A stretch of DNA of 64,000 bases from Rhodovulum kholense (GTDB lineage Bacteria > Pseudomonadota > Alphaproteobacteria > Rhodobacterales > Rhodobacteraceae). The position numbers and the translations under genes are program-made. The notes below the pieces were generated by a model. It was not told where the DNA came from and searched no databases. It worked only from the letters and a program-made list of their open reading frames with translations. Shown here piece by piece: positions 1 to 64,000 of this stretch. Location: assembly GCF_003053725.1 (NCBI RefSeq), contig NZ_QAYC01000008.1:1-64000 (forward strand), given 5' to 3'. Every line of letters starts with the position of its first letter. Position 1 is the first letter of the stretch.

Positions 1-204
1 TCGTCTTGCAGGTCGGCTTCGGAGGTCTGCTCATGCTGCCCGGCTAGCATGCTGGATTCACGAGATGAATCCCCTGGATTTGCGCAACAACGCCCATCGC
101 AAGGGACTCTTTCTTCTGCACAGGCAGACAACGCGCGGTTTGCAACGCCACACCGCAAGCCGGGCAGGAGCCCCTCGGGACCTCCTGCCAGAAACAGCCG
201 CAGT
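1..204. other. Left-edge sequence without a supported gene
   Basis: No start, ribosome binding site or recognisable family is visible here. The third plus-strand frame is open from the window edge to a TAG at 43-45 and would give a hydrophobic 14-residue tail (VLQVGFGGLLMLPG). That could be the end of a gene entering from the left but is too short to judge. The rest of the stretch lies downstream of the minus-strand Usp gene and probably carries its transcript end. Confidence 0.3.
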
Positions 205-1059
205 CTAGCGCATGAGCACGACCGGAACCTTGCAGGAACGGATCATCCCGGTGGTGGTCGAGCCGATGACCAGGGTTCGTATGCGCGAATGCCCGTAGGC
301 GCCCATCACCAGAAGATCGATCCCGTCCGTTTCGACCAGATCGGCCAGTGCCTTGTCCGGGGCGCCTTTCAGAAGTTTCACCTCGGCTTCATGCCCGCCC
401 GCGTTCAGCGTGGCGCGCGCCTTTTCCAGCGCGCGGCGCAGGTCGGCCGTGTCCTGGCCGGCGGTGGCCACGATCACCTTGAGCCCGGCAAACATCGGGT
501 CGCGGGCGACATGGTCGACCGCCTTCATCGAGGAAACACCCCCGTCATAGGCGATCAGCACCCGGTCTATCGGCGCGAAGCTGCGGTTCGAGACGAAGAC
601 CGGCTTGTGACTGGCGCGCACGATCCGCTCGAAGTTGGAGCCGAGATGGGGGCTTTCCAGCCCGGCGGCCTCGCCCCGCTTGCCGATCACGATCATGTCG
701 GCCGCGGCTTCCTTCTGTTCGACCGTGTTCACGATGTCGTCGTGGCGCAGCCGGGTGATGACATCGGTGACGCCTTCGGCCTCGATCAAGGCCTTGGCAT
801 CCTCCAGGATCGCGCGGCCCTGGGCCTGCGAAAGCTTGGCGTGCTGTTCATCCAGATCGCTAAGCTGTTCCATCAACTGCGACCGCGCACCCAGCCGAAT
901 CGAGCCCGACAGATCGCGCCGCCCCTGGGCCCGGCGCGGATCCAGCACGTGGTAAAGCTTGACCTGCGCGCCCGAGCGCTTTGCGATCCAGGCCGCGTGG
1001 CGGCACACGCTTTCGGAATAGGCCGATCCGTCGACCAGCGCCATCAGCATCCCTGTCAT
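205..1059 (-). CDS. Tandem universal stress protein (UspA family)
   Basis: The product is a 284-residue soluble protein made of two Usp domains in tandem. The second half ends in the classical nucleotide-binding loop and strand (MGAYGHSRIRTLVIGSTTTG, then VPVVLMR), as expected for an ATP-binding Usp domain. The first half has a weaker version (IGKRGEAAG followed by VFVSNRSF). Family members act in stress endurance, often by binding ATP; the partner is unknown. The gene starts 15 bases after the stop of the SulP transporter gene on the same strand, so the two are probably cotranscribed. SulP-Usp pairs are a recurring arrangement and suggest stress-linked control of anion or bicarbonate transport. 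The start is ATG with a GGGA element upstream. Confidence 0.85.
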   Translation of the reverse strand: MTGMLMALVDGSAYSESVCRHAAWIAKRSGAQVKLYHVLDPRRAQGRRDLSGSIRLGARSQLMEQLSDLDEQHAKLSQAQGRAILEDAKALIEAEGVTDVITRLRHDDIVNTVEQKEAAADMIVIGKRGEAAGLESPHLGSNFERIVRASHKPVFVSNRSFAPIDRVLIAYDGGVSSMKAVDHVARDPMFAGLKVIVATAGQDTADLRRALEKARATLNAGGHEAEVKLLKGAPDKALADLVETDGIDLLVMGAYGHSRIRTLVIGSTTTGMIRSCKVPVVLMR

Positions 1060-1074
1060 CGTCCCATACCCCCG

Positions 1075-2559
1075 TCAGTGACCCAAGAGATCGTCCATCG
1101 CGCCGGGCTTGTCATGCACGGCCAGCTTGTCGACGATGGTTTCGGATGCCGCATTCATGCCCCTGATCTCGACCTCGGCGCCCTCGCGGCGGAACTTGAG
1201 CACGACCATGTCCAGCGCCGCAACGGACGAGACGTCCCAGATATGGGCGCGGCTGACATCGATGGTGACGCGCTCCAGCGCCTCCTTGAAGTCAAAGGCG
1301 CGCATGAAGTCCTCGGTCGAGGCGAAGAAAAGCTGGCCCTCGACCACATAGGTGCGCGCGCGCCCGTCGGGCGAAATCTCGGACGTGACCCGGAAAAGCT
1401 GGGCGATCTTGGCCGAAAAGAAGATGCCCGACAGCAGCACGCCGACCAGAACGCCAATGGCGAGGTTGTGGGTGTAGACCACGAAGAACACCGTCGCCAG
1501 CATCACGATGGAGGACGATCGCGGATGGTCGCGCAAGGTCCGGATCGAGGACCATGAGAACGTGCCGATGGACACCATGATCATGATCGCGACCAGCGCC
1601 GGCATCGGGATCTGTCCGACCAGATCGCCCAGCACGACGATCAGGAACAGAAGCATCGCCCCCGCGGTGAAGGTCGACAGCCGCCCGCGTCCGCCCGATT
1701 TCACGTTGATCATCGACTGGCCGATCATGGCGCAGCCCGCCATGCCGCCGATGAACCCGGTGCAGGTATTGGCGATCCCCTGACCGATGCATTCCTGGTT
1801 CCGGTCGCTGGGGGTGTCGGTCAGGTCATCGACGATGGTCTGCGTCATCAGGCTTTCCAGCAGACCCACCGCGGCCACCCCGATCGAATAGGGCAGGATG
1901 ATCTGCAGAGTCTCAAGCGTCAGCGGGATGTCGGGGATCAGGAAGACCGGCAGCGTGTCGGGCAACTCCCCCATGTCCGACACGGTACGGACATCGATCC
2001 CGAAGGCCATCGTCACCGCCGTCAGAACGATGATCGTGATCAAGGGCGAGGGCACCGAAGTCGTCAGCAGCGGAAAGAGGTAGATGATCGCAAGCCCCGC
2101 CGCGACCATGACATAGGTCACCCAGGTCACGCCGATCAGTTCGGGCACCTGCGCGAGGAAGATCAGGATCGCCAGTGCGTTGACGAAGCCGGTGATGACC
2201 GAGCGCGAGACGAACCGCATCAACTGGCCAAGCTTGGCCAGCCCCGCTCCGATCTGGATCAGCCCCGCCAGCACGGTGGCCGCCAGCAGGTATTGCAACC
2301 CGTGCTCCTTGACGAGCGTCACCATCAGAACGGCCGTTGCCGCCGTCGCGGCCGAGATCATTCCGGGCCGCCCGCCGGTGATGGCCACGATCACCGCAAT
2401 CGAGAAAGAGGCGTAAAGCCCGACCTTTGGATCGACGCCAGCGATGATCGAGAACGCGATGGCCTCGGGGATCAGGGCGAGCGCCACTACCAGTCCGGCC
2501 AGGATGTCACCGCGGACGTTTCCGATCCACTGGTCGCGATAGGCGTAGAGTGCGTTCAT
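1075..2559 (-). CDS. SulP family anion (sulfate/bicarbonate-type) transporter
   Basis: The protein of about 494 residues has the SulP layout: an N-terminal membrane domain with roughly ten or more hydrophobic segments, including the early motif [17 protein letters not shown], and a C-terminal STAS domain (from about residue 410: [35 protein letters not shown]). It is shorter than eukaryotic SLC26 proteins but normal for bacterial SulP. The substrate cannot be read from sequence; sulfate, bicarbonate or another small anion are possible. I placed the start at the ATG at 2559 ([11 protein letters not shown]), which has GGA at a proper distance. An ATG two codons earlier has no spacing for a Shine-Dalgarno, and the open frame further upstream looks non-coding. 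The gene is followed by the Usp gene in an apparent operon. Confidence 0.85.
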
Positions 2560-2937
2560 GGTCATTCCGGTGGCGGGCCGCCGACGCTCCGGCAGGGGGG
2601 CGCGGCAGTCTGGGGTGTCAGTGGTCCGGAGAACTGGCGCTGAAAGCCACCACCCGGCAATAGGCCGGGCCCGGGGCGGATCACCATTCGCATACAAAAA
2701 TCCGGCGCCAAGGCCAACAGCCAAAGCAGCGCGGACCTGCCGTGTCGTATCTGCGGCCTGCCGTTCGTGTCGCGCGTGGAAAGGACGGGTATGAACCCGT
2801 ACCGCCGCTCATGGGGGCAGCATGAGATTGCGCAAAGGCGCGCGGGGCGAAGGCGGATGCTTGCTGCAGGGGCGGCGGGCCAAGGCCTGCGCGCGCGATG
2901 CCCCGTTTCGGGACGGCGACAGAGCCATGAACCAGGC
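2560..2937. other. Intergenic stretch upstream of the SulP gene
   Basis: The gap between the SulP start and the next minus-strand gene contains no convincing coding region on either strand; the open frames are GC-driven. It should hold the promoter of the SulP-Usp pair (minus strand), but no clear -35/-10 pair stands out. Confidence 0.4.
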
Positions 2938-2961
2938 GGGGGCCGGATAGGTGCGGCCCCC
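2938..2961 (-). terminator. Hairpin downstream of the 231-residue membrane protein gene
   Basis: GGGGGCCG and CGGCCCCC form a perfect 8-bp stem around an 8-base loop, about 35 bases beyond the stop of the minus-strand gene at 2995. There is no T-run, so this is a candidate intrinsic terminator only. Confidence 0.4.
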
Positions 2962-2994
2962 GCCGGTCGAACCGGTGCGGGACGGCTATCCGCC

Positions 2995-3690
2995 TCAGGC
3001 AGCGCTATTGGCCGCGTCGCGGGCCTTCCGGGACGAGAGGCGCTTCCCGAAGGAGACGACCAGAAGGATCACCCCGACGCCCAGCACCACGTAGACGGGG
3101 CCGTAATCGGGCGTGGCCATCGCCGCAAGAGCGGCCTCGCGGCTACCGGAATAGGGACGGACATGCAGGAAGGGCTGCTCCAGCGAGTAGCCATCATCGA
3201 TCAGCGTGTCGCGCACCATGTCGACCAGCTCGGGATGACGGTCTTCGTAACCATGGATCCGCTGATGCCAGTGCCCGCCGCGCGATTGCGAGGCCTCATC
3301 GGAATGGCTGCGGTCCCAGGCCTTCATGTCCTCTTCGGAGTCGAAATAAAGAACACCCGAGGCCCGCTTGGCCTCCTGGGCGTCGTCGCCGGTAAAGATG
3401 GGCATTACCACGATATGGGTGTCGGGCGCGCGGCGGCGCGACTTGGCCAGCGTGAAGTAGTAGTCGTCGATATTCGCCTCGAACTCGGCCTGATGGAACG
3501 GTTCATCGCCGCGGTTCGCGACATAGCTTTCGAGCGTCTGCATCGCGGGGGCCGGTTCGCCGCTGATGGCGGCCACGTCGGCGGCCTCCTGACGGGCTTG
3601 CTGGAAGGCGGGATAGGTTCCACAGAGAACGAGAATCCCAAGGACCGTGTAGACGTACCAGGGAAGTTTCCGCAGAATTTTCTGAAGCAT
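2995..3690 (-). CDS. Unknown membrane protein with two terminal hydrophobic segments
   Basis: I do not recognise a family. The 231-residue product has a hydrophobic segment near the N-terminus (YVYTVLGILVLCGTYPAF, about residues 12-29) and another near the C-terminus (VYVVLGVGVILLVVSFG, about residues 200-216). Between them lies a charged, soluble domain of about 170 residues rich in Asp, Glu and His (for example SRGGHWHQRIHGYEDRHPEL). A periplasmic loop anchored at both ends is the simplest topology. The ATG at 3690 was chosen because AAGG sits just upstream; the open frame continues 20 codons further, but those residues are Arg/Ala-rich and unlike a signal. It appears monocistronic. Confidence 0.6.
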   Translation of the reverse strand: MLQKILRKLPWYVYTVLGILVLCGTYPAFQQARQEAADVAAISGEPAPAMQTLESYVANRGDEPFHQAEFEANIDDYYFTLAKSRRRAPDTHIVVMPIFTGDDAQEAKRASGVLYFDSEEDMKAWDRSHSDEASQSRGGHWHQRIHGYEDRHPELVDMVRDTLIDDGYSLEQPFLHVRPYSGSREAALAAMATPDYGPVYVVLGVGVILLVVSFGKRLSSRKARDAANSAA

Positions 3691-4105
3691 TCTAAGGCCT
3701 TTCGCGCATTTTGCCCGGCGCGCCTTAGCAAGGGCGGTCGATGTCGACAACGTGCGAAAACTTGACGCAGGCCAAAAGCCGCGCCCGCAAACGCGGCAGA
3801 TTGGCGATTCTACGCCGACCCCTCAAGCACAGGGCTTCCACGGTCTGGCCCCATGACTCCGCTTGGGCGCGGGCGCGCCGAGTGGTTCTCCTGTTCCGCG
3901 CCTCGGCCGAGACCGTCATGACCATCGCGGCCGCCCCCAGCCTCGGCCGAGCGCGTCAATCAGTTCGACGCCGTCGCTAGGGGCGGGCAGCGGAAGTTCG
4001 CTGCGCCTTTCACAGGCGTCAGCAATGCGAAGGAAAGCGACCTTTCAGTTCGCCGCATTGGTAGCGAGACAGCGCAGGAGTGGACGGGCATACGCGCGGT
4101 AGGCC
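3691..4105. other. Intergenic region preceding the foreign-looking nuclease gene
   Basis: No gene could be supported. The left half should contain the promoter of the minus-strand membrane protein gene. The right half leads into a transposase remnant and probably marks the edge of inserted DNA. Short open frames here have no ribosome binding sites or recognisable products. Confidence 0.4.
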
Positions 4106-4165
4106 TGGCACGACGACTACAATCATCACTGCCCCCACGCGAACGTCAAAGGCTTCAGCCCGTAG
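4106..4165 (+). pseudogene. C-terminal remnant of an IS3-type transposase
   Basis: Twenty codons read WHDDYNHHCPHANVKGFSP and then TAG. This closely matches the end of IS3-family DDE transposases, whose tail normally reads W..DYN..RPHSSLG.LTP. An in-frame TAG two codons upstream and the absence of any further transposase sequence show that only a decayed scar is left. It lies about 170 bases before the AT-richer nuclease gene and supports acquisition of that gene by transfer. No inverted repeat or target duplication could be identified. Confidence 0.65.
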
Positions 4166-4337
4166 AGGCATCACCAACTGTCAATAGAGGACCAAAGCCT
4201 GAACAGAGCGAGCTAATAGACGCGGAACCCTCGAGACGCACGTCAAAGAAACCCCGTTTCCTGAATCTATCGCGTTATTGCGGTCACGAGGACCATCAAC
4301 TACCATATGTAGAATTTCGTCTGCTCCCGAGGTAACT

Positions 4338-5810
4338 ATGCCTAAGAAAATTCTGACGGTAGGTTTTCAACTGGCTACTGAAAACGCCGAAACAGCAGAG
4401 TTTCGTGATAAAACGTCACTCCTAGACTGGGACGTCATCTTGTTTAGGCCGGACGCGAGCAGTTACCTCTACAATGAGTACAAACCGTCTGAGTACTTGG
4501 GGAAAACTGCGCTCAATGATCGCAATTCCTTTGGCTTAAAAGAAGCTTGCGCTCATTGGAGACGAGAACTACAAGAAGCGGTTTCGAACGGAAAGACGGT
4601 TATTGTTCATCTCTCTAAACCTACTGAAGTTTATGTAGCTACCGGCACCAAAGAGCACTCGGGGACCGGCCGAAATCGACAAACAACTCGCCATGTAGAA
4701 ATTTTTTCGAACTTCAGAGCCCTGCCGATCATCGAGGATTGGACGGCGACGCATGGAAGCGCCATGACGCTGCGACCAGAATACCGCGAGCAGCTCTCAT
4801 CCTATTGGTCGAAGTTCGCTGACAAGTCTGTGTATGAAGTCGTTTTTGCAGAGGGCACCAAGGGTGCTTGCATAACGACCAAACATGGCAACCGGGCGGT
4901 TGGCCTAGCCTTCTCAAGCAAGTCTTCTGAGGGAAGTCTTCTCTTTTTGCCAGACCTAGATTTTGGTCCCGATGAGTTCTTCGAAGAGCGAGACGACGAG
5001 ATGTGTTTCACCGATGCTGCTCGGCAGTTTGCTGGATCGTATCTCAGCGAAGTGCTCAGTATCGACCAAGCATACAGACAAAGCTCTGCCAAGACGTCTG
5101 AACCTCAATGGGCGAAGGAAGAAACCTTTAGTCTTACAACAGAAAAGGGCCTTCGGGAAAAGTTGCTTCGCGCTGAGGAAGCGGTGGAAAAAGCTCAGCG
5201 GAAAAAGGAGGTTATCCAAAGTCAACTTGTCGAAGCAGGACAGTTGAGAGACCTTCTTTTTGAGACTGGTAGGCCGCTAGAGGCAGCTATTTTAAAAGCT
5301 CTAGAATTGATGGGTTTCGACGCTGAGCAGTACGAGGATGGAACCTCAGAGTTCGACGCCGTGTTTTCTTCTCCGGAAGGAAGACTTCTCGGTGAAGCCG
5401 AAGGCCGTGATAGCAAGCCAATCGCGATTGGAAAACTTCGACAGCTTACAATGAATATCCATGAAGATTTGGAGAGGGAGGAGGTGCAGGCTCCTGCTAA
5501 AGGGATTCTTTTCGGAAATGGCTTTAGATTGATAGCTCCTCACGAGCGCGAGCCTTCTTTCACGGACAAATGTGTAAGTTCTGCCGTATCCATGTCCATT
5601 GGACTAGTTGCAACATGCGATCTATTTGAGGTGGCGAGGTACCTATCTGAAAACAGTGACAAGAGATATGCAGAACTTTGCCGAACAACACTTGTAAAGA
5701 AAACCGGAATCATAAGGTTTCCAAATAGACCGATCAAAGCGGAGAGCGCTATATTAGGGAATCCACAGCGAATGTCCGCAAAGCGGGCTGCGACCGCAGA
5801 ACCCGAGTGA
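4338..5810 (+). CDS. Probable PD-(D/E)XK-like nuclease domain protein, horizontally acquired
   Basis: The 490-residue product has an N-terminal region of unknown fold (about 1-280) and a short charged helical stretch (about 280-310, EEAVEKAQRKKEVIQSQLVE). The C-terminal domain resembles restriction-endonuclease-like folds: a helix (ILKALELMGF), an Asp in EFDAVF (D340), then GEAEG (E353, E355) and a following Lys-rich turn and helix (KLRQL). The canonical ExK lysine is absent; K360 or K366 could substitute, or the site may be degenerate. Base composition is near half GC, far below its neighbours, and codon use differs. The ATG at 4338 is chosen because GAGGT precedes it by 6 bases; an upstream in-frame ATG lacks this. 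A TAGAAT element at 4312-4317 may be its own promoter. A defence role is possible but is inference. Confidence 0.6.
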   Translation: MPKKILTVGFQLATENAETAEFRDKTSLLDWDVILFRPDASSYLYNEYKPSEYLGKTALNDRNSFGLKEACAHWRRELQEAVSNGKTVIVHLSKPTEVYVATGTKEHSGTGRNRQTTRHVEIFSNFRALPIIEDWTATHGSAMTLRPEYREQLSSYWSKFADKSVYEVVFAEGTKGACITTKHGNRAVGLAFSSKSSEGSLLFLPDLDFGPDEFFEERDDEMCFTDAARQFAGSYLSEVLSIDQAYRQSSAKTSEPQWAKEETFSLTTEKGLREKLLRAEEAVEKAQRKKEVIQSQLVEAGQLRDLLFETGRPLEAAILKALELMGFDAEQYEDGTSEFDAVFSSPEGRLLGEAEGRDSKPIAIGKLRQLTMNIHEDLEREEVQAPAKGILFGNGFRLIAPHEREPSFTDKCVSSAVSMSIGLVATCDLFEVARYLSENSDKRYAELCRTTLVKKTGIIRFPNRPIKAESAILGNPQRMSAKRAATAEPE

Positions 5811-6151
5811 GGTGTTAATGTCTTCTTTGGGCCGGGAGCTCCCTCAGGCCTGGCGCGCTAGGCAAGGGTCCTGCCGCGCGGCTGCATCTCTGCTTCGGGC
5901 TCGAAGGGGTCATACTGCGGCGCAGCGTGTCTTGCGCCTGGAGGGCCGTGGCTGCCGTCGCTCCCGGCAGATCCCAACCGGACCGCGGCCATCGGTGTGG
6001 TGCGGTCGCCGCGACACCAGGTGACGGCGAACCTGGCCCAAAATCGCAACGGGCATGTCAAGGCGAAGGCGCCGAGCCAGCCCGGCGGAACAGTTCGAAG
6101 TGTAATTGTGTCACGCCACGCTCCATTGGTAAGGACAGCAGAAAATCGCTC
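5811..6151. other. Gap between the nuclease gene and the oxylipin operon leader
   Basis: No gene is supported. Composition returns to high GC directly after the nuclease stop, then falls again from about 6100. Short frames on both strands lack starts with ribosome binding sites and show no family resemblance. No attachment-site-like repeat of the left flank was seen. Confidence 0.4.
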
Positions 6152-6184
6152 TTATTTTCCCATATTTTAGCCCTATATTTGCCC
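6152..6184. repeat. Three imperfect AT-rich tandem units ending in CCC
   Basis: The units TTATTTTCCC, ATATTTTAGCCC and TATATTTGCCC follow one another with a period of 10-12 bases, about one helical turn. They lie in a pronounced AT-rich island some 430 bases upstream of the operon start. An operator or DNA-bending site is possible, but chance in an AT-rich stretch is not excluded. Confidence 0.35.
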
Positions 6185-6504
6185 GCGTTAAGGACGCACC
6201 CTGCATTTCAATATGCTGTTTCTAATTTATTCCTATTTTTTACGATTCCCTTCACCCGCTCCACCTCACTCTTTCAGTACCTTCTGCCTCCGCGCATGAG
6301 ACGGGTCTGCCTTGACGGTCCGGCGCCGTCCCCAAGACCTGACCGCAGCGCCCCCCGGCCTGCGGCGGCACCGGGAAAGACCCTGGCGCTGGACCGGAAA
6401 TCGCCAGCTTGGGGCTGATCGGCCTGCCGGTCCCGCGATACGGCAGGCGGGCGGGGCGCATCTCTCGCCTGACCGGATTTTTTCGAATCTTTCCAAAATG
6501 CGAA

Positions 6505-6547
6505 CCTTGCGGTAACGTTGGGTCAAGGGGAGGCCCGACGTTTTAAT
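6505..6547 (+). promoter_or_regulatory. Candidate promoter with dyad operator for the oxylipin-type operon
   Basis: A 24-base dyad (CCTTG, 4 bases, AACGTT, 4 bases, CAAGG) spans 6505-6528. A -35-like TTGGGT (6518-6523) lies within it, and a -10-like TTTAAT (6542-6547) follows at an 18-base spacing. Transcription would start near 6554, about 55 bases before the ATG at 6609. The overlap of dyad and -35 suits a repressor or MerR-type regulator. No regulator gene is adjacent. Between 6185 and 6504 nothing further could be supported. Confidence 0.35.
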
Positions 6548-6608
6548 TTCCAGGCGCATCGTTTGCCCGGCAAGGCGTCCCATCTTCGTCGATACCAGGG
6601 GGGATCAG

Positions 6609-8492
6609 ATGAAGACTAATTCGAGAACGTTTTTGTCCGGATTTGCCATTGCACTGGCGCTCACGGCCGGAGTTTCACCGGCCCTTGCCCAGACCGATCC
6701 CGGCAGCGATGCCGCGACCTGCGCCCGGCGCGACGCGTTACAGCACGCGCTGGCCACGCAGCCGGATCTGACCTGGGAGGCGCTTCGCACCGCCTGTGCG
6801 GCGACGGTTGCCGCGGCAAAGTCCGCCGATCCCATCGGCCATGGCTGGTTCGTCAATGCCGGCAACGGGTTCATCGGCGTGCCTCTGGTCGTGCAGAAGA
6901 TCCTGCCCGATCTGGCGCCGGAAATCTGGGGCACGCCCGAGGATTTCTTCGGGGGGTTCGGGCTCTTTCCCGACCCCGACCTGACCGACCGCATCCTGCC
7001 GCGGGGCCTGGGCATCACCGGGGCCAACGGGCGGCCGGTCGCGGCCGATGGCAGCCCCTCGAGCGAGGTCGATTACAGCCAGCCGCAGCCGCTGTTCGTC
7101 ACGCTCGCCTGCGGCGCCTGCCATACCGGCCAGATCGATCTGGGCGACCGGCATCAGGTGATGGATGGCGCGCCCAACACCCAGTTCGACGTGCGCAAGT
7201 GGCGCGGCGCCTTCTCGGCGCTTCGCGAGGGCTATCTGTCGGACGCCCAGATCGGCACCGCCGAGGCTCCGGGCGAGACCACGAAAAAGCTGCTTGACAT
7301 CGTCGCGGTCAAGCCCGCGGGCTATTTCGCGCGCGGCTTGCCGCAGATCCGCGCCGACCAGATCGAGGCCGTTGACCAGACCCAGCGGGCGATCTTTGCG
7401 CAGAATGCCGTGCCGATCCTGTCGGGGCTGGCGCAAAGCACCGGCGTGCGCGCGGCCTCGGTCGCGCTCCAGACCCGGCCGGGGTCGAGCTATGGCCATG
7501 GCGACCGGTCCCCGGGTCTCGGCGGTCACAGCGCCGGGCAGTCGGATGGCAGCGGCGATCTCTTGTCGGACCTGTTGGCCGGACAGGCCGCAGCGCAGGG
7601 CAAGCTGACCGAGCTTCTGACCGGCCCGCTGCCCGAGGCCCTGCCCCGCTTTGCCACGGTGACCGACATCCCCGCGGTCTGGAACCAGGGCGACCGGTCG
7701 GTCGGGCAATGGGACGGCAGCGTGCTGGAACGGTTCTGGCGCAACATCGCGGCCGAGCTGCCGATCATCGGCGTGCCCGCCAAGGTCGATCTGATGAATG
7801 CCGGGATCAGCGCCGAATTCCTGCTGCGGCTGCCGCCCGCCCCCTATCCCTTCGAGGTCGATCTGGCCAAGGCCGCGGCGGGCGAGGCGCTGTTCGCCGA
7901 GAATTGCGGCACCTGCCACCGGCCGCGCAACGAGGCGCGCTATCCGGTGATCGGCACCGACATGAACCGCGCGCAGGTGCTGAACCCGGCGGGCAGCGCG
8001 ATGTTCCTCGCAGCCTTCCAGGCGGCCTGCCATGATCCGGAGTTCGGCTATACCGACACCTATGGCCGCCGGATCGAGCCTTGCACGATGCCCGCCTACC
8101 GCATCCTGCGCGACACCACCGAGGCCGCGAACCAGGGCTATCTGGCCCCGCCGCTCGACGGGATCTGGGCGCGCGCGCCCTATCTGCACAACGGCTCGGT
8201 CCCGACGCTGGCGCAATTGCTGAAACCGGCCAGCCGGGCGCCGGTCTTCCTGCGCGGCGTGATCGACTATGACCCGGACGAGGTCGGCTGGATGTGGCAA
8301 CCGGCCGATCTGGACAGCTACCGGGCCAGGTATCCGACCGTCTCGCTGCACGACACCGCGCGCGATGGCTGGTCCAATCGCGGCCATGACCGCGACCTGA
8401 TGATCGAGGGCCGGATGCACCGGCTCGACTGGAGCGACCCGGCCCTGTCCGACCAGGCCGGGGCCCTGATCGAATACCTCAAGACCCGGTAG
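6609..8492 (+). CDS. Periplasmic di-heme cytochrome c, RoxA / fatty-acid-dioxygenase-like
   Basis: The 627-residue protein has a cleavable signal peptide (cut expected after PALA, residue 27) and two covalent haem sites, CGACH at 168-172 and CGTCH at 433-437. The C-terminal block (PLDGIWARAPYLHNGSVPTL) is typical of the di-haem peroxidase branch that contains the rubber oxygenase RoxA and the two periplasmic Pseudomonas enzymes that make 10-hydroperoxy- and 7,10-dihydroxy-octadecenoic acid from oleate. The size also matches those enzymes better than the about 330-residue cytochrome c peroxidases. It is the first gene of an operon with catalase-like, cyclooxygenase-like and patatin genes, so a role in oxidising unsaturated lipids outside the cytoplasm is likely (inference). 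The start has GGGGGGA just upstream. An alternative is an electron-transfer or H2O2-reducing role. Confidence 0.75.
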   Translation: MKTNSRTFLSGFAIALALTAGVSPALAQTDPGSDAATCARRDALQHALATQPDLTWEALRTACAATVAAAKSADPIGHGWFVNAGNGFIGVPLVVQKILPDLAPEIWGTPEDFFGGFGLFPDPDLTDRILPRGLGITGANGRPVAADGSPSSEVDYSQPQPLFVTLACGACHTGQIDLGDRHQVMDGAPNTQFDVRKWRGAFSALREGYLSDAQIGTAEAPGETTKKLLDIVAVKPAGYFARGLPQIRADQIEAVDQTQRAIFAQNAVPILSGLAQSTGVRAASVALQTRPGSSYGHGDRSPGLGGHSAGQSDGSGDLLSDLLAGQAAAQGKLTELLTGPLPEALPRFATVTDIPAVWNQGDRSVGQWDGSVLERFWRNIAAELPIIGVPAKVDLMNAGISAEFLLRLPPAPYPFEVDLAKAAAGEALFAENCGTCHRPRNEARYPVIGTDMNRAQVLNPAGSAMFLAAFQAACHDPEFGYTDTYGRRIEPCTMPAYRILRDTTEAANQGYLAPPLDGIWARAPYLHNGSVPTLAQLLKPASRAPVFLRGVIDYDPDEVGWMWQPADLDSYRARYPTVSLHDTARDGWSNRGHDRDLMIEGRMHRLDWSDPALSDQAGALIEYLKTR

Positions 8493-8564
8493 AAGGCGGC
8501 CCCCGCCTTCCGCCGCCTTCTGCCCGGGCGCGCATCCCCGCCGCCGGTTGAGGAGACCCAGCAG

Positions 8565-10559
8565 ATGACCGATACGAGTATCCAGACGGTAACCGCCATC
8601 CAGATCGGGATGATGCGGGCGACCCAGCCGCAGCTGCGCGGCCAGCATTTCAAGATGCATGGCTGCGTCGAGGCGATCTTCGAGGTGGACGAGGTGGCGC
8701 CGCCGCTGAATGTCGGCCTCTTCGCCGCGCCGGGGCGCTACAAGGCGCTGGTGCGCTTTTCGAACGGCCGGGAGAAGGACGACCGCACGCCCGACATCCA
8801 CGGCATGGCGATCAAGGTGCTGGGCGTGGCGGGCGACAAGGCGCATCCCGACGCGCCCGAGGGCGAACAGGATTTCATCCTGGCCGACAACCCGGTCTTC
8901 TTCATCCGCACGGCCGAGGATTACGCGATCTTCATGCAGTCGCTGGCCAAGAATGCGCCGCGCGGTCAGCCCCCGGTCGAATTCATCGAACATCTGTCGA
9001 AGACCCATCCCGAAGACATCGCCGTCCTGCAGGGGTTCAACAAGCAGGTGCAGACAAGCCCGCTGAGCGCGGACTACTGGAGCCAGGTGCCCTATGGCTT
9101 CGGTCCCGACCCGGCCCATGCCTGCCGTTACCGCGCCACCCCGCGCGCCGGTGTCGCGACCGGGCCGGCGGGCGCGGGCCACGACTACCTGCGCGACGCG
9201 ATGGTGGCGGGTCTGGCCGAGGGCGCGGCACCTGTCGTCTTCGATTTCGGCGTTCAGCTGCGCAGCGATGCGGATGCGGCGGTGATAGACAATCCGACCG
9301 TCGAATGGGCGCCCGACTATGTCCCCGTGGCGACGGTCACGATCCCGCCGCAGGTCTTCGACACCCATGAGCGTCACGCCTTCGGCGAGGCGCTGCGCTA
9401 TTCGCCCTGGCATGCGCTGTCCGACCATCGCCCGGTCGGACAGGTCAACGAGATCCGCAAGGTGGTCTATCCGGCAAGCCAGACCGAACGGGCCCAGATC
9501 GCGCCGCTGGGCCAGGACAACCTGCGCCTGACCGAGGAAGAGCTGCGCGAGGGCATCGACGACGAGTTCAAGGCGCTGATCGACAAGCTCGCGCGGACCT
9601 TCGGGTTCCTGTCCAATACCAAGCGCGGCCGGGGCACCCATACCTGGGGCGTCGCGGGCCGTGGCACCGCGCGGTTCATCACCGATCCCGACTTCCCGGC
9701 CAATGACTTCTTCACCTTCGGCAAGGTGCTGCCGGTGATCCTGCGCCATTCCTCGCCCGGCGCGCGCGAGGACGACCGGGCGCGCGACGGGATGGCGGCC
9801 TCGGTCAAGTTCTTCTCGGGCGAGACCGGCCATGACGGGCCCGGCGTGCTCGATATCCTGATGAATGCCGGGCGCCAGCTTTTCGTCCGCTCGATCCAGG
9901 ATTTCAGCACTTTCGTCCATGCCAGCCCCGACGAGCGCAAGGAACTGGTCCGCCAGGGATTGATGATGGAGCCCGAGCTGATCGAGGCCTACCGCATTCG
10001 CGGGTCCTTCCTCGACAGCCGCTATCACAGCTGGCAGTGCTTCGAATTCTTCGACAGCGCGGGCACCCGGTCCTATATCCGCTTCCGCCTGATCCCCGGC
10101 GACCGCGGCCCCGAACGCGGCCTGCCCGAACCGGGCTTCCGCGCCGAGGGGGCGCCCTCGATGGACCCGGTCCCGGACGATCCGCGCGCGCCCGATTTCC
10201 TGCGTCAGGAATGGATCTATCAGGTGAAGCATTCCGAGGTGCGCTACATCCTGCAGGGCCAGATCCATCCCCAACCCGAGAACGTGCACCCCGATCACGA
10301 GGTGCTGAACCCGGCAAGGGCCTGGAACGAGATCCACTATCCCTGGCGCGATCTCTGCGAGATCCGGATCGACGAGCCGATCCTCGACAACGAGGCGGTC
10401 AGCGCGCTCGACATGACGCCGAACCGCAGCCCGGCCTGCATCCGCATCCCGCTGGCGACCTCGCCCACGCAATATGCCTCGCTCGGTCATGCCCGGGCGC
10501 TGGTCTATCCCGGCGCGCGCGCCGTCCGGGCCGCCGCCGAGAAGCCGCAGAACAACTGA
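8565..10559 (+). CDS. Long catalase-superfamily haem protein, possible lipid-hydroperoxide enzyme
   Basis: The protein has 664 residues and no signal peptide. Residues 1 to about 330 follow the SrpA-like catalase fold: RGQHFKMHG (distal His region), VRFSNG, HGMAIKVLG, DNPVFFIR and later RYSPWHALSDHRPVGQVNEI. The second half (about 350-664) is not a standard catalase tail but again shows catalase-like pieces (RGTARFITDPDFP, FFTFGKVLPVILRHSS), so the protein may hold two related domains. The usual proximal-Tyr motif (R.F.Y.DT) is not visible. In this superfamily some members, such as coral allene oxide synthase, convert fatty-acid hydroperoxides rather than H2O2. Placed 72 bases after the di-haem gene and 48 before the cyclooxygenase-like gene, it may process the hydroperoxide they make; this is inference. 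Confidence 0.65.
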   Translation: MTDTSIQTVTAIQIGMMRATQPQLRGQHFKMHGCVEAIFEVDEVAPPLNVGLFAAPGRYKALVRFSNGREKDDRTPDIHGMAIKVLGVAGDKAHPDAPEGEQDFILADNPVFFIRTAEDYAIFMQSLAKNAPRGQPPVEFIEHLSKTHPEDIAVLQGFNKQVQTSPLSADYWSQVPYGFGPDPAHACRYRATPRAGVATGPAGAGHDYLRDAMVAGLAEGAAPVVFDFGVQLRSDADAAVIDNPTVEWAPDYVPVATVTIPPQVFDTHERHAFGEALRYSPWHALSDHRPVGQVNEIRKVVYPASQTERAQIAPLGQDNLRLTEEELREGIDDEFKALIDKLARTFGFLSNTKRGRGTHTWGVAGRGTARFITDPDFPANDFFTFGKVLPVILRHSSPGAREDDRARDGMAASVKFFSGETGHDGPGVLDILMNAGRQLFVRSIQDFSTFVHASPDERKELVRQGLMMEPELIEAYRIRGSFLDSRYHSWQCFEFFDSAGTRSYIRFRLIPGDRGPERGLPEPGFRAEGAPSMDPVPDDPRAPDFLRQEWIYQVKHSEVRYILQGQIHPQPENVHPDHEVLNPARAWNEIHYPWRDLCEIRIDEPILDNEAVSALDMTPNRSPACIRIPLATSPTQYASLGHARALVYPGARAVRAAAEKPQNN

Positions 10560-10607
10560 CCCCACCGCCGCCTCCGTCCGGGGCCGGCCCGTGCCGAAAG
10601 TGACCGC

Positions 10608-12281
10608 ATGCCCACGAAGCTGAGAAATCACCCGCCGCGCGACGAGTCGGCCGACGGGCTGGAGAACCGGTTCGAGGCCCATGTCCTCAGCAACTACCCC
10701 GCGCTCTGGCGCTTCGTGATGTCGATCGAGCCGCTCCGGCGGTTTGCCAACCGGACGATCATCGACCTTGCCGTGCGGCGCGCGCGGTTCCGGCCGTCGC
10801 CCTACGGATCGATGGCGGTGCATGGGGACACGGCCAACGGCATGGCCGATTACACCTCGTGGGAGCTGATGATGGACCGCACCTGGTTCAAGCGGCACCT
10901 GCCGCCCGGCACGCTGGGCCAGGAGGGCGACAAGCGCGGGCCGCTGCCGCCGCTGGAAGCGCTTGAGGCGCTCTTTCGCACCCCGCCGGGCGAAGAGACG
11001 CTGTCCGAGAACAGCAGCCTGCTGTTTCCGTCCTTCGCGCAGTGGTTCACCGACGGCTTCCTGATGACCGACCCGTCGGATGTGCGAAAGACCCACACCT
11101 CGCATCATATCGACTTCAATCCGCTTTACGGACTCAGCCGCGCCGAAAGCGACGCGATCCGCGCGAAGTCGGAGGAGAAGGGCCATAAGGGCCGGCTGAA
11201 GACCGAAACCGACCCCGACACGGGCGAGGTCTGGGCGCCGCGCTATTTCGGCCCCGACGGCGAGGTGAAGCCCGAATTCAAGGCGCTGCGCCCGCCGTTG
11301 CGGCTGACCGAGTACCTGAACCTGGTGGGGTCGGAGCGCGCGGCCGAGATCAAGCCCACGATCTTCGCCTTCGCGGGCGAGCGCGCCAATACCTCGCCCT
11401 ATACCGCGATGCTGAACATCCTCTTCCTGCGCGAGCATAACCGTCTGGCCGGGCTGATCGAGGAGGCGAACCCCGACTGGGACGACGAGCGCGTGTTCCA
11501 GACCGCGCGGAACGTGAACATCTGCCTGCTGATCAAGATCGTGGTCGAGGAGTACATCAACCACATCTCGCCCTATCACTTCCAGCTGACGGCCGATCCC
11601 TCGGCCTGCTGGAACAAGCCCTGGAACAAGCCGAACTGGATCCCCATCGAGTTCAACCTGCTCTACCGCTGGCACAGCCTGACGCCCGACTATTTCGACC
11701 TTGCCGATACGCCAGTGCCAAGCGACCGGCTGCTTTTCGACAACAGCCATCTGACGAAACTGGGTCTCGGCCAGGCGATGCAGCGCGCCAGTACCCAGCG
11801 GGCCTGGAACATGGGGCTTCTGAACACGGCCGGGTTCCTGATCCCGGTCGAACTGGCCTCGGTCGCGCAGGGTCGCGCGCACCGGCTGGCCTCTTATAAC
11901 GACTACCGCGCGGCGGTGGGCTATGGGCGGGTTCGCCGGTTCGAGCAGATCACCGGCCATCCCGAACGGATCCGCCTCTTGAAAGAGCTCTACGACGGCG
12001 ATGTCGACAAGGTCGAATTCTTCGTCGGGCTCTTCGCCGAGGACGTGGCGCCGCGCGCGGCGGTGCCGCCGCTGATCGGACGGATGGTGGCGCTTGACGC
12101 CTTCTCGCAGGCGCTGACCAACCCGCTTCTGTCCGAACATGCCTTCAACCCGCGCACCTTCTCGAAGGTCGGCTGGCGCGAGATCCGGAAGACCACGCGC
12201 CTTCAGCAGATCCTCGACCGCAACCTCGGCGGCGATACCGGCCGCTATGCCATCACCATGACCCTTCCGACCCTGACCTGA
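10608..12281 (+). CDS. Cyclooxygenase-like animal haem peroxidase (prostaglandin H synthase type)
   Basis: The 557-residue protein belongs to the animal-type haem peroxidase superfamily and most resembles cyclooxygenases. EFNLLYRWHSLTPDYF matches the cyclooxygenase signature that carries the catalytic Tyr and proximal haem His; here these are Y353 and H356. FLREHNRLA (273-281) and FAQWFTDGF (143-151) are also conserved blocks. The residue aligned to the distal His of mammalian enzymes (in FTHQF) is Asp149, while the neighbouring Gln145 is kept. There is no signal peptide, EGF module or obvious membrane-binding segment. The expected reaction is dioxygenation of a polyunsaturated fatty acid by a tyrosyl radical, giving a hydroperoxide or endoperoxide. 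It is cotranscribed with a di-haem cytochrome, a catalase-like protein and a patatin. Product identity is unknown. Confidence 0.8.
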   Translation: MPTKLRNHPPRDESADGLENRFEAHVLSNYPALWRFVMSIEPLRRFANRTIIDLAVRRARFRPSPYGSMAVHGDTANGMADYTSWELMMDRTWFKRHLPPGTLGQEGDKRGPLPPLEALEALFRTPPGEETLSENSSLLFPSFAQWFTDGFLMTDPSDVRKTHTSHHIDFNPLYGLSRAESDAIRAKSEEKGHKGRLKTETDPDTGEVWAPRYFGPDGEVKPEFKALRPPLRLTEYLNLVGSERAAEIKPTIFAFAGERANTSPYTAMLNILFLREHNRLAGLIEEANPDWDDERVFQTARNVNICLLIKIVVEEYINHISPYHFQLTADPSACWNKPWNKPNWIPIEFNLLYRWHSLTPDYFDLADTPVPSDRLLFDNSHLTKLGLGQAMQRASTQRAWNMGLLNTAGFLIPVELASVAQGRAHRLASYNDYRAAVGYGRVRRFEQITGHPERIRLLKELYDGDVDKVEFFVGLFAEDVAPRAAVPPLIGRMVALDAFSQALTNPLLSEHAFNPRTFSKVGWREIRKTTRLQQILDRNLGGDTGRYAITMTLPTLT

Positions 12282-12309
12282 TCCCTGCCGCCGCCCGGAG
12301 CCCCGCGCC

Positions 12310-14547
12310 ATGCCCGACACCGCCAGCCCGCCCCCAGACACGCCAACCGGGGACGCACCGGTCTTCCTGATCGGCCTGACCATGGCGGGCGCGGTGTCGG
12401 CCGGGGCCTATTCGGCGGGCGTGCTCGACTATCTGTTCCGGGCGATCGACGCACATAACGCGCGGGTCCGGGCCGGTCCCAGCGCCGAGGACCCCGCGCC
12501 TCCGCGCCACAGGGTGGTGGTGAAGGTCATGACCGGTGCCTCGGCCGGCGGCATGTGCGCGGGCCTGACCCTGGCAGGCCTGCTGAAGGGCCACGCAGGC
12601 GCGGGCGAGGGCGCGCGGCTGTCCGAGGGGCGCCCGGTCGACTATCCCGCCGCCGACGGGACCACGGCGCAGTGCCGCGCGGCGCTCGAGCCGCTGTTCG
12701 ACGCCTGGGTCGATCAGATCCGGTTCTGGGACCCCGCGACCGAAACGGGGTTTCTGGCGACGAAGGATCTGGACGATCCCGCGCCGCTTCTGGGCGCGCC
12801 CGAACGGCCCAAGGGCGCGCCGGTACCGATTCTTTCCGTGCTCGATTCCTCGCATCTCGACGATGCGACGCGGGCCGCGCTGACCGGCGTTCCGCCGCTG
12901 GGCGGCAAGCCGCGCTATGACTTCCTGGCCAAGGACCTCGACGTCTTCGTGACGACGACCGGGCTGAACGGCGTGCTCTACCAGATCCGCTTTCCCGGCA
13001 GCGAATACCGGATGCAACAGCACGGGCTGTCGCGGCATTTCCGGGTGCATGGCCTTGGCGTGACCGAGCATCCGTCGGCCTGGCTCGACCGCTGGGGCGA
13101 CCGGGGGATCGCGCTCGACCCCGATCAGACGGATGCCGCCGGGACCGTGCCCTTCGTGTCGGACCCGGGCTCGCGCTGGTATGACATGACCGTCGCGGCG
13201 CTGGCCTCGGGGGCCTTTCCAGTGGGGCTCGCGCCCCGGACCATCGCGGCGACGCCGCTGCAGCTTGGCGCCTGGGACCCCGAAAACCCCTTCACCGAGG
13301 GCGGCGCGCTGACCATCGAGGCCGCGCCCGATCACATGGTCCTGCCGCGCCCCTATTTCGGCACCGGCACGGCGCTGACCGGGGCCGCGACCTATCTTGC
13401 GGTGGACGGGGGGGTGATCAACAACGAACCCTTCGACATCGCCCGGTTCACGCTGCGCCGGTCCGCGGCGGGGGCCGCGCTTCTGAGCAACGCCCGCGAG
13501 GGCAACCGGGCGGACCGCGCCGTCATCATGATCGATCCGTTCCCGCGCTCGCCCGATTACGCCGCGCTGACGATGGACGAGACCCTGCGACTGGGCGGAC
13601 TGCTGCCCAGCGTGATGCGGCTGTTCCCGACGCTGGTCAGTCAAGCACGGTTCAAGATCGACGAGCTGCTGCATGCCACCAACAGCGATGTGCATTCGCG
13701 CTTCATGATCGCGCCGGTGCGTTCAGAGACCGGGACCAGCCCCGCGGCCCGGGGGGCCGATGCCATCGCCTGCGGTGCGCTGGACGGGTTCAGCGGCTTC
13801 TTTGCGCGCGGCTTCCGGCTGCACGACTTCGTTCTGGGACAGCGCAACTGCCAGAAATTCCTCGAAAGCCACTTCCTGCTGGATGCCGACAACCCGATCC
13901 TGGCGCTCGACGCCGATCACCCGCACCTGCAGGCGGCCCGCGCGGCGCGGGCCAAGGGCGAGGCGATCCCCGAGGGGCTGCGCATCGTCGATCCCTGCGT
14001 GAGCCCCGGTGCCGGACTGGATGCCGAGATCCCGATGCCCGCCTGGCCGCAGATCGGCCTTGGCGCGCTGCAACAGATGCGGCGCCAGTTTCTCGTGCGC
14101 CTGACCCGGATCGGCGGGCATCTTTTCGACAGCCGCGCGATGGGCGGCATCGCGCAATGGGGGCTGAAGCGCCTGTGGCAGGGGCTTTGGCCGGTCTATC
14201 CGAAGGGGCTCAAGGGCGATGTCGGGGACGCGGCCGCCCGCGCGGTGCTGAAGGCCTTCCTGCTGCGGCGCCAGCTTGAGACCTCGGAAGATTTTTCGAC
14301 CGGGGTGCGCCTGGCCATGACCGCGCTGATCGACGCCCATGACGAGGCGCAGAGCGCCCGCGAGCTGCGCGAGCGGCTGACGAGGGCCCGCGAGACGGGG
14401 CTTTATCCCGCAACGCTCGAAATCCCGCAGCAGGCCGAGATCGAACGCGGGCTGCTCTGGATGCAAAGCGCCGGTCTGGCGCGCCGACCGCTGAGCAACA
14501 TCTTCGGCCCGCCGCGCTATGCGTTTTCCTCTGGGGACAACGGCTGA
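12310..14547 (+). CDS. Patatin-like phospholipase
   Basis: The 745-residue protein starts with a patatin domain: an oxyanion-type glycine-rich segment (LTMAGAVSAGAYSAG), the nucleophile elbow GASAG with Ser78, and the catalytic dyad partner in VDGGVINNEP (Asp366). It is much longer than plain patatins (about 350-400), with a C-terminal region of about 350 residues that I do not recognise. There is no signal peptide. Patatins hydrolyse acyl chains from phospholipids, which would supply free fatty acid to the cyclooxygenase-like and di-haem enzymes encoded just upstream (28-base gap). This mirrors phospholipase A2 feeding eicosanoid synthesis, but the link is inferred from gene order. It is the last intact gene of the operon; decayed genes follow. 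Confidence 0.8.
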   Translation: MPDTASPPPDTPTGDAPVFLIGLTMAGAVSAGAYSAGVLDYLFRAIDAHNARVRAGPSAEDPAPPRHRVVVKVMTGASAGGMCAGLTLAGLLKGHAGAGEGARLSEGRPVDYPAADGTTAQCRAALEPLFDAWVDQIRFWDPATETGFLATKDLDDPAPLLGAPERPKGAPVPILSVLDSSHLDDATRAALTGVPPLGGKPRYDFLAKDLDVFVTTTGLNGVLYQIRFPGSEYRMQQHGLSRHFRVHGLGVTEHPSAWLDRWGDRGIALDPDQTDAAGTVPFVSDPGSRWYDMTVAALASGAFPVGLAPRTIAATPLQLGAWDPENPFTEGGALTIEAAPDHMVLPRPYFGTGTALTGAATYLAVDGGVINNEPFDIARFTLRRSAAGAALLSNAREGNRADRAVIMIDPFPRSPDYAALTMDETLRLGGLLPSVMRLFPTLVSQARFKIDELLHATNSDVHSRFMIAPVRSETGTSPAARGADAIACGALDGFSGFFARGFRLHDFVLGQRNCQKFLESHFLLDADNPILALDADHPHLQAARAARAKGEAIPEGLRIVDPCVSPGAGLDAEIPMPAWPQIGLGALQQMRRQFLVRLTRIGGHLFDSRAMGGIAQWGLKRLWQGLWPVYPKGLKGDVGDAAARAVLKAFLLRRQLETSEDFSTGVRLAMTALIDAHDEAQSARELRERLTRARETGLYPATLEIPQQAEIERGLLWMQSAGLARRPLSNIFGPPRYAFSSGDNG

Positions 14548-14675
14548 GGTCGCGGCCGCGGGCAGATCGGCGCGGCGTGAACCGCGGGCGATTTCCCCAA
14601 GCGCACCGGTTCGAGCTTGCGGTGCCCTTTGCCGCCCCTTGTGCCCCCGCCTGCATGGCCGCCGGGCCGGAGCCC

Positions 14676-14774
14676 GTCGCCCCGGGCGAGATCCATATCG
14701 GCGGCTGGCGGGTCGAGGGCCTGGAACCGCGCGCGCGGGGCTGCGCCATGGTCTTCCAGACCTACGCGCATTAT
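14676..14774 (+). pseudogene. Fragment of a UgpC-type sugar ABC transporter ATPase
   Basis: About 33 codons read PGEIHIGGWRVEGLEPRARG followed by CAMVFQTYAHY. This corresponds to the stretch up to the Q-loop of sugar-importer ATPases (..G.I.IGGR.V..LEP..R..AMVFQ.YALYP). The Walker A region, signature motif and Walker B are missing, and the similarity stops abruptly where the next decayed gene begins in another frame. This is a relic of a carbohydrate uptake operon. Confidence 0.55.
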
Positions 14775-15568
14775 CGTCGGCGGCGGCCGCAGTCGTCCCG
14801 GACGGCTCGACCCGCTTCGCAGGATCTGCGCAGGGCGCGATCTGGTATTTTCCATCCATGGCCGCCTTGCGATCAACCTGATGGACGATCCCTGGCGGAT
14901 TGCGCAGCACATGCAGGTGCTCGAAGCCTCGCTCGAGGTGGCGGCCGAGATCGGGGCGGTGAATTACGTGCTGCATGGCGGGCTGACACCGCAACAGCAG
15001 GCACCCGGCGTCGAGGACGCCTTTGCCCGCGGGCAATCCGCCCCTGCCGAAGCCGCCGAGACGGCCCGCGCTGGGCGTGAACACCTGCGTCGAGGCGCTG
15101 TTCGCCGGCTATGTCGTCCGGATGCTGACAGCCTCGCCGCTGCGGCTGGCCCGGGACCTGGCCGGGATCGACCACCGCAATCTCTGGGCGACGATCATTT
15201 TAAGCCATGCCTGGCTGAAGCTGGGCTACGAAGGACAGCAGGCCGACTATCTCGACGAGATCGCCGGGCTGGCGCCGCGCGCGCGGCATCTGCACCTGCA
15301 TGACAGTTTCGGTCTTCAGGACGACCTCGAAATGCACAGCGACGGCGAGCGCGTGACCTTCGGCCATGGCGACCGGCATCTGCCGATGGACTGGGGCTCG
15401 ATTCCCCGGGACACCATCTTCGCGCGCTGCGACTTCCCCGAAAAGGTGATCCTGAGCCTCGAGATGAAGCCCCGGTTCCGGCACTCGGTCGCCGCGTCGG
15501 TTGCCCGGACGCGCGAAATTGCGGGCCGGACGCAGAGTATTTCACCGGCCCGGCACGCCTCGGCATAA
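14770..15568 (+). pseudogene. Frameshifted sugar phosphate isomerase/epimerase-like TIM-barrel gene
   Basis: The first part (about 14770-15035) encodes a barrel half with DLVFSIHGRLAINLMDDP and EIGAVNYVLHGG. The second part (about 15070-15568) continues in another frame with LARDLAGIDHRNLWATI, SHAWLKLGY, ARHLHLHDSFG and FGHGDRHLPMDWGSIP. These are typical of the xylose-isomerase-like family, with metal-binding His and Asp. The reading frame breaks between about 15035 and 15070, and the N-terminal start is lost against the ABC ATPase fragment, so no functional enzyme is expected. Confidence 0.6.
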
Positions 15569-15650
15569 CCTTGACGGACCCATCGTCTCCGTTGATGCGG
15601 AACGCGGCAGGAGGGCCGGGCGGATTCATCAGCGAAGAAAAGAACGCGGG

Positions 15651-16559
15651 GCCGGCCGCGCGCTGTCGCCCGAGCGGGCGACCCTGATGCTGAGAGCGTC
15701 CGAGACGTATTTCCGGCATGACGAGTCGCGCTCTGCCATCGGCGAGACTCTGGGGATCAGCAGCTTCAAGCTGGCGCGCCGGCTGCAGGAAGCGCGCGAG
15801 ACCGGCCTGGTCAACATCATCCGTCCCGCCCCGACGGGATCGCTGTGGCTTCGGGCGCTGCATCTTCGTACCCGCACAGCCCGACGACCGGGTGCTGCAG
15901 GTGCTGGCCGAGGCCGCAGCCTCCTGTCTGATCGAGCACACGGTCCAGAGCGCCATTCTTGGCGTCGCCTCAGGGCGCTCCACCAGCCGGGTGTCAAGGC
16001 TGATCCTGTCGCGGCCGCGCTGCACCCTGGTCCGGATCGCGGACGTGGCCCGTTCGACCAGCCTCCCGGACAACCCGACCGAAACCGTGCGGCGCATGGC
16101 GCAAATCGCCTCGGGGCCCTCCTGGCGGCTCTTCGCGCCGATCGTGCTGAGTTCGCGCGAGGCCGCCGAGACTCTGCGCAGGGAGCCGGGCATTGCCACC
16201 GCGCATGCGTTCTTCCCGCGACTGACCCGGGTGCTGATGACCACGGCACCCTGGGAACCCGGCGAATCGATGATCCACGATTCTATTCCGGCCGAGGATC
16301 AGGCGATGGTCGCGGCCTTTCATACGGCCGCGGATGTGCCGGCCAATGTGATCGACGACGGAGTCGGCAGGTTGCGCCCGACTTTACCGCCCGGGCCCTG
16401 TCGATCGCACTCGCGCAGCTGCGCGCGATGCCCGGCCTGAACATGGTGGCCGGCGGGCAGCGGCAGCAACCGGCGGTCCTGGCCTGCCTCAAGGCGCGTT
16501 TCGTCAATACTCGCATCACCGACAGCCGCACAGCGGATCTGTTTCTGAAAGCGGGCTGA
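15651..16559 (+). pseudogene. Decayed SorC/DeoR-type sugar-responsive regulator gene
   Basis: The N-terminal helix-turn-helix (ETYFRHDESRSAIGETLGIS, then KLARRLQEARETGLVNI) is that of SorC-type regulators. The effector domain continues in a second frame (about 15868-16370: DDRVLQVLAEAAASCLIEHT, TETVRRMAQIASGPSWRLFA). The last part (RALSIALAQLRAMPGLNMVA, ending ADLFLKAG) returns to the first frame. Two frame changes, near 15868 and 16370, interrupt the protein. Together with the two preceding relics it shows a degraded sugar or polyol catabolic locus. Confidence 0.6.
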
Positions 16560-16822
16560 GACCGGCGCAGGGCGTCTTTGGGGCCTCTGGGGCGGCTGCC
16601 GGACGTACCCCGCGGGACCGCACCGGACCGGGGCCGGGACCGACCCTGGCGCGCCCGGGGACAGTTGCGCCCGGAGGACGGGAAAACCGGGCCACCGGCT
16701 GTTGGCGGACCGGAGGCCGCCGCACGGACGCGGTCAGGGCTTGCCGCGCATCGGGCGGGTCGCGACGAAGTGATCGAAGCCCGCTTGCCGCGACTCGCCG
16801 CTCCTGCCTAGGTGGATACGAG

Positions 16823-17194
16823 ATGAAACCGCTGCTCACAGTCCTGAGGGTGCTCTGTCTGGCGCTCCTGCTGCCCGCCGCCATGGTGGCGCAGACGGGC
16901 CATGCGACGGCAGGGAACAGCGGCTGCGCGGCCGCGGCCTCGATGGCGGCGCAGGACATGTCTCCTGGCATGCATGTCGCCGACGCGGCCTTCGGGGACC
17001 AGGGACCGGGCCATGGCCCTTCGGTTCCCTGCCTCTTTTGCGGACTTCACGCCTGTGCCTGGATCGAGGCGCCCGAAACCTTCGTGGCCCGCCCGCTGGC
17101 GATGGCCCCGGCGAGCTATGCATCGGCGCTGACCGCCAGACCGCCGACCGCCCGTGCCGAAAGCCTGCACCGACCGCCCCGACATCTGTCCTGA
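16823..17194 (+). CDS. Small exported Cys/Met-containing protein of the copper locus
   Basis: The 123-residue product has a signal-peptide-like N-terminus (hydrophobic VLRVLCLALLLPAAMVA), several Met and His residues (MAAQDMSPGMHV, GPGHGP) and a motif CLFCGLHACAW that could bind copper. It vaguely resembles small DUF2946-type proteins found beside copper genes, but I cannot assign a family with certainty. AGGTGG lies shortly upstream of the ATG. The gene is 99 bases before the cupredoxin gene and on the same strand, so it is likely part of the same transcription unit. The 263 bases before it (16560-16822) contain no supported gene and should hold the promoter. Confidence 0.55.
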   Translation: MKPLLTVLRVLCLALLLPAAMVAQTGHATAGNSGCAAAASMAAQDMSPGMHVADAAFGDQGPGHGPSVPCLFCGLHACAWIEAPETFVARPLAMAPASYASALTARPPTARAESLHRPPRHLS

Positions 17195-17293
17195 ACCTCT
17201 TGCATCCGCCGCAAGCCCGGCCCGGTGCGACCGGAGGGCTGCGGACCCCGCTCATCCGCGCCTCGCGGGAGGCGCTGTCGTTCAGGAAACATC

Positions 17294-17764
17294 ATGAAAT
17301 CCCTTCTCGTCGCAACCGCTCTTGCGCTTGCCTCCACCACGGCCGTCGCGGACGGCAACGCCTCTGGTCACAGCCATGGCCAGTCCTCCATCGGCCAGCC
17401 CGGCAGTGCCGCCGAGGCCGATCGCAGCGTCACGATCCGCATGGTCGAGACCGCCGACGGCATGGGCTTCGAGCCCGCCGCGCTTGACGTCAAACAGGGC
17501 GAAACGATCCGCTTCGAGGTCGAGAACACCGGCCACATGGATCACGAGATCGTCCTCGGCACCGTCGAGGGCAACCGCGCGCATATGCAGAAGATGGCCG
17601 AGATGGGCCCGATGCGGCACCACGACCCGAACGCCCTGCAGCTTGCGCCGGGCGAAGCGGGCGAGCTGGTCTGGACCTTCTCCGAACCGGGCAGCGTCCA
17701 GTTCGCCTGCCTCATCATGGGCCATATGGAGGCCGGGATGCACGGCACCATCACCGTCAACTGA
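17294..17764 (+). CDS. Periplasmic cupredoxin (plastocyanin/azurin-like, copper tolerance type)
   Basis: The 156-residue protein has a clear signal peptide (ends near AVADG), a His-rich linker (SGHSHGQSS) and a cupredoxin domain. The ligand pattern is visible: His in GHMDHEIVLG and the Cys-His-Met loop CLIMGHMEAGM near the C-terminus, consistent with a blue-copper site. The region between is unusually rich in Met and His (HMQKMAEMGPMRHHDP), which may bind additional copper. The start ATG at 17294 has AGGAA upstream; the longer frame has no such site. It lies between the small Cys protein and a DUF411 gene and ahead of a multicopper oxidase, pointing to periplasmic copper handling. Confidence 0.8.
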   Translation: MKSLLVATALALASTTAVADGNASGHSHGQSSIGQPGSAAEADRSVTIRMVETADGMGFEPAALDVKQGETIRFEVENTGHMDHEIVLGTVEGNRAHMQKMAEMGPMRHHDPNALQLAPGEAGELVWTFSEPGSVQFACLIMGHMEAGMHGTITVN

Positions 17765-17822
17765 AGATCGTCCCCCCGCGCACGGGGCGACCGGCCCCGT
17801 GCCCCGGATCAGGAGCACTGAC

Positions 17823-18311
17823 ATGACCAATGCAAAACCCACCCGCCGCACCGTCCTGTTCGGGGGCGCGGCCCTCGGGATCGCCGCCGCCCTGCCGCTG
17901 GCCGCGCGCGCGGCCAGCCCGGCCAGCCCGAGGATGCATGTGCTGAAAGACCCCAATTGCGGATGCTGCACCGCCTGGATCGACATCCTCAGGGCCGAGG
18001 GGTTCGAGGTGACCGTCGAGGCGTCCAGAGGCACCGCGCTCGCCCGCTTCAAGACCCGCAACGGTATCCCGCGCAGCATGATCTCGTGCCATACCGGCAC
18101 TATCGAGGGCTACATGATCGAGGGCCACGTGCCCGTGGCCGACATCCGCCGTCTGCTGGACGAGCGGCCCGAGGCCGTGGGTCTGGCCGTGCCCGGCATG
18201 CCGATGGGATCGCCCGGCATGGGGCCGGAAAGCCGCCGCGACGCCTATGACGTCCATCTGATCCGGCGCGACGGATCGACCGAGATCTTCGCCCGCTACG
18301 ACGCGGCGTGA
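17823..18311 (+). CDS. DUF411 metal-binding protein
   Basis: The 162-residue product has a twin-arginine-like export signal (PTRRTVLFGGAALG) and the DUF411 core, with NCGCCTAWID right after the first strand and later GIPRSMISCHTG, EGHVPVADI and GLAVPGMPMGSPGM. DUF411 proteins are usually found beside copper resistance genes; the Cys and Met residues are likely ligands, though the biochemical role is not settled. The start was chosen at 17823, preceded by GGAG (CAGGAGCACTGAC); the longer open frame overlaps the cupredoxin gene in another frame. It lies 58 bases after the cupredoxin gene. Confidence 0.8.
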   Translation: MTNAKPTRRTVLFGGAALGIAAALPLAARAASPASPRMHVLKDPNCGCCTAWIDILRAEGFEVTVEASRGTALARFKTRNGIPRSMISCHTGTIEGYMIEGHVPVADIRRLLDERPEAVGLAVPGMPMGSPGMGPESRRDAYDVHLIRRDGSTEIFARYDAA

Positions 18312-18339
18312 CCCGGCCGCGATCCTGAAACGACAGCTT

Positions 18340-18360
18340 CGGGCGGCCCACCGCCGCCCG
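18340..18360 (+). terminator. Hairpin after the DUF411 gene
   Basis: CGGGCGGC and GCCGCCCG form a perfect 8-bp stem with a CCACC loop, 29 bases after the DUF411 stop. There is no T-run. The rest of the gap to the next gene (18361-18678) shows no coding region and probably carries the multicopper oxidase promoter. Confidence 0.4.
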
Positions 18361-18678
18361 GGGCAGCTTGCCGTGCCGCCCCGCGCGGGGCCGCGGAGCC
18401 CGGCGCGGCCGATGCGCCCCGCGGTCCGAGCGGACGGCCCGCGGGCGCCACCCTGCCGCCCGGACCCGGGCGGCGCGCCCCGGAGGCCACAGGCCCCAAG
18501 GCACCAAAGGTCGACGCCCCCGTCCCTGTCCCCGACCCCGATCGCAAGCCCCAACGGAAGCTCGCCCCGGACGGTTGGCGTGGCGTCAGGTCTCTGCCTT
18601 GAAGGGAATCGGTCCCCGTGAGAGACTTCTGGAATAGTTCCGAGAATTTTCAGCACTCAATCGACGGGGGAATAATTC

Positions 18679-21000
18679 ATGTCCGGAGACCGTTTCATCG
18701 TCTCGCGCCGACCGACCGCCGCCCTTCTTGCCGCCTTTGCCTGCAGCCTCTGCGCCGGTCCGGGCCGGGCTCAGGACATTGCCGAACCGCCGCCCCGCGC
18801 GGCCATGCTGCGCCCGGAAGCGGACGGGGCCGAACCCGGCGCAGCGCTGGAAAGCGCGGGTCCCTCCGATGCCGAAGATCGCTGCGCCGGCGCCGATGTC
18901 TGTTACGATCTGGCCCTGCGCTATGTCGACGGGCAGCTGCGCAACCCGGCCTTTCCCGAAACCGACCCACGCGGCTATGACAGCGTGCGGCTGCGCGCCT
19001 ATGCCGGGCTGGTGCTGGACGAGACCGGCGCCCCGGTCGCGCAGCGGAATGCCTATGTCGCGCCGGTGGTCGAGATCGCGCCGGGCGACACCTTCCGGCT
19101 GACCTTCGAGAACGCGCTGCCGCGCCCGCAGGACATGGTGCTGCCGGGCGAGGACGCGAATGGCAATCCGCTGCGCTGTACCGGAGAACCCGAGGATCAC
19201 AACGAGCCCAGCTGCGCCAATTTCAACCTGACCAACATGCATACCCACGGGCTTTGGGTCAGCCCGCAGGGCAACAGCGACAACGTGTTGTTGACGGTCA
19301 ATCCCGGCATCCGGTTCACCTATGAATACAACATCCCCGACGACCATCCGGCGGGCACCTTCTGGTATCACGCCCACCGGCACGGCTCGACCGCGCCGCA
19401 GGTGTCGAGCGGCATGGCGGGCATCCTGCTGATCCGCGGCGACCGCCAGCCCCGGCTGGGGGCCACCGGCTGGGCCGCGCCGGGAGATCTTGACGTGATC
19501 CTGCCCCGTCCCGAAGGCCCGGCCGGTGCCTATGACGGAACAGCCGGGGTCCGCTTTCCCGAACGCACCTTCCTCTTTCAGCAGATCGCCTATGCCTGCC
19601 GCTGGACCCGGGCCGAGGTCGACGCGCTGGCCGCCGGGGGCACGCCCGCGGCCGATCTGCCGGTGGTGGGCGCGATCAAGGCCGACGCGAACGGCTGGTT
19701 CTGCGACGAAGGCGACATCGGCATGGTCGAACCCGGCCCCGGCAACGCCTTCGACCAGGTCGGGTTCGGCAGCTGGCCGCGCTCGGGTCGCCACACCGCG
19801 ATCAACGGCGAGATCCAGAAACAGCAGCCGGGCGCCGTGGCCGGGCGGGTCGAACGCTGGCGGCTGATCCATGGCGGCGTGCGCGAGACCATCGGGCTCG
19901 AGATCCGCAAGGTCGAGGGCACCACCGCCGAGGACCTGCGGGCGCGGCTGGCCGAGGGTACCGGGGGCAAGAGCCGCGACGCCATGGCCGAGACCGTCGA
20001 GCAGGTCTGTTCCGGCGCGCCGCTGGATCTGGTGCGGGTCGCGACCGACGGTCTGACCCGGCCGGATATCCGGACCGGCCCCGAACTGCTGCTGCAACCC
20101 GCCTATCGCGAGGACGTTCTGGTCAGTTTCCCCTCGGCGGGCACCTATTGCATCGTCGACGCGGCCACCGCGCCGGGGTCCGACATCAACCTCAACGACA
20201 ACGACACCGCGCTTCTGGGCTTTCTCGAAGTGGCGCCCGCCGACGCGCCTCTGGCGGGCGATGGCGGGGCGGATCAGGTGATGGCGATGCTGGAACGCTC
20301 GATCGAGGCCCGGATCGAGGACCCGGCGGCGCGCGAGGCGATCCTAGCGGACCTGGCCGAGGGCCGGCTTGACGCCTTCGTCAAGCATCGCGACATCGCC
20401 GATCACGAGGTGTCGGGGCAGCAGACCGTGGGCTTCACGATCCAGGGGCCGCCCTTCGCCTTCATGATCGGCCGGATCGCGCCCACCCATGTCGATAACG
20501 GCGCGCCCTTCGCGCTGGTCGGGGCCGCGTCCTACGAGGCCACACGGTTCGACCGCATCCTGCCGCTGGGCGGCGTCGAGGAATGGACGCTGACCTCGTT
20601 CGGGGGCGGCGGGCATCCGTTCCACATCCATGTCAATCCGTTCCAGATCGCCGAGGTGCTGAAATACCAGCCCGATGCGGGCTGCGCGACGGGGGCGGCA
20701 GGCGCGCGGCATTGCGACATCGACCCGAACGACCCGGCCACCTATGTCGATGTCAGCGGGCCGGACAGCGACGAGCCGCAATATGCGGGGCTCAAGGGCG
20801 CGTGGAAGGACACGCTGTTCATCCTGCCCGGCCATCTGGTCAGGCTGCGCACCCGCTACGAGCGCTATATCGGCGATTTCGTCCTGCACTGTCACATCCT
20901 CGACCACGAGGACGAGGGGATGATGCAGAACGTCCGGATCGCCATTCCCGACGGCAAGGGCGGCTTCGACCGCCCGATGACGGAACACGCCATGCACTAG
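18679..21000 (+). CDS. Periplasmic multicopper oxidase
   Basis: The 773-residue protein carries all four multicopper-oxidase copper motifs: HTHG (in NMHTHGLWVSP), HAH (FWYHAHRHG), HPFHIH (GGHPFHIHVNPF) and the type 1 loop HCHILDHEDEGMM with an axial Met. The N-terminus is a signal peptide (AAFACSLCAGPGRAQD). It is longer than CueO/CopA-type oxidases (about 500-600), with an insertion of about 150 residues between the two copper-binding halves. Expected activity is oxidation of Cu(I) or phenolics with reduction of O2 to water. It follows the cupredoxin and DUF411 genes on the same strand, so copper detoxification is the likely role. GGGGGAA lies 7 bases before the ATG. Confidence 0.85.
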   Translation: MSGDRFIVSRRPTAALLAAFACSLCAGPGRAQDIAEPPPRAAMLRPEADGAEPGAALESAGPSDAEDRCAGADVCYDLALRYVDGQLRNPAFPETDPRGYDSVRLRAYAGLVLDETGAPVAQRNAYVAPVVEIAPGDTFRLTFENALPRPQDMVLPGEDANGNPLRCTGEPEDHNEPSCANFNLTNMHTHGLWVSPQGNSDNVLLTVNPGIRFTYEYNIPDDHPAGTFWYHAHRHGSTAPQVSSGMAGILLIRGDRQPRLGATGWAAPGDLDVILPRPEGPAGAYDGTAGVRFPERTFLFQQIAYACRWTRAEVDALAAGGTPAADLPVVGAIKADANGWFCDEGDIGMVEPGPGNAFDQVGFGSWPRSGRHTAINGEIQKQQPGAVAGRVERWRLIHGGVRETIGLEIRKVEGTTAEDLRARLAEGTGGKSRDAMAETVEQVCSGAPLDLVRVATDGLTRPDIRTGPELLLQPAYREDVLVSFPSAGTYCIVDAATAPGSDINLNDNDTALLGFLEVAPADAPLAGDGGADQVMAMLERSIEARIEDPAAREAILADLAEGRLDAFVKHRDIADHEVSGQQTVGFTIQGPPFAFMIGRIAPTHVDNGAPFALVGAASYEATRFDRILPLGGVEEWTLTSFGGGGHPFHIHVNPFQIAEVLKYQPDAGCATGAAGARHCDIDPNDPATYVDVSGPDSDEPQYAGLKGAWKDTLFILPGHLVRLRTRYERYIGDFVLHCHILDHEDEGMMQNVRIAIPDGKGGFDRPMTEHAMH

Positions 21001-21016
21001 GTACGACAGCGCGTGG

Positions 21017-21037
21017 CGCCGGGCGAACACCCCGGCG
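21017..21037 (+). terminator. Hairpin after the multicopper oxidase gene
   Basis: CGCCGGG and CCCGGCG pair around a 7-base loop, 16 bases after the stop codon. It is a plausible transcription terminator, without a T-run. The following stretch to 21385 has no supported gene. Confidence 0.45.
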
Positions 21038-21385
21038 ACGCGGCCCCTGGCGCGCCCCGAGAGGCCGACGCGTGCTCGCCGCTTCATGGCGGTTACCTCC
21101 TGCGGCCCAGCGCCCGCACTTCGATCCGCCCGGCCGTCTCGGGCGCCCCTCACCCCGGTCGCCCGGACCGCCAGGGGTCCCGTGGTGCGACCTGCGGCAG
21201 GGCCTTCGGCCGACTGAGACCGGGTTTCGGGCGCGCGGCTCGCGCCACGGGTCGTTGAGCCCGGGACCCGGCGGTTCCGGTTCCCGAGGCCGGGCAGAGG
21301 TGCAGATCCGCGCCCCGGGGGCCTTGCTTTCGCTCGGGACTGTGCGAAGGAGAGATGCTTCTTCCGCTCGACGGAAACCAGGACC

Positions 21386-21814
21386 ATGGCAGAGATCCGG
21401 CTCCACCGAGGACGACTGATCGATCACATTCAGCTTGTGGTCCGGGATCTCGGTGCGAGCGAACGCTTCTACAGGGCCGTCATGGCCGTGCTGGAGATCC
21501 CGGTGCTCGGCACCGACCGGGGGTGCTTCCTGGCGGATGAGCTTGTCGTGTCGTCGGCGGACAGCCCGACGGCCGCGGGCGCCTTGACCGGGCGCCATCA
21601 CCTGGCCTTTCAGGCAAGGGATCGCGCGACGGTCGATGCCTTCCACCGCGCCGCGCTGGACCATGGGGGCACCGACAACGGTACGCCGGGCATACGGGCC
21701 TATCATCCGCAATATTATGCCGCTTTCGTGCTGGACCCCGATGGCAACAACATCGAGGCCGTCTATCAGGGCGAGGCGAAACGCAGCGCGCCGTCGGTCA
21801 CGATCGAGGTCTAG
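21386..21814 (+). CDS. VOC (glyoxalase/bleomycin resistance) family protein
   Basis: The 142-residue single-domain protein shows the vicinal oxygen chelate fold: an N-terminal His-containing strand (LIDHIQLVVRDL), a middle strand with His (GRHHLAFQA), and the C-terminal DPDGNNIEAVYQG with a conserved Glu. His, His and Glu can bind a divalent metal. The typical helix after the first strand (ASERFYRAVMAVL) is present. Substrate is unknown; such proteins act as dioxygenases, isomerases or resistance proteins. It stands alone, convergent to the response regulator gene, with a 169-base gap. Confidence 0.75.
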   Translation: MAEIRLHRGRLIDHIQLVVRDLGASERFYRAVMAVLEIPVLGTDRGCFLADELVVSSADSPTAAGALTGRHHLAFQARDRATVDAFHRAALDHGGTDNGTPGIRAYHPQYYAAFVLDPDGNNIEAVYQGEAKRSAPSVTIEV

Positions 21815-21983
21815 GCCCGCGCCGAACCCGCGCCGTGCGACCGTCCCTGTCTTCTGCGATGGGCCGGATCGGATCCTGAGTGGGCCGATCGCGCCATCCT
21901 GCCCGTGCGCGTCGCGCCGTCGTCCCGGGCGATCCGGTCCGCGGGGGCCTCGGCCCATGGCACACCCGGGCGCGGAGCTCCGG

Positions 21984-22625
21984 TCAGATGGCGGGCAGCA
22001 ACCCCGTCTCCAGCGCGAACCAGACCAGCTGGGCATCGGTTTCGAGACCGAGGATGCTCTTGATCTGGTAGTGGTTGTTGCGCACCGTCTTGGGGCTGAT
22101 CGACAGTTCCCCGGCGATGCGCTCGGCAGACCAGCCCCGCGCCAGCAGGCACAGGATCTCGGTCTGGCGCGGGCTGAGATCGGTGAGGCCGGTGCCGATG
22201 CCCGAGATGCGGTCGCGGGCGATGGCCTCGATCACGTCGGGCGAAATCACCGTCTGCCCGCGCAAGGCGCCGAAGATCGCCTCGACCAACAGCCTGGGAT
22301 CGCTGCTTTTGGTGATGTAACCCATGGCCCCCGCCTGGACGGCCTTGAGCGCGAAGGCCGCGCTGAGATGCATGGTGAAGACCACGATCCGCGCACTGTC
22401 ATCGTACTGGCGGATATGCCGGATCGCCTCGATCCCGCTGGCGCCGGGCAGGGTCACGTCCATCACCACGACATCGGGCCGCAAGGCGCGGAACTGCGCA
22501 TAGGCCGCGCGCGCGTCCTCGGCCTCGCCGGCGATCTTGAGGCCCGGTTGCAGGTCGATCAGGCGGCGGTAGCCCTCGCGCACGACCGGGTGATCGTCGA
22601 CGATGATGACGCTGTAGTCCTTCAT
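21984..22625 (-). CDS. NarL/FixJ-type response regulator
   Basis: The 213-residue protein has a receiver domain with the phosphorylation site in VVMDVTLPGASG (Asp56), the acidic pair VDDHP near the N-terminus and Lys in GYITKSS. A C-terminal LuxR-type helix-turn-helix follows (LSPRQTEILCLLARGWSAER, then SISPKTVRNNHYQIKSIL). Its ATG overlaps the stop of the histidine kinase gene by four bases, so the two are translationally coupled partners. The targets are unknown; the divergent MoxR/Bat operon is an obvious candidate. Confidence 0.85.
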   Translation of the reverse strand: MKDYSVIIVDDHPVVREGYRRLIDLQPGLKIAGEAEDARAAYAQFRALRPDVVVMDVTLPGASGIEAIRHIRQYDDSARIVVFTMHLSAAFALKAVQAGAMGYITKSSDPRLLVEAIFGALRGQTVISPDVIEAIARDRISGIGTGLTDLSPRQTEILCLLARGWSAERIAGELSISPKTVRNNHYQIKSILGLETDAQLVWFALETGLLPAI

Positions 22626-23959
22626 GCCGCAGAGCGCCCCCGCGCCATCGGCAAGCGCACGCGGATGCGCACCCCCCGGGCGCCCTCTTCCAGCCGTAGC
22701 CTGCCGCCCATCGCCTCGGTGCGTTCCGCCATGCCGATCAGGCCATGGCCGGGCGCGCCCCCGTCGATATGGCCGCCGCCGTCGTCCTCGACGGTCAGGA
22801 CGATGGCGTCGCCCTCGGCATGCAGGGCGACATCGACCCGGGAGGGCGTGCCGTGGCGCATGGCATTGGTGACGCATTCCTGCACGATCCGGTAGAGATC
22901 GAGCGCGACCGCGCCACTCAGGCCGTCCTCGTCCAGCGTGCTGTCCAGCCGCAGCCGGGCGCCGCTTTGCGCCTGCCAGCCCGAGAGCATGCCGCGCAGG
23001 CTGGCGGCCAGCCCGACCTCGTCGAGATCGGGCGGACGCAGCCGGGCGAAGGCGCCGCGCAGGCAGGTCATCATGGCCCGGATATTGGCGCCGATGGCCT
23101 CGGCATCGCGGGCCAGCGCCGGGTGTCCGGGCGGCGCAGCCAGGCCGATCGAGGCGGCCAGCGCCGCCGTCGCCGTCAGCATCTGGCCGAACTCGTCATG
23201 CAGGTCGCGCGCCAGCTGCCGCCGCTCGACATCCTCGACCTCGATCAGGCGGCGGGTGAGGACGCGCCGCGCCTCGGTGCTGGCCGTGAGCTGCTGCGCA
23301 AGCCGGTTGACCGCATCGGCGATCTTGCGGAATTCCGGCGCGCCCGAGCGCGTCACGCGGGTGTCGAGATCGCCCGCGCTGAGCCGGTCGAGCCCCCGGA
23401 CGATGGGTCCCACCGGTTCCAGCCGGGAATAGATCGCGAGCGTGCCGAGGAACAGCACCCCCGCGGCCATGCCCAGCGTCTGCCAGAGCGCGAGCCGCAC
23501 CCGCTGCCAGGCCAGCGTCGCGGCGGCGACCGGATCGAAGGTCACCTCGACCGAGAAGATCCCGCCCCCCGGGGCGCGGCCTTCTCCGGTCGCGGGCGCC
23601 ACCGGGCCGAAGACCCGCGTGACCGCCTTGCGGAAGCCGTCCGGCGCGATCGGCCCGAACATCTGCCAGCTGGCGCAGATCCGCCGTTCCGAAATCAGGC
23701 GCTGCTCGAACCGGATGCAGGTGCCCGGGGCCATCAGGCCCAGCAGCTTGATCGACGTCATCTCGGTATAAAGCGGATCGCCCGCGCGCGGCTCCATGTG
23801 ATAGGCACGTTCGAGGGCATAGCCCGCGCGGGTCAGCGTGTTGCGGGTGGACCGGTCGGCGGTCTCGTAGGCGGCGGTCGCCGCGAAGCCGACCGTGAGG
23901 GCGCCGGCCAGCAGCGTCACCAGCCAGAGCGTCAGAACGAGCCGCAGCCTCAAGCTCAT
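22622..23959 (-). CDS. Membrane sensor histidine kinase (NarX/DegS type)
   Basis: The 445-residue protein has an N-terminal membrane segment (LVLTLWLVTLLAGALTVGF), a periplasmic sensor of about 120 residues with two Cys (GTCIRF, RRICASW) and a second membrane segment around 155-178. A HAMP domain follows, then a HisKA_3 dimerisation domain with the phospho-acceptor His254 in ARDLHDEFGQ, and an HATPase domain (VTNAMRHGTPSRVDV, DDGGGHIDGGAPGHGLIGM). The start at 23959 has GGAGGA at ideal distance; the longer frame upstream is not supported. The two periplasmic Cys could form a disulfide or bind a ligand. It is divergent from the MoxR operon across 151 bases. Confidence 0.85.
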   Translation of the reverse strand: MSLRLRLVLTLWLVTLLAGALTVGFAATAAYETADRSTRNTLTRAGYALERAYHMEPRAGDPLYTEMTSIKLLGLMAPGTCIRFEQRLISERRICASWQMFGPIAPDGFRKAVTRVFGPVAPATGEGRAPGGGIFSVEVTFDPVAAATLAWQRVRLALWQTLGMAAGVLFLGTLAIYSRLEPVGPIVRGLDRLSAGDLDTRVTRSGAPEFRKIADAVNRLAQQLTASTEARRVLTRRLIEVEDVERRQLARDLHDEFGQMLTATAALAASIGLAAPPGHPALARDAEAIGANIRAMMTCLRGAFARLRPPDLDEVGLAASLRGMLSGWQAQSGARLRLDSTLDEDGLSGAVALDLYRIVQECVTNAMRHGTPSRVDVALHAEGDAIVLTVEDDGGGHIDGGAPGHGLIGMAERTEAMGGRLRLEEGARGVRIRVRLPMARGRSAA

Positions 23960-24110
23960 AGGATATCCTCCCCGATCTCCTGTCCCGAGGATCGGGGAAA
24001 CCTGCCTGTTTGTCGCGGGCAATTTGCCCGACCTTTCCGGGTTTGCCGGGAAAGGCTTTGTCATCGGCCGGCTTCATGCCTTGCTGAAACGGGAGTTTCG
24101 GGAGGCGCGC

Positions 24111-25088
24111 ATGGAAGATCTTGCACGGGCGGAGACGCTGGCCGACGCGGCGCGACGGCTGACGCAGCGCATGGAGGCCGGGCTGATCGGACAGGCGGCT
24201 CTTGTCGAACGGCTGGTGATCTGCCTGCTGACCGGCGGGCATATCCTGATCGAGGGACCGCCCGGGCTGGCCAAGACGCGGTGCGTGCGGCGACTTTCCG
24301 ACGCGGTCGAGGGCAGCTTTGCCCGCATCCAGTGCACGCCCGACCTGATGCCCTCGGACGTGACCGGCACCCAGGCCTGGCGGCCGGAAAGCGGGCAGAT
24401 GGTGTTCCTGCCGGGGCCGGTCTTTCATTCGCTCGTGCTGGTGGACGAGATCAACCGCGCCCCGCCCAAGGTGCAATCCGCCCTGCTGGAGGCCATGGCC
24501 GAGGGCCAGGTGACCAGCGGCGGCATCGCGCGCGCCCTGCCCGATCCCTTCATGGTCGTGGCGACGCAGAACCCGCTGGAACAGGAAGGCACCTTCCCGT
24601 TGCCCGAGGCGCAGCTGGACCGGTTCCTGTTTCATGTCCTGCTGGAGCTGCCGGATGCCGAGACGGAACTGGCGATCCTCGATCTCGTCGAGGGCGAATT
24701 GCGCGCTCCTTCCGGTCCTGCCGCGGCCTGTCTTGATCTCGCGACGCTGGCCGCGATGAAGGCCGAGGTGGTGCAGGTGCACCTGTCGCCCGCGCTCCGG
24801 CGCCATATCGTGGCGCTGGTGATGGCGACGCGGGCGGCGGTCGAGGGGCTGGCGGTGACCGGGCGCATCCAGCATGCGGTCAGTCCGCGCGGCACCCTGT
24901 CTCTGGCGGCGGCGGCGCGGGCGCGGGCCTGGCTGAACGGGCGCGATTACGCGGTCCCCGAGGACGTGGCGGCGCTGGCACCCGATGTGCTGTGCCACCG
25001 CATGGCCCCGACCTGGCGGGCCCGGGCCGCGGGCGAGACCTCGCGCGGTCTGATGGCCGAGATCCTCGCGGCGGTGGAGCCCTTGTGA
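24111..25088 (+). CDS. moxR: MoxR-family AAA+ ATPase
   Basis: The 325-residue ATPase has Walker A GPPGLAKT, Walker B LVLVDEINR, and the MoxR-typical PKVQSALLEAM and ATQNPLEQEGTFPLPEAQLD. MoxR proteins act as chaperone-like ATPases, together with von Willebrand factor A (VWA) proteins, in assembling or activating enzymes and envelope complexes. GGAGG precedes the ATG by five bases; the open frame further upstream enters the intergenic region. It is the first of seven genes with overlapping stop/start codons (the next start is TGATG), a MoxR-Bat operon. Confidence 0.85.
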   Translation: MEDLARAETLADAARRLTQRMEAGLIGQAALVERLVICLLTGGHILIEGPPGLAKTRCVRRLSDAVEGSFARIQCTPDLMPSDVTGTQAWRPESGQMVFLPGPVFHSLVLVDEINRAPPKVQSALLEAMAEGQVTSGGIARALPDPFMVVATQNPLEQEGTFPLPEAQLDRFLFHVLLELPDAETELAILDLVEGELRAPSGPAAACLDLATLAAMKAEVVQVHLSPALRRHIVALVMATRAAVEGLAVTGRIQHAVSPRGTLSLAAAARARAWLNGRDYAVPEDVAALAPDVLCHRMAPTWRARAAGETSRGLMAEILAAVEPL

Positions 25089-25930
25089 TGGGCGGCGAGG
25101 CGATATCGGGGGCCGCGCTGTCGCGGGACCGGCTTGTGGCGCTGGCCTCACGGGTCGGGCCGAACGCCGCTTCGGGGCTCGCGCGCGGACGGGTCGCGGC
25201 GCTGTCCGGGCCGCGGCGCGGCGAGGGCGGCGATCTTTACGACCTGCGGCCCTTCCTCGAGGGCGACGATCCGCGGCTGGTCGATCCGGCCGCCACCGCG
25301 CGCAGCGGGCGGCCGCAGTTGCGGCGGCGCCACGAGGAGGTCGAGCGCAGCCTGCTGTTGGTCGTCGATCTGCGCGGCCCGATGTTCTGGGGCACGCGGG
25401 GGCGGTTCCGGTCGGTCGCTGCGGCCGAGGCGGCGGCGGTCGAGGGCTGGGCCTGCGTGCTGGCGGGCGGACGGGTCGGGCTGGCGATCCTGCGCGATAG
25501 TGGCATCGACTGGTGGCCCTCCCGCCCCCGGCAGGCGGCGATGCTGGAGATCGCGGCCGGTCTCGCGCGCAGCCATGCCGAGGCGATAGCGCAGGCCGCG
25601 GGCGAGGCGGCCCCGCTTTGCGACGGGCTCGCGGCGGTTGCCGCGCGCGTGCCCTCGGGCACGGCGGTTGTCCTCGCGACCGGGATGGACAACCCCGGCG
25701 CAGCGTTCGCGAACATCGCCACCGACCTGATGTGTCGCAATCCTTTCGAGGTTCTGCTGGTTCAGGATGCCGTCGAAACCGCCCCGCCGCGGGTACGTCT
25801 GACCGCCCGGATCGGTCATGCCCTGATCCGCGGGCGCTTTGGCCCCTCGGGCACGGCGGCGTTTCTGACGGACCGCGGGATTGCGGTCCGGGTCGTCCGG
25901 GCCGATGCGGCGGAGGTCCTGCCGGCATGA
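25088..25930 (+). CDS. DUF58 protein of the MoxR/Bat operon
   Basis: The 280-residue protein shows the DUF58 hallmarks: an RRGEGGDLYDLRPFLEGDDP motif early on, followed by the basic segment PQLRRRHEEVERSLLLVVDL, where a VWA-like strand begins. DUF58 proteins accompany MoxR ATPases and VWA proteins and are thought to be co-factors of the MoxR complex. Its start overlaps the moxR stop (TGATG), and its own stop overlaps the next start (ATGA). No membrane segments are obvious, unlike many DUF58 proteins, so this is the short form. Confidence 0.75.
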   Translation: MGGEAISGAALSRDRLVALASRVGPNAASGLARGRVAALSGPRRGEGGDLYDLRPFLEGDDPRLVDPAATARSGRPQLRRRHEEVERSLLLVVDLRGPMFWGTRGRFRSVAAAEAAAVEGWACVLAGGRVGLAILRDSGIDWWPSRPRQAAMLEIAAGLARSHAEAIAQAAGEAAPLCDGLAAVAARVPSGTAVVLATGMDNPGAAFANIATDLMCRNPFEVLLVQDAVETAPPRVRLTARIGHALIRGRFGPSGTAAFLTDRGIAVRVVRADAAEVLPA

Positions 25931-26295
25931 CCCCCGACGAGCTTGTCTCCCGTCTGGCGCCGGTCCGCGTTCCGGCCGATTTCGCCCGGTTCGGGGGGCA
26001 GGACGCCTGCGTCGCGCTGGCGCTGGGGCTGCTGGCCGGGGCGATCCTGTCGGCCCTTTGGCGGGCGGTGACGGCGCCGCGCGCCCGGCCCCTGGACGAG
26101 GCCCGCGCCGCCATCGCCGCGCTGGCCGGCCTGCCGCCGCAGGAGCGGCTGGCGGGTCTTGCCCTGCTGCTGCGCGACCTGGGCGGGACGGCACCGCCGT
26201 CGATGCGGCAGGCGCTCTACGACCCCGGGACGGCGCCCGATCCCGCGTCGCTTGAAGCCGCGGTGATCGCGGCCGCGCGGAGGGCTGAGCGATGA
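25927..26295 (+). CDS. DUF4381-like small membrane protein
   Basis: The 122-residue protein has one hydrophobic segment (about residues 27-46, DACVALALGLLAGAILSALW) and a cytoplasmic part with PPQERLAGLALLLRDLGG. Position between DUF58 and the first VWA gene, together with size, matches the DUF4381 proteins of Bat operons. That assignment rests mainly on context. Both ends overlap neighbouring genes by four bases. Confidence 0.6.
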   Translation: MTPDELVSRLAPVRVPADFARFGGQDACVALALGLLAGAILSALWRAVTAPRARPLDEARAAIAALAGLPPQERLAGLALLLRDLGGTAPPSMRQALYDPGTAPDPASLEAAVIAAARRAER

Positions 26296-27248
26296 GCCTC
26301 GCCGCCCCCTGGCTGCTGGTCCTTCTGCCGCTGCCGCTGCTTCTGTTGCGCCTTCTGCCGCCACAAAGGCCGGGTGCGGGCGCGCTGGCCCTGCCTCCGG
26401 CGCTCGCCACGGCGTTCCACCCGGCGGGAACGGCCCCGGTCCGCCGCCATGCGCGGCTGATCGCGCTGGGCGTGGCCTGGATCGCCCTGGTGGCCGCGCT
26501 GGCCGGGCCGAGGCAGGAGCGTGTTCTGGATATCCTCCCGGCCTCGGGGCGCGACATCGTTCTGGCGCTGGATCTGTCCGGGTCGATGGAGCGCGAGGAT
26601 TTCCGGTTGAACGGGCAGACGGTGTCGCGGCTGGCCGCGGTGCAGGCCGTCGCGGCGGCGTTCGTCCGGGGGCGCGTCGGCGACCGGGTGGGGCTCGTCG
26701 TCTTTGGCGAGCGCGCCTATGTGGCGGCGGCACCCACCCATGACCTGGCCGCGGTGGCCGATGTGATCGAGGGCCTGCAGATCGGCGTTTCGGGCAAGGC
26801 CACGGCGATTGCCGACGGACTGGGCCTTGCGATCCGCCGCCTGCGGGATCGCGACGGCGGAAGCCGCGTGATCCTGCTGTTGTCCGACGGGCGCGACACG
26901 ACCGGGCCGGTCGATCCGGTGGCGGCGGCCCGGGCCGCGCGCGACCTTGGCATGCGGGTCTACACCATCGCCCTGGGACCGGCGGACCTGACCGATGACC
27001 CGGTGTCCCGCGACGCGGTCGATGCGGATACCCTGCGCCGCATCGCCGAGGCCGCCGGGGGCAAGACGTTCCGGGTCCGGACCACCGACGACCTTGAGGC
27101 CGTCGCCGAGGCCGTCGACCGGCTGGAGCCGAGCCTTGCCGCCCTGCCCCCGCTGCGGACCTGGCGGGGGCTCTGGCCCTGGCCCGCGGCCTTCGCGGCG
27201 CTCTGCCTCGGGGGCGCGATGGTTCTGCAGGCGCGGGACACGGCATGA
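26292..27248 (+). CDS. VWA-domain membrane protein, BatA-like
   Basis: The 318-residue protein has two N-terminal membrane segments (about 3-20 and 55-75), a VWA domain with an intact metal-ion-dependent adhesion site (MIDAS) motif DLSGSMEREDF, and a C-terminal membrane segment (WPAAFAALCLGGAMVL). The domain faces the periplasm in BatA-type proteins. It is likely to interact with the second VWA protein and the BatD-like protein encoded downstream; the MoxR ATPase would act from the cytoplasm. Four-base overlaps on both sides imply stoichiometric synthesis. Confidence 0.8.
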   Translation: MSLAAPWLLVLLPLPLLLLRLLPPQRPGAGALALPPALATAFHPAGTAPVRRHARLIALGVAWIALVAALAGPRQERVLDILPASGRDIVLALDLSGSMEREDFRLNGQTVSRLAAVQAVAAAFVRGRVGDRVGLVVFGERAYVAAAPTHDLAAVADVIEGLQIGVSGKATAIADGLGLAIRRLRDRDGGSRVILLLSDGRDTTGPVDPVAAARAARDLGMRVYTIALGPADLTDDPVSRDAVDADTLRRIAEAAGGKTFRVRTTDDLEAVAEAVDRLEPSLAALPPLRTWRGLWPWPAAFAALCLGGAMVLQARDTA

Positions 27249-28174
27249 CCGGCCCGGAGGTCCTTCTGCTGCGGCCCTTGTGGCTGGCAGGCCTGCCGCT
27301 GGCGCTGGTCGTCGGCGCGCTGGTCGCTCGCCGGGCCGACGGGCTGGGCGCCTGGCGCGCCGTGATCGACGCCGATCTGCTGGACGCGATGCGCGGGCGC
27401 GGCTGGGTGTCGGCCCCCCGCAATGGCGCCGCCCCCTGGCTGATGAGCCTTGCGATGGCGCTGCTTCTTGCCGGGCTGGCGGGACCGGCCAGCCGCGCGC
27501 CGAACGCGCCCGTTCCGCGCAACACCGACAGGCTGATGATCCTGCTCGACCTCTCGCCCTCGATGACCGAGGGCGGCAGCTTGGACGATGCGCAGGCGGC
27601 CCTTGCCCGCCTGATCGACATCGAGGCCGACCGCCCCACCGGGCTGATCGTCTATGCGGGCGAAAGCTTTCTGGCCAGCGTGCCCACCGACGACCCCGGC
27701 CTTGTGCAAGGCCTGATCGCCGTGGCCGATGGCGAGACCATGCCGGTCGGCGGCACCCGGCCCGACCGCGCCCTGACCCTCGCACGGCGTGCCCTGGCCG
27801 ATGCCGGGGCCCGGGCACCCGATGTGGTCCTCGTGTCGGATGGCGGCGGGATGGGGCCCGAGGCGGCGGAGATCGCCCGCCGGATGGCTGCCGAGGGAAG
27901 CCGGGTCTCGGCGATCTTCGTGCCAGAGGATGCCCCGCCCTACGGGATGCCCTCCGCCTCGCGCACGGCGCTGGCCGCCGTGGCGGAGGCCGGCGGCGGG
28001 CGGCTCGCGGACGCCACCGCACCGGCCGGGATCGACCGCCTTCTGCCCCGGCGGCGCGACCGCCAGACCGACGCCCCCGACCTGCGGGCCCTGCAATACC
28101 GCGATCACGGCCCGTGGCTGGCCGCTCTGGCGCTGCTGCCGCTTGCGGCCCTGTTCCGGCGGCCATCGACATGA
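27245..28174 (+). CDS. Second VWA-domain membrane protein, BatB-like
   Basis: The 309-residue protein has the same layout as the preceding gene product: membrane segments near the N-terminus, a VWA domain with DLSPSMTEGG (MIDAS, with Pro in place of Gly), and a C-terminal hydrophobic stretch (WLAALALLPLAALF). The acidic cluster VPTDDPGLVQ and the SDGGG motif fit a metal-binding VWA fold. It is probably a paralogue of the first VWA gene and forms a pair with it. It overlaps its neighbours by four bases. Confidence 0.8.
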   Translation: MTGPEVLLLRPLWLAGLPLALVVGALVARRADGLGAWRAVIDADLLDAMRGRGWVSAPRNGAAPWLMSLAMALLLAGLAGPASRAPNAPVPRNTDRLMILLDLSPSMTEGGSLDDAQAALARLIDIEADRPTGLIVYAGESFLASVPTDDPGLVQGLIAVADGETMPVGGTRPDRALTLARRALADAGARAPDVVLVSDGGGMGPEAAEIARRMAAEGSRVSAIFVPEDAPPYGMPSASRTALAAVAEAGGGRLADATAPAGIDRLLPRRRDRQTDAPDLRALQYRDHGPWLAALALLPLAALFRRPST

Positions 28175-28830
28175 AACCGCGCCATCCCACAGCCACGGCG
28201 CTGGCCTGCGCGCTGGCCTGCGCTTTGCTTGCCGGTCCGCAGGCCTGGGGCAAGTTCTTGTGGCGCGCGGGCTTTCCGTCGCTCGCGCTGCCGCTGATCG
28301 GCGATCCGGCGGCGCGGGCGGCGGCCCTTTACGACGCCGGTCGCCATGCCGAGGCCGATGCGGCCGTCGCGGCCCTCGGGCGCGGCGCCACCTATAACCG
28401 GGGGCTGACGCTGGCCGCGACCGGAGACTATGCCCTTTCCGTCGCCTATTTCGACGCCGTCCTCTTCGCCAACCGCAACGACGACGCGGCGCGCCGGAAC
28501 CGCGACATCGTCCAGGCGCTGGTGCCGCCGGTCGTCGGCGAGGCCATGGGCCACGGGCGCATCGAGACGATCCTGGCCGAGGCGGGGCTGCGCACCGTCG
28601 CCTTCGACCCGGACGCGCCGGACCGGCCGGTCCTGGAGCGCGAGACCGATCCGCAGCGTGACTCGAACCGGCGCCCGGTCACCGGCGAGCGCAGCGCCGC
28701 AGCCGACAGTGCCTGGCTCGACACACTCGAGGATGCCCCCGGCGCGTATCTCAGGGCCCGGCTGGCCGCCGAGATGGCGCGCCGCCAGGCCGCGGGCGAG
28801 GCGCAGGAAATCGAGGCCGACAGATGGTGA
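28171..28830 (+). CDS. TPR-like exported protein of the Bat operon (BatC/MxaK-like position)
   Basis: The 219-residue product has a signal peptide or anchor (ALACALACALLAGPQAWG) and a helical repeat region with TPR-like spacing (AALYDAGRHAEADAAVAALG, GLTLAATGDYALSVAYFDAV). The C-terminal half is charged and possibly disordered (RETDPQRDSNRRPVTGERSA). Size and place correspond to BatC or MxaK proteins. It probably scaffolds the periplasmic face of the complex. It overlaps both neighbours. Confidence 0.65.
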   Translation: MKPRHPTATALACALACALLAGPQAWGKFLWRAGFPSLALPLIGDPAARAAALYDAGRHAEADAAVAALGRGATYNRGLTLAATGDYALSVAYFDAVLFANRNDDAARRNRDIVQALVPPVVGEAMGHGRIETILAEAGLRTVAFDPDAPDRPVLERETDPQRDSNRRPVTGERSAAADSAWLDTLEDAPGAYLRARLAAEMARRQAAGEAQEIEADRW

Positions 28831-30116
28831 GGCTTCTCGTTCTCCTGCTTCTGATCGCGCTTCCCGCACATGCGCAGAACCGGGCGCAGAACCGGGCGCA
28901 GGATCGCGACGCCCCCCGGCTCGAGCTGATCCTCGATCCGCGCGCGGTCGCGCCCTTCGAGGGCGAGATGGTGCTTGCGACCCTGCGCGGCATCTACCGG
29001 CAGGTCATCACGCGCGAGGAGGTCAAGCTGCGGCCGATGACCGATTTCGACTGGGTGAGGCTGGGGCAGGACCGCTGGAAGGAAGAGCGTATCGACGGGC
29101 GTCCGGCGCGGGTGTTCGAGCGGCGGATCGCCTTTTATCCGCGCCGGGCGGGCGCGCTGCGCATCCTTCCCGTTGCCCATGCGCTGGAGGTTCTGGGGCC
29201 GGATGGCGGGCGCAAGACGGTCACGGTCCGCTCGGCCCCCGTCGCGCTGAACGTGCGCACGAAACCCGCGACGGGCACCGAGCGCTGGCTTCCGCTGCGC
29301 GCGCTGGAGATTTCCGACAGCTGGGATGTCGATCCGGCGCGGCTGGCCGACGGACAAGGCGCCACACGCCGGGTCGTGCTGCGCGCCTTCGGCGCCACGC
29401 CCGAGAGGATGCCGCCGCAGCCGGACCTGCGACAGCCCTGGCTGATCGTCTTCGCCCCGCCCGAAGAGCGCGATTTCCAGGTCACGCCGGAGGGGCCGGT
29501 CGCGACGGTGGTCTGGACGTGGCACCTGCGTCCGGTCACGGGCGAGCCGGGCGTCATTCCGGCCATCACCCTGCCCTGGTTCGATACCGGCGACAGGACA
29601 GCGCGGTCGGCCACGATCCCCGCCGCCCCCATCGGCTATGCCAGCTTTTCCGCCAGCGCGGGTCCCCGGGCGCGGCCCGTCGGCCCTCCGGGCTGGGCGT
29701 TCTGGGGACTGGCCGGGCTGTCGGCCCTGGCCACGGCGGCGCTCGCGTCGCGAGGCCGCAGCCCTGCCGGACACCTTGCCGTGCGAATGGGCCGTCGCTG
29801 GCGCCGGCGCGCCCTGGAGATCCGGCTGCGCAGGCAAGTCCGGGCCGGAGACGCCGTCGGGGCGCGCCGGAACGCCGCCCGACTGCTGGAAGACTTCTCG
29901 ACCCTGGACGAAGCCGAGCGCCTCACCCGCCTGCGCCCGGCCGACGAGGTACTGTTCGCCGACGGGGCGGCCGCGCGCGCCACCGGGCAGACGCCGCTTG
30001 GCGCCCTGCCTGCAAGCGTCCTGTCCGGCCTGACGAGCAACGGCGATGCTGCGGCGGAGCCGCCGGTCCGACACGTTCCGGCGTGGCGATCCGGAACGCC
30101 GTCCTCGCGGCAATGA
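28824..30116 (+). CDS. BatD-like membrane protein
   Basis: The 430-residue protein has a signal peptide (LLVLLLLIALPAHAQ), a short heptad duplication just after it (AQNRAQNRAQDR), a large periplasmic beta-rich region, and a C-terminal membrane segment (FWGLAGLSALATAALA) followed by a basic cytoplasmic helix region. The plan signal, Ig-like region, membrane segment and cytoplasmic tail is that of BatD oxygen-tolerance proteins. It is the last gene of the seven-gene operon and overlaps the previous stop. The family is linked to envelope stress and enzyme assembly; a substrate cannot be named from sequence. Confidence 0.7.
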   Translation: MVRLLVLLLLIALPAHAQNRAQNRAQDRDAPRLELILDPRAVAPFEGEMVLATLRGIYRQVITREEVKLRPMTDFDWVRLGQDRWKEERIDGRPARVFERRIAFYPRRAGALRILPVAHALEVLGPDGGRKTVTVRSAPVALNVRTKPATGTERWLPLRALEISDSWDVDPARLADGQGATRRVVLRAFGATPERMPPQPDLRQPWLIVFAPPEERDFQVTPEGPVATVVWTWHLRPVTGEPGVIPAITLPWFDTGDRTARSATIPAAPIGYASFSASAGPRARPVGPPGWAFWGLAGLSALATAALASRGRSPAGHLAVRMGRRWRRRALEIRLRRQVRAGDAVGARRNAARLLEDFSTLDEAERLTRLRPADEVLFADGAAARATGQTPLGALPASVLSGLTSNGDAAAEPPVRHVPAWRSGTPSSRQ

Positions 30117-30120
30117 TCGG

Positions 30121-30165
30121 GGGCCGTCGGACCTTTCCATCGCGGTCCTGCGCGCTTGACGGCCC
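30121..30165 (+). terminator. Composite hairpin after the Bat operon
   Basis: GGGCCGTC and GACGGCCC form an outer 8-bp stem, and GGACC and GGTCC an inner 5-bp stem with a 10-base loop and a 9-base bulge. It begins five bases after the last stop. No T-run is present. Confidence 0.4.
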
Positions 30166-30283
30166 GCGCCGTGTCCTTGCCGAACGGCGGATCTGTCGCC
30201 CAGGCCGGGTGAAGCGAGGGCGCGACCCGTCGGCCTTGTCGGGCCTCCATGCCCCTCCGACAGGGAAGGACCGCGCGTCGCCC

Positions 30284-31272
30284 TCAATGCGGCGCGCCTC
30301 CGCCGCCAAAGGGCACGTTGCCGCGCCTGTCGGGGCATGCGACCCCCGGACGCCCGGCAAGCGAAAGCGCAAGGGCCGGTCGGGCCACCGATATCCGGCG
30401 GCGGCGCGCAAGGTCAAGCCCCGCGAGCCCGCCCAGCGGCAAAGCTGCCGATGCCGGCGGAGGGGCCGGCGCGGGGTCGAACCCGAGCGCCTGGTTCGAC
30501 AGGAAGACCGGGTCGGAAAAGCTGTAGCCGACGCCCTCGCTCGCGCCGATCCCCGCCAGGACGGTGTGGTTGAAGTCGTAGCTGGCCATCCCGTCACTCA
30601 CCGGCGTGCCGAAACGATACGTGAAGATGGCATCGACCACGTCTCCGGCAAGGACCGGCACGGAAGCGATCAGGTAACGATCGATCGTATCGCTCAGCGG
30701 CGCGTTCGTCCCGTCCTGGTCGATCTGATCGATGTCGCTGGCCAGGTCGGCCTCACCCCTCGCAAGAGCGCTCAGGTTGATCAGATGGACCGAGTATTCG
30801 AGATTGTGGGAGGGGCCCGTCGTCGCATAGGTGCCGCTGGCCCCATATTGGCGAAAAGCGCGCCGTCGTTCTGAACGGTCACCCGCTCCGAGGTGCGGAC
30901 CGCGGCCATCGAACTCGACGCGTGGGCGTCGCTGGTGGAACAGGCGAAGGTCTCGACCCGGAAGGTGCCGGTTGTCAGGTCCCAGCAGAGGCTTGCGGAC
31001 GCGCTTTGGGCGCGCGGCAGACCGGTGATCGGGTCCAGATCGCAAAACGGCCCTTCGCCGGACATGTCGATGAAAGCCTCGGACCCGGAGGCGCCGGAAA
31101 GCAGGGACGGGTCCTGAAGCCTATCGCTGTCTCCCAACCGCTTCCGATCGAAGTCGGCGAAATGGCCGCTGACGCTGACATGGGCGACGGTGGTGCAGGA
31201 AACGGTGGCGGCCGGGACCGCGAAAGCAGGCAGCGTGGCTGGGGCAATCGTGGCGAAAACGCTGGCTTTCAC
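30284..31272 (-). pseudogene. Frameshifted VPLPA-CTERM-like secreted protein gene
   Basis: A GTG at 31272 with GAGG nine bases upstream opens a frame with a signal peptide (VFATIAPATLPAFA) and a Ser/Ala-rich exported domain with several Cys (GEGPFCDLDPITGL, ETFACSTSDA). At about 30847 the frame must shift by one base to continue (QYGASGTYATTGPSHNLEYS and onward) to a tail APPPASAALPLGGLAGL followed by RRRR. That tail is a degenerate VPLPA-CTERM sorting signal (normally VPLPA, a hydrophobic stretch, then Arg). Translation runs about 40 residues past the Arg cluster, so a second lesion is possible. A single sequencing error at 30847 would restore most of the gene. Confidence 0.55.
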
Positions 31273-31401
31273 TGCGATTTTCCTCGTTCCAGCAGGAAGG
31301 AATCCCGGCGCCGCGCCGCCCGCGTGGCACCGGAGAGGCATCCTGGCCCCGAAGACACCGGAGCGCCCTTGGGCCAGGCCGCCCCCCCCTCCGCTTCAGG
31401 A

Positions 31402-31947
31402 TCAGCGCCCGTAGGTGGCGGTCAGGCTTGCGCTGTCCAGCGCGCCGGTATGGGCGAAGAAGCCCACGACCGCGCCCGAGGCGGTTTCGTCGATGGGCAG
31501 CGCGTCCTGCGGCATCGCATAGATCGTGAAGACGTAGCGATGCGGGGCGTCGCCTTCGGGCGGGCACGGGCCGCTATAGGCGTTCTGCGAATAGTCGTTG
31601 CGGGCCTGAACCGCGCCGACGGGCAGGTCGGCCGCCTTGCCCGCGCCGCGCGGCAGCGCCACGATGTCCGCGGGCAGGTTGAACAGCGACCAGTGCCAGA
31701 ACCCCGATCCCGTCGGCGCATCCGGGTCGTAGACGGTCAGGATGAAGCTTCCGGTGCCCTCGGGCGCACCGGACCAGTTTAGCGCGGGCGACAGGTTCGG
31801 CCCGGAACAGCCGAAGCCGTCGAAGACGAACTCGGGCCCGATGGCCTCGCCCGGGGTCAGGTCGGGCGAACCAAGCGTCATCTCGGCGGCAAGCGGCGGC
31901 GCGGCAAGCAGCAGGGCCGCCAGCGGAAGCGGAAAACAGGTGGTCAT
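31402..31947 (-). CDS. Exported PEBP / YbhB-YbcL family protein
   Basis: The 181-residue protein has a signal peptide (LPLAALLLAAPPLAAE) and a phosphatidylethanolamine-binding-protein domain: GCSGPNLSPALNWSGAPEGT, the signature VYDPDAPTGSGFWHWS and HRYVFTIYAMP. The Asp-Pro-Asp-Ala-Pro and HW residues line the conserved anion pocket. Bacterial members are small periplasmic or cytoplasmic proteins with poorly known ligands. The start at 31947 was chosen for the signal peptide; upstream residues are Pro/Arg-rich and unlikely to be translated. It is probably transcribed alone: the frameshifted gene downstream is 129 bases away. The 292 bases to the next gene at 32240 show no gene. Confidence 0.8.
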   Translation of the reverse strand: MTTCFPLPLAALLLAAPPLAAEMTLGSPDLTPGEAIGPEFVFDGFGCSGPNLSPALNWSGAPEGTGSFILTVYDPDAPTGSGFWHWSLFNLPADIVALPRGAGKAADLPVGAVQARNDYSQNAYSGPCPPEGDAPHRYVFTIYAMPQDALPIDETASGAVVGFFAHTGALDSASLTATYGR

Positions 31948-32239
31948 CGTCTCTCTCTGTCTTTGGACTTGAAACGGGCCCCGGGGCGGGCCGGACGCGC
32001 CCCGAAGCGGCTTTGACGGAAGCGAGCCGGGACCGTCCGGGCTTCCCGGGCAAGGCGGTCGGCCGCGGGGCGGGGACGACGGCCTTGCGGCTTGCCCCGG
32101 GCTTGCACCCGACCGGACACCGACCGGATCCCGCCGCATATCCGGCGGTTGCCTTGCACGTTATGGTCCGCGCGCGGCCCGCGCAATTCCCCCGTTGGGG
32201 AATGGACGGTGCAGGACAGGACCGGCGATGATACCCGGA

Positions 32240-33982
32240 TCAGGCTCCTGGGCCAGCGCGGCCGGGAAGGCTTTCGAGGGCGTGGAAAAGTCGCGGCCAA
32301 TGGCTGAAGAAGATGAACTGCCCCGCATCGTCATGCAGTTCGAAGTCGATCCAGGGGTAGTCCTCGCGAAACTCCTGCACGGTTTCCGGCGGCGCAATGG
32401 GGTCGGTGGTGCCGTTGACAAAGCGCACCGGCAAGCGGCGGTTGCGGGCGGCCTCGACCGCCTCGGTCCAGTCGCCCCGGGCGAATTCGCGCATCTCCTG
32501 GGCATAGGCCCGGTGGGCCAGATGGCGCGGCGACAGGGCGACCCGGGTGCCGGCCAGAATGACCTCGCGCGTGGCCGCGTCGGCCATCACCCGCAGGTCG
32601 GGCGGCGAGTCGCCATAGACCTGCCGCACGAAGTCCTCGCGCCCGATCCGGGCGGCGTAGTGAAACCCGGCCCGGGCGACCAGCGGGATCAGCGCGGGCG
32701 TGTAATGCGCCGTGCCGACCACGAAGCGATGCCACTTGTCCATGCGGCGGTACTGAACCTCGCGGGTCATCGGCAGCACCCCCGCGAAGGCGATCAGCGC
32801 ACGGACCCGGTAGGGGCAGCGGTTGGCGAAGGCAAAGCCCAGAAAGCTGTCGTTTTCCAGCGTCACCACCGAGGCGGCCCGCACGCCTTCGCGGTCGAGG
32901 ATCTGGCGGATGTCGTCGAAGATCCGGGGCAGGACGCCGTCGCCCGGAGCGGTGCCAGTGGTGTTGCCATAGCCCGGTCGGATCGGGACGATCACCCGGT
33001 AGCCGCGCCGCGCCGCCTCGCGTTCGGCCTGCTCGGGCCAGAGGCAGAAGCCGTAGGTGCCGTGAAGGAAGAGAACCGGCTGACCCTCGGCATCGCCGAA
33101 GACGCGATAGGTCACGGTGCGGCGGCCGTCGCACAGCACCCGTTCGTCCGGAAAATAGGGCAAGGCGCAGGCGCGAAAGTCGGGGCGGCCGGGCCGGGCC
33201 GGCGCCGCCGGGTCGCGATACATGGAGGCGCTGATCAGGGTCAGTTCCAGCTGCGACCGGGCGCCGGTCTTGGCGAAGATCCGTTCGGACTGTTTCTTGA
33301 CCGTTTCGGGCGAGACCCCGCGCCGGGCGGCGATCTCCTTGCGGCTGAGGCATTGCAGCGACAGGCCGAGGACCTCGGTTTCAGCCTCGCTGAGATCGAA
33401 GGCAGCGGCGATGTCACGCGCCACCCGGGTATTCACGGCACGGTCGAAGAGAATGACGAAATCGCAGGGCTGGGTACCTTCGAGCGTGACCGGGATGCGG
33501 CGCACCAGCGACCCCGGAAGCCGCCCCTGCAGCAGCCGCTGCGCCTGCGCCCGGCGCCCGGGTCCGGCGGTCGCACAGGCCGGACCCGAGGCACCGTCCC
33601 GGCCGGGACAGGCCGCATCGGCCCCCAGAAGGGCGTCGGCCTCGCCATTGGCGCGCAGCACCACGCCTTCGGCCGAGACCAGCAGGGCGGGCAGATGCGC
33701 ATAAAGCGCGAAGAGCCGGTCGATGTCGGGAAAGGCCGTGCCGGTATCGAGGATCTGCAGGGCCTGGTCCACATGGCGCCGCGCCGCCTCGGGATCGAGA
33801 AGCGGCGCGGCCAGCGTCCCCGGCCGCGCCATGGCGCGGTCCCAGGCATCGACCAGCCGTTCATAGGCTTCGGGCCACAGCGCGGTTCCGTAGATTTCGC
33901 AGACCAGCGCGCCGAGCGGATCGGCGGCGGCCTCGGGACGCGGCGCCTCGGGCATCGCGCGAACAGTCTTCGAATCGGCCAT
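32240..33982 (-). CDS. LuxR-type HTH / alpha-beta hydrolase fusion protein
   Basis: The 580-residue protein has an N-terminal region with a PAS-like stretch (about 80-190), a LuxR-type helix-turn-helix (about 192-245: FDLSEAETEVLGLSLQCLSR, then GVSPETVKKQSERIF) and a C-terminal alpha/beta hydrolase (about 300-580). The hydrolase has an HGTYGF oxyanion motif, NGTTDPI with the acid residue, and a late His in FFSHWPRLFHAL. The nucleophile elbow reads ENDSFLG instead of GxSxG, so activity is uncertain; the domain may instead sense a small ester or acyl ligand. The ATG at 33982 is preceded directly by a run of ten G (33985-33994) that takes the place of the Shine-Dalgarno. DNA-binding plus hydrolase fusions of this type occur in rhodobacters; the target is unknown. 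Confidence 0.75.
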   Translation of the reverse strand: MADSKTVRAMPEAPRPEAAADPLGALVCEIYGTALWPEAYERLVDAWDRAMARPGTLAAPLLDPEAARRHVDQALQILDTGTAFPDIDRLFALYAHLPALLVSAEGVVLRANGEADALLGADAACPGRDGASGPACATAGPGRRAQAQRLLQGRLPGSLVRRIPVTLEGTQPCDFVILFDRAVNTRVARDIAAAFDLSEAETEVLGLSLQCLSRKEIAARRGVSPETVKKQSERIFAKTGARSQLELTLISASMYRDPAAPARPGRPDFRACALPYFPDERVLCDGRRTVTYRVFGDAEGQPVLFLHGTYGFCLWPEQAEREAARRGYRVIVPIRPGYGNTTGTAPGDGVLPRIFDDIRQILDREGVRAASVVTLENDSFLGFAFANRCPYRVRALIAFAGVLPMTREVQYRRMDKWHRFVVGTAHYTPALIPLVARAGFHYAARIGREDFVRQVYGDSPPDLRVMADAATREVILAGTRVALSPRHLAHRAYAQEMREFARGDWTEAVEAARNRRLPVRFVNGTTDPIAPPETVQEFREDYPWIDFELHDDAGQFIFFSHWPRLFHALESLPGRAGPGA

Positions 33983-33984
33983 CG

Positions 33985-33994
33985 CCCCCCCCCC
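33985..33994 (-). repeat. G10 homopolymer in the ribosome binding region of the LuxR-hydrolase gene
   Basis: Ten consecutive C on the plus strand (G on the coding strand) lie two bases before the ATG at 33982. Slippage in such a tract would alter the Shine-Dalgarno strength and spacing. Confidence 0.6.
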
Positions 33995-34245
33995 GGAAAC
34001 CGGCGTCCCGACCGGGCAGGGACCAGCGGCCCGCGCACCGCCCGTCCGAACGCCAACGACGGGCGCGACGATAGCCGCGGGGCCCCGGGCATCAAGCCGG
34101 AAAACCTTAGGACTGTCGTCGCCTTTGCCCGCACCGGCGGCACGGGCCGGGCTGCCGGGGACATGCCGCCGAATTGGACGGATTGAGGGATTATCGGGCA
34201 CCGGCCGATCGCGGCGCCCGCGTCCTCCCGGCGTCTGCCGGGCCG

Positions 34246-35385
34246 CTAGAGGCCGAGACTGCGGATCAGCGCACCCGACACCCGGTCCACCAGGGCTTCG
34301 GTCATGTTGTAGCCCGAGGGCAGGTTGACGCCGTTGCGGGCCATCAACTCACCGCGGGGATGCTCTGGCAGGAACCGCGCGCAGTCGGTGCGGCCGCGAT
34401 AGGCCTTCAGCGTCGTCAGCCTGGAAAAGAACGGCCGGCTGTCGATCGCCTGCTCGGACAGCGCCGCCTGCAGCGCGAACTTGTCGGGACCCTCCGGGTC
34501 CTGCGGCACGACCGTCACCATCCAGTAGGAATTGCACACCGATTGCGGCTGGGCGTTCAGCGCGATCCCGTCGAAACCGGCCAGCCGTTCGGCATACCAC
34601 TGGAAGATCTGACGTTTCTGCGCGATCAGGTCGTCCAGCCGCTCCATCTGGGCGATGCCAAGCGCGGCCTGCACCCCGCTCATCTTGTACTTGAACGCGA
34701 CCTCGTCGTTCTGGAAGAACCGGTCCCCCGGCGGGCGGCCATGGTCGCGCAGTTTCTGGATGCGGGCGAACAGCGCGGCATCGTCGGTCACGATCATGCC
34801 GCCCTCGCCGGTGGTGATCGTCTTCGAGCCGTGGAACGAAAACACCGCCATGTCGCCGAAGGCACCCGCCGCCCGGCCCTGAAAGGTCGAGCCCAGCGCC
34901 TCGGCCGCGTCCTCGATCAGCACCAGCCCATGGCGGTCGGCGATGTCGCGCAGGCGCGTCCAGTCGCACATCGACCCGTACAGATCGACCCCGATGATCG
35001 CCCGGGTGCGCGGCGTGATCGCAGCCTCGACGGCGGCGGGGTCGAGGCACCAGGTATCGGGCAGGATGTCGACGAAAACGGGCGTCGCGCCGACATAGCT
35101 GACCGGCGCCATCGAGGCGATCCAGGTCACGTCGGGACCGATCACCTCGTCGCCCGGCCCGATCCCGGCCGCGACCAGCGCCAGATGCAGCCCCGAGGTC
35201 GCGTGCGGCAGGCTGGCGGCATGGGCGACGCCGACATGGCCGGCCATCATCGCCTCGAACCGCGCATTGTAGGCGTAGTGCCCGGGGCCCCAGGCATTCA
35301 TCGCCGCCTCTCGCGCCAGATCGCCTTCGCGCTCGGTGATCGAGGGGGCAGCGACAGGGATGCGGGGCAGGTCTTCGGTCGTCAT
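34246..35385 (-). CDS. DegT/DnrJ/EryC1-type sugar aminotransferase
   Basis: The 379-residue PLP-dependent enzyme carries the DegT signature: LPHATSGLHLALVA, VIGPDVTWIASMAPVSYVGA, IEDAAEALGSTFQGR and the internal aldimine Lys188 in FSFHGSKTITTGEGG. These enzymes aminate keto-sugar nucleotides (for example perosamine or 4-amino-4-deoxy sugars) using glutamate. The start at 35385 has GAGGAC upstream, better than the ATG-like codon eight residues earlier. It lies near the CDP-sugar genes on the opposite strand and is likely part of the same surface-glycan module. The 263 bases between it and the LuxR-hydrolase gene have no gene. Confidence 0.85.
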   Translation of the reverse strand: MTTEDLPRIPVAAPSITEREGDLAREAAMNAWGPGHYAYNARFEAMMAGHVGVAHAASLPHATSGLHLALVAAGIGPGDEVIGPDVTWIASMAPVSYVGATPVFVDILPDTWCLDPAAVEAAITPRTRAIIGVDLYGSMCDWTRLRDIADRHGLVLIEDAAEALGSTFQGRAAGAFGDMAVFSFHGSKTITTGEGGMIVTDDAALFARIQKLRDHGRPPGDRFFQNDEVAFKYKMSGVQAALGIAQMERLDDLIAQKRQIFQWYAERLAGFDGIALNAQPQSVCNSYWMVTVVPQDPEGPDKFALQAALSEQAIDSRPFFSRLTTLKAYRGRTDCARFLPEHPRGELMARNGVNLPSGYNMTEALVDRVSGALIRSLGL

Positions 35386-35564
35386 GGGACTGTCCTCGTG
35401 GCGGCACAACGTATGAGAGCCGCGCGCCCCACCTATCCGAAAGCGCGACCTGTCACAACGGGAGGATGGCGCCGGGATCGACGAGAGGGACCCTGGCGCC
35501 CGGACGGCGCGCGGGCGCGGCAGAGGCCGATCCGGGACCGGCCGGGACCGGATCGGACAGGGGG

Positions 35565-36377
35565 TCAGAACCGATAGAGATCGCGCCCGAACGAGGGGTC
35601 GCCGCGCAGCGCACGGAACATCGTCTGGACCCGGCTCCGGCGTCCGCTGCAGACCCTGAGTGCCGTGACCTCCGCGTCAACGGCCTCGCCGCGGAACCGC
35701 GCGACCCAGTCCTCGGTCTCGGCATTGCGCTGGACCGCGTAGCGCGCGTCGGGCGTGGCGTCGCATCTGACCCCAAGGGCCGACGCGGCCCAGTCGAGAT
35801 AGGGGGTCGGGTCCCCAAGCAGCGGCTCATAGACGAACGCCTTGGGCGCCAGCCCGGTGATCGTCTCGTAGGCATTCCAAAAGGCATCGCTGCGTTCGAG
35901 GAAATGGATGGCCCGCGCGATCTCGGCCCGGTCGAAAACGGTGTGGCGGTCGTTGCCGCGCAATTCGCTCGACCAGCGGCCGGTCTGCCGCGCCTTGACC
36001 AGCGAGATCGCCTGGCGCAGCCGGTCCTGCCGGGTGAGACGCGCCAGATGAATCTCGTGCGCCCGGGCGCAGAGCGTCAGGAAATCGGCCCCATAGGTTT
36101 CGCCGAACCACAGAAGATGCCGCGGAAAGATCTTGAGCGCGAAGCGCCCGTTCGCGCCGCTGGCCGCGGCAACAACCGCCGCGACATATCCTTCCGCGTC
36201 GGTGCGGCGGGGATCGACGCCCAGAAGCTTCGGCTCGATCCATTCCGAGGACCGCCCCATCACGCCGGTCGCGTCGGTCAGCTGCCCGAGCCAGCTCGAC
36301 CCGCTGCGGCCCTCGGCCAGAAGGACGATGCCGGTCTGGCGGCCGGAAACGGCAGAGGTGTCGGAGGGTGTGGACAT
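35565..36377 (-). CDS. Sulfotransferase (Stf0-like)
   Basis: The 270-residue protein begins with the PAPS 5'-phosphosulfate loop (LLAEGRSGSSWLGQLT) and a following helix. It also has the mid-protein RLTRQDRLRQAISLVKARQT, resembling the 3'-phosphate-binding segment and stem of Stf0-type trehalose sulfotransferases. It would transfer sulfate from PAPS to a sugar hydroxyl. The location between an aminotransferase gene and the rfb genes suggests sulfation of a surface polysaccharide. The start at 36377 lies just before the P-loop; a much longer open frame upstream overlaps the divergent rfbF gene and is rejected. The ribosome binding site is weak. Confidence 0.75.
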   Translation of the reverse strand: MSTPSDTSAVSGRQTGIVLLAEGRSGSSWLGQLTDATGVMGRSSEWIEPKLLGVDPRRTDAEGYVAAVVAAASGANGRFALKIFPRHLLWFGETYGADFLTLCARAHEIHLARLTRQDRLRQAISLVKARQTGRWSSELRGNDRHTVFDRAEIARAIHFLERSDAFWNAYETITGLAPKAFVYEPLLGDPTPYLDWAASALGVRCDATPDARYAVQRNAETEDWVARFRGEAVDAEVTALRVCSGRRSRVQTMFRALRGDPSFGRDLYRF

Positions 36378-36500
36378 CGCGGGGTCACTTTTCGACAGGC
36401 CGCCTGGCGCGGCACGGGGGCTTCGGAATTGCGCCCCACGCCTTGATAGGATACGGCGAGGGCCGAGGCAATGAACGGGCGACGGGGGCGCGGCAGCGGC

Positions 36501-37271
36501 ATGCAGGCAGTCATTCTGGCCGGCGGCTTCGGGACACGGATCTCGGAGGAAAGCCATCTGCGGCCGAAACCCATGATCGAGATCGGCGGCCGCCCGATCC
36601 TGTGGCACATCCTCAAGATCTACGCCGCCCATGGCATCACCGATTTCGTGATCTGCTGCGGCTATCGCGGCTACATGATCAAGGAATATTTCGCCAATCT
36701 GGTGCTGCATTCCTCGGACATCACCGTCGATACCCGCACCGGCGAGATCACCTATCACAACTCGGTCGCCGAGCCCTGGCGGGTGACCCTTGTCGATACC
36801 GGCGCCGACTCGATGACCGGCGGGCGGCTCAGGCGCGTCCGGCCCTATCTGGGCGAGCGGTTCTGCATGACCTATGGCGACGGGCTGGCCGATATCGACA
36901 TCCGCGCCGAGATCGAGTTTCACATCCGCCACGGGCGCGAGGCGACGGTCGCCGCGGTGATCCCTCCGGGCCGCTATGGCGCGCTCGAGATGACCGACGA
37001 GGCCGAGGTCCGGCGCTTTACCGAAAAGCCGCCGGGCGACGAGGGCCGGATCAACGGGGGCTTTTTCGTGCTCGATCACAGCGTGCTCGACCGGATCGAG
37101 GGCGATCCGACGCCGTTCGAGGCCGCGCCGCTGGAAGGTCTTGCCCGCGATGGCCAGCTGATGGCCTGGCGCCATCCCGGCTTCTGGCATGCGATGGACA
37201 CGCTGCGCGACCGCAACCACCTGGAAAACCTCTGGGCCTCGGGCACGGCGCCCTGGAAGATCTGGGCGTGA
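36501..37271 (+). CDS. rfbF: Glucose-1-phosphate cytidylyltransferase
   Basis: The 256-residue nucleotidyltransferase begins with MQAVILAGGFGTRISEESHL and PKPMIEIGGRPILWHI, the RfbF signature. It makes CDP-glucose from CTP and glucose-1-phosphate. The block FMAMDTLRD-type ending (FWHAMDTLRDRNHLENLW) is also typical. The first Met that starts the nucleotide-binding strand was chosen over an in-frame ATG ten codons earlier. Its TGA overlaps the GTG start of rfbG (GTGA), so the two are coupled. Together they produce CDP-4-keto-6-deoxyglucose, the precursor of 3,6-dideoxy and branched sugars. Confidence 0.9.
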   Translation: MQAVILAGGFGTRISEESHLRPKPMIEIGGRPILWHILKIYAAHGITDFVICCGYRGYMIKEYFANLVLHSSDITVDTRTGEITYHNSVAEPWRVTLVDTGADSMTGGRLRRVRPYLGERFCMTYGDGLADIDIRAEIEFHIRHGREATVAAVIPPGRYGALEMTDEAEVRRFTEKPPGDEGRINGGFFVLDHSVLDRIEGDPTPFEAAPLEGLARDGQLMAWRHPGFWHAMDTLRDRNHLENLWASGTAPWKIWA

Positions 37272-38320
37272 GCTTCTGGGCCGGAAAACGGGTGCTGCTG
37301 ACCGGGCATACCGGGTTCAAGGGCGCCTGGGCGGGCCGCTGGCTGGCGCGGCGCGGGGCCGAGGTCACCGGGATCGCGCTGCCGCCCGAGCCGGGGCCTG
37401 CGCTTTACGACATCCTCGGGCAGGACCACCTTGCGGCCTCGCATATGGCCGACCTGCGCGATGCCGGGCGGACCGCGGAACTGGTGCGCGCGGCGCGGCC
37501 CGAGATCGTTCTGCATCTGGCCGCGCAGCCGCTGGTGCGGCTGTCCTATGCCGACCCGGTGCTGACCTTCGGCAGCAACGTGATGGGCACGGTTCACCTG
37601 CTGGACGCGCTGCGCCGCGAGGCCCGGCCGGAGGCCGTGCTGGTGGTGACCTCGGACAAGGTCTACGAGAACGACAATTCCGGCCGCGCCTTTGCCGAGA
37701 CCGACCGGCTGGGCGGCCATGACCCCTATTCCGCCTCGAAGGCCGCGACCGAGATCGCGGTCGCCTCGTTCCGCCGCGCCTTCTTCGCCGAGGCCGGCAT
37801 TCCGCTGGCGACCGCGCGGGGCGGCAACGTGATCGGCGGCGGCGATTTCTCGGCCGACCGGCTGGTGCCCGACATCGTGCGCGCGCTGATGGCCGATACC
37901 CCGCCCGAGATCCGCAATCCCGGCGCCACCCGGCCCTGGCAGCATGTGCTGGACTGTCTCGACGGATATCTCACCTTCGTGCAGGCGCTGGCCGAGGGCC
38001 GCGCCCTGCCCGAGGCGCTGAATTTCGGCCCCGCCCCCGACACGCCCGCCGTGACCGTCGCGGACCTTGCCGAGGGGCTTTATGCGGCACTCGGGCGCAA
38101 GCCCACGCTTGCCACCCCGGCCGAAAGCGGCCCGCACGAGATGGCCCATCTTGCCATCGACGCGGGGCTTGCCGCCCGGACGCTGGGCTGGCGGCCCCGG
38201 TTGTCGGGCGCCGAGACGCTCGATCTTACCGCCCGCTGGTATGCGGGCTTTCTGGCGGGCGAAGACGCGGCCCGCCTGACCGATCAGCAGATCGACCAGT
38301 ATCAGGACAGGACGCCGTGA
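37268..38320 (+). CDS. rfbG: CDP-glucose 4,6-dehydratase
   Basis: The 350-residue short-chain dehydrogenase-type enzyme has the NAD loop LLTGHTGFKGAW, the VTSDKVYEN motif and the YSASK catalytic pair. It also has RPWQHVLDCLDGYL, typical of RfbG. It converts CDP-glucose to CDP-4-keto-6-deoxyglucose. It uses a GTG start overlapping the rfbF stop, and its own TGA overlaps the GTG of the methyltransferase gene. All four sugar-nucleotide genes from rfbF to the rfbC-like gene overlap in this way. Confidence 0.9.
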   Translation: MSFWAGKRVLLTGHTGFKGAWAGRWLARRGAEVTGIALPPEPGPALYDILGQDHLAASHMADLRDAGRTAELVRAARPEIVLHLAAQPLVRLSYADPVLTFGSNVMGTVHLLDALRREARPEAVLVVTSDKVYENDNSGRAFAETDRLGGHDPYSASKAATEIAVASFRRAFFAEAGIPLATARGGNVIGGGDFSADRLVPDIVRALMADTPPEIRNPGATRPWQHVLDCLDGYLTFVQALAEGRALPEALNFGPAPDTPAVTVADLAEGLYAALGRKPTLATPAESGPHEMAHLAIDAGLAARTLGWRPRLSGAETLDLTARWYAGFLAGEDAARLTDQQIDQYQDRTP

Positions 38321-39546
38321 CCCGCCATTGCCGCTTTTGCCAGGCCCCGCTGGAGCAGACCCTCGTCGATCTGGGCGAGACGCCGCTGGCCAACAGCTTT
38401 CTGCCCGACAGCCCCGAGGCCATCGCCGCGGAACGCCGCTTTCCGCTGCATGTGATGGTCTGCACGACCTGCTGGCTGGCGCAGACGACCGAGACGGTAC
38501 CGGCCGATGCGATCTTCGCCCATGACTATGCTTATCTCTCGTCCTATTCGGCTGGCTGGGTCGCCCATGCCCGCCGCTATGCCGAGGCCATGGCCGACCG
38601 CTTCGGCCTGGGGGCCGGGTCGCGGGTGGTCGAGATCGCCTCGAATGACGGCTACCTGCTGCAGCACTTCGTGGCTATGGGCGTGCCGGTTCTGGGGGTC
38701 GAGCCTGCGGGCCATGCCGCCGAGGTGGCCGAGAGCATCGGCGTGCCGACCCGGGTGATGTTTTTCGACGAAACGTCGGCGGCGGCGCTGCGCGACGAGG
38801 GCTTCGCCGCCGATCTGATGGCCGCCAACAACGTGCTGGCCCATGTGCCCGACATCCGCAGCTTTGCCGCCGGGTTCCGGGTGCTGCTGAAGCCCGAGGG
38901 CGTCGCGACCTTCGAGTTTCCGCATCTGGCCCGGCTGATCGAGCAGGTCCAGTTCGACACGATCTATCACGAGCATTATTCCTATCTGTCGCTGACCTTC
39001 GTCGAGCGGCTGATGCGCGAGGTCGGGCTTTCGGTCTTCGATATCGAGCGGCTGCCGACCCATGGCGGCTCGCTTCGGGTCTTCGTGGGCCATCCGGGCG
39101 CCCATGCCGAGACCGAGGCGGTGGCGGCCCTGAGGGCCGAAGAGGCGGCGCTGCAGCTTGACCGGCCCGAGGGCTATGCGGGCCTTGCCGCCAGGGTCGC
39201 GCGGGTCGTGGCCGATTTCCGCGCCTTCGTCGCCCGCGCCCGGGCCGAGGGCAAGACGGTCGCGGGCTATGGCGCGGCGGCCAAGGGCAACACCTTCCTG
39301 AACGTCGCGGGGATCGGGCCGGACGACATCGCCTTCGTCGTCGACCGCAACCCGCAAAAGCAGGACCGCCTGCTGCCGGGCAGCCACATCCCGGTCTTGG
39401 CGCCCGAGGAAATCGCGCGGCAGAGGCCCGATTACCTCGTCATCCTGCCCTGGAACATCGCCGAGGAAGTGATGGACCAGCAGGCCGCGATCCGCGACTG
39501 GGGCGGGCGCTTCGTGACCGCCGTGCCGGAACTGATCGTCCGGTGA
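38317..39546 (+). CDS. Sugar-nucleotide C-methyltransferase (TylCIII/NovU-like)
   Basis: The 409-residue enzyme has an N-terminal zinc-binding segment (CRFCQAPLEQTLVDLG, then CTTCWLAQ), a SAM-binding domain (VVEIASNDGYLLQHF) and a C-terminal domain with GYGAAAKGNTFLNVAGI. This three-part design is that of NDP-hexose 3-C-methyltransferases, which use the active-site His in IYHEHYSYLS. In this operon it would add a methyl branch to the CDP-4-keto-6-deoxy sugar. GTG start overlapping rfbG; its stop overlaps the next gene's GTG. Confidence 0.85.
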   Translation: MTRHCRFCQAPLEQTLVDLGETPLANSFLPDSPEAIAAERRFPLHVMVCTTCWLAQTTETVPADAIFAHDYAYLSSYSAGWVAHARRYAEAMADRFGLGAGSRVVEIASNDGYLLQHFVAMGVPVLGVEPAGHAAEVAESIGVPTRVMFFDETSAAALRDEGFAADLMAANNVLAHVPDIRSFAAGFRVLLKPEGVATFEFPHLARLIEQVQFDTIYHEHYSYLSLTFVERLMREVGLSVFDIERLPTHGGSLRVFVGHPGAHAETEAVAALRAEEAALQLDRPEGYAGLAARVARVVADFRAFVARARAEGKTVAGYGAAAKGNTFLNVAGIGPDDIAFVVDRNPQKQDRLLPGSHIPVLAPEEIARQRPDYLVILPWNIAEEVMDQQAAIRDWGGRFVTAVPELIVR

Positions 39547-40076
39547 GGCTGACCGAGGGCGATCTTCCCGGCCTGTATCTGGTCGAAAGCCCGGTTCATG
39601 CCGATGCGCGCGGCAGCTTCGCGCGCGCCTGGTGCCGCGACACGTTCCGCGCGGCGGGGCTCGACTTCGATCCGGTGCAGGCGAACCTGTCGACTAACAC
39701 CGCGCGGCACACCCTGCGCGGGCTGCATTATCAGGACCCGCCTTATGCCGAGGCCAAGCTGGTGCGCTGCGTGGCCGGGCGGATCTGGGATGTCGCGGTC
39801 GATTTGCGCCCCGGCCCCGGCTACGGCCGCTGGCAGGCGGTCGAGCTGTCGGCCGAGCGCGCCAACGCGCTGTTCCTGCCCGAAGGTCTGGCGCACGGCT
39901 TTCTGACGCTGACACCGGGCGCGGTCGTTCTGTACCACATGGGCGCGGCCCATGTTCCGGGGCAGGCCCGGGGCATCCGCTGGGACGACCCGGATCTGGC
40001 CATCGCCTGGCCAGCGCCCCCCGAGGTGATGTCCGAGGCCGACCGGACCTGGCCCGGACTGGCAGAGCGGACCTGA
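39543..40076 (+). CDS. rfbC: dTDP-4-dehydrorhamnose 3,5-epimerase family (RfbC-like)
   Basis: The 177-residue cupin-type protein has SPVHADARGSFARAW, the active-site motif RGLHYQDPPYAEAKLVRC and FLPEGLAHGFLTL, as in RfbC epimerases. Catalytic His and Asp residues are present. Given the CDP genes next to it, the substrate is more likely a CDP-linked keto-sugar, so the enzyme may epimerise at C5 only. GTG start overlaps the methyltransferase stop. Confidence 0.8.
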   Translation: MRLTEGDLPGLYLVESPVHADARGSFARAWCRDTFRAAGLDFDPVQANLSTNTARHTLRGLHYQDPPYAEAKLVRCVAGRIWDVAVDLRPGPGYGRWQAVELSAERANALFLPEGLAHGFLTLTPGAVVLYHMGAAHVPGQARGIRWDDPDLAIAWPAPPEVMSEADRTWPGLAERT

Positions 40077-40153
40077 CGCGAGGCCGCTCGCCTGTCCTTG
40101 TCGCCCGTGCTATGGCGTCCCGAACCGCACAGAAACACCCGTTCGGGGGGCAC

Positions 40154-40864
40154 ATGATCCTCGTCATCTCGCTTGACCGCTCGCACGAGCGGAGGCAGGC
40201 CGTCACCGCCGCCATGGATGCCCTCGGGCTGGCTTTCCGCTTCGTCGACGCGGTCGATGCGCGCCGCGATGCCCTGACGCCGGTCGCCCCGGCCGCCCGG
40301 ATCCGCGCCGCGATGGAGCGCGACATGAGCGACGGGGAAAAGGCCTGCGCGCTCAGCCACCGCAAGGCCTATGAAACCTTTCTGGCCAGCGATGACAGCC
40401 ATGCGGTGATCCTGGAGGACGATGCGATCCCCTCGCCCGCCTTCGCCGCGTTCCTGGGCGCGGGCGGGCACCTCAAGCATCCGATGATCCTGTATTATCA
40501 TTCGGGTGCCCGCGTCCTGCGGAAGCCGGGCGTGCCCGCGCTTGGCGACCATCGGCTGTTCCGGCTGGCGCTGCCCGCGAACGGGGCGGTGGCCTACAGT
40601 CTGGACCGCGCCGCGGCAAAGGCGCTTCTGGCGGCGCAGACGCCGGTGGTGCGCAAGGCCGACTGGCCGATGGACATCGCGGCGCTGGGCGCCCTGGTCG
40701 TCGTGCCGCAACTGGTTGGCCATCCCGACCGGATCGCGGACCCGGGCCAGTCGCTGCTGGCGGCGGGGCGGACGAACAGGCGGGGCCTGCGGCTGGGGCG
40801 GTATCTGCGGGCGGAGTATTACCGGCGCAAGTTTCTGAAGCTGACCACGCGGCGGGTCAGCTAG
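40154..40864 (+). CDS. Glycosyltransferase family 25 (LPS-type)
   Basis: The 236-residue protein starts with MILVISLDRSHERRQAV, has the family motif SDGEKACALSHRKAYETFL and the metal-binding EDDAIPS. These are hallmarks of GT25 transferases that add galactose or related sugars to lipopolysaccharide. GGGGGG lies four bases before the ATG at 40154; an in-frame ATG 14 codons earlier has no such element. It ends ten bases before the convergent ccoS gene. It is likely to act with the branched-sugar genes upstream. Confidence 0.8.
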   Translation: MILVISLDRSHERRQAVTAAMDALGLAFRFVDAVDARRDALTPVAPAARIRAAMERDMSDGEKACALSHRKAYETFLASDDSHAVILEDDAIPSPAFAAFLGAGGHLKHPMILYYHSGARVLRKPGVPALGDHRLFRLALPANGAVAYSLDRAAAKALLAAQTPVVRKADWPMDIAALGALVVVPQLVGHPDRIADPGQSLLAAGRTNRRGLRLGRYLRAEYYRRKFLKLTTRRVS

Positions 40865-40874
40865 GCGCCCGGTT

Positions 40875-41033
40875 TCAGGGCTTGGGGTGGTCGTCCCAGT
40901 CCTCGTTCAGGATCCGCCGGGCGTCGCCCTCGGGGTCCTCGAACTGGTGTGAGCGCAGCGCCCAAAAAAAGGCGCCAAGCCCCAGACCTCCGAGGAAGAG
41001 CGAAATCGGGATGAGATAGGCGATGATCTGCAT
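40875..41033 (-). CDS. ccoS: cbb3 oxidase maturation protein CcoS
   Basis: This very small protein (52 residues) has one N-terminal membrane segment (IIAYLIPISLFLGGLGLGAF) and the conserved tail FFWALRSHQFEDPEGDARRI that defines CcoS. It is required to insert cofactors into the catalytic subunit. It is the last gene of ccoGHIS, five bases after ccoI. It has no separate open frame of its own in a size-filtered list, so it is easily missed. Confidence 0.9.
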   Translation of the reverse strand: MQIIAYLIPISLFLGGLGLGAFFWALRSHQFEDPEGDARRILNEDWDDHPKP

Positions 41034-41038
41034 GGGGC

Positions 41039-43228
41039 CTACCTTACCCTCAGCGCGTTCAGCGAGACGGTGATCGACGAGGCCGACATCGCCAGCGCGG
41101 CCGCCAGCGGCGTGGCCAGCCCGACCAGCGCGATCGGCACCGCGATCAGGTTGTAAAGCGCCGAGATCGCGAAGTTCTCGCGGATGCGCCGGGTGGCCTT
41201 GCGCGCCGTCGTCACGGCCCCCGACAACGCCGACAGGTCCTTGCCCAGCAGCACGATGTCCGAGGCCACCCGCGCCGCATCCAGCGCGCTGGCGGGCGAG
41301 ATCGAGACATGCGCCGCGGCCAGCGCGGCGGTGTCGTTCAGCCCGTCGCCCACCATCAGCACGCGCCGTCCCTCGCGGCTGAGCGCCTGCACGGTGGCGG
41401 CCTTGTCCTCGGGCAGCGCCTCGGCCTGCCAGTCGGCGATCCCGAGCCGCGCGGCCAGATCCGCCACCGGACCGGGCGCGTCGCCCGACACCAGCCGCAC
41501 CGACAGCCCCAGCGCCAAAAGCCCCGCCACCGCCTCTTCGGCCCCCGGGCGCAGCCGGTCGGCGAAGGTGAAGGCCACCGGCGCCCGCGCCCCCACCTGC
41601 AGCCAGGAGGCGGTCTCGGCCCCGGACCGCGCGCCGACCCAGGCGGCCCGGCCAAAGCGTACGCGCTCGCCGCCGAAGGCACCCTCGATCCCGTAGCCCG
41701 GCACCTCGCGGATGTCGGCGACCCGGGCCGGGTGAAGCCCGGCCTTGCGCCCCGCCTCGGCCAGCGCGCGGGCCAGCGGATGGGCCGAGCCCTCCGCCAG
41801 CGCCAGCGCGATTTCCAGATCGCGGCGGGGATGATCGCCCAGATTGGTCGGCTCGGGCGCGCCGAGCGTCAGCGTGCCGGTCTTGTCGAAGACGACCGCA
41901 TCGACCTCGGCCAGACGTTCGAGCGCGGTGCCGTCCTTGATCAGCAGCCCGCGCCGGAACAGCCGCCCCGACGCGGCGGTGGTGACGGCGGGCACGGCCA
42001 GCCCCAGCGCACATGGGCAGGTGATGATCAGCACGGCGACCGCGATGTTCAGCGCCAGCCGGATGTCGCCGCCGGAAATCCAGAGCCAGGCCAGAAACGC
42101 CGCCAGAGCCAGAAGATGCACGCCGGGGGCATAGATCCGCGCGGCCCGGTCGGCGAGCGAGGTGTAGCGGTTCTTCGAGCTTTCGGCGATGGCGACCAGA
42201 TCGGCCATGCGGTGCAGCGAGCTGTCCTGCCCGGCCGCGGTCACGGTCATGGCCAGCGGCCCGGTCAGGTTCACCTCGCCCGCGCTCAGCGCCATGCCCG
42301 GTCCGGCAAAGGCGGGCAGGCTCTCGCCGGTCAGCAGCGAGCGGTCGATTTCCGACTGGCCCTCGGCCACGATCCCGTCGACCGGCACCCGGGCGCCGGG
42401 GCGCACCAGCACCACGTCGCCGACCGCGATCCCGGCAATCGGCACCGTCTCTTCGCCCGTTGCCGTTCGGCGCTGCGCGCGCGGCACCTCGAGCGCGGCC
42501 AGTTCCTCGGCGGCCGAACGCGCGACGGCGCGGGTGCGGTGGTCGAGATAGCGGCCCGCCAGCAGGAAGAAGGTCAGCGACAGCGCCGCGTCGAAATAGG
42601 CATGCGGCCCGTGCTGGGCGGTTTCATACAGTGACATGCCCGCGGCCAGCGCGATGGCCAGCGAAATCGGCACATCCATGTTGAGCCGCCCGTGCCGCAA
42701 GACCGCAAAGGCGTTCCGGAAGAAAGGCTGGGCGGCGAAGACGATGGTCGGCAGCGCGATCATCGCCGAGACCCAGTGGAAAAGGTCGCGCGTGGCATCC
42801 GCCGCGCCCGACCAGACCGCCACCGACAGCAGCATCACGTTCATCATCGCAAAGCCCGAGACGGCGATCCGCATCAGGATATCGCGCCCGGCCTTGTCGG
42901 TCGCGGTGGCCGCGATCACACCGGGGTCGAGTTCATGCGCCTCGTAGCCGATGGCCTCCAGCACCCCGACCAGCCGGTCGGCGGTGACGGCGGGCGCGGC
43001 CTCGATGGCGACGCGTTTCAGCGTCAGGTTCACCCGGGCGTTCCGGACGCCCTCGGTGCCGTTCAGCGCCCGTTCGACCGCCGAAATACAGGCCGCGCAA
43101 TGGATCGTCGGCAGGGACAGGAACAGCCGCGCGTCCTTGGGGGCCTCGGCATCGGCCAGCGCCTCGGCCGAGGGCGCGACCGCGCAGGCCGGGCAGGCCG
43201 CCGGACGCATCTGCATCTCGGCGCCCAT
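41039..43228 (-). CDS. ccoI: Copper-translocating P-type ATPase CcoI
   Basis: The 729-residue P1B-type ATPase has an N-terminal metal-binding domain with CAAC (C44, C47), an additional CPAC at 12-15, about eight membrane segments, the transport motif CPC (ITCPCALGLAVP), the phosphorylation motif DKTGTLT and the hinge GDGLNDTA. It exports Cu(I) for CuB of the cbb3 oxidase. It lies between ccoH and ccoS, with four bases to ccoH. Membership of the ccoGHIS cluster distinguishes it from a detoxifying CopA. Confidence 0.9.
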   Translation of the reverse strand: MGAEMQMRPAACPACAVAPSAEALADAEAPKDARLFLSLPTIHCAACISAVERALNGTEGVRNARVNLTLKRVAIEAAPAVTADRLVGVLEAIGYEAHELDPGVIAATATDKAGRDILMRIAVSGFAMMNVMLLSVAVWSGAADATRDLFHWVSAMIALPTIVFAAQPFFRNAFAVLRHGRLNMDVPISLAIALAAGMSLYETAQHGPHAYFDAALSLTFFLLAGRYLDHRTRAVARSAAEELAALEVPRAQRRTATGEETVPIAGIAVGDVVLVRPGARVPVDGIVAEGQSEIDRSLLTGESLPAFAGPGMALSAGEVNLTGPLAMTVTAAGQDSSLHRMADLVAIAESSKNRYTSLADRAARIYAPGVHLLALAAFLAWLWISGGDIRLALNIAVAVLIITCPCALGLAVPAVTTAASGRLFRRGLLIKDGTALERLAEVDAVVFDKTGTLTLGAPEPTNLGDHPRRDLEIALALAEGSAHPLARALAEAGRKAGLHPARVADIREVPGYGIEGAFGGERVRFGRAAWVGARSGAETASWLQVGARAPVAFTFADRLRPGAEEAVAGLLALGLSVRLVSGDAPGPVADLAARLGIADWQAEALPEDKAATVQALSREGRRVLMVGDGLNDTAALAAAHVSISPASALDAARVASDIVLLGKDLSALSGAVTTARKATRRIRENFAISALYNLIAVPIALVGLATPLAAALAMSASSITVSLNALRVR

Positions 43229-43231
43229 GGG

Positions 43232-43696
43232 TCAGCCGTCCACGTGAAGTTGCAGCCGTTGCCGGAACGGCGTGCCGTCCTCGGAGGCGGCCGTCACGCG
43301 GATCGTCCAGAAGCCCGGCCCCAGATCGAGCGGCGACGAGAAGGTGCCGTTGTAATACAGCATCGCCGGCCTCTTGTCGTCGCGCACGCTGGTCGCGCGG
43401 CCGACCAGAACGTCGAGGTCGCGCACCTCGACCGGCTTGCCGTCCGCCCCCTCGAAGCGCAGCGCCAGCACCCGTTCGGCCTCGTCATAATCGATGCTGG
43501 TGGTCCAGCCCAGCGCCTGCTGTTCGTGCAGATGGGTGTTGAACTCCTGGCTCGCGACATAGGAATTGGCGACTTCCAGGCCGGGGAAGGTATGCACCGC
43601 CTGATAGGCCAGCGTCAGGTTGACGCCGACCACCACGGCGAAGGCCGAAACCGTGAAGATCAGGACCTTCCGGCCCGTCAGTTCGCTGCCCATCAC
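43232..43696 (-). CDS. ccoH: cbb3 oxidase assembly protein CcoH (FixH)
   Basis: The 154-residue protein has an N-terminal membrane anchor (VLIFTVSAFAVVVGVNLTLAY) and a periplasmic domain containing NSYVASQEFN and LDLGPGFWTIRV, as in FixH/CcoH. It stabilises the oxidase during assembly. Its start overlaps the ccoG stop by four bases (either of two adjacent ATG codons at 43696 and 43693 may be used). Confidence 0.88.
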   Translation of the reverse strand: MMGSELTGRKVLIFTVSAFAVVVGVNLTLAYQAVHTFPGLEVANSYVASQEFNTHLHEQQALGWTTSIDYDEAERVLALRFEGADGKPVEVRDLDVLVGRATSVRDDKRPAMLYYNGTFSSPLDLGPGFWTIRVTAASEDGTPFRQRLQLHVDG

Positions 43697-45126
43697 TTCA
43701 TCCCTTTCCCGTTGAAGACCGTGTCGTCATAGGTCCGCTCGGCGGCCGCGGGATCCTCGAGCCAGATCCGCACATCCGAGGTCGTCGCATTGGCCGGGGG
43801 GCTGCCCGCGGGCGCCACGATGTAGACCCGCTTGAGCAGGGTCGCATCGGGCGGCACCGTGAAGGTCCCGTCTTCCGAGCCTTCGACCGAAATGGCATAG
43901 GCCTCGTCCGGGGTCACGGTCAGGCGGAACGCCCGTTCGTCACCATGCATGTTGCGCACCCGCACGTCATAGGTGTTGCGGATCGAGCCGTCCGACATGG
44001 TGACGAAGATCGGGTTGCGGACCGGCGCGACCGTCATGTCGATGTCAGACCGCACGAAGAGCGCCACCAGAAGGCCGATGCCGACGGCCGACCAGAGCGC
44101 CGTGTAAAGGATGGTGCGGACCCGGAACACATGCTTCCAGATCGATTTCGGCCGGTTGCCGGCGCGTTCGCGCGCCTCGTCCGACAGCGCCATGTAGTCG
44201 ACCAGACCGCGTGGCTTGCCGACCTTGTCCATCACCTCGTCGCAAGCGTCGATGCACAGCCCGCAGGTGATGCAGGCCAGTTGCTGGCCGTCGCGGATGT
44301 CGATGCCCATCGGGCAGACATTGACGCAGGCATTGCAGTCGATGCAGTCGCCCAGCCGCTCGGCGCCCTCGGCCTTGCGGTGCTTGCCGCGCGGTTCGCC
44401 CCGCCATTCGCGATAGCCGATGGTGATGGTGTCCTCGTCCATCATCGCGGCCTGGATGCGCGGCCAGGGGCACATGTAGACGCAGACCTGTTCGCGCATG
44501 AAGCCGCCCAGGATGAAGGTCGTCAGCGTCAGCACCAGGATCGTGGAATAGGCCACCGCATGGGCCTGGAAGGTGATCAGGTTCCACAGAAGCGTCGGCG
44601 CATCGGCGAAATAGAAGACCCAGGCGCCGCCCGTGGCCACCGCGATGGCAAGCCAGAGCCCCCATTTGGTCAGCCTGAGCCGCCATTTGGTGGCGTCCCA
44701 GCGCGCGTTCCACAGACGCACGCGCTTGTTGCGGTCGCCCTCGACCCAGCGCTCGACCAGAATGAAGAGATCGGTCCAGACCGTTTGCGGGCAGAAATAG
44801 CCGCACCAGACCCGGCCCAGCGCCGAGGTGAAGAGGAAAAGCCCCAGCCCGGCCATGATCAGCAGCCCGGCGACGAAGTAGAATTCGTGCGGCCAGATCT
44901 CGATCCAGAAGAAGAAGAAGCGCCGGTTGGCGAGGTCGATCAGGACCGCCTGATCGGGCAGGTTCGGTCCGCGATCCCAGCGGACCCAGGGCAGCAGGTA
45001 ATAGATGCCGAGGCAGATCGCCAGGAGCCACCATTTCAGGCTGCGGAACTTGCCCGAGACGCGCCGGGGAAAGATCGGTTCGCGGGCGGAATACAGGCGG
45101 TCGGGATTCTGGTCAGTCGAGCTCAC
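43693..45126 (-). CDS. ccoG: cbb3 oxidase accessory iron-sulfur protein CcoG (FixG)
   Basis: The 477-residue membrane protein has five or six hydrophobic segments, the motifs YFCPQTVWTDLF and CVYMCPWPRIQ, and two ferredoxin clusters (CIDCNACVNVCPMG and CITCGLCIDACDEV). These are the features of CcoG, a cupric reductase that supplies Cu(I) for oxidase assembly. A C-terminal Ig-like periplasmic domain follows. It opens the ccoGHIS unit, 352 bases downstream of ccoP. No FNR box was found directly before it. Confidence 0.9.
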   Translation of the reverse strand: MSSTDQNPDRLYSAREPIFPRRVSGKFRSLKWWLLAICLGIYYLLPWVRWDRGPNLPDQAVLIDLANRRFFFFWIEIWPHEFYFVAGLLIMAGLGLFLFTSALGRVWCGYFCPQTVWTDLFILVERWVEGDRNKRVRLWNARWDATKWRLRLTKWGLWLAIAVATGGAWVFYFADAPTLLWNLITFQAHAVAYSTILVLTLTTFILGGFMREQVCVYMCPWPRIQAAMMDEDTITIGYREWRGEPRGKHRKAEGAERLGDCIDCNACVNVCPMGIDIRDGQQLACITCGLCIDACDEVMDKVGKPRGLVDYMALSDEARERAGNRPKSIWKHVFRVRTILYTALWSAVGIGLLVALFVRSDIDMTVAPVRNPIFVTMSDGSIRNTYDVRVRNMHGDERAFRLTVTPDEAYAISVEGSEDGTFTVPPDATLLKRVYIVAPAGSPPANATTSDVRIWLEDPAAAERTYDDTVFNGKGMK

Positions 45127-45396
45127 ACGCTCACTCCGTTCGGGCTGCGGGCCGGGTCCGGCGTGCCTTTGCGGTCGCGTCGCGACGTGGGCCCTCGTTC
45201 TTCGATAGCTAGAACCTGCATCCTCACAAGGAAACCGACGAGGCGTTCACTTCTGAGGCGGATTGCGGAGTCTTTGACGACGAATCGCACAGGTCGCAGG
45301 GTGAGAACTGGAAAAACTCTAATTCTGCGCGCGAACGCACAGTGCTCTCTTAGATAGCGCGCTGGACGATGGGGGAGGTTTTGGGCGAGGATAGAC

Positions 45397-45437
45397 ACCG
45401 GCCCCCGTGGAAACGCGCGAACAGGATGGGGGCCGGT
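45397..45437 (-). terminator. Outer hairpin between ccoP and ccoG
   Basis: ACCGGCCCCC and GGGGGCCGGT form a perfect 10-bp stem with a 21-base loop. It is the second of two tandem stem-loops after ccoP and may end or attenuate transcription, or stabilise the ccoNOQP message. The remaining sequence up to ccoG (45127-45396) shows no gene and should contain the ccoG promoter. Confidence 0.45.
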
Positions 45438-45445
45438 GCCATCGA

Positions 45446-45466
45446 CCGGGGGCCATTGGCCCCCGG
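45446..45466 (-). terminator. Palindrome 12 bases after the ccoP stop
   Basis: CCGGGGGCCA and TGGCCCCCGG are perfect inverted repeats separated by one base. It lies just downstream of ccoP and is the likely transcript end or processing hairpin of ccoNOQP. There is no T-run. Confidence 0.5.
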
Positions 45467-45477
45467 AAGTCGTTTGA

Positions 45478-46365
45478 TCATTCGCCGCCACCCAACTGGT
45501 GGACATAGACCGCGACCGACTTGCGCTCCGCCTCGCTCAGACGGTCCTGCCAGGTCGGCATGACCCCGAAGCGCGCCTTCGTCACAGTCTCGGTCAGCGT
45601 CGCGACGTCCCCACCGTAAAGCCAGATCGCGTCCGTCAGATTGGGCGCGCCCACGGTGCGGTCGCCGCGGCCATCCTCGCCATGGCATGCAGCACAGTTA
45701 TCAAGGAACACCGTTTCGCCCTGACTTGCCAATGCGGCATCGTGTTCCTGCCCGGAGATTTTCCGGACGTACTGGACCACCTGGTCGATCTCCTCGCCGG
45801 ACAGAAGCCCGTCGGTGCCGAAGGAGGGCATCTGCGACCAGCGCGCGTCGGGGTTGTCCTCGTTCCGCACGCCGTTGGTCACGGTGTAGTAGATGTCCTC
45901 GAGCTTGCCGCCCCAGAGCCAGTCGTCGTCCAGCAGGCTGGGATAGCCCTGCCCCTGCACGCCGGCCGCGCCCGACCCGTGGCACTGGGCGCAATAGGTG
46001 CGGAACACCGCGCCGCCGCCCTGAACCGCGTAGTTGTAAAGCGCGGGGTCCGCCTCGATCGCCGCCGGGTCCTCCATCGGCGCCGCCGCGACCCGGGCAA
46101 TAAGTTCGGCATTGCGGTCCTCGTAGTCCTTGATCTCGGCCTCGACCGCATGCCGGGTCGAATAGCCCAGAAGCCCCGGGGTCGCCCCGGTCACCAGCGG
46201 CCAGGCCGGATAGAGCATCGAGTAGATGAAGGCGAAGGCGATGCAGGCGTAGAAGGTCCAGAGCCACCAGCGCGGCAAGGGATTGTTCAGCTCTTCGATG
46301 CCGTCCCAGCTGTGACCGGTGGTGCCGACTTCGCCGGGCTTGGTGTTGTGATCGCTCGAACTCAT
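45478..46365 (-). CDS. ccoP: cbb3 cytochrome oxidase di-haem subunit CcoP
   Basis: The 295-residue subunit has an N-terminal membrane anchor (WWLWTFYACIAFAFIYSMLY) and two cytochrome c domains with CAQCH and CAACH; the axial Met lies in SQMPSFG and GVMPTW. It passes electrons to CcoO and CcoN. The start at 46365 has a perfect AAAGGAGG upstream; a start seven codons earlier is not needed. It overlaps the ccoQ stop by four bases. Confidence 0.93.
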   Translation of the reverse strand: MSSSDHNTKPGEVGTTGHSWDGIEELNNPLPRWWLWTFYACIAFAFIYSMLYPAWPLVTGATPGLLGYSTRHAVEAEIKDYEDRNAELIARVAAAPMEDPAAIEADPALYNYAVQGGGAVFRTYCAQCHGSGAAGVQGQGYPSLLDDDWLWGGKLEDIYYTVTNGVRNEDNPDARWSQMPSFGTDGLLSGEEIDQVVQYVRKISGQEHDAALASQGETVFLDNCAACHGEDGRGDRTVGAPNLTDAIWLYGGDVATLTETVTKARFGVMPTWQDRLSEAERKSVAVYVHQLGGGE

Positions 46366-46568
46366 GTCCGCGCCTCCTTTCGGCACGTCGCACCATCCTC
46401 GGTGCCTGCAGGTTTGTCTTCATGCCGGAACGGGATGTTGGCCGTGTCGCGGTGGTCCTTGGCGCTGCCCGGGCGCAGGGCCCAGACGATCACGCCGACG
46501 AAGAACACCGTGAGTGCCAGCAACATCCAGCTGTCGGCGAACTCGCGCATGACGGAATAGGTATCCAT
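46362..46568 (-). CDS. ccoQ: cbb3 oxidase small subunit CcoQ
   Basis: The 68-residue protein has a single membrane segment (WMLLALTVFFVGVIVWAL) and the conserved RPGSAKDHRDTANIPF tail of CcoQ. It protects the oxidase from O2 and, in Rhodobacter, has been linked to redox signalling to the photosynthesis regulators. The start at 46568 is preceded by GAGG. It overlaps ccoP by four bases and lies ten bases after ccoO. Confidence 0.9.
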   Translation of the reverse strand: MDTYSVMREFADSWMLLALTVFFVGVIVWALRPGSAKDHRDTANIPFRHEDKPAGTEDGATCRKEART

Positions 46569-46578
46569 GCCCCCGTCC

Positions 46579-47307
46579 TCAGCGGCTCGCATCCGGCTCG
46601 AAGGTCGAGAAGTCGACCAGCGTGCCCAGCATCTGCAGATAGGCGATCAGCGCATCCATTTCCGAGATGCCCTCATTGCCGTCGAAGTTGCGCACCTGCG
46701 CCCCCGGATAGCGTTCCAGAAGACCGTCCACGCCATCGGCATAGGGGTCGATCTGGGCGTTGAAATCCGCGACCGCGTTCTCGATCATCTCGTCGGTATA
46801 GGGCACGCCCACCGCGACATGGGTGCGCATCTTGTCGGCCATGTAGGTCGGGTCGACCATGCGCCGTTCGAGGAAGGCGTATTTGGGCATCACCGATTCC
46901 GGCACCACCGATTGCGGGTTGCGCAGGTGGTGGACATGCCAGGCGTCGGAATAGCGCCCGCCGACCCGCGCCAGGTCGGGCCCGGTCCGCTTGGACCCCC
47001 ACTGGAACGGGTGGTCGTACATCGATTCGGCCGCCAGGCTGTAATGGCCGTAGCGTTCCACCTCATCGCGCATCGGGCGGATCATCTGGCTGTGGCAGAC
47101 ATAGCAGCCTTCGCGGATGTAGATGTCGCGCCCCGCCAGTTCCATCGGCGAGTAGGGGCGCATGCCCTCGACCTTCTCGATGGTGTTCTGAAGGTAGAAC
47201 AGCGGGGCGATCTCGACCAGACCGCCGATGGTCACGACGAGGAAGCTGAACACCAGCAGAAGCGATGCGTTCTTCTCAAGGATCTTGTGTTTTTCGAGAA
47301 TGGACAT
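46579..47307 (-). CDS. ccoO: cbb3 oxidase mono-haem subunit CcoO
   Basis: The 242-residue membrane-anchored cytochrome c has an N-terminal segment ([19 protein letters not shown]), the haem site CYVCHSQ in [16 protein letters not shown], and an axial Met in SVMPKYAF. The motif [18 protein letters not shown] is diagnostic of CcoO. It starts 11 bases after ccoN. Confidence 0.93.
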
Positions 47308-47318
47308 GGCTTCCGTCC

Positions 47319-48920
47319 TTATTCAGCAGGGGCCGCAACCGGCGTCGCCTGCTTGGCGGGCGCGGAGGTCGCGGTCTTCCAGATGTTGTAGCACATGATC
47401 AGGGCCCCGGTGACGTACATGCCCCCGCCAAGCGCGCGGACGATATACATCGGATGCTTGGCCGCGACGGTGTCCGCGAAGGAGTTCACCAGGAACCCTT
47501 GCGCGTCGACTTCGCGCCACATCAGGCCTTCCATGATCCCGGTGACCCACATCGAGGCGGCGTAAAGCACGATCCCGATGGTGGCGAGCCAGAAGTGCCA
47601 GGAGACGAGCGTGGTCGAATAGAGCCGCTCGCGGTTCCACAGCCGCGGCGCGAGGAAGTAGAGCGCGCCGAAGGTGATCATTCCGTTCCAGCCCAGAGCG
47701 CCGGAATGGACGTGGCCGATGGTCCAGTCGGTGTAGTGCGACAGCGAGTTGACCGCGCGGATCGACATCATCGGGCCTTCGAAGGTCGACATGCCGTAGA
47801 AGCCGACGGCCACGACCATCATGCGGATGACCGGGTCGGTGCGGATCTTGTCCCAGGCGCCCGACAGCGTCATCAGGCCGTTGATCATGCCGCCCCAGGA
47901 GGGCATCCACAGCATGACCGAGAAGACCATGCCCAGCGTGCCGGCCCAGTCGGGCAGCGCGGTATAGTGCAGGTGGTGCGGACCCGCCCAGATGTAGAGG
48001 AAGATCAGCGCCCAGAAGTGGATGATGCTGAGCTTGTAGCTGTAGACCGGGCGTTCGGCCTGTTTCGGCACGAAGTAGTACATCATGCCCAGGAAGCCCG
48101 CGGTCAGGAAGAAGCCCACCGCGTTATGGCCGTACCACCACTGGGTCATGGCGTCCTGCACGCCCGAGAAGACCTGCACGGATTTCGAGCCCCAGATCGA
48201 GACCGGCAGGCTGAGGTTGTTGATCAGGTGCAGCATCGCCACGGTGACGATGAAGCTGAGGTAGAACCAGTTGGCGACGTAGATATGGGGCTCTTTGCGC
48301 TTGAAGATCGTGCCCATGAAGATCGCCAGGTAGGTCACCCAGATAACCGTCAGCCAGATGTCGGTGTACCATTCGGGCTCGGCATATTCCTTGGACTGGG
48401 TGGACCCCAGCAGGTAGCCGGTCGCCGCCAGCACGATGAACAGCTGATAGCCCCAGAACACGAACCAGGCGAGGTTGCCGCCCCAGAGCCGCGCCGCGCT
48501 CGTGCGCTGGACCACGTAGAACGAGGTGGCGATCAGGGCGTTGCCGCCGAAGGCGAAGATCACGGCCGAGGTGTGCAGCGGACGCAACCGGCCGAAGTTC
48601 ATGTACCCGCTGGCCCATTCGAAGTTCAGGCCGGGAAAGGCCAGCTGGCTGGCGATGAACGTGCCGGCGGCAAAGCCGACCACGCCCCAGAAGCAGGTCG
48701 CGATGACACCCGCCCGGATGACATCGTCCATGTAGCCGGTCCTGTCGACCGCCGGTTTCGGCGCGCCGAGCCCCCGCACCGTCCAGGCGGCGAGGCCGCC
48801 CGTGACGAGCAGGATGATCACCGCGTGCACCATGTATGCCATGTCGCGTGCCATGAACGCGGCGACCGCGGCGAACACCGCAATCACGCCCAGGACGGCG
48901 ATCTTAACGTAGTCCCACAT
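47319..48920 (-). CDS. ccoN: cbb3 oxidase catalytic subunit CcoN
   Basis: The 533-residue subunit has about 12 membrane segments and the CcoN patterns [18 protein letters not shown] (haem b ligand His), [17 protein letters not shown] (CuB site His and cross-linked Tyr) and [19 protein letters not shown] (haem ligands). It reduces O2 to water with high affinity and pumps protons. AAGGGAC precedes the ATG. Two FNR boxes lie upstream (49012-49025 and 49053-49066), consistent with induction at low O2. Confidence 0.95.
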
Positions 48921-48986
48921 TGATAGTCCCTTCGTCTTTCACCGACCGAACCGCCTTCGGCCGACTCCCTCACGATGCCGTGACGT

Positions 48987-48992
48987 ATTCTA
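48987..48992 (-). promoter_or_regulatory. Candidate -10 element of the ccoN promoter
   Basis: The minus strand reads TAGAAT here, five of six matches to the sigma-70 -10. Its distance to the FNR box at 49012-49025 would put the box centre about 38-42 bases before the start of transcription, close to class II spacing. Confidence 0.45.
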
Positions 48993-49011
48993 TGGTATGC
49001 ACAGATATGCA

Positions 49012-49025
49012 TTGATCCAAGTCAA
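49012..49025 (-). promoter_or_regulatory. FNR box 1, nearest to ccoN
   Basis: TTGATCCAAGTCAA matches TTGAT-N4-ATCAA with one change. It lies 92 bases upstream of the ccoN start and is suited to FnrL activation of ccoNOQP. Confidence 0.7.
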
Positions 49026-49052
49026 TCTCTCTTTAGCTTGTCCAATTCAAGC

Positions 49053-49066
49053 TTGATCTTGGTCAA
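49053..49066 (+). promoter_or_regulatory. FNR box 2, nearest to the Usp gene
   Basis: TTGATCTTGGTCAA also matches with one change. Its centre (49059.5) is 41.5 bases before a predicted start at 49101, with TATGGT at 49090-49095 as -10. This is the exact class II geometry for the rightward Usp gene. Confidence 0.65.
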
Positions 49067-49132
49067 AGCCTTGGAACATCGTGGTCATTTATGGTCTGCG
49101 CAACGTCACCAACGACGCGAAGGAGTATTGCG

Positions 49133-49972
49133 GTGGGCTACAAGACCATCCTGACCATCATCACCGACACGGATATCTCCGACTCGGCGCTCGAACCGGC
49201 GATCACCCTCGCCGCCCGCGAAGAGGGGCATCTGGACATCCTCTGCCTCGGCGTGGACCGCACCCAGACCGGGTATTACTACGCGGGCACCAACGCCTTC
49301 ATCCAGCAGGAGACCCTGCACAAGGCCCAGGAAGATGCCGCCGCCATCGAGAGCGCCGTGAAGGCCCGCATGGGCCGCGAAACCGTCGCCTGGAGCAGCG
49401 AGGCCGCGGTGGCGCAGATCGCCGGGCTCAGCCATCTGGTGGCGCAGCGCGCGCGGTTCTCGGATCTGGTGATCATGCCCCGCCCCTATGGCGAGGGCCG
49501 CGGCATCGAGGACGAGGCGGCGACCGAGGCGGTTCTGTTCGACGGGCATGCGCCGCTTCTGGTGGTGCCGGCCGGGGCCGACACCGCCCATATCGGGCGC
49601 AAGATCGTGATCGCCTGGAACCAGAGCGACGAGGCGATGGCCGCGCTGAAAGAGGCGATGCCGCTGATGCAGGCCGCCGAGGTGGTCAATATCGCGGTGG
49701 TCGATCCGCCGAAGCACGGCCCCGACCGGTCGGACCCCGGCGGTGCGCTGTCGCAGATGCTGTCGCGCCATGGCGTCAAGACCGAAATCTCGGTACTGGC
49801 CAAGACCACGCCGCGGGTCTCGGACGTGCTGCAGCGCCATGCGATGGATATCGGCGCCGACATGATGATCATGGGGGCCTACGGCCATTCGCGCTTCCGC
49901 GAGGCGATCCTTGGCGGCGCGACCCGCAGCATGCTTGAAAAGACCACGATCCCGGTCCTGATGGCGCATTGA
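49133..49972 (+). CDS. Tandem universal stress protein next to ccoN/fnrL
   Basis: The 279-residue protein has two Usp domains; the second ends in MIMGAYGHSRFREAILGG and TIPVLMAH with the ATP-binding G-x2-G-x9-G type loop. I chose the GTG at 49133 (VGYKTILTII) because AAGGAG lies eight bases upstream; the open frame starts earlier, but those codons would lie before the predicted transcription start. In Rhodobacter a Usp gene occupies this same position between ccoN and fnrL. Control by FNR box 2 would make it a low-oxygen gene. It ends 33 bases from the convergent fnrL stop. Confidence 0.85.
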   Translation: MGYKTILTIITDTDISDSALEPAITLAAREEGHLDILCLGVDRTQTGYYYAGTNAFIQQETLHKAQEDAAAIESAVKARMGRETVAWSSEAAVAQIAGLSHLVAQRARFSDLVIMPRPYGEGRGIEDEAATEAVLFDGHAPLLVVPAGADTAHIGRKIVIAWNQSDEAMAALKEAMPLMQAAEVVNIAVVDPPKHGPDRSDPGGALSQMLSRHGVKTEISVLAKTTPRVSDVLQRHAMDIGADMMIMGAYGHSRFREAILGGATRSMLEKTTIPVLMAH

Positions 49973-49987
49973 CGCGCCGCGGACGGC

Positions 49988-50014
49988 CCGGCCTGGGGGA
50001 CGCCCTCAGGCCGG
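49988..50014. terminator. Bidirectional hairpin between the Usp gene and fnrL
   Basis: CCGGCCTG and CAGGCCGG form an 8-bp perfect stem with an 11-base loop and overlap the fnrL stop. The convergent genes could share it. Confidence 0.5.
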
Positions 50015-50752
50015 CATGCCGCCGTCGCTGTCATCGCCGGTCTCGCCCAGCAACCGATCGAAATCCGGAACCGTCACATGGCGCTTGCCTTCCAGCACGA
50101 TCACGCCGTCGCGCTTCAGCGCCGAGATCTGGCGGCTGACGGTTTCCAGCGTCAGGCCCAGATAGTCGGCCATCGCCTCGCGGGTCAGCGGCAGGTCGAA
50201 CACGATCCGCCCTCGGGTCGGCCCGAGCTTCAGCGTGGCGTCGCGCCGGGCGATGATGGCCAGCAGGCTCGCGATCTTCTCGCGCGCGGTCTTGCGGCCC
50301 AGAAGCAGCATCCATTCCCGCGCCGCGTCCAGTTCGTCCAGCGTCATTTCCAGAAGCCGCTGGCCGATATGCGGCGTGCGGATCATCAGCTCTTCGAACG
50401 GCTTGCGCCGGAAGCAGCACATCGTGAGCTGAGTCGTCGCGGTCACGTCATAGGCCGCGCTTTCGCGCCCCGGGCGCCCCACGAAATCGGACGGCAGCAG
50501 CAACCCCACCATCTGGGTGCGGCCGTCCTCCATCGTCTGGCTGAGCGTGGCGATGCCTTCCATGACCGAGCCGACGAAATCCATCCGGTCGCCGGACCAG
50601 ATCACGGTCTGACCGGCGTCGAAGGTACGGTAGTACTTGATGGCCTCGAGCGCCTCGAGTTCGTCCGTCTCGCAGCGGGCACAGACCGCGCGGTGACGAA
50701 TCGGACAATCAAAGCACTCGATATGAGCAACGGGCGTGTCGGTAACGGCCAT
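50006..50752 (-). CDS. fnrL: FNR-type oxygen regulator FnrL
   Basis: The 248-residue regulator has the N-terminal cysteine cluster C-x2-C-x7-C-x2-C (C13, C16, C24, C27: CFDCPIRHRAVCARC) and a further Cys in TMCCFRR, as needed for an O2-labile [4Fe-4S] cluster. A cAMP-receptor-like beta-roll follows, and a DNA-recognition helix with E..SR (LTLETVSRQISALKRDG). It activates genes for low-oxygen respiration, haem synthesis and photosynthesis in rhodobacters. The ATG at 50752 was preferred over an in-frame TTG at 50779 that lies inside an FNR box. That box is only 14 bases upstream of the start, so FnrL may regulate its own gene. Confidence 0.92.
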   Translation of the reverse strand: MAVTDTPVAHIECFDCPIRHRAVCARCETDELEALEAIKYYRTFDAGQTVIWSGDRMDFVGSVMEGIATLSQTMEDGRTQMVGLLLPSDFVGRPGRESAAYDVTATTQLTMCCFRRKPFEELMIRTPHIGQRLLEMTLDELDAAREWMLLLGRKTAREKIASLLAIIARRDATLKLGPTRGRIVFDLPLTREAMADYLGLTLETVSRQISALKRDGVIVLEGKRHVTVPDFDRLLGETGDDSDGGMPA

Positions 50753-50765
50753 TCCGTTTCCAATT

Positions 50766-50779
50766 TTGACTTCGATCAA
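50766..50779. promoter_or_regulatory. FNR box between fnrL and hemN
   Basis: TTGACTTCGATCAA matches the FNR consensus with one change. For hemN its centre would put the transcript start at about 50814, next to the ATG at 50815. For fnrL it is too close to the start codon to activate and would be expected to repress. Confidence 0.65.
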
Positions 50780-50814
50780 GGAGAGGTTCCTTGGGTGGAC
50801 CTAACGCTAGTCGA

Positions 50815-52170
50815 ATGAGCACAGAATCGCAACTCACCCGTCTCGGTCTATTCGACGCCAAGGTGCCCCGGTACACCAGTTACCCGACGGCACCCCATTT
50901 CAATGCGTCGGTGGACGATGGAGACTTCGCCGGCTGGATCGGCCAGATCGAGCCCGGTTCGCAGATTTCCCTGTATATCCACGTGCCGTTCTGCCGCCGG
51001 CTGTGCTGGTTCTGCGCTTGCCGCACCCAGGGCACCCGGTCCGACGCGCCGGTCGAAGCGTATCTCGAGACGCTGAAGACCGAGATCGCGATGCTGGGCA
51101 AGCGGCTGCCCGAGGGCGTGACGCTGTCGCGCCTGCATTGGGGCGGGGGAACGCCGACGCTGATGTCGGCCGACATGATGAAACAGCTGACCGAGGCGAT
51201 CTTCGCCGTCGCGCCGATGCACGAAAAGGGCGAGTTCTCGGTCGAGATCGACCCGAACGAGATCGACGAGGCCCGGCTGGACGTGCTGGCCCGAGCGGGC
51301 ATGAACCGCGCCTCGATCGGCATCCAGGACTTCGACCCGCAGATCCAGTCGGTGATCGGGCGGATCCAGAGCTATGACATCACCCGCGACGCGGTCGATC
51401 TGATCCGGTCCAAGGGTATCACCTCGCTGAACGCCGACATCCTGTACGGCCTGCCGCACCAGTCGAACGAACGGATCGCCGAATCGGTGCAGAAGCTGAT
51501 GTCGCTGTCGCCCGACCGGGTCGCGCTTTACGGCTATGCCCACGTGCCGTGGATGGCCCGGCGCCAGTCGATGATCCCGGCCGAGGCGCTGCCGACCCCG
51601 GAAACCCGGCTGAAGCTTTACGAGACCGCCAAGGAACTGTTCCTGTGGGACGGCTACCGCGAAATCGGCATCGACCACTTCGCGCGGCCCGATGACGGGC
51701 TGGCCCGGGCGCTGGACGCGGGCAAGCTGCGCCGGAACTTCCAGGGCTATACCGACGACACCGCAGCCGCGCTGATCGGTCTGGGCGCCTCGTCGATCTC
51801 GCGCTTCCCGCAGGGCTATGCCCAGAACCTCTCGGGCACCTCGGATTATACCGCGCGGGTCCGCGACGGGCGCTTCGCGACCGGCCGGGGCCATGTCTTC
51901 AGCGACGAGGACAAGATGCGCTCGCGGATGATCGAGGCCTTGATGTGCGATTTCCACATCTCGACCGCCGAGATCACCGAAACCTTCGGCATCTCGAAGG
52001 CCGACCTGAACGCGATGTTCCAGGAAGTCGCCGACCGCTTCGCCGGGTTCATCGATCTGAACAATGACGGGCTGACGGTGCCGGAACACGGCAAGCCGCT
52101 GACCCGGATGATCGCCCGCGGCTTCGACGCCTACGACCTGTCGAAAGCCGGCCACAGCTCGGCGATCTGA
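50815..52170 (+). CDS. hemN: Oxygen-independent coproporphyrinogen III dehydrogenase
   Basis: The 451-residue radical SAM enzyme has the HemN cluster motif C-x3-C-x2-C-x-C (C60, C64, C67, C69 in FCRRLCWFCACRTQ), GGGTPTLMSADMM and the N-terminal YTSYPTAPHF block of true HemN, as opposed to HemW. It makes protoporphyrinogen IX without O2, feeding haem and bacteriochlorophyll synthesis. The start at 50815 fits the family N-terminus (a short lead before LGLFDAKVPRY). It lacks a Shine-Dalgarno; a TTG at 50791 in the same frame has AAGGAG seven bases upstream and is the alternative. The product would be needed under the same low-oxygen conditions as the oxidase. Confidence 0.92.
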   Translation: MSTESQLTRLGLFDAKVPRYTSYPTAPHFNASVDDGDFAGWIGQIEPGSQISLYIHVPFCRRLCWFCACRTQGTRSDAPVEAYLETLKTEIAMLGKRLPEGVTLSRLHWGGGTPTLMSADMMKQLTEAIFAVAPMHEKGEFSVEIDPNEIDEARLDVLARAGMNRASIGIQDFDPQIQSVIGRIQSYDITRDAVDLIRSKGITSLNADILYGLPHQSNERIAESVQKLMSLSPDRVALYGYAHVPWMARRQSMIPAEALPTPETRLKLYETAKELFLWDGYREIGIDHFARPDDGLARALDAGKLRRNFQGYTDDTAAALIGLGASSISRFPQGYAQNLSGTSDYTARVRDGRFATGRGHVFSDEDKMRSRMIEALMCDFHISTAEITETFGISKADLNAMFQEVADRFAGFIDLNNDGLTVPEHGKPLTRMIARGFDAYDLSKAGHSSAI

Positions 52171-52175
52171 CGCTT

Positions 52176-53786
52176 TCAGGCGGCGCCCGGGGTTTCCCCG
52201 GACGCCGCAAAAGCCGCCCGCATCAGGGTGCGGGTATAGTCCGTCTTCGGCGCCTCGAAGACCGCCTCGACCTCTCCCGCCTCGACAATCTGGCCCATCC
52301 GCATGACCACGACCTTGTGGGACATCGCCCGCACCACGCGCAAATCGTGGCTGATGAACAGATAGGCCAGGTCGTATTTGCGCTGCAGGCTGCGCAGCAG
52401 GTCGACGATCTGCACCTGCACCGTCATGTCCAAGGCCGAGGTGGGTTCGTCCAGCACCACCATGCGCGGCCGCAGGATCATCGCCCGCGCGATCGCGATC
52501 CGCTGGCGCTGCCCGCCCGAAAACTCGTGCGGATAGCGGTGCATCATCGCCGGATCGAGCCCGACCTCGGTCAGGATCTGCGCGACATCCTCGCGCGCCG
52601 TCCGCCCCGGCCGGACCCCGTGCACCCCGAGCCCCTCGGCCACGATCTGTTCGACCGTCATCCGCGGGCTGAGGCTGCCGAACGGGTCCTGAAAGACGAT
52701 CTGCATGTCGCGCCTCAGCGGCCGGATCTGCCGCGATTTCAGCCCGTCGATGCCCTGCCCCTGAAAGACGATCCGCCCCTCCGAGGAAATCAGCCGCATG
52801 ACCGCCAGGGCCAGCGTCGTCTTGCCGGACCCCGACTCGCCCACGACCCCCAGCGTCTCGCCCGCCCGGACCGAGATGTCGGCGCCGTCGACGGCCTTCA
52901 CATGGCCCACGGTCTTGCGCATGAAGCCGCGCTGGATCGGGAACCAGACCTTCAGCGCGTCGGTGCGCACGATCTCGGCCGCGTCGGGCTTGACCGGATC
53001 GGGCCCGCCCACGGCGGCGGCGGCCAGAAGCTTCTGGGTATAGGGGTGCTGCGGCGCACGGAAGATTTCGGCCGTGGGGCCGGTCTCTACGATCTCGCCA
53101 TCCTTCATCACGCAGACCCGGTCGGCGATCCGGCGCACCACGTTCAAATCGTGGGTGATGAAGAGAAGGCTCATGGTCTCTTCGCGCTTGAGTTCGGCCA
53201 GCAGGTCGAGGATCTGCGCCTCGATGGTCACGTCGAGCGCCGTGGTGGGTTCATCCGCGATCAGCAGGTCGGGCCCGTTGGCCAGCGCCATGGCGATCAT
53301 CACCCGCTGCCGCTGGCCGCCCGACAGCTGGTGTGGATAGGCGCCCAGGCGGCTTTCGGGATCGCGGATGCCGACCCGGGTCAGAAGTTCCAGGATGCGC
53401 GTCCGCGCCGCCGCCCCGGTCAGCCCCTGATGCAGCGCCAGGCTTTCCGCGATCTGCTTTTCCAGCGTGTGCAGCGGATTGAGCGAGGTCATCGGCTCCT
53501 GGAAGATGAAGCTGATATCGTTGCCCCGGACCTGCCTCAGCCGCTTTTCCGGAGCACCCGCCAGATCCTCGCCCTCATAGACGATCGCGCCCGACACCGT
53601 CGCCGACCCGGGCAAGAGCCCGACCGTCGACAGCGCCGTCACCGACTTGCCCGACCCGGATTCGCCCACCAGCGCCACCGTCTCGCCGCGCCCGATCTCG
53701 AAGCTGACGCCCCGGACGGCTGGGGCCTGCCGGCCATCCTGCTGGAAGGACACATGCAGGTTCTCGACCTTCAGGACCGGGCCCAT
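52176..53786 (-). CDS. yejF: Peptide ABC transporter ATPase, fused double domain (YejF-like)
   Basis: The 536-residue protein contains two complete ABC domains: [10 protein letters not shown] with [15 protein letters not shown] and [12 protein letters not shown] in the first, and [14 protein letters not shown] with [15 protein letters not shown] and [11 protein letters not shown] in the second. C-terminal RTLMRAAF marks the oligopeptide/dipeptide branch. It energises import through YejB and YejE. The start at 53786 lies within the end of yejE (16-base overlap). YejF-type systems import peptides, including the microcin C-type in enterics. Confidence 0.88.
52180..52208 (+). terminator. Strong hairpin after hemN, inside the end of yejF
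   Basis: GCGGCG, CCGGGG, a TTT loop, CCCCGG and CGCCGC form a stem of 6 + 6 bp interrupted by one mismatch. It follows the hemN stop by nine bases and overlaps the last codons of convergent yejF. Confidence 0.5.
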
Positions 53787-54892
53787 TGGAACGTCTTTCT
53801 CGGGTCGAAGGCATCGCGGACGCCCTCGAAGATGAACACCAGCAGCGACAGCATGATCGCGAAGGTGAAGAAGGCGGTGAAGCCCAGCCAGGGCGCCTGC
53901 AGGTTCTGTTTGGCCTGCAGCGTCAGTTCGCCCAGCGACGGCGCCGAGGACGGCAGCCCGAAGCCCAGGAAGTCGAGCGAGGCCAGCGTGCCGATGGTGC
54001 CGGTGATGATGAAGGGCAGCATGGTCAGCGTGGCGACCATGGCGTTGGGCAGCATGTGGCGGAACATGATCGTCCAGTTCGATACGCCCAGCGCCTTGGC
54101 GGCGCGGACATATTCGAAGTTGCGCGCGCGCAGGAACTCGGCCCGGACGACACCCACCAGAGCGGGCCAGCCGAAGAGCGCGGTCAGGAACACCAGCAGC
54201 CAGAAGCTGCGCCCCAGCACCGCAAAGAGGATGATGATGATGTAAAGCTGGGGCGTCGAGGTCCAGATCTCGATCACCCGCTGGAAGATCAGGTCGGTCA
54301 GCCCGCCGAAGAAGCCCTGAACCGCGCCCGCCACGATGCCGATGACCGAGGCGATGCCGGTCACCATCAGCGTGAAGAGGATCGACAGCCGGAACCCGTA
54401 GATCACCCGCGCCAGCACGTCCCGCGCGGTATCGTCGGTGCCCAGCCAGTGTTGGGCGTCCGGCGCCGAGGGCGCGGTGCCCTGGATGTCGTTGACGGTG
54501 TTGTAGCTGTAGCGGATCGGCGGCCAGATCATCTGACCCTTCGCGATGGGCTCGCCCGCGACCATGCCGTCGGCGGCATCGGCGATCAGGCCCTCGGGGT
54601 CGTCCCAGCAGGCGTCGAGCCCGCCGGTCAGGATCAGGCATTGCACCTCGATGTCGCGATAGACCGCCTCGGTCCGCAGATCGCCGCCGAAGGCGGTTTC
54701 GGGGTAGAACCGGTAGATCGGAAAGAAGCTCTCGCCGCGATAGCTGACATAGATCGGCTTGTCGTTGGCCAGCAGTTCGGCAAAGAGCGACAGGCCGAAC
54801 AGCACGCCGAAGATGACCAGCGACCAGAGCGCCCGGCGGTTACGCTTGAAGTTGCGCCAGCGCCGCTGATTGAGGGGAGACAGCCAGGCCAT
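53771..54892 (-). CDS. yejE: Peptide ABC transporter permease (YejE-like)
   Basis: The 373-residue membrane permease has an N-terminal hydrophobic helix, a large periplasmic loop (about 45-150), the binding-protein-dependent transport motif EYVRAAKALGVSNWTIMFRH and five further membrane segments. The long N-terminal loop with PIRYSYNTVNDIQG is typical of YejE rather than DppC. The ATG at 54892 starts two bases from the yejB stop. It forms the channel with YejB. Confidence 0.88.
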   Translation of the reverse strand: MAWLSPLNQRRWRNFKRNRRALWSLVIFGVLFGLSLFAELLANDKPIYVSYRGESFFPIYRFYPETAFGGDLRTEAVYRDIEVQCLILTGGLDACWDDPEGLIADAADGMVAGEPIAKGQMIWPPIRYSYNTVNDIQGTAPSAPDAQHWLGTDDTARDVLARVIYGFRLSILFTLMVTGIASVIGIVAGAVQGFFGGLTDLIFQRVIEIWTSTPQLYIIIILFAVLGRSFWLLVFLTALFGWPALVGVVRAEFLRARNFEYVRAAKALGVSNWTIMFRHMLPNAMVATLTMLPFIITGTIGTLASLDFLGFGLPSSAPSLGELTLQAKQNLQAPWLGFTAFFTFAIMLSLLVFIFEGVRDAFDPRKTFQWARS

Positions 54893-54893
54893 G

Positions 54894-55994
54894 TCAGGTC
54901 TCCCGGCTTTCGAAGTCGATCCGGGGATCGACCAGCACATAGGTCAGGTCCGACAGGATGCCGACCAGAAGCCCGATCAGCCCGAAGACATAGAGCGTCG
55001 CGAAGATCACCGGATAGTCGCGCGCGACCGCCGCCTCGAAACCGAGCCGCCCAAGCCCGTCGAGCGAGAAGATCGTCTCGATGATGATCGAGGCGCCGAA
55101 GAAGACGCCGATGAACATGCCCGGAAAACCCGCGATCACGATCAGCATGGCGTTGCGGAAGACGTGCCCGTACAGCACCCGCGACTCGGACAGGCCCTTG
55201 GCCTTGGCGGTCACCACGTATTGCTTCTTGATCTCGTCAAGGAAGGAATTCTTGGTCAAGAGCGTCAGCGTCGCAAAGCTGGAAATCGTCGTGGCGATCA
55301 CCGGCAGGGCGATGTGCCAGAAATAATCGAGGATCTTTGCAGGCCAGCTGAGATCGGCCCAGTTATCCGAGACAAGCCCCCTCAGCGGGAACCATTGCAG
55401 GTAGGACCCGCCCGCGAAGACCACCAGAAGCAGCACCGCGAACAGGAACCCGGGGATCGCGTAGCCCACGATGATGACGGCCGAGGTCCAGGTGTCGAAG
55501 CCCGACCCGTCGCGGACCGCCTTGCGGATGCCCAGCGGGATCGAGACCATGTAGGCGATCAGGGTGGACCAGAGCCCGAGGCTGATCGAGACCGGCATCT
55601 TTTCCAGCACCAGATCGACGACCGACACCGACCGGAAGTAGCTTTCGCCGAAATCGAACCGGGCATAGTTCCACATCATCGTCAGGAACCGTTCCAAGGG
55701 CGGCTTGTCGAAGCCGAACTCCTTTTCAAGTTCCTCGATAAATTCGGGCGGCAGGCCGCGGGCGCCGACATATTTGTCGCTGCCGCCACCCGCCGCGGTG
55801 CTCATCTGCTGGTTCTGGGCGTCGGCTCCGCCCCCGGCAAAGCCCTGAAAGACGTCGCCGCCGCCCTCGATCTGGGCGATGATCTGTTCGATCGGTCCCC
55901 CCGGCACGAATTGCGTCAGGGTGAAGTTGATGATCATGATGCCGATCAGCGTGGGCACGATCAGCAGCAGCCGGCGGAGGATATAGGCGCCCAT
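54894..55994 (-). CDS. yejB: Peptide ABC transporter permease (YejB-like)
   Basis: The 366-residue protein starts with [20 protein letters not shown], as in YejB/DppB permeases. It then has a Gly-rich periplasmic loop ([20 protein letters not shown]), later membrane segments and the ATPase-interaction motif [19 protein letters not shown]. It is the second permease of the peptide importer. The gene is 19 bases after yejA. Confidence 0.88.
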
Positions 55995-56013
55995 CTGGTC
56001 CGGTCTGTCCCTG

Positions 56014-57963
56014 TCAGCGCAGCGCGCCCGCCGCGCGCAGCTCGGCCGCGCGGTCGGCGTCGTACCACCAGAAATCGAGATAGCCCAGATCGTAGGGCGG
56101 CAGCGCGTCGGGATGGCGGTACATGTCGAAATAGGCCACCCAGTGGACGTCCTTGTACCAGGTCGGCACCACGAAATACGCGTGCCGGAAGATCCGGTCG
56201 AGCGCCCGGGTCGCGGCGCGGAACTCGTCCTCGGATTTGGCCGAGACGAGGTGCCGCATCAGGATATCGGCGCCTTCATTGGCAAAGCCCGCCGGATTGA
56301 AGAGGCTGTATTCGGCATCGGCCGACCCGAACCGCTGCTGCATGCCCAGCCCCGGGACCAGGTTGGTCTGGTAGCTTGCAAGGATCATGTCGTAGTCGCG
56401 TGCTCGGCGGCGGTTGGTGAACTGCGAGGGGTCCACCCGCGAAAAGCTGGCATCGACGCCCAGCGCGCGCAGGTTGTCGACGAAGGGCAGCGCGATCCGT
56501 TCGGTCACCGGGCTGTCGTCGAGGATCTCGAGCCTCAGCATCTGGCCATCGGCGTTGCGGCGCATCCCGTCATCGCCCGCGACCCAGCCCGCCTCGTCCA
56601 GAAGTTGCGAGGCCTGGCGCAGGTTCCGCCGGTCGAGCTGACGGTCGCCCGAGGTATGGGCCTTCATCGGCGGCTCGGTCAGGATCGCGGGGTCGATATG
56701 ATCCGCGACCTCCTGCAACAGTTCAAGCTCGCGGCCCTCGGGAGGCGCATCGGGTGCGCCGAGATCGCTGTTTTCCCAGAACGAGCTGCGCTGCTTGAAG
56801 AGGCCGAATTGCAGCGTCTCGTTGGTCCATTCGAAATTGTACATGAGCCCGATGGCGCGGCGCACCCGCAGGTCCTGGAATTGCGGCCGGGCGAGGTTGA
56901 AGATCCAGCCGCTGTCGGGCGGCAGGTTGCCGTCATGGGGTTCGTCCTTCTTCACCCAGCCCTCGGCCACCGCAGGGAAATCGTAGCCCGTCGCCCAGGT
57001 CTTCGAGCTGTCCTCTTCGCGGAAGGTGTAGGCACCCGACTTGAAGCCCTCGAGCGCGGCGATGGAATCGGCGAAATACTCGACCCGTATCCGGTCGAAA
57101 TTGTAGCGCCCGATATTGATCGGCAGGTCCTTGCCCCAGTAGTCGGGGTCACGCTTGTAGACGATCCGGCGGTTGATGTCGTAGCTGTCCAGCACGTAAG
57201 GCCCGGTCCCCATGATCGGGGTCAGGCTGCTTTCATCAAGACGCGCGCCGGTTTTCTCGAACCAGGCCTTCGACATCACCGGGTTCGACCCCATCTGGCT
57301 GATCAGCCCGTCGCGCGGCACGTCCGGCTTGAAGGTGAACTTGATCCGGTAGGTATCCAGCACCTCGGGGGAATAGACGAGCTTCTTGATCGCCTCGCGG
57401 TACGAGGGCAGCGCCTGTTCCATCAGCAGATCGAAGGTGAATTTCACGTCCTCGGCGGTTACCGGGGTGCCGTCGGTGAAATGCGCCTCGGGCCGCAGGT
57501 TGAAGATCACCCAGTCCTCGCTTTCGGGATATTCGAGGCTTTCGGCAATCAGACCGTACGAGGTTCCGGGCTCGTCGGCGACATCTGTCATCAGGCGTTC
57601 GATATTGATCGTCGCCAGCGCCCCGGCGCGGCCCTTGCGGGTGAAGGGGTTGAAGCTGTCGAAGGTGCCCGGCGCCCAGATCGAAATCTCGCCGCCCTTG
57701 GGCGCGTCCGGATTGACGTAATCGAGCCGCTGGAAATCGGCCGGATACTTGGGCTGGCCCAGTTCCGAAAAGGCATGGGTCTTGATCACGGTTTCGGTGC
57801 CGTCAGCCGCCGGGGTCGAAGGCGGCGCATCCTGCGCCAGAGCCGGAACCGCGCCCAGCATCAGCGCCAGCATCAGCGCAAGCGTCCTGACCGCAAGGCG
57901 AGGCGAAGGTCTGGCCGGAACCGGCAGAACGGCACGGTGCGGATGGCGGCGGGGGGTGGGCAT
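56014..57963 (-). CDS. yejA: Periplasmic peptide-binding protein (YejA-like)
   Basis: The 649-residue extracytoplasmic binding protein has a signal peptide ([17 protein letters not shown]). Its SBP_bac_5 features include [17 protein letters not shown], the [14 protein letters not shown] block and the C-terminal [11 protein letters not shown]. It captures oligopeptides for YejBEF. The start at 57963 has AGGGAG upstream; an open frame extending 23 codons more has no signal. It is first in the yejABEF operon; the 123 bases before it should hold the promoter. Confidence 0.88.
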
Positions 57964-58080
57964 CGGCAAACTCCCTGTCTTCTGCGGTCGGACGGACGCG
58001 AGACCTGCCCTAGCTAATGGCCCGGGCGGCACCGGTTCAAGTTGAGATTCCGTGAGACTTCCGCAATCGACGGGGTAATC

Positions 58081-58099
58081 CCGGGCTCAGAGCCCCCGG
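58081..58099 (-). terminator. Hairpin overlapping the recR stop
   Basis: CCGGGCTC and GAGCCC(CC)GG can pair around a single base with two extra C on one side. It is the probable transcript end of the dnaX-ybaB-recR unit. There is no T-run. Confidence 0.4.
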
Positions 58100-58683
58100 C
58101 GCGCCTTCAGGGCCGCGCTGATCGTGCCGTCGTCGAGATAATCGAGCTCGCCCCCGATCGGCACCCCTTGGGCCAGCGAACTCAGCCGCACGCCGGTCTC
58201 GGCCAGTTCTTCGGCGATGTAATGGGCAGTGGTCTGGCCGTCGACGGTCGCGTTCAGCGCCAGGATCACCTCGGAGATCCCCTCGCGCCCGATCCGTTCG
58301 ACCAGATCGGGAATGCGCAGATCCTCGGGCCCGACCGAATCGAGCGCCGACAGCGTGCCGCCCAGCACGTGATAACGCCCGCCGAAGGCACCGCCGCGTT
58401 CCATCGCCCAAAGATCGGCCACATCCTCGACCACGCAGATCTCGCCGTTCGAGCGGGCCGGATCGGCGCAGATCTCGCAGGTATCGGCGGTGGTGATGTT
58501 GCCGCAGACGGCGCAATCATGCACCGCCTCGCCGACCTTGCGCATGGTCTCGGCCAGCGGCAACAACAGGACCGCGCGTTTGCGGACCAGATGCAGCACG
58601 GCACGGCGGGCCGACCGGGGCCCAAGCCCCGGCAGCCGTGCCATCAGGTCGATCAGCGCGTCTATCTCGTGCGGGCGACTCAT
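58087..58683 (-). CDS. recR: Recombination mediator RecR
   Basis: The 198-residue protein has the N-terminal helix-hairpin-helix ([19 protein letters not shown]), the zinc motif [16 protein letters not shown] and a Toprim domain ([15 protein letters not shown]). It works with RecF/RecO in loading RecA at gaps. The ATG at 58683 overlaps the TGA of the preceding small membrane-protein gene by four bases, suggesting translational coupling. It belongs to the conserved ffs-dnaX-ybaB-recR block. Confidence 0.92.
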
Positions 58684-59036
58684 TTCCACGCCATCGGAAA
58701 CAGATCGGAGTAACAGCGCCAAAACAAATCTGGGTCCTTCTGGTGCTGAGCAGCTTGCAGAATGTCTCCCCGAACACGCCTAGCGTCCCGGAAATGAACT
58801 GTAAGAAAGCAGTACGAAGTGATAAAAAACAAGATGAGCCCCAGCCCAGCTATACTATTCACTATCTGCGCTGCAGGTCCGCTCGAGCTATAACCAATCC
58901 ACCCAAAGAGAAGCGAGATCCCCAAGTACGCGCAAATCTGTTCCAGATATGCTTTGCGCGCCTCGGAGATCACCACTTCAGCGGTCTCTCCACTCAAAGG
59001 AAGCTTGGAGGCATCCTCTGGGCCGAAGAAAAACAT
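58680..59036 (-). CDS. Unknown small membrane protein inserted between ybaB and recR
   Basis: I do not recognise this 118-residue protein. It has two hydrophobic segments ([15 protein letters not shown] and [19 protein letters not shown]) flanked by charged regions. Base composition is clearly lower in GC than ybaB, recR or dnaX, suggesting acquisition. Its stop overlaps the recR ATG (ATGA), so it now lies within the recR translation path. No good Shine-Dalgarno precedes its ATG at 59036, which begins four bases from the ybaB stop. Coding potential is supported by its position and the clean frame; the function is unknown. Confidence 0.55.
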
Positions 59037-59040
59037 TTGA

Positions 59041-59385
59041 TCAGACCGGCAGGCCGAGCCCCGGAGGCAGACCCATTTCCTCGGTCAGCTTGCGGGTCTC
59101 TTCCTTGGTCTTTTCCATCGCCTTCTGCTGGGCGTCCTTGATGGCCGCCAGAATCAGGTCCTCGACCACTTCCTTCTCGTCGGGATTGAAGATCGACGGA
59201 TCGATCGACAGCGCGGTCAGCGTGCCCTTGGCGGTCGCCGTGGCCTTGACCAGCCCCGCGCCGCTTTCGCCCTCGACCAGCGTGGTGGCCAGCGTCTCCT
59301 GCAGAGCCGCCATCTTGCCCTGCATCTCGGTCGCGGCTTTCATCATCTTGGCCATGTCGCCAAGGCCGCCCATTCCCTTGAACAT
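59041..59385 (-). CDS. ybaB: YbaB/EbfC-family nucleoid-associated protein
   Basis: The 114-residue protein has a helical Met/Lys/Gln-rich start (MGGLGDMAKMMKAATEMQGK) and the GAGLVKATATAKGTLTALSI strand block with LILAAIKDAQQKAMEKTKEE, as in YbaB. It binds DNA as a dimer and almost always lies between dnaX and recR, as here. The ATG has AAGGAGA upstream. Confidence 0.9.
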   Translation of the reverse strand: MFKGMGGLGDMAKMMKAATEMQGKMAALQETLATTLVEGESGAGLVKATATAKGTLTALSIDPSIFNPDEKEVVEDLILAAIKDAQQKAMEKTKEETRKLTEEMGLPPGLGLPV

Positions 59386-59411
59386 GCGTGTCTCCTTCGC
59401 CTGTTATGCGT

Positions 59412-61157
59412 TCAGTCGTCGTCCTCGAACGGGTCCCATTCCTCCTCGACCTCGGGCAGAGCCTCGGCGGCCGCCTCGGCCGCCAGGACCTCGGGCGGCT
59501 TTATGTCGATGATTTCGGCCTTGGGGAAGGCGGCAAAAACGGCGCGGACCAGTGGATGTTCGGCGGCCTCGGCCTTGCGCGCGGCCTCGGCGGCGTTGCG
59601 GGTCTCGTCGATGGTGGGGCCACCGCCCTTGCCCACGACCGAAACCGCCCAGCGCGCGCCGGTCCAGCTTTGCAGCCGCTGTCCCAGCCGCTGGGCCAGA
59701 TCGGCGGGCGCGCCGGGCGCGGGTTCGAATTCGATCCGGCCGGGGGAATAGCTGACAAGCCGGACGCCGGCCTCGACCTCGACCAGCAGCACCATGTCGC
59801 GATTGGCGCGGATCAGGTCGACCACCGCCTCGAAACTTGGGTAATGCGCCAGCGTCTGCTCGGGGGCGCGGGCCAGCGCGGTGACGGCGCCGCCGCCCGA
59901 GGGCGCGGCATGAATCGGGACGCCCCGGGCTTGCGCCTGCATCCCGCCGCCGCCCGAGGGCGCGGGGCCGGAAGGCGCGGGACCCGAGGGCGGGTTGTCC
60001 TGCAGTTTGCGCACCAGATCCTCGGGCGCGGGCAGGGTCGAGACATGGGTCAGCCGGATCACCGCCATCTCGGCCGCCATCATCGCATTGGGCGCCATCG
60101 AGACCTCTTCCAGCGCCTTCAGCAGCATCTGCCACATCCGCGCCAGCACCCGCATCGACAGCCGCTCGGCCATGGTGCGGCCGCGGGCGCGTTCGTCGGG
60201 GCCGACGGTCGGGTCGTCGGCGGCCTCGGGCGCGATCTTGATGACGCTGAGCCAGTGAGTGATCTCGGCCAGATCGCGCAGCACCGCCAGCGGATCGGCG
60301 CCGTCGGCATATTGCGCGGCCAGCTCGCCCAGCGCGCCTGCGGCGTCGCCCGCCATGATCATGTCGAAAAGATCGAGCACGCGGCCCCGGTCGGCGAGGC
60401 CCAGCATGGCGCGGACCTGATCGACCGTGGTTTCGCCCGCGCCATGCGCAATCGCCTGATCGAGAAGGCTCATCGCGTCGCGCACGGACCCTTCGGCGGC
60501 CCGGGTGATCAGCCCCAGCGCCTCGTCCGAAATGGGCGCGTTCTCGAGCCCCGCGATCTTTTTCAGATGGGCGATCATCACCTCGGGCTCGATCCGGCGC
60601 AGATCGAAGCGCTGGCAGCGCGACAGCACCGTCACCGGCACCTTGCGGATCTCGGTGGTGGCGAAGATGAACTTCACATGGGCGGGCGGTTCCTCCAGCG
60701 TCTTCAGCAGCGCGTTGAACGCGCTGGTCGACAGCATGTGAACCTCGTCGATGATGTAGATCTTGTAGCGCGCCGAGGCCGCCCGGTAGGCCACGCTGTC
60801 GATGATCTCGCGGATGTCGTTCACGCCGGTGCGCGAGGCGGCGTCCATCTCCATCACATCGACATGGCGGCCCTCGGCGATGGCGCGGCAATGCTCGCAT
60901 TGCCCGCAGGGCTCGGTCGTCGGGCCGCCCTGCCCGTCCGGGCCGATGCAGTTCATGCCCTTGGCGATGATCCGGGCGGTCGTCGTCTTGCCGGTGCCGC
61001 GGATGCCGGTCATGATGAAGGCCTGCGCGATCCGGTCGGCGGCAAAGGCGTTCTTGAGGGTGCGCACCATCGCATCCTGCCCGATCAGATCGGCGAATGT
61101 GGCGGGACGGTACTTGCGCGCCAGCACCTGATAGGCGGTGCCCTGGGGGTCTGCCAT
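59412..61157 (-). CDS. dnaX: DNA polymerase III subunit gamma/tau
   Basis: The 581-residue clamp-loader ATPase has Walker A GIRGTGKTTTARI, the zinc motif CGQCEHCRAI with an upstream Cys in KGMNCIG, the Walker B/DExx box IYIIDEVHMLS and sensor 1 ATTEIRKVPVTVLSRCQRF. A Pro/Gly/Ala-rich linker with SGPAPSGPAPSGGGG (about residues 395-415) separates the ATPase from the tau-type C-terminal domain. No slippery frameshift signal for a separate gamma form was evident. GAGAGGA precedes the ATG. It is 27 bases upstream of ybaB and close downstream of the SRP RNA gene. Confidence 0.93.
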   Translation of the reverse strand: MADPQGTAYQVLARKYRPATFADLIGQDAMVRTLKNAFAADRIAQAFIMTGIRGTGKTTTARIIAKGMNCIGPDGQGGPTTEPCGQCEHCRAIAEGRHVDVMEMDAASRTGVNDIREIIDSVAYRAASARYKIYIIDEVHMLSTSAFNALLKTLEEPPAHVKFIFATTEIRKVPVTVLSRCQRFDLRRIEPEVMIAHLKKIAGLENAPISDEALGLITRAAEGSVRDAMSLLDQAIAHGAGETTVDQVRAMLGLADRGRVLDLFDMIMAGDAAGALGELAAQYADGADPLAVLRDLAEITHWLSVIKIAPEAADDPTVGPDERARGRTMAERLSMRVLARMWQMLLKALEEVSMAPNAMMAAEMAVIRLTHVSTLPAPEDLVRKLQDNPPSGPAPSGPAPSGGGGMQAQARGVPIHAAPSGGGAVTALARAPEQTLAHYPSFEAVVDLIRANRDMVLLVEVEAGVRLVSYSPGRIEFEPAPGAPADLAQRLGQRLQSWTGARWAVSVVGKGGGPTIDETRNAAEAARKAEAAEHPLVRAVFAAFPKAEIIDIKPPEVLAAEAAAEALPEVEEEWDPFEDDD

Positions 61158-61302
61158 GGGTCCTCTCGAAATCGCGGGTCCGGGCGACAGGGTAGGCCCT
61201 GACCCGGGCGGCGTCCAGCGGATCGCGGACAGTCCCCGGCAGAGACCGCCGGACAGAAGCGCCCGCTGTCGGACTGCAAAACGCCTGTACGCCTGTCGGG
61301 GA

Positions 61303-61402
61303 GAAGGTGAGAGGCTGGACAGCGACCCGAACGGGGCTCGTTACGGCTGCTTCCTTCCGGACCTGACCGGGTTGGCGAGGCGCTCGCCCGCGCCAACCTC
61401 TC
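61303..61402 (-). ncRNA. ffs: Small signal recognition particle RNA (4.5S type)
   Basis: On the minus strand the conserved SRP helix-8 core reads GGTCAGGTCCGGAAGGAAGC and continues AGCC, identical to the universal bacterial motif, including the GGAA tetraloop. The ends pair: GAGAGGTTGG (61402-61393) with CCAGCCTCTC (61318-61309), one G-U pair. The length of about 100 bases fits the small 4.5S form of proteobacteria. It lies just upstream of dnaX on the same strand, the same order as scr-dnaX-yaaK-recR in Bacillus. Exact ends are estimated by about five bases. Confidence 0.92.
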
Positions 61403-61478
61403 GAGGCGTTACATAGACGTCACGCGGCGGATTCGCAAGGGTCGGGGTCCGGTCCGGCCCCGGCGCCGCAGCCGCGGC

Positions 61479-62312
61479 TCAGCTGCGTTTGCGGTCAGCC
61501 GGGTAGACCCCGAGAATGTCGAGATGCGAGGTGAAGTAGTCGAGTTCCTCCAGCGCGCGGGCGACATGGGGGTCGTCGGGATGGCCCTCGATATCGGCGT
61601 AGAACTGGGTCGCGGTGAAGGACCCGTCGACCATGTAGCTTTCCAGCTTGGTCATGTTGACGCCATTGGTCGCGAAGCCGCCCATCGCCTTGTAAAGCGC
61701 CGCCGGAATGTTGCGGACCCGGAAGACGAAGGTGGTCATCATGCCCAGATCGCCCCGCCGCGTGCGGTCGGGTTCGCGCGACATCAGCAGAAAGCGGGTG
61801 GTGTTCTTGTCGTGATCCTCGATATGGCGGGCCAGCACCTCGAGCCCGTAGATCTCGGCCGCCAGATCGCCCGCGAGCGCGGCCAATTCCGGGTCGCCGA
61901 TCTCGGCCACCTGCCGGGCCGAGCCCGCGGTATCGGCCCCGGTCACCCGGTGGATGTCATGCTTATGCAGGAAGTCCCGGCATTGCCCCAGCAGGACGGT
62001 ATGGCTCATCGCGCGGCGGATGCCCGAAAGCGGCGCGCCCGGAACTGCCAGCAGGTTGATATGCACCCTGACGAAGGCCTCGCCCACGATATGCAGCCCG
62101 GAATCCGGCAAAAGCTGGTGGATGTCGGCCACCCGCCCGTAGGTCGAATTCTCGACCGGCAGCATCGCCAGGTCCGCCTCGCCGCTGCGCACGGCCTCGA
62201 TCACGTCCTCGAAGGTCCGGCAGGGCAGCGCCTCCATCTCGGGACGGGCGTCGTGGCAGGCCTGGTGCGAATAGGCGCCGGGTTCTCCCTGAAAGGCGAT
62301 ACGGCTGGTCAT
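61479..62312 (-). CDS. pheA: Prephenate dehydratase
   Basis: The 277-residue monofunctional enzyme starts with RIAFQGEPGAYSHQAC, has the catalytic TRF motif region (NTTRFLLMSREP), LPVENSTYGRVAD and a C-terminal ACT domain with the ESYM-type phenylalanine-binding motif (NMTKLESYMVDG). It makes phenylpyruvate from prephenate and is feedback-inhibited by Phe. The start is the ATG at 62312, where the dehydratase fold begins; a longer frame of 49 codons reads into the divergent promoter region. Divergent from a cytochrome c gene across 121 bases. Its ribosome binding site is weak. Confidence 0.92.
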   Translation of the reverse strand: MTSRIAFQGEPGAYSHQACHDARPEMEALPCRTFEDVIEAVRSGEADLAMLPVENSTYGRVADIHQLLPDSGLHIVGEAFVRVHINLLAVPGAPLSGIRRAMSHTVLLGQCRDFLHKHDIHRVTGADTAGSARQVAEIGDPELAALAGDLAAEIYGLEVLARHIEDHDKNTTRFLLMSREPDRTRRGDLGMMTTFVFRVRNIPAALYKAMGGFATNGVNMTKLESYMVDGSFTATQFYADIEGHPDDPHVARALEELDYFTSHLDILGVYPADRKRS

Positions 62313-62433
62313 GTGGGGACTGTTTCCTGTGGCTGGCCGGGACCCGGCCGGGTCGATGGTTAAACTGAATACTTCTTGCCAAGCCGAAGGGGAAGCACAT
62401 AGGAAGTTCGCGGGAAAACATGGGATCGAATTG

Positions 62434-62940
62434 ATGCTGAAGAAGGTGAGCTTCACCAAGCTTCTGGGCGCGGGCTCGGGGGCGCTTTTGCTGTTTGTGC
62501 TGGTCGATCGGGCGGGAGGGTTCTACTTCACGCCGCCCGAGCTTGAAAAACCCGCCTATGTGGTCATCGAGGAAGAGCCCGAGACCCCGGCAGAACCGGA
62601 ACAGGAGCTGACCTTCGAAGAGCGCATGGCCCAGGCCGATGCGGCCGCGGGCGAGCGGGTCTTCAACCAGTGCAAGTCCTGCCACCGGGCCGAGGAAGGC
62701 GTGAACGCGGTCGGGCCGTCGCTTTACGGCGTGGTCGGGCGGCCGGTGCATGCAGTGGCCGACTTTTCCTATTCCGACGCGATGGCGGGGCTCGAGGGGG
62801 AGTGGACGGCCGAGCGGATCTACGAGTTCATCGCGGCCCCGCGCGACGTGGTGCCGGGCACGGCGATGACCTTTGCCGGGCTCAAGGACCCGCAGGACCG
62901 CGCCAACGTCATCGCCTATCTCGACTCGCTCGACGACTGA
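62434..62940 (+). CDS. Membrane-anchored mono-haem cytochrome c (c-y / c552 type)
   Basis: The 168-residue protein has an uncleaved N-terminal anchor (LLGAGSGALLLFVLVD), a Pro/Glu-rich linker (EEEPETPAEPEQE) and a class I cytochrome c domain: CKSCH (80-84), GPSLYGVVGRPV and the axial Met in PGTAMTFAGL. This design matches membrane-bound cytochrome c-y of rhodobacters, which shuttles electrons from the bc1 complex to oxidases and photosynthetic reaction centres. It may serve the cbb3 oxidase encoded 15 kb away. The start at 62434 has no strong Shine-Dalgarno. A longer frame overlaps pheA and is rejected. Confidence 0.82.
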   Translation: MLKKVSFTKLLGAGSGALLLFVLVDRAGGFYFTPPELEKPAYVVIEEEPETPAEPEQELTFEERMAQADAAAGERVFNQCKSCHRAEEGVNAVGPSLYGVVGRPVHAVADFSYSDAMAGLEGEWTAERIYEFIAAPRDVVPGTAMTFAGLKDPQDRANVIAYLDSLDD

Positions 62941-63050
62941 GCGCCGCCCGGCCACGCGCCGCGCAAGCGAGCCCTTGAAAGGCGAACGGGCGGCCCGCCG
63001 AAACGAGCCGTCCGTTTCTGTCCGTCCGGACCGGATCGCCCGGCCGCGGA

Positions 63051-63815
63051 TCAGCGGCGGGGATCGTCGTCGTCCTCGTCTTCCTCGTCACCGTTATCGG
63101 GCAGGTTGAAGAAGCTGTCGGCATCCGGCACCAATCGGTCCTCTTCCTCGTCGTCGTCCGGGCGCGTCAGGGTGAAGGTTTCGAGCCCCGAAATGGCGGA
63201 GGGCAGGCGCGGCTCGGTGCCCATTTCCAGCGACTGTTCGGTCGAGACCAGCTTGCGGCGTTCGTCATCGGTCATCAGCCCGCCTTCCGCGGCGCGCTTG
63301 CGGGCGGCCTTCTGCACGGCGGAATCAAGCTCGGACTGCTTGCAGAGCCCCAGCGCCACCGGGTCGATCGGCTGGATGTTCGAGATGTTCCAGTGGGTGC
63401 GTTCGCGGATCGACTGGATCGTCGGTTTGGTGGTGCCGACCAGCTTGGCGATCTGGCCGTCGCTGAGTTCGGGGTGGAACTTGACCAGCCACAGGATCGA
63501 GGCGGGCCGGTCCTGCCGCTTGGACAGCGGCGTATAGCGCGGGCCGCGGCGCTTTTCCTCGCCCAGCGCGGCCGGGTTGAACTTGAGCCGCAGCTTGTAA
63601 AGCGGGTCCTTCTCGGCCTTGTCGATTTCCGACTGGTCGAGCTGGTTGTTCGCGACCGGATCGAAGCCGCGCACCCCGCCCGCCACGTCGCCATCGGCAA
63701 TGCCCTGCACTTCCAGCTCGTGCAGGCCGCAGAAATCGGCGATCTGCCGGAAGCTCAGCGTCGTGTTGTCGACCAGCCAGACGGCGGTGGCCTTGGCCAT
63801 GATGGGTTTGTTCAT
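63051..63815 (-). CDS. trcR: DUF1013 cell-cycle transcriptional regulator (TrcR-like)
   Basis: The 254-residue protein follows the DUF1013 pattern throughout: KATAVWLVDNTTLSFRQIAD near the start, GPRYTPLSKRQDRPASILWL, a helix-turn-helix-like segment DGQIAKLVGTTKPTIQSIRE and NISNIQPIDPVALGLC. A very acidic tail (PDNGDEEDEDDDDPRR) ends the protein. DUF1013 proteins occur almost only in alphaproteobacteria, where the family has been named TrcR, a cell-cycle transcriptional regulator. GGAGAAGG lies upstream of the ATG at 63815. Confidence 0.85.
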   Translation of the reverse strand: MNKPIMAKATAVWLVDNTTLSFRQIADFCGLHELEVQGIADGDVAGGVRGFDPVANNQLDQSEIDKAEKDPLYKLRLKFNPAALGEEKRRGPRYTPLSKRQDRPASILWLVKFHPELSDGQIAKLVGTTKPTIQSIRERTHWNISNIQPIDPVALGLCKQSELDSAVQKAARKRAAEGGLMTDDERRKLVSTEQSLEMGTEPRLPSAISGLETFTLTRPDDDEEEDRLVPDADSFFNLPDNGDEEDEDDDDPRR

Positions 63816-63945
63816 CGGCCTTCTCCTCTCGTGCGACCATAGCGCTCCCCGGGCCGGGAAACGGCTGCGCCGGATTGGCGCGGTTCCTCGTTTTCGGGGA
63901 AGTTCCAGTCTATATAGTCGGCGAAACGCCCGGAGAAAAGAGAAA
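63816..63945. promoter_or_regulatory. Divergent intergenic region of trcR and the right-edge gene
   Basis: This 130-base gap must contain both promoters. TATATAGT at 63911-63918 is a good -10 for the rightward gene; no partner -35 is clear. Confidence 0.4.
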
Positions 63946-64000
63946 ATGCGCTGGCTGGCCGTGCTGCTGCTGTCTGCGACCCTGGCCCGCGCCGATGGCG
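63946..64000 (+). CDS. Start of a secreted protein gene, cut by the window end
   Basis: Only 18 codons are visible: MRWLAVLLLSATLARADG, a typical signal peptide with cleavage expected after ARA. GGAG lies 11 bases before the ATG. The mature protein lies outside the window, so no function can be given. Confidence 0.6.
   Translation, partial: MRWLAVLLLSATLARADG

Follow-up and report, generated by a model that had tools for sequence, protein, structure and literature searches.

What is the function of four adjacent genes in the purple bacterium Rhodovulum kholense that encode a di-haem cytochrome c, a catalase relative, a cyclooxygenase (COX) relative and a patatin? The original prediction, made from a window of 64,000 nucleotides, was a complete prostanoid-like oxylipin pathway. 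The data presented here suggest that the locus (Table 1) is probably a modular fatty-acid-hydroperoxide (oxylipin) operon. Its core of a dioxygenase and a catalase-related protein resembles a known pair from Nostoc, while its additional genes and the exchange of enzymes from genome to genome appear to be new. No description of this operon was found among the papers listed from the openly licensed (CC) PMC literature.

Table 1. Features of the R. kholense locus, with positions in the window and residues in the encoded protein.
Feature	Position	Strand	Description
5' region shared with R. visakhapatnamense	6459-6608	+	Start of conserved block; possible promoter or leader
Gene 1, di-haem cytochrome c	6609-8492	+	627 aa, ORF without internal stops; RoxA-like superfamily, FadCcp-like; CXXCH 168 (CGACH168) and 433 (CGTCH433), MauG-type PYLHNGSVP 524, NRGH 590; Q367-W368 at RoxA F301-W302
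Gene 2, two catalase-related domains	8565-10559	+	664 aa, ORF without internal stops
Gene 2, N domain	8565-9539	+	Catalase-related; among solved structures closest to the M. avium 33-kDa protein; His28, Arg298-x3-Tyr302
Gene 2, C domain	9540-10559	+	Allene-oxide-synthase-like, catalase-related; Thr358-His359, Asn434, Arg644-x3-Tyr648
Gene 3, cyclooxygenase-superfamily dioxygenase	10608-12281	+	557 aa, ORF without internal stops
Gene 4, patatin-like phospholipase	12310-14547	+	745 aa, ORF without internal stops
Boundary stretch	14578-16742	+	Missing at the matching R. visakhapatnamense site; sugar-utilisation gene fragments

The four genes are intact and lie on one strand, as had been predicted, with gaps of 72, 48 and 28 bp between genes 1/2, 2/3 and 3/4. 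In a blastn comparison, positions 6459-14577 of R. kholense aligned to positions 1913-10016 of R. visakhapatnamense at 94%. The aligned block ends 30 bp past the patatin gene, and the boundary stretch that follows is outside the operon. Base differences between the two species fall mostly in codon position 3 (88/135, 83/105, 42/55 and 91/132 for genes 1 to 4), which, as judged by codon-position counts, suggests that each of the genes is under purifying selection; GC3 is 0.87-0.89 in all four. The conserved 5' region gave no sigma-70-like match in a promoter scan, and the promoter and terminator scan was uninformative (1 promoter-like and 6 terminator-like matches versus 0.8 and 4.4 expected). 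The Pfam matches were RoxA-like (4.4e-20) for gene 1, Catalase (4.1e-9) for gene 2, An_peroxidase (3.7e-43) for gene 3 and Patatin (1.3e-8) for gene 4.

The prediction of a cyclooxygenase-like haem peroxidase was borne out by gene 3, which matched COX-2 in PDB at 1.1e-50, with the next families at about 1e-13, and which has the catalytic Tyr353 and proximal His356 within YRWH as well as a central Tyr316 (equivalents of COX 385, 388 and 348). The prostanoid part of the prediction is not supported. The COX distal His207 and Ser530 that mark prostaglandin endoperoxide synthases are Asp149 and Ala498 in gene 3, and a true cyclooxygenase and prostanoid synthesis were rejected on these replacements. 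By the motif criteria of PMC13049297, gene 3 carries marks of 10S-DOX, namely FTDGF at 147-151, F349xxxY353 and D497AFSQA502, while the G469-R start of the terminal motif is absent. The motifs of Table 2 of that paper that are common to gene 3 are YRWH, the central Y-I-x-x-I, FxxxY, FTD for FTH, and DAFxQA. These motifs support gene 3 as a 10S-DOX type dioxygenase rather than a prostaglandin synthase, and, with both the distal His and Ser530 replaced, its product is expected to be a linear hydroperoxide instead of an endoperoxide. The same source, citing Brash et al. 2014 (J Biol Chem 289:13101), describes the Nostoc punctiforme 10S-DOX (UniProt B2J5P4) and a catalase-related 10S-hydroperoxide lyase as a pair. 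As far as that description goes, both organisms have a COX-superfamily dioxygenase with a catalase-related partner, Asp for the distal His, the catalytic Tyr, the proximal His and DAFxQA, whereas Rhodovulum has a two-domain tandem as partner and adds a patatin and a di-haem cytochrome c.

The long catalase-superfamily protein of the original prediction does belong to that superfamily, but it is really two catalase-related domains in tandem. A plain catalase was rejected since the Pfam Catalase model matched parts of the protein with no more than 36.5 bits and allene oxide synthase is the closest match to the C domain. The closest solved structure to the C domain is the coral allene oxide synthase 1u5u (phmmer, E 1.3e-30), and the haem-site residues of the coral enzyme (Thr66-His67, Asn137 and Arg349-x3-Tyr353) are all kept, a set which we take to be the mark of a catalase-related allene oxide synthase or hydroperoxide lyase. 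The coral enzyme is fused to a lipoxygenase (PDB 1u5u, 3dy5), whereas in gene 2 the fusion partner of the C domain is another catalase-related domain, and the dioxygenase next to it belongs to the COX superfamily. The N domain has the catalase fold, distal His and Arg-x3-Tyr of catalase-related proteins, with Gln27 before the distal His28 where the allene oxide synthase type has Thr; the distal Asn position could be aligned only without confidence. When isolated, the N half gave no phmmer match at E 0.1, although the whole protein and the profile gave matches. The AlphaFold model of gene 2 (mean pLDDT 46.9) was usable for the N half only, and the resulting fold matches say nothing on the C half and do not separate catalase-related proteins from catalases. 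With one domain nearest coral allene oxide synthase, a fused tandem of this kind would give biocatalysts a new architecture.

Gene 1 fits the predicted periplasmic di-haem cytochrome c, having both haem motifs, the MauG-type motif and, by eye, a signal-like N-terminus, which by eye genes 2-4 lack. Its profile matches RoxA at 2e-22. However, the RoxA, RoxB and RoxC equivalog models gave 46-66 bits against cut-offs of 900-1000, and a rubber oxygenase was rejected. Gene 1 also lies outside the curated NF040606 subfamily (di-heme-cytochrome C peroxidase) since it scored 135.3 bits against a cut-off of 150. A di-haem oxylipin operon is already known from Pseudomonas aeruginosa, that of the oleate diol synthase (FadCcp) PA2077/PA2078 (PMC4496055, PMC6377657). 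By motifs, gene 1 resembles FadCcp in its two CXXCH, the MauG-type PY(F/L)HNGSVP, a size of about 65 kDa and predicted export, and its Q and W at RoxA F301/W302 are those reported for PA2077. Its inter-haem spacing is 265 versus 235-245 in FadCcp, and the RoxA F317 position, where Phe is the FadCcp mark, falls at or near Ile386. The available text of those reports names no COX-like, catalase-related or patatin gene. The claimed novelty of the four-gene combination is narrowed accordingly, as the dioxygenase and catalase-related pair and the di-haem oxylipin operon both have precedents and the extra genes look new. The AlphaFold model of gene 1 (mean pLDDT 41.7) was unusable. For gene 4, the Ser78/Asp366 dyad is exactly where it was predicted, as the GxSxG Ser in GASAG and the DG(A/G) Asp in DGG, and the Pfam Patatin score was 35.8 bits against a gathering score of 27.7.

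In the scheme that these assignments suggest, the patatin would free unsaturated fatty acid, which in Rhodovulum is mainly cis-vaccenate, from membrane lipid. Motif identity with the characterised enzyme suggests that a haem-generated Tyr353 radical of the dioxygenase would then give a fatty-acid hydroperoxide. From the haem-site residues and the Nostoc and coral precedents, the C domain of gene 2 may dehydrate or rearrange this hydroperoxide and the N domain may cleave it or perform a second conversion. The exported cytochrome could oxygenate or isomerise periplasmic fatty acids or hydroperoxides, as PA2077/PA2078 do. The dioxygenase and hydroperoxide-converting steps draw their main support from genomes in which COX-like and di-haem proteins substitute for one another, as do catalase-related proteins and one P450 subfamily. 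One linear pathway would need transport because gene 1 is exported and the other proteins by eye are not. The prediction of an oxylipin operon agrees with the 10S-DOX motifs, the allene-oxide-synthase-like C half and the recurring linkage of dioxygenase, catalase-related and di-haem genes. A "complete pathway" goes too far, as the cytochrome alone has an export signal by eye and the enzyme activities are predicted from sequence.

Conserved co-occurrence of the four genes, proposed as a check on the prediction, was found in part. The full set is present in only 2/16 Rhodovulum genomes, and overlapping sub-sets occur in other lineages. The cytochrome, catalase-related protein and dioxygenase are together in Paracoccus yeei and in G616, an alphaproteobacterium of another family, and a catalase-related gene adjoins the dioxygenase in two Rhodovulum, P. 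yeei, G616, Methylobacterium G964, M. currus and Ruegeria. Among 20 dioxygenase-bearing genomes, 5 have a catalase-related gene within 4 kb of the dioxygenase (chance about 6e-11, or 1e-8 with Rhodovulum counted once). This set leaves aside G327 (broken gene), G970 (match same as G790), G788 (contig same as G005) and G792, in which the dioxygenase (L005) is of the P450 type on a 9.3-kb contig without a catalase-related gene. In these 20 genomes plus G685, all 6 catalase-related loci at E < 1e-40 have as neighbour either a dioxygenase or a gene-1 relative together with a di-haem gene, and 14 weaker loci (9 in those 21 genomes and 5 from a further search) have no such neighbour; the line was drawn after the scores were seen, and 3 of the 14 unlinked stretches are shorter than 6.1 kb. 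The rule is not general, as two Nostoc plasmid loci (E 4e-48 and 6e-42) have no partner nearby and the linked Ruegeria copy is weak (5e-28). The C domain was found in 1/385 genomes of the class.

The gene-1-type cytochrome is linked in Rhodovulum, P. yeei, G616, G685 and Sinorhizobium fredii, and the patatin in Rhodovulum and S. fredii only. On pNGR234a of S. fredii NGR234 (408-416 kb) the order is the same, running from the cytochrome through the catalase-related N and C domains and a candidate dioxygenase to the patatin. The candidate dioxygenase is another di-haem protein (cytochrome c peroxidase), which stands where the COX-like gene would be; this copy is decayed, with broken cytochrome and catalase-related genes. 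The closest outside relative of gene 3, from Cypionkella (70%), stands alone in a genome without a gene-1 match. On a dioxygenase tree of 27 rows, 7 have a P450 partner, 7 have a catalase-related partner and 13 have none of the partners sought in the stretch examined (L066 has less than 700 bp upstream). The catalase label was no more clustered than in shuffles (244 of 500). This tree omits L012 and L019 (near copies), L039 (broken), L050 (distant), COX-2 and Ruegeria conchae L073, and its cyanobacteria are the Acaryochloris row only. In B. barranii, a P450 related (37-42%) to those adjoining dioxygenases is the neighbour of a di-haem protein. Fungal linoleate diol synthases are DOX-P450 fusions and animal COX works with P450 isomerases; in both, the dioxygenase passes its peroxide to a haem enzyme for rearrangement, and the P450 genes adjoining seven relatives of gene 3 suggest a similar pairing. 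In R. kholense the partner enzyme is a catalase relative, and dioxygenase and partner are not fused.

The locus could instead serve in defence against lipid peroxides and H2O2, with the patatin removing peroxidised acyl chains and the catalase-, peroxidase- and cytochrome c peroxidase-like proteins destroying peroxides. This would agree with the database annotation of catalase and peroxidase, and all three haem families of the operon include peroxide-removing enzymes. However, it is improbable given that gene 3 has Asp where COX has its distal His but retains the Tyr of dioxygenases, that the C domain has a Thr-His like coral allene oxide synthase, and that, among the partners sought, the dioxygenase is found with a P450 as often as with a catalase-related gene. 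Somewhat less unlikely is a smaller oxylipin unit, overlapping the modular operon, in which a Nostoc-type dioxygenase and catalase-related protein, perhaps with the cytochrome, act together, with the patatin as a mere neighbour or the cytochrome in an unrelated periplasmic role. No gene-4 match at E <= 1e-10 was obtained in P. yeei, G616 or G964, and the cytochrome sits in another compartment, as such a unit would have it; the gene order kept in S. fredii, the short gap before the patatin and the third-position excess in all four genes argue against it. Breakdown of an isoprenoid, another hydrophobic polymer or a pollutant, in the manner of a rubber oxygenase, is suggested by the RoxA-like gene 1 but is very improbable given its low RoxA/RoxB/RoxC scores and the membership of genes 2-4 in families acting on lipids or lipid peroxides.

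The modular oxylipin operon is thus preferred, and a bolder form of it is put forward tentatively, as possible rather than likely. This would be a bacterial plug-and-play operon with an exchangeable hydroperoxide-making slot (COX-like 10S-DOX or di-haem FadCcp-like) and hydroperoxide-converting slot (catalase-related or one P450 subfamily), several times on plasmids, plus patatin lipid release and a periplasmic di-haem arm, and the fused Rhodovulum enzyme might send one hydroperoxide to two products. If so, a single bacterial gene family would unite the solutions of animals, corals and fungi. The operon and the recurring swaps around it also provide an enzyme set for asking how COX-type dioxygenases became joined to P450 or catalase-related partners. 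To our knowledge, oxylipin producers among bacteria other than Pseudomonas are scarcely known, and Rhodovulum, Paracoccus, Methylobacterium, Ruegeria and rhizobia are named here as candidates. In Pseudomonas, bacterial oxylipins act as signals (PMC6377657). Several loci of the candidate genera are plasmid-borne. The survey covered the best 30 of 60 and the best 40 of 122 records, and A. baumannii was among the N-domain matches listed in the latter.

Genes 1 to 4 follow one another with gaps of 72, 48 and 28 bp. Each of the encoded proteins shares 93-98% identity with its counterpart in Rhodovulum visakhapatnamense JA181, which places the window in Rhodovulum. The block that can be aligned between the two species runs from 150 bp 5' of gene 1 to 30 bp 3' of gene 4, and the 2.2 kb that follows it in the window is missing from R. 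visakhapatnamense at the corresponding place. Because most of the base differences between the two Rhodovulum copies, gene by gene, are at third codon positions, the comparison points to purifying selection acting on genes 1-4. Gene 3 was present in 2 of 16 Rhodovulum genomes, and both carriers have the full set. The original prediction called for conserved co-occurrence of the four genes across genomes, and this was borne out only in part: all four were together in those 2 of the 16, and overlapping sub-sets were found in Paracoccus yeei and G616, an alphaproteobacterium of another family.

Coordinates of the operon, its surroundings and the related loci
Feature	Sequence	Position	Strand	Remark
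Gene 1, di-haem cytochrome c	window	6609-8492	+	ORF
Gene 2, catalase-related tandem	window	8565-10559	+	ORF
Gene 3, dioxygenase	window	10608-12281	+	ORF
Gene 4, patatin	window	12310-14547	+	ORF
510-aa ORF	window	4278-5810		upstream of operon
Sugar-utilisation gene fragments	window	14578-16742		missing from that place in R. visakhapatnamense
Xylose-isomerase-like TIM barrel piece	window	15023-15568		within 14578-16742
Sugar-binding regulator piece	window	15718-16440		within 14578-16742
Cupredoxin and multicopper oxidase genes	window	17225-21000		after operon region
Decayed operon version	L049, S. fredii NGR234 pNGR234a	7199-15161
Di-haem/P450 locus	L070, Bradyrhizobium barranii plasmid	2055-10216
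RoxA-like di-haem peroxidase	L068, own genome, contig C3	6328-7962
Patatin relative locus	L050, Calothrix PCC 6303 plasmid	6311-14235
Haem peroxidase cluster	L074, Qingshengfaniella plasmid	2395-8728

The sugar-utilisation gene fragments apparently represent a decayed insertion immediately behind the operon. The 510-aa ORF had no Pfam match and has an unusually low GC content (GC 0.49, GC3 0.47), and it was probably acquired recently. Conservation between the window and R. visakhapatnamense is seen again in the cupredoxin and multicopper oxidase genes.

The best solved relative of gene 3 was COX-2 (1.1e-50; 32.5% identity over 434 aligned positions), with peroxinectin, lactoperoxidase and alpha-dioxygenase far behind at about 1e-13. 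When gene 3 was compared with the 10S-dioxygenase residue criteria given for the Nostoc enzyme in a 2026 review (PMC13049297), it was found to carry the catalytic Tyr353, proximal His356 and central Tyr316. At the distal site it has FTD where COX has FTH207, with FxxxY also kept, and the terminal motif Asp-Ala-Phe-x-Gln-Ala is kept with Ala at Ser530, though the first residues of the motif differ. Tyr-Arg-x-His was conserved in 31 of 31 aligned rows (gene 3 and 30 bacterial relatives, including the broken gene L039). That copy, from another family member (G327), has three in-frame stops and is decaying. The fatty acids of alphaproteobacteria are mainly monounsaturates, so oxidation of oleate by a 10S-DOX would matter in these organisms. 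The review reports that 10S-DOX acts on oleate as well as linoleate (PMC13049297).

The N-terminus of gene 1 looks signal-like by eye, and the protein carries two CXXCH motifs, one MauG-type motif and an NxGH towards the C-terminus. A profile built from it and six relatives matched RoxA at 2e-22. Its Gln367-Trp368 aligns with RoxA Phe301-Trp302 and is the same pair as that reported for the Pseudomonas 10S-dioxygenase PA2077. Gene 1 scored under the curated threshold of NF040606, the model for the di-heme peroxidase subfamily, and far under the rubber-oxygenase models, and therefore is best classed as a divergent superfamily member, FadCcp-like though not a proven FadCcp. The same Rhodovulum genome encodes, away from the operon, another RoxA-like di-haem peroxidase, which scored 449 bits, well above the NF040606 cut-off. 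Five remoter relatives of gene 4 (L049-L053, with 30-31% identity; L049 and L051 are near copies) keep its patatin dyad, Ser78/Asp366. In Calothrix PCC 6303 the patatin relative adjoins a GMC oxidoreductase and is also near a distant An_peroxidase gene.

In the proposed oxylipin pathway, all of whose enzymatic steps are inferred, gene 4 would release a fatty acid, gene 3 would then form a hydroperoxide, and gene 2 would convert the hydroperoxide by one or two routes, while gene 1 may provide a periplasmic arm of oxygenation or isomerisation. Among genes 1-4 only gene 1 shows an export signal by eye, and this compartment difference is a real weakness of a single linear path. The original prediction that no described pathway combines all four enzymes needs narrowing, since the pairing of gene 3 with gene 2 is of a known kind: a Nostoc 10S-DOX and catalase-related lyase pair is already described, as cited in PMC13049297. 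The addition of a patatin and a di-haem cytochrome, the tandem catalase-related protein and the slot exchange described below were not found in print among CC-licensed PMC papers, which were partly covered.

Gene-3 relatives (E <= 1e-20) were sporadic, being found in 8 of 394 family genomes and 3 of 385 class genomes, with 1 of 125 in Paracoccus and 5 of 111 in Methylobacterium. Over 27 tree rows the partner was catalase-related in 7 and a P450 in 7, and 13 had none of the sought partners in the stretch covered; the last group includes Cypionkella, which carries the closest gene-3 relative outside the genus Rhodovulum (70%). Cytochrome, catalase-related gene and dioxygenase occur together in Rhodovulum, P. 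yeei (one draft assembly and at least four plasmid records among the matches listed) and G616, where the orientation is divergent. Unlike the Rhodovulum operon, that of P. yeei lacks the patatin and has a single catalase-related domain.

In 5 of the 20 genomes the dioxygenase gene has a catalase-related gene no more than 4 kb away; the probability of this by chance is about 6e-11, and 1e-8 if Rhodovulum is treated as a single case. When the gene 2 N domain was followed in 21 genomes (the 20 with a gene-3 relative and G685), five of the six loci with E < 1e-40 adjoined a dioxygenase, and the sixth, in G685, had as neighbours a gene-1 relative and another di-haem gene. No sought partner was found near 9 weaker loci in these genomes or 5 in 114 further class genomes, in the sequence inspected around them, which was under 6.1 kb at three of the loci. 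The line at 1e-40 was set after the scores were seen and fails elsewhere, as the copy in Ruegeria, although linked, matches weakly. Also, two strong relatives on Nostoc plasmids (L054, L055) had no dioxygenase, cytochrome, P450 or patatin relative in the 16 kb covered.

In S. fredii NGR234 the decayed operon lies on the symbiotic plasmid. It begins with a gene-1 relative (44%, in pieces), followed by the N domain (50%) and a split C domain (60%); next come a di-haem cytochrome c peroxidase of 596 aa, which scores 491 bits against NF040606, and a patatin (30%). The di-haem protein, of the same class as the Pseudomonas dioxygenase, thus occupies the place of the COX-like gene in Rhodovulum. S. 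fredii CCBAU 25509 has only an operon remnant, and matches suggest the same for three other Sinorhizobium records. The di-haem gene in G685, cut near a contig end, is 31% identical to the S. fredii one and accompanies the N domain and gene-1 relative. Additionally, the dioxygenase stands directly behind a P450 in rhizobia and several other alphaproteobacteria (L013, L014, L018, L002, L005-L007), the annotated genes overlapping in L013; such adjoining genes are the unfused counterpart of fungal DOX-P450 fusions. In B. barranii a P450 (37-42% identical to the dioxygenase-linked P450s) is directly downstream of a di-haem cytochrome c (41% identical to its S. fredii counterpart), and an oleate hydratase is encoded about 3 kb upstream, suggesting a fatty-acid modifying locus. 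For two further homologues of the S. fredii di-haem protein, in R. ruizarguesonis and S. fredii NXT3, the annotation shows no such neighbour.

Because P450 and catalase-related genes adjoin both candidate dioxygenases, COX-like and di-haem, each of the two can be paired with either type of second enzyme. Well-supported tree branches force at least five catalase and at least three P450 label changes, which argues for repeated gain, loss or exchange of partners. The P450 label was clustered on the tree (11 of 500 shuffles as low), whereas the catalase label was no more clustered than shuffles (244 of 500 as low), which fits exchange as well as simple scatter. On the Qingshengfaniella plasmid a distant animal-type haem peroxidase, a gene-1-like cytochrome c and an alpha/beta hydrolase are clustered.
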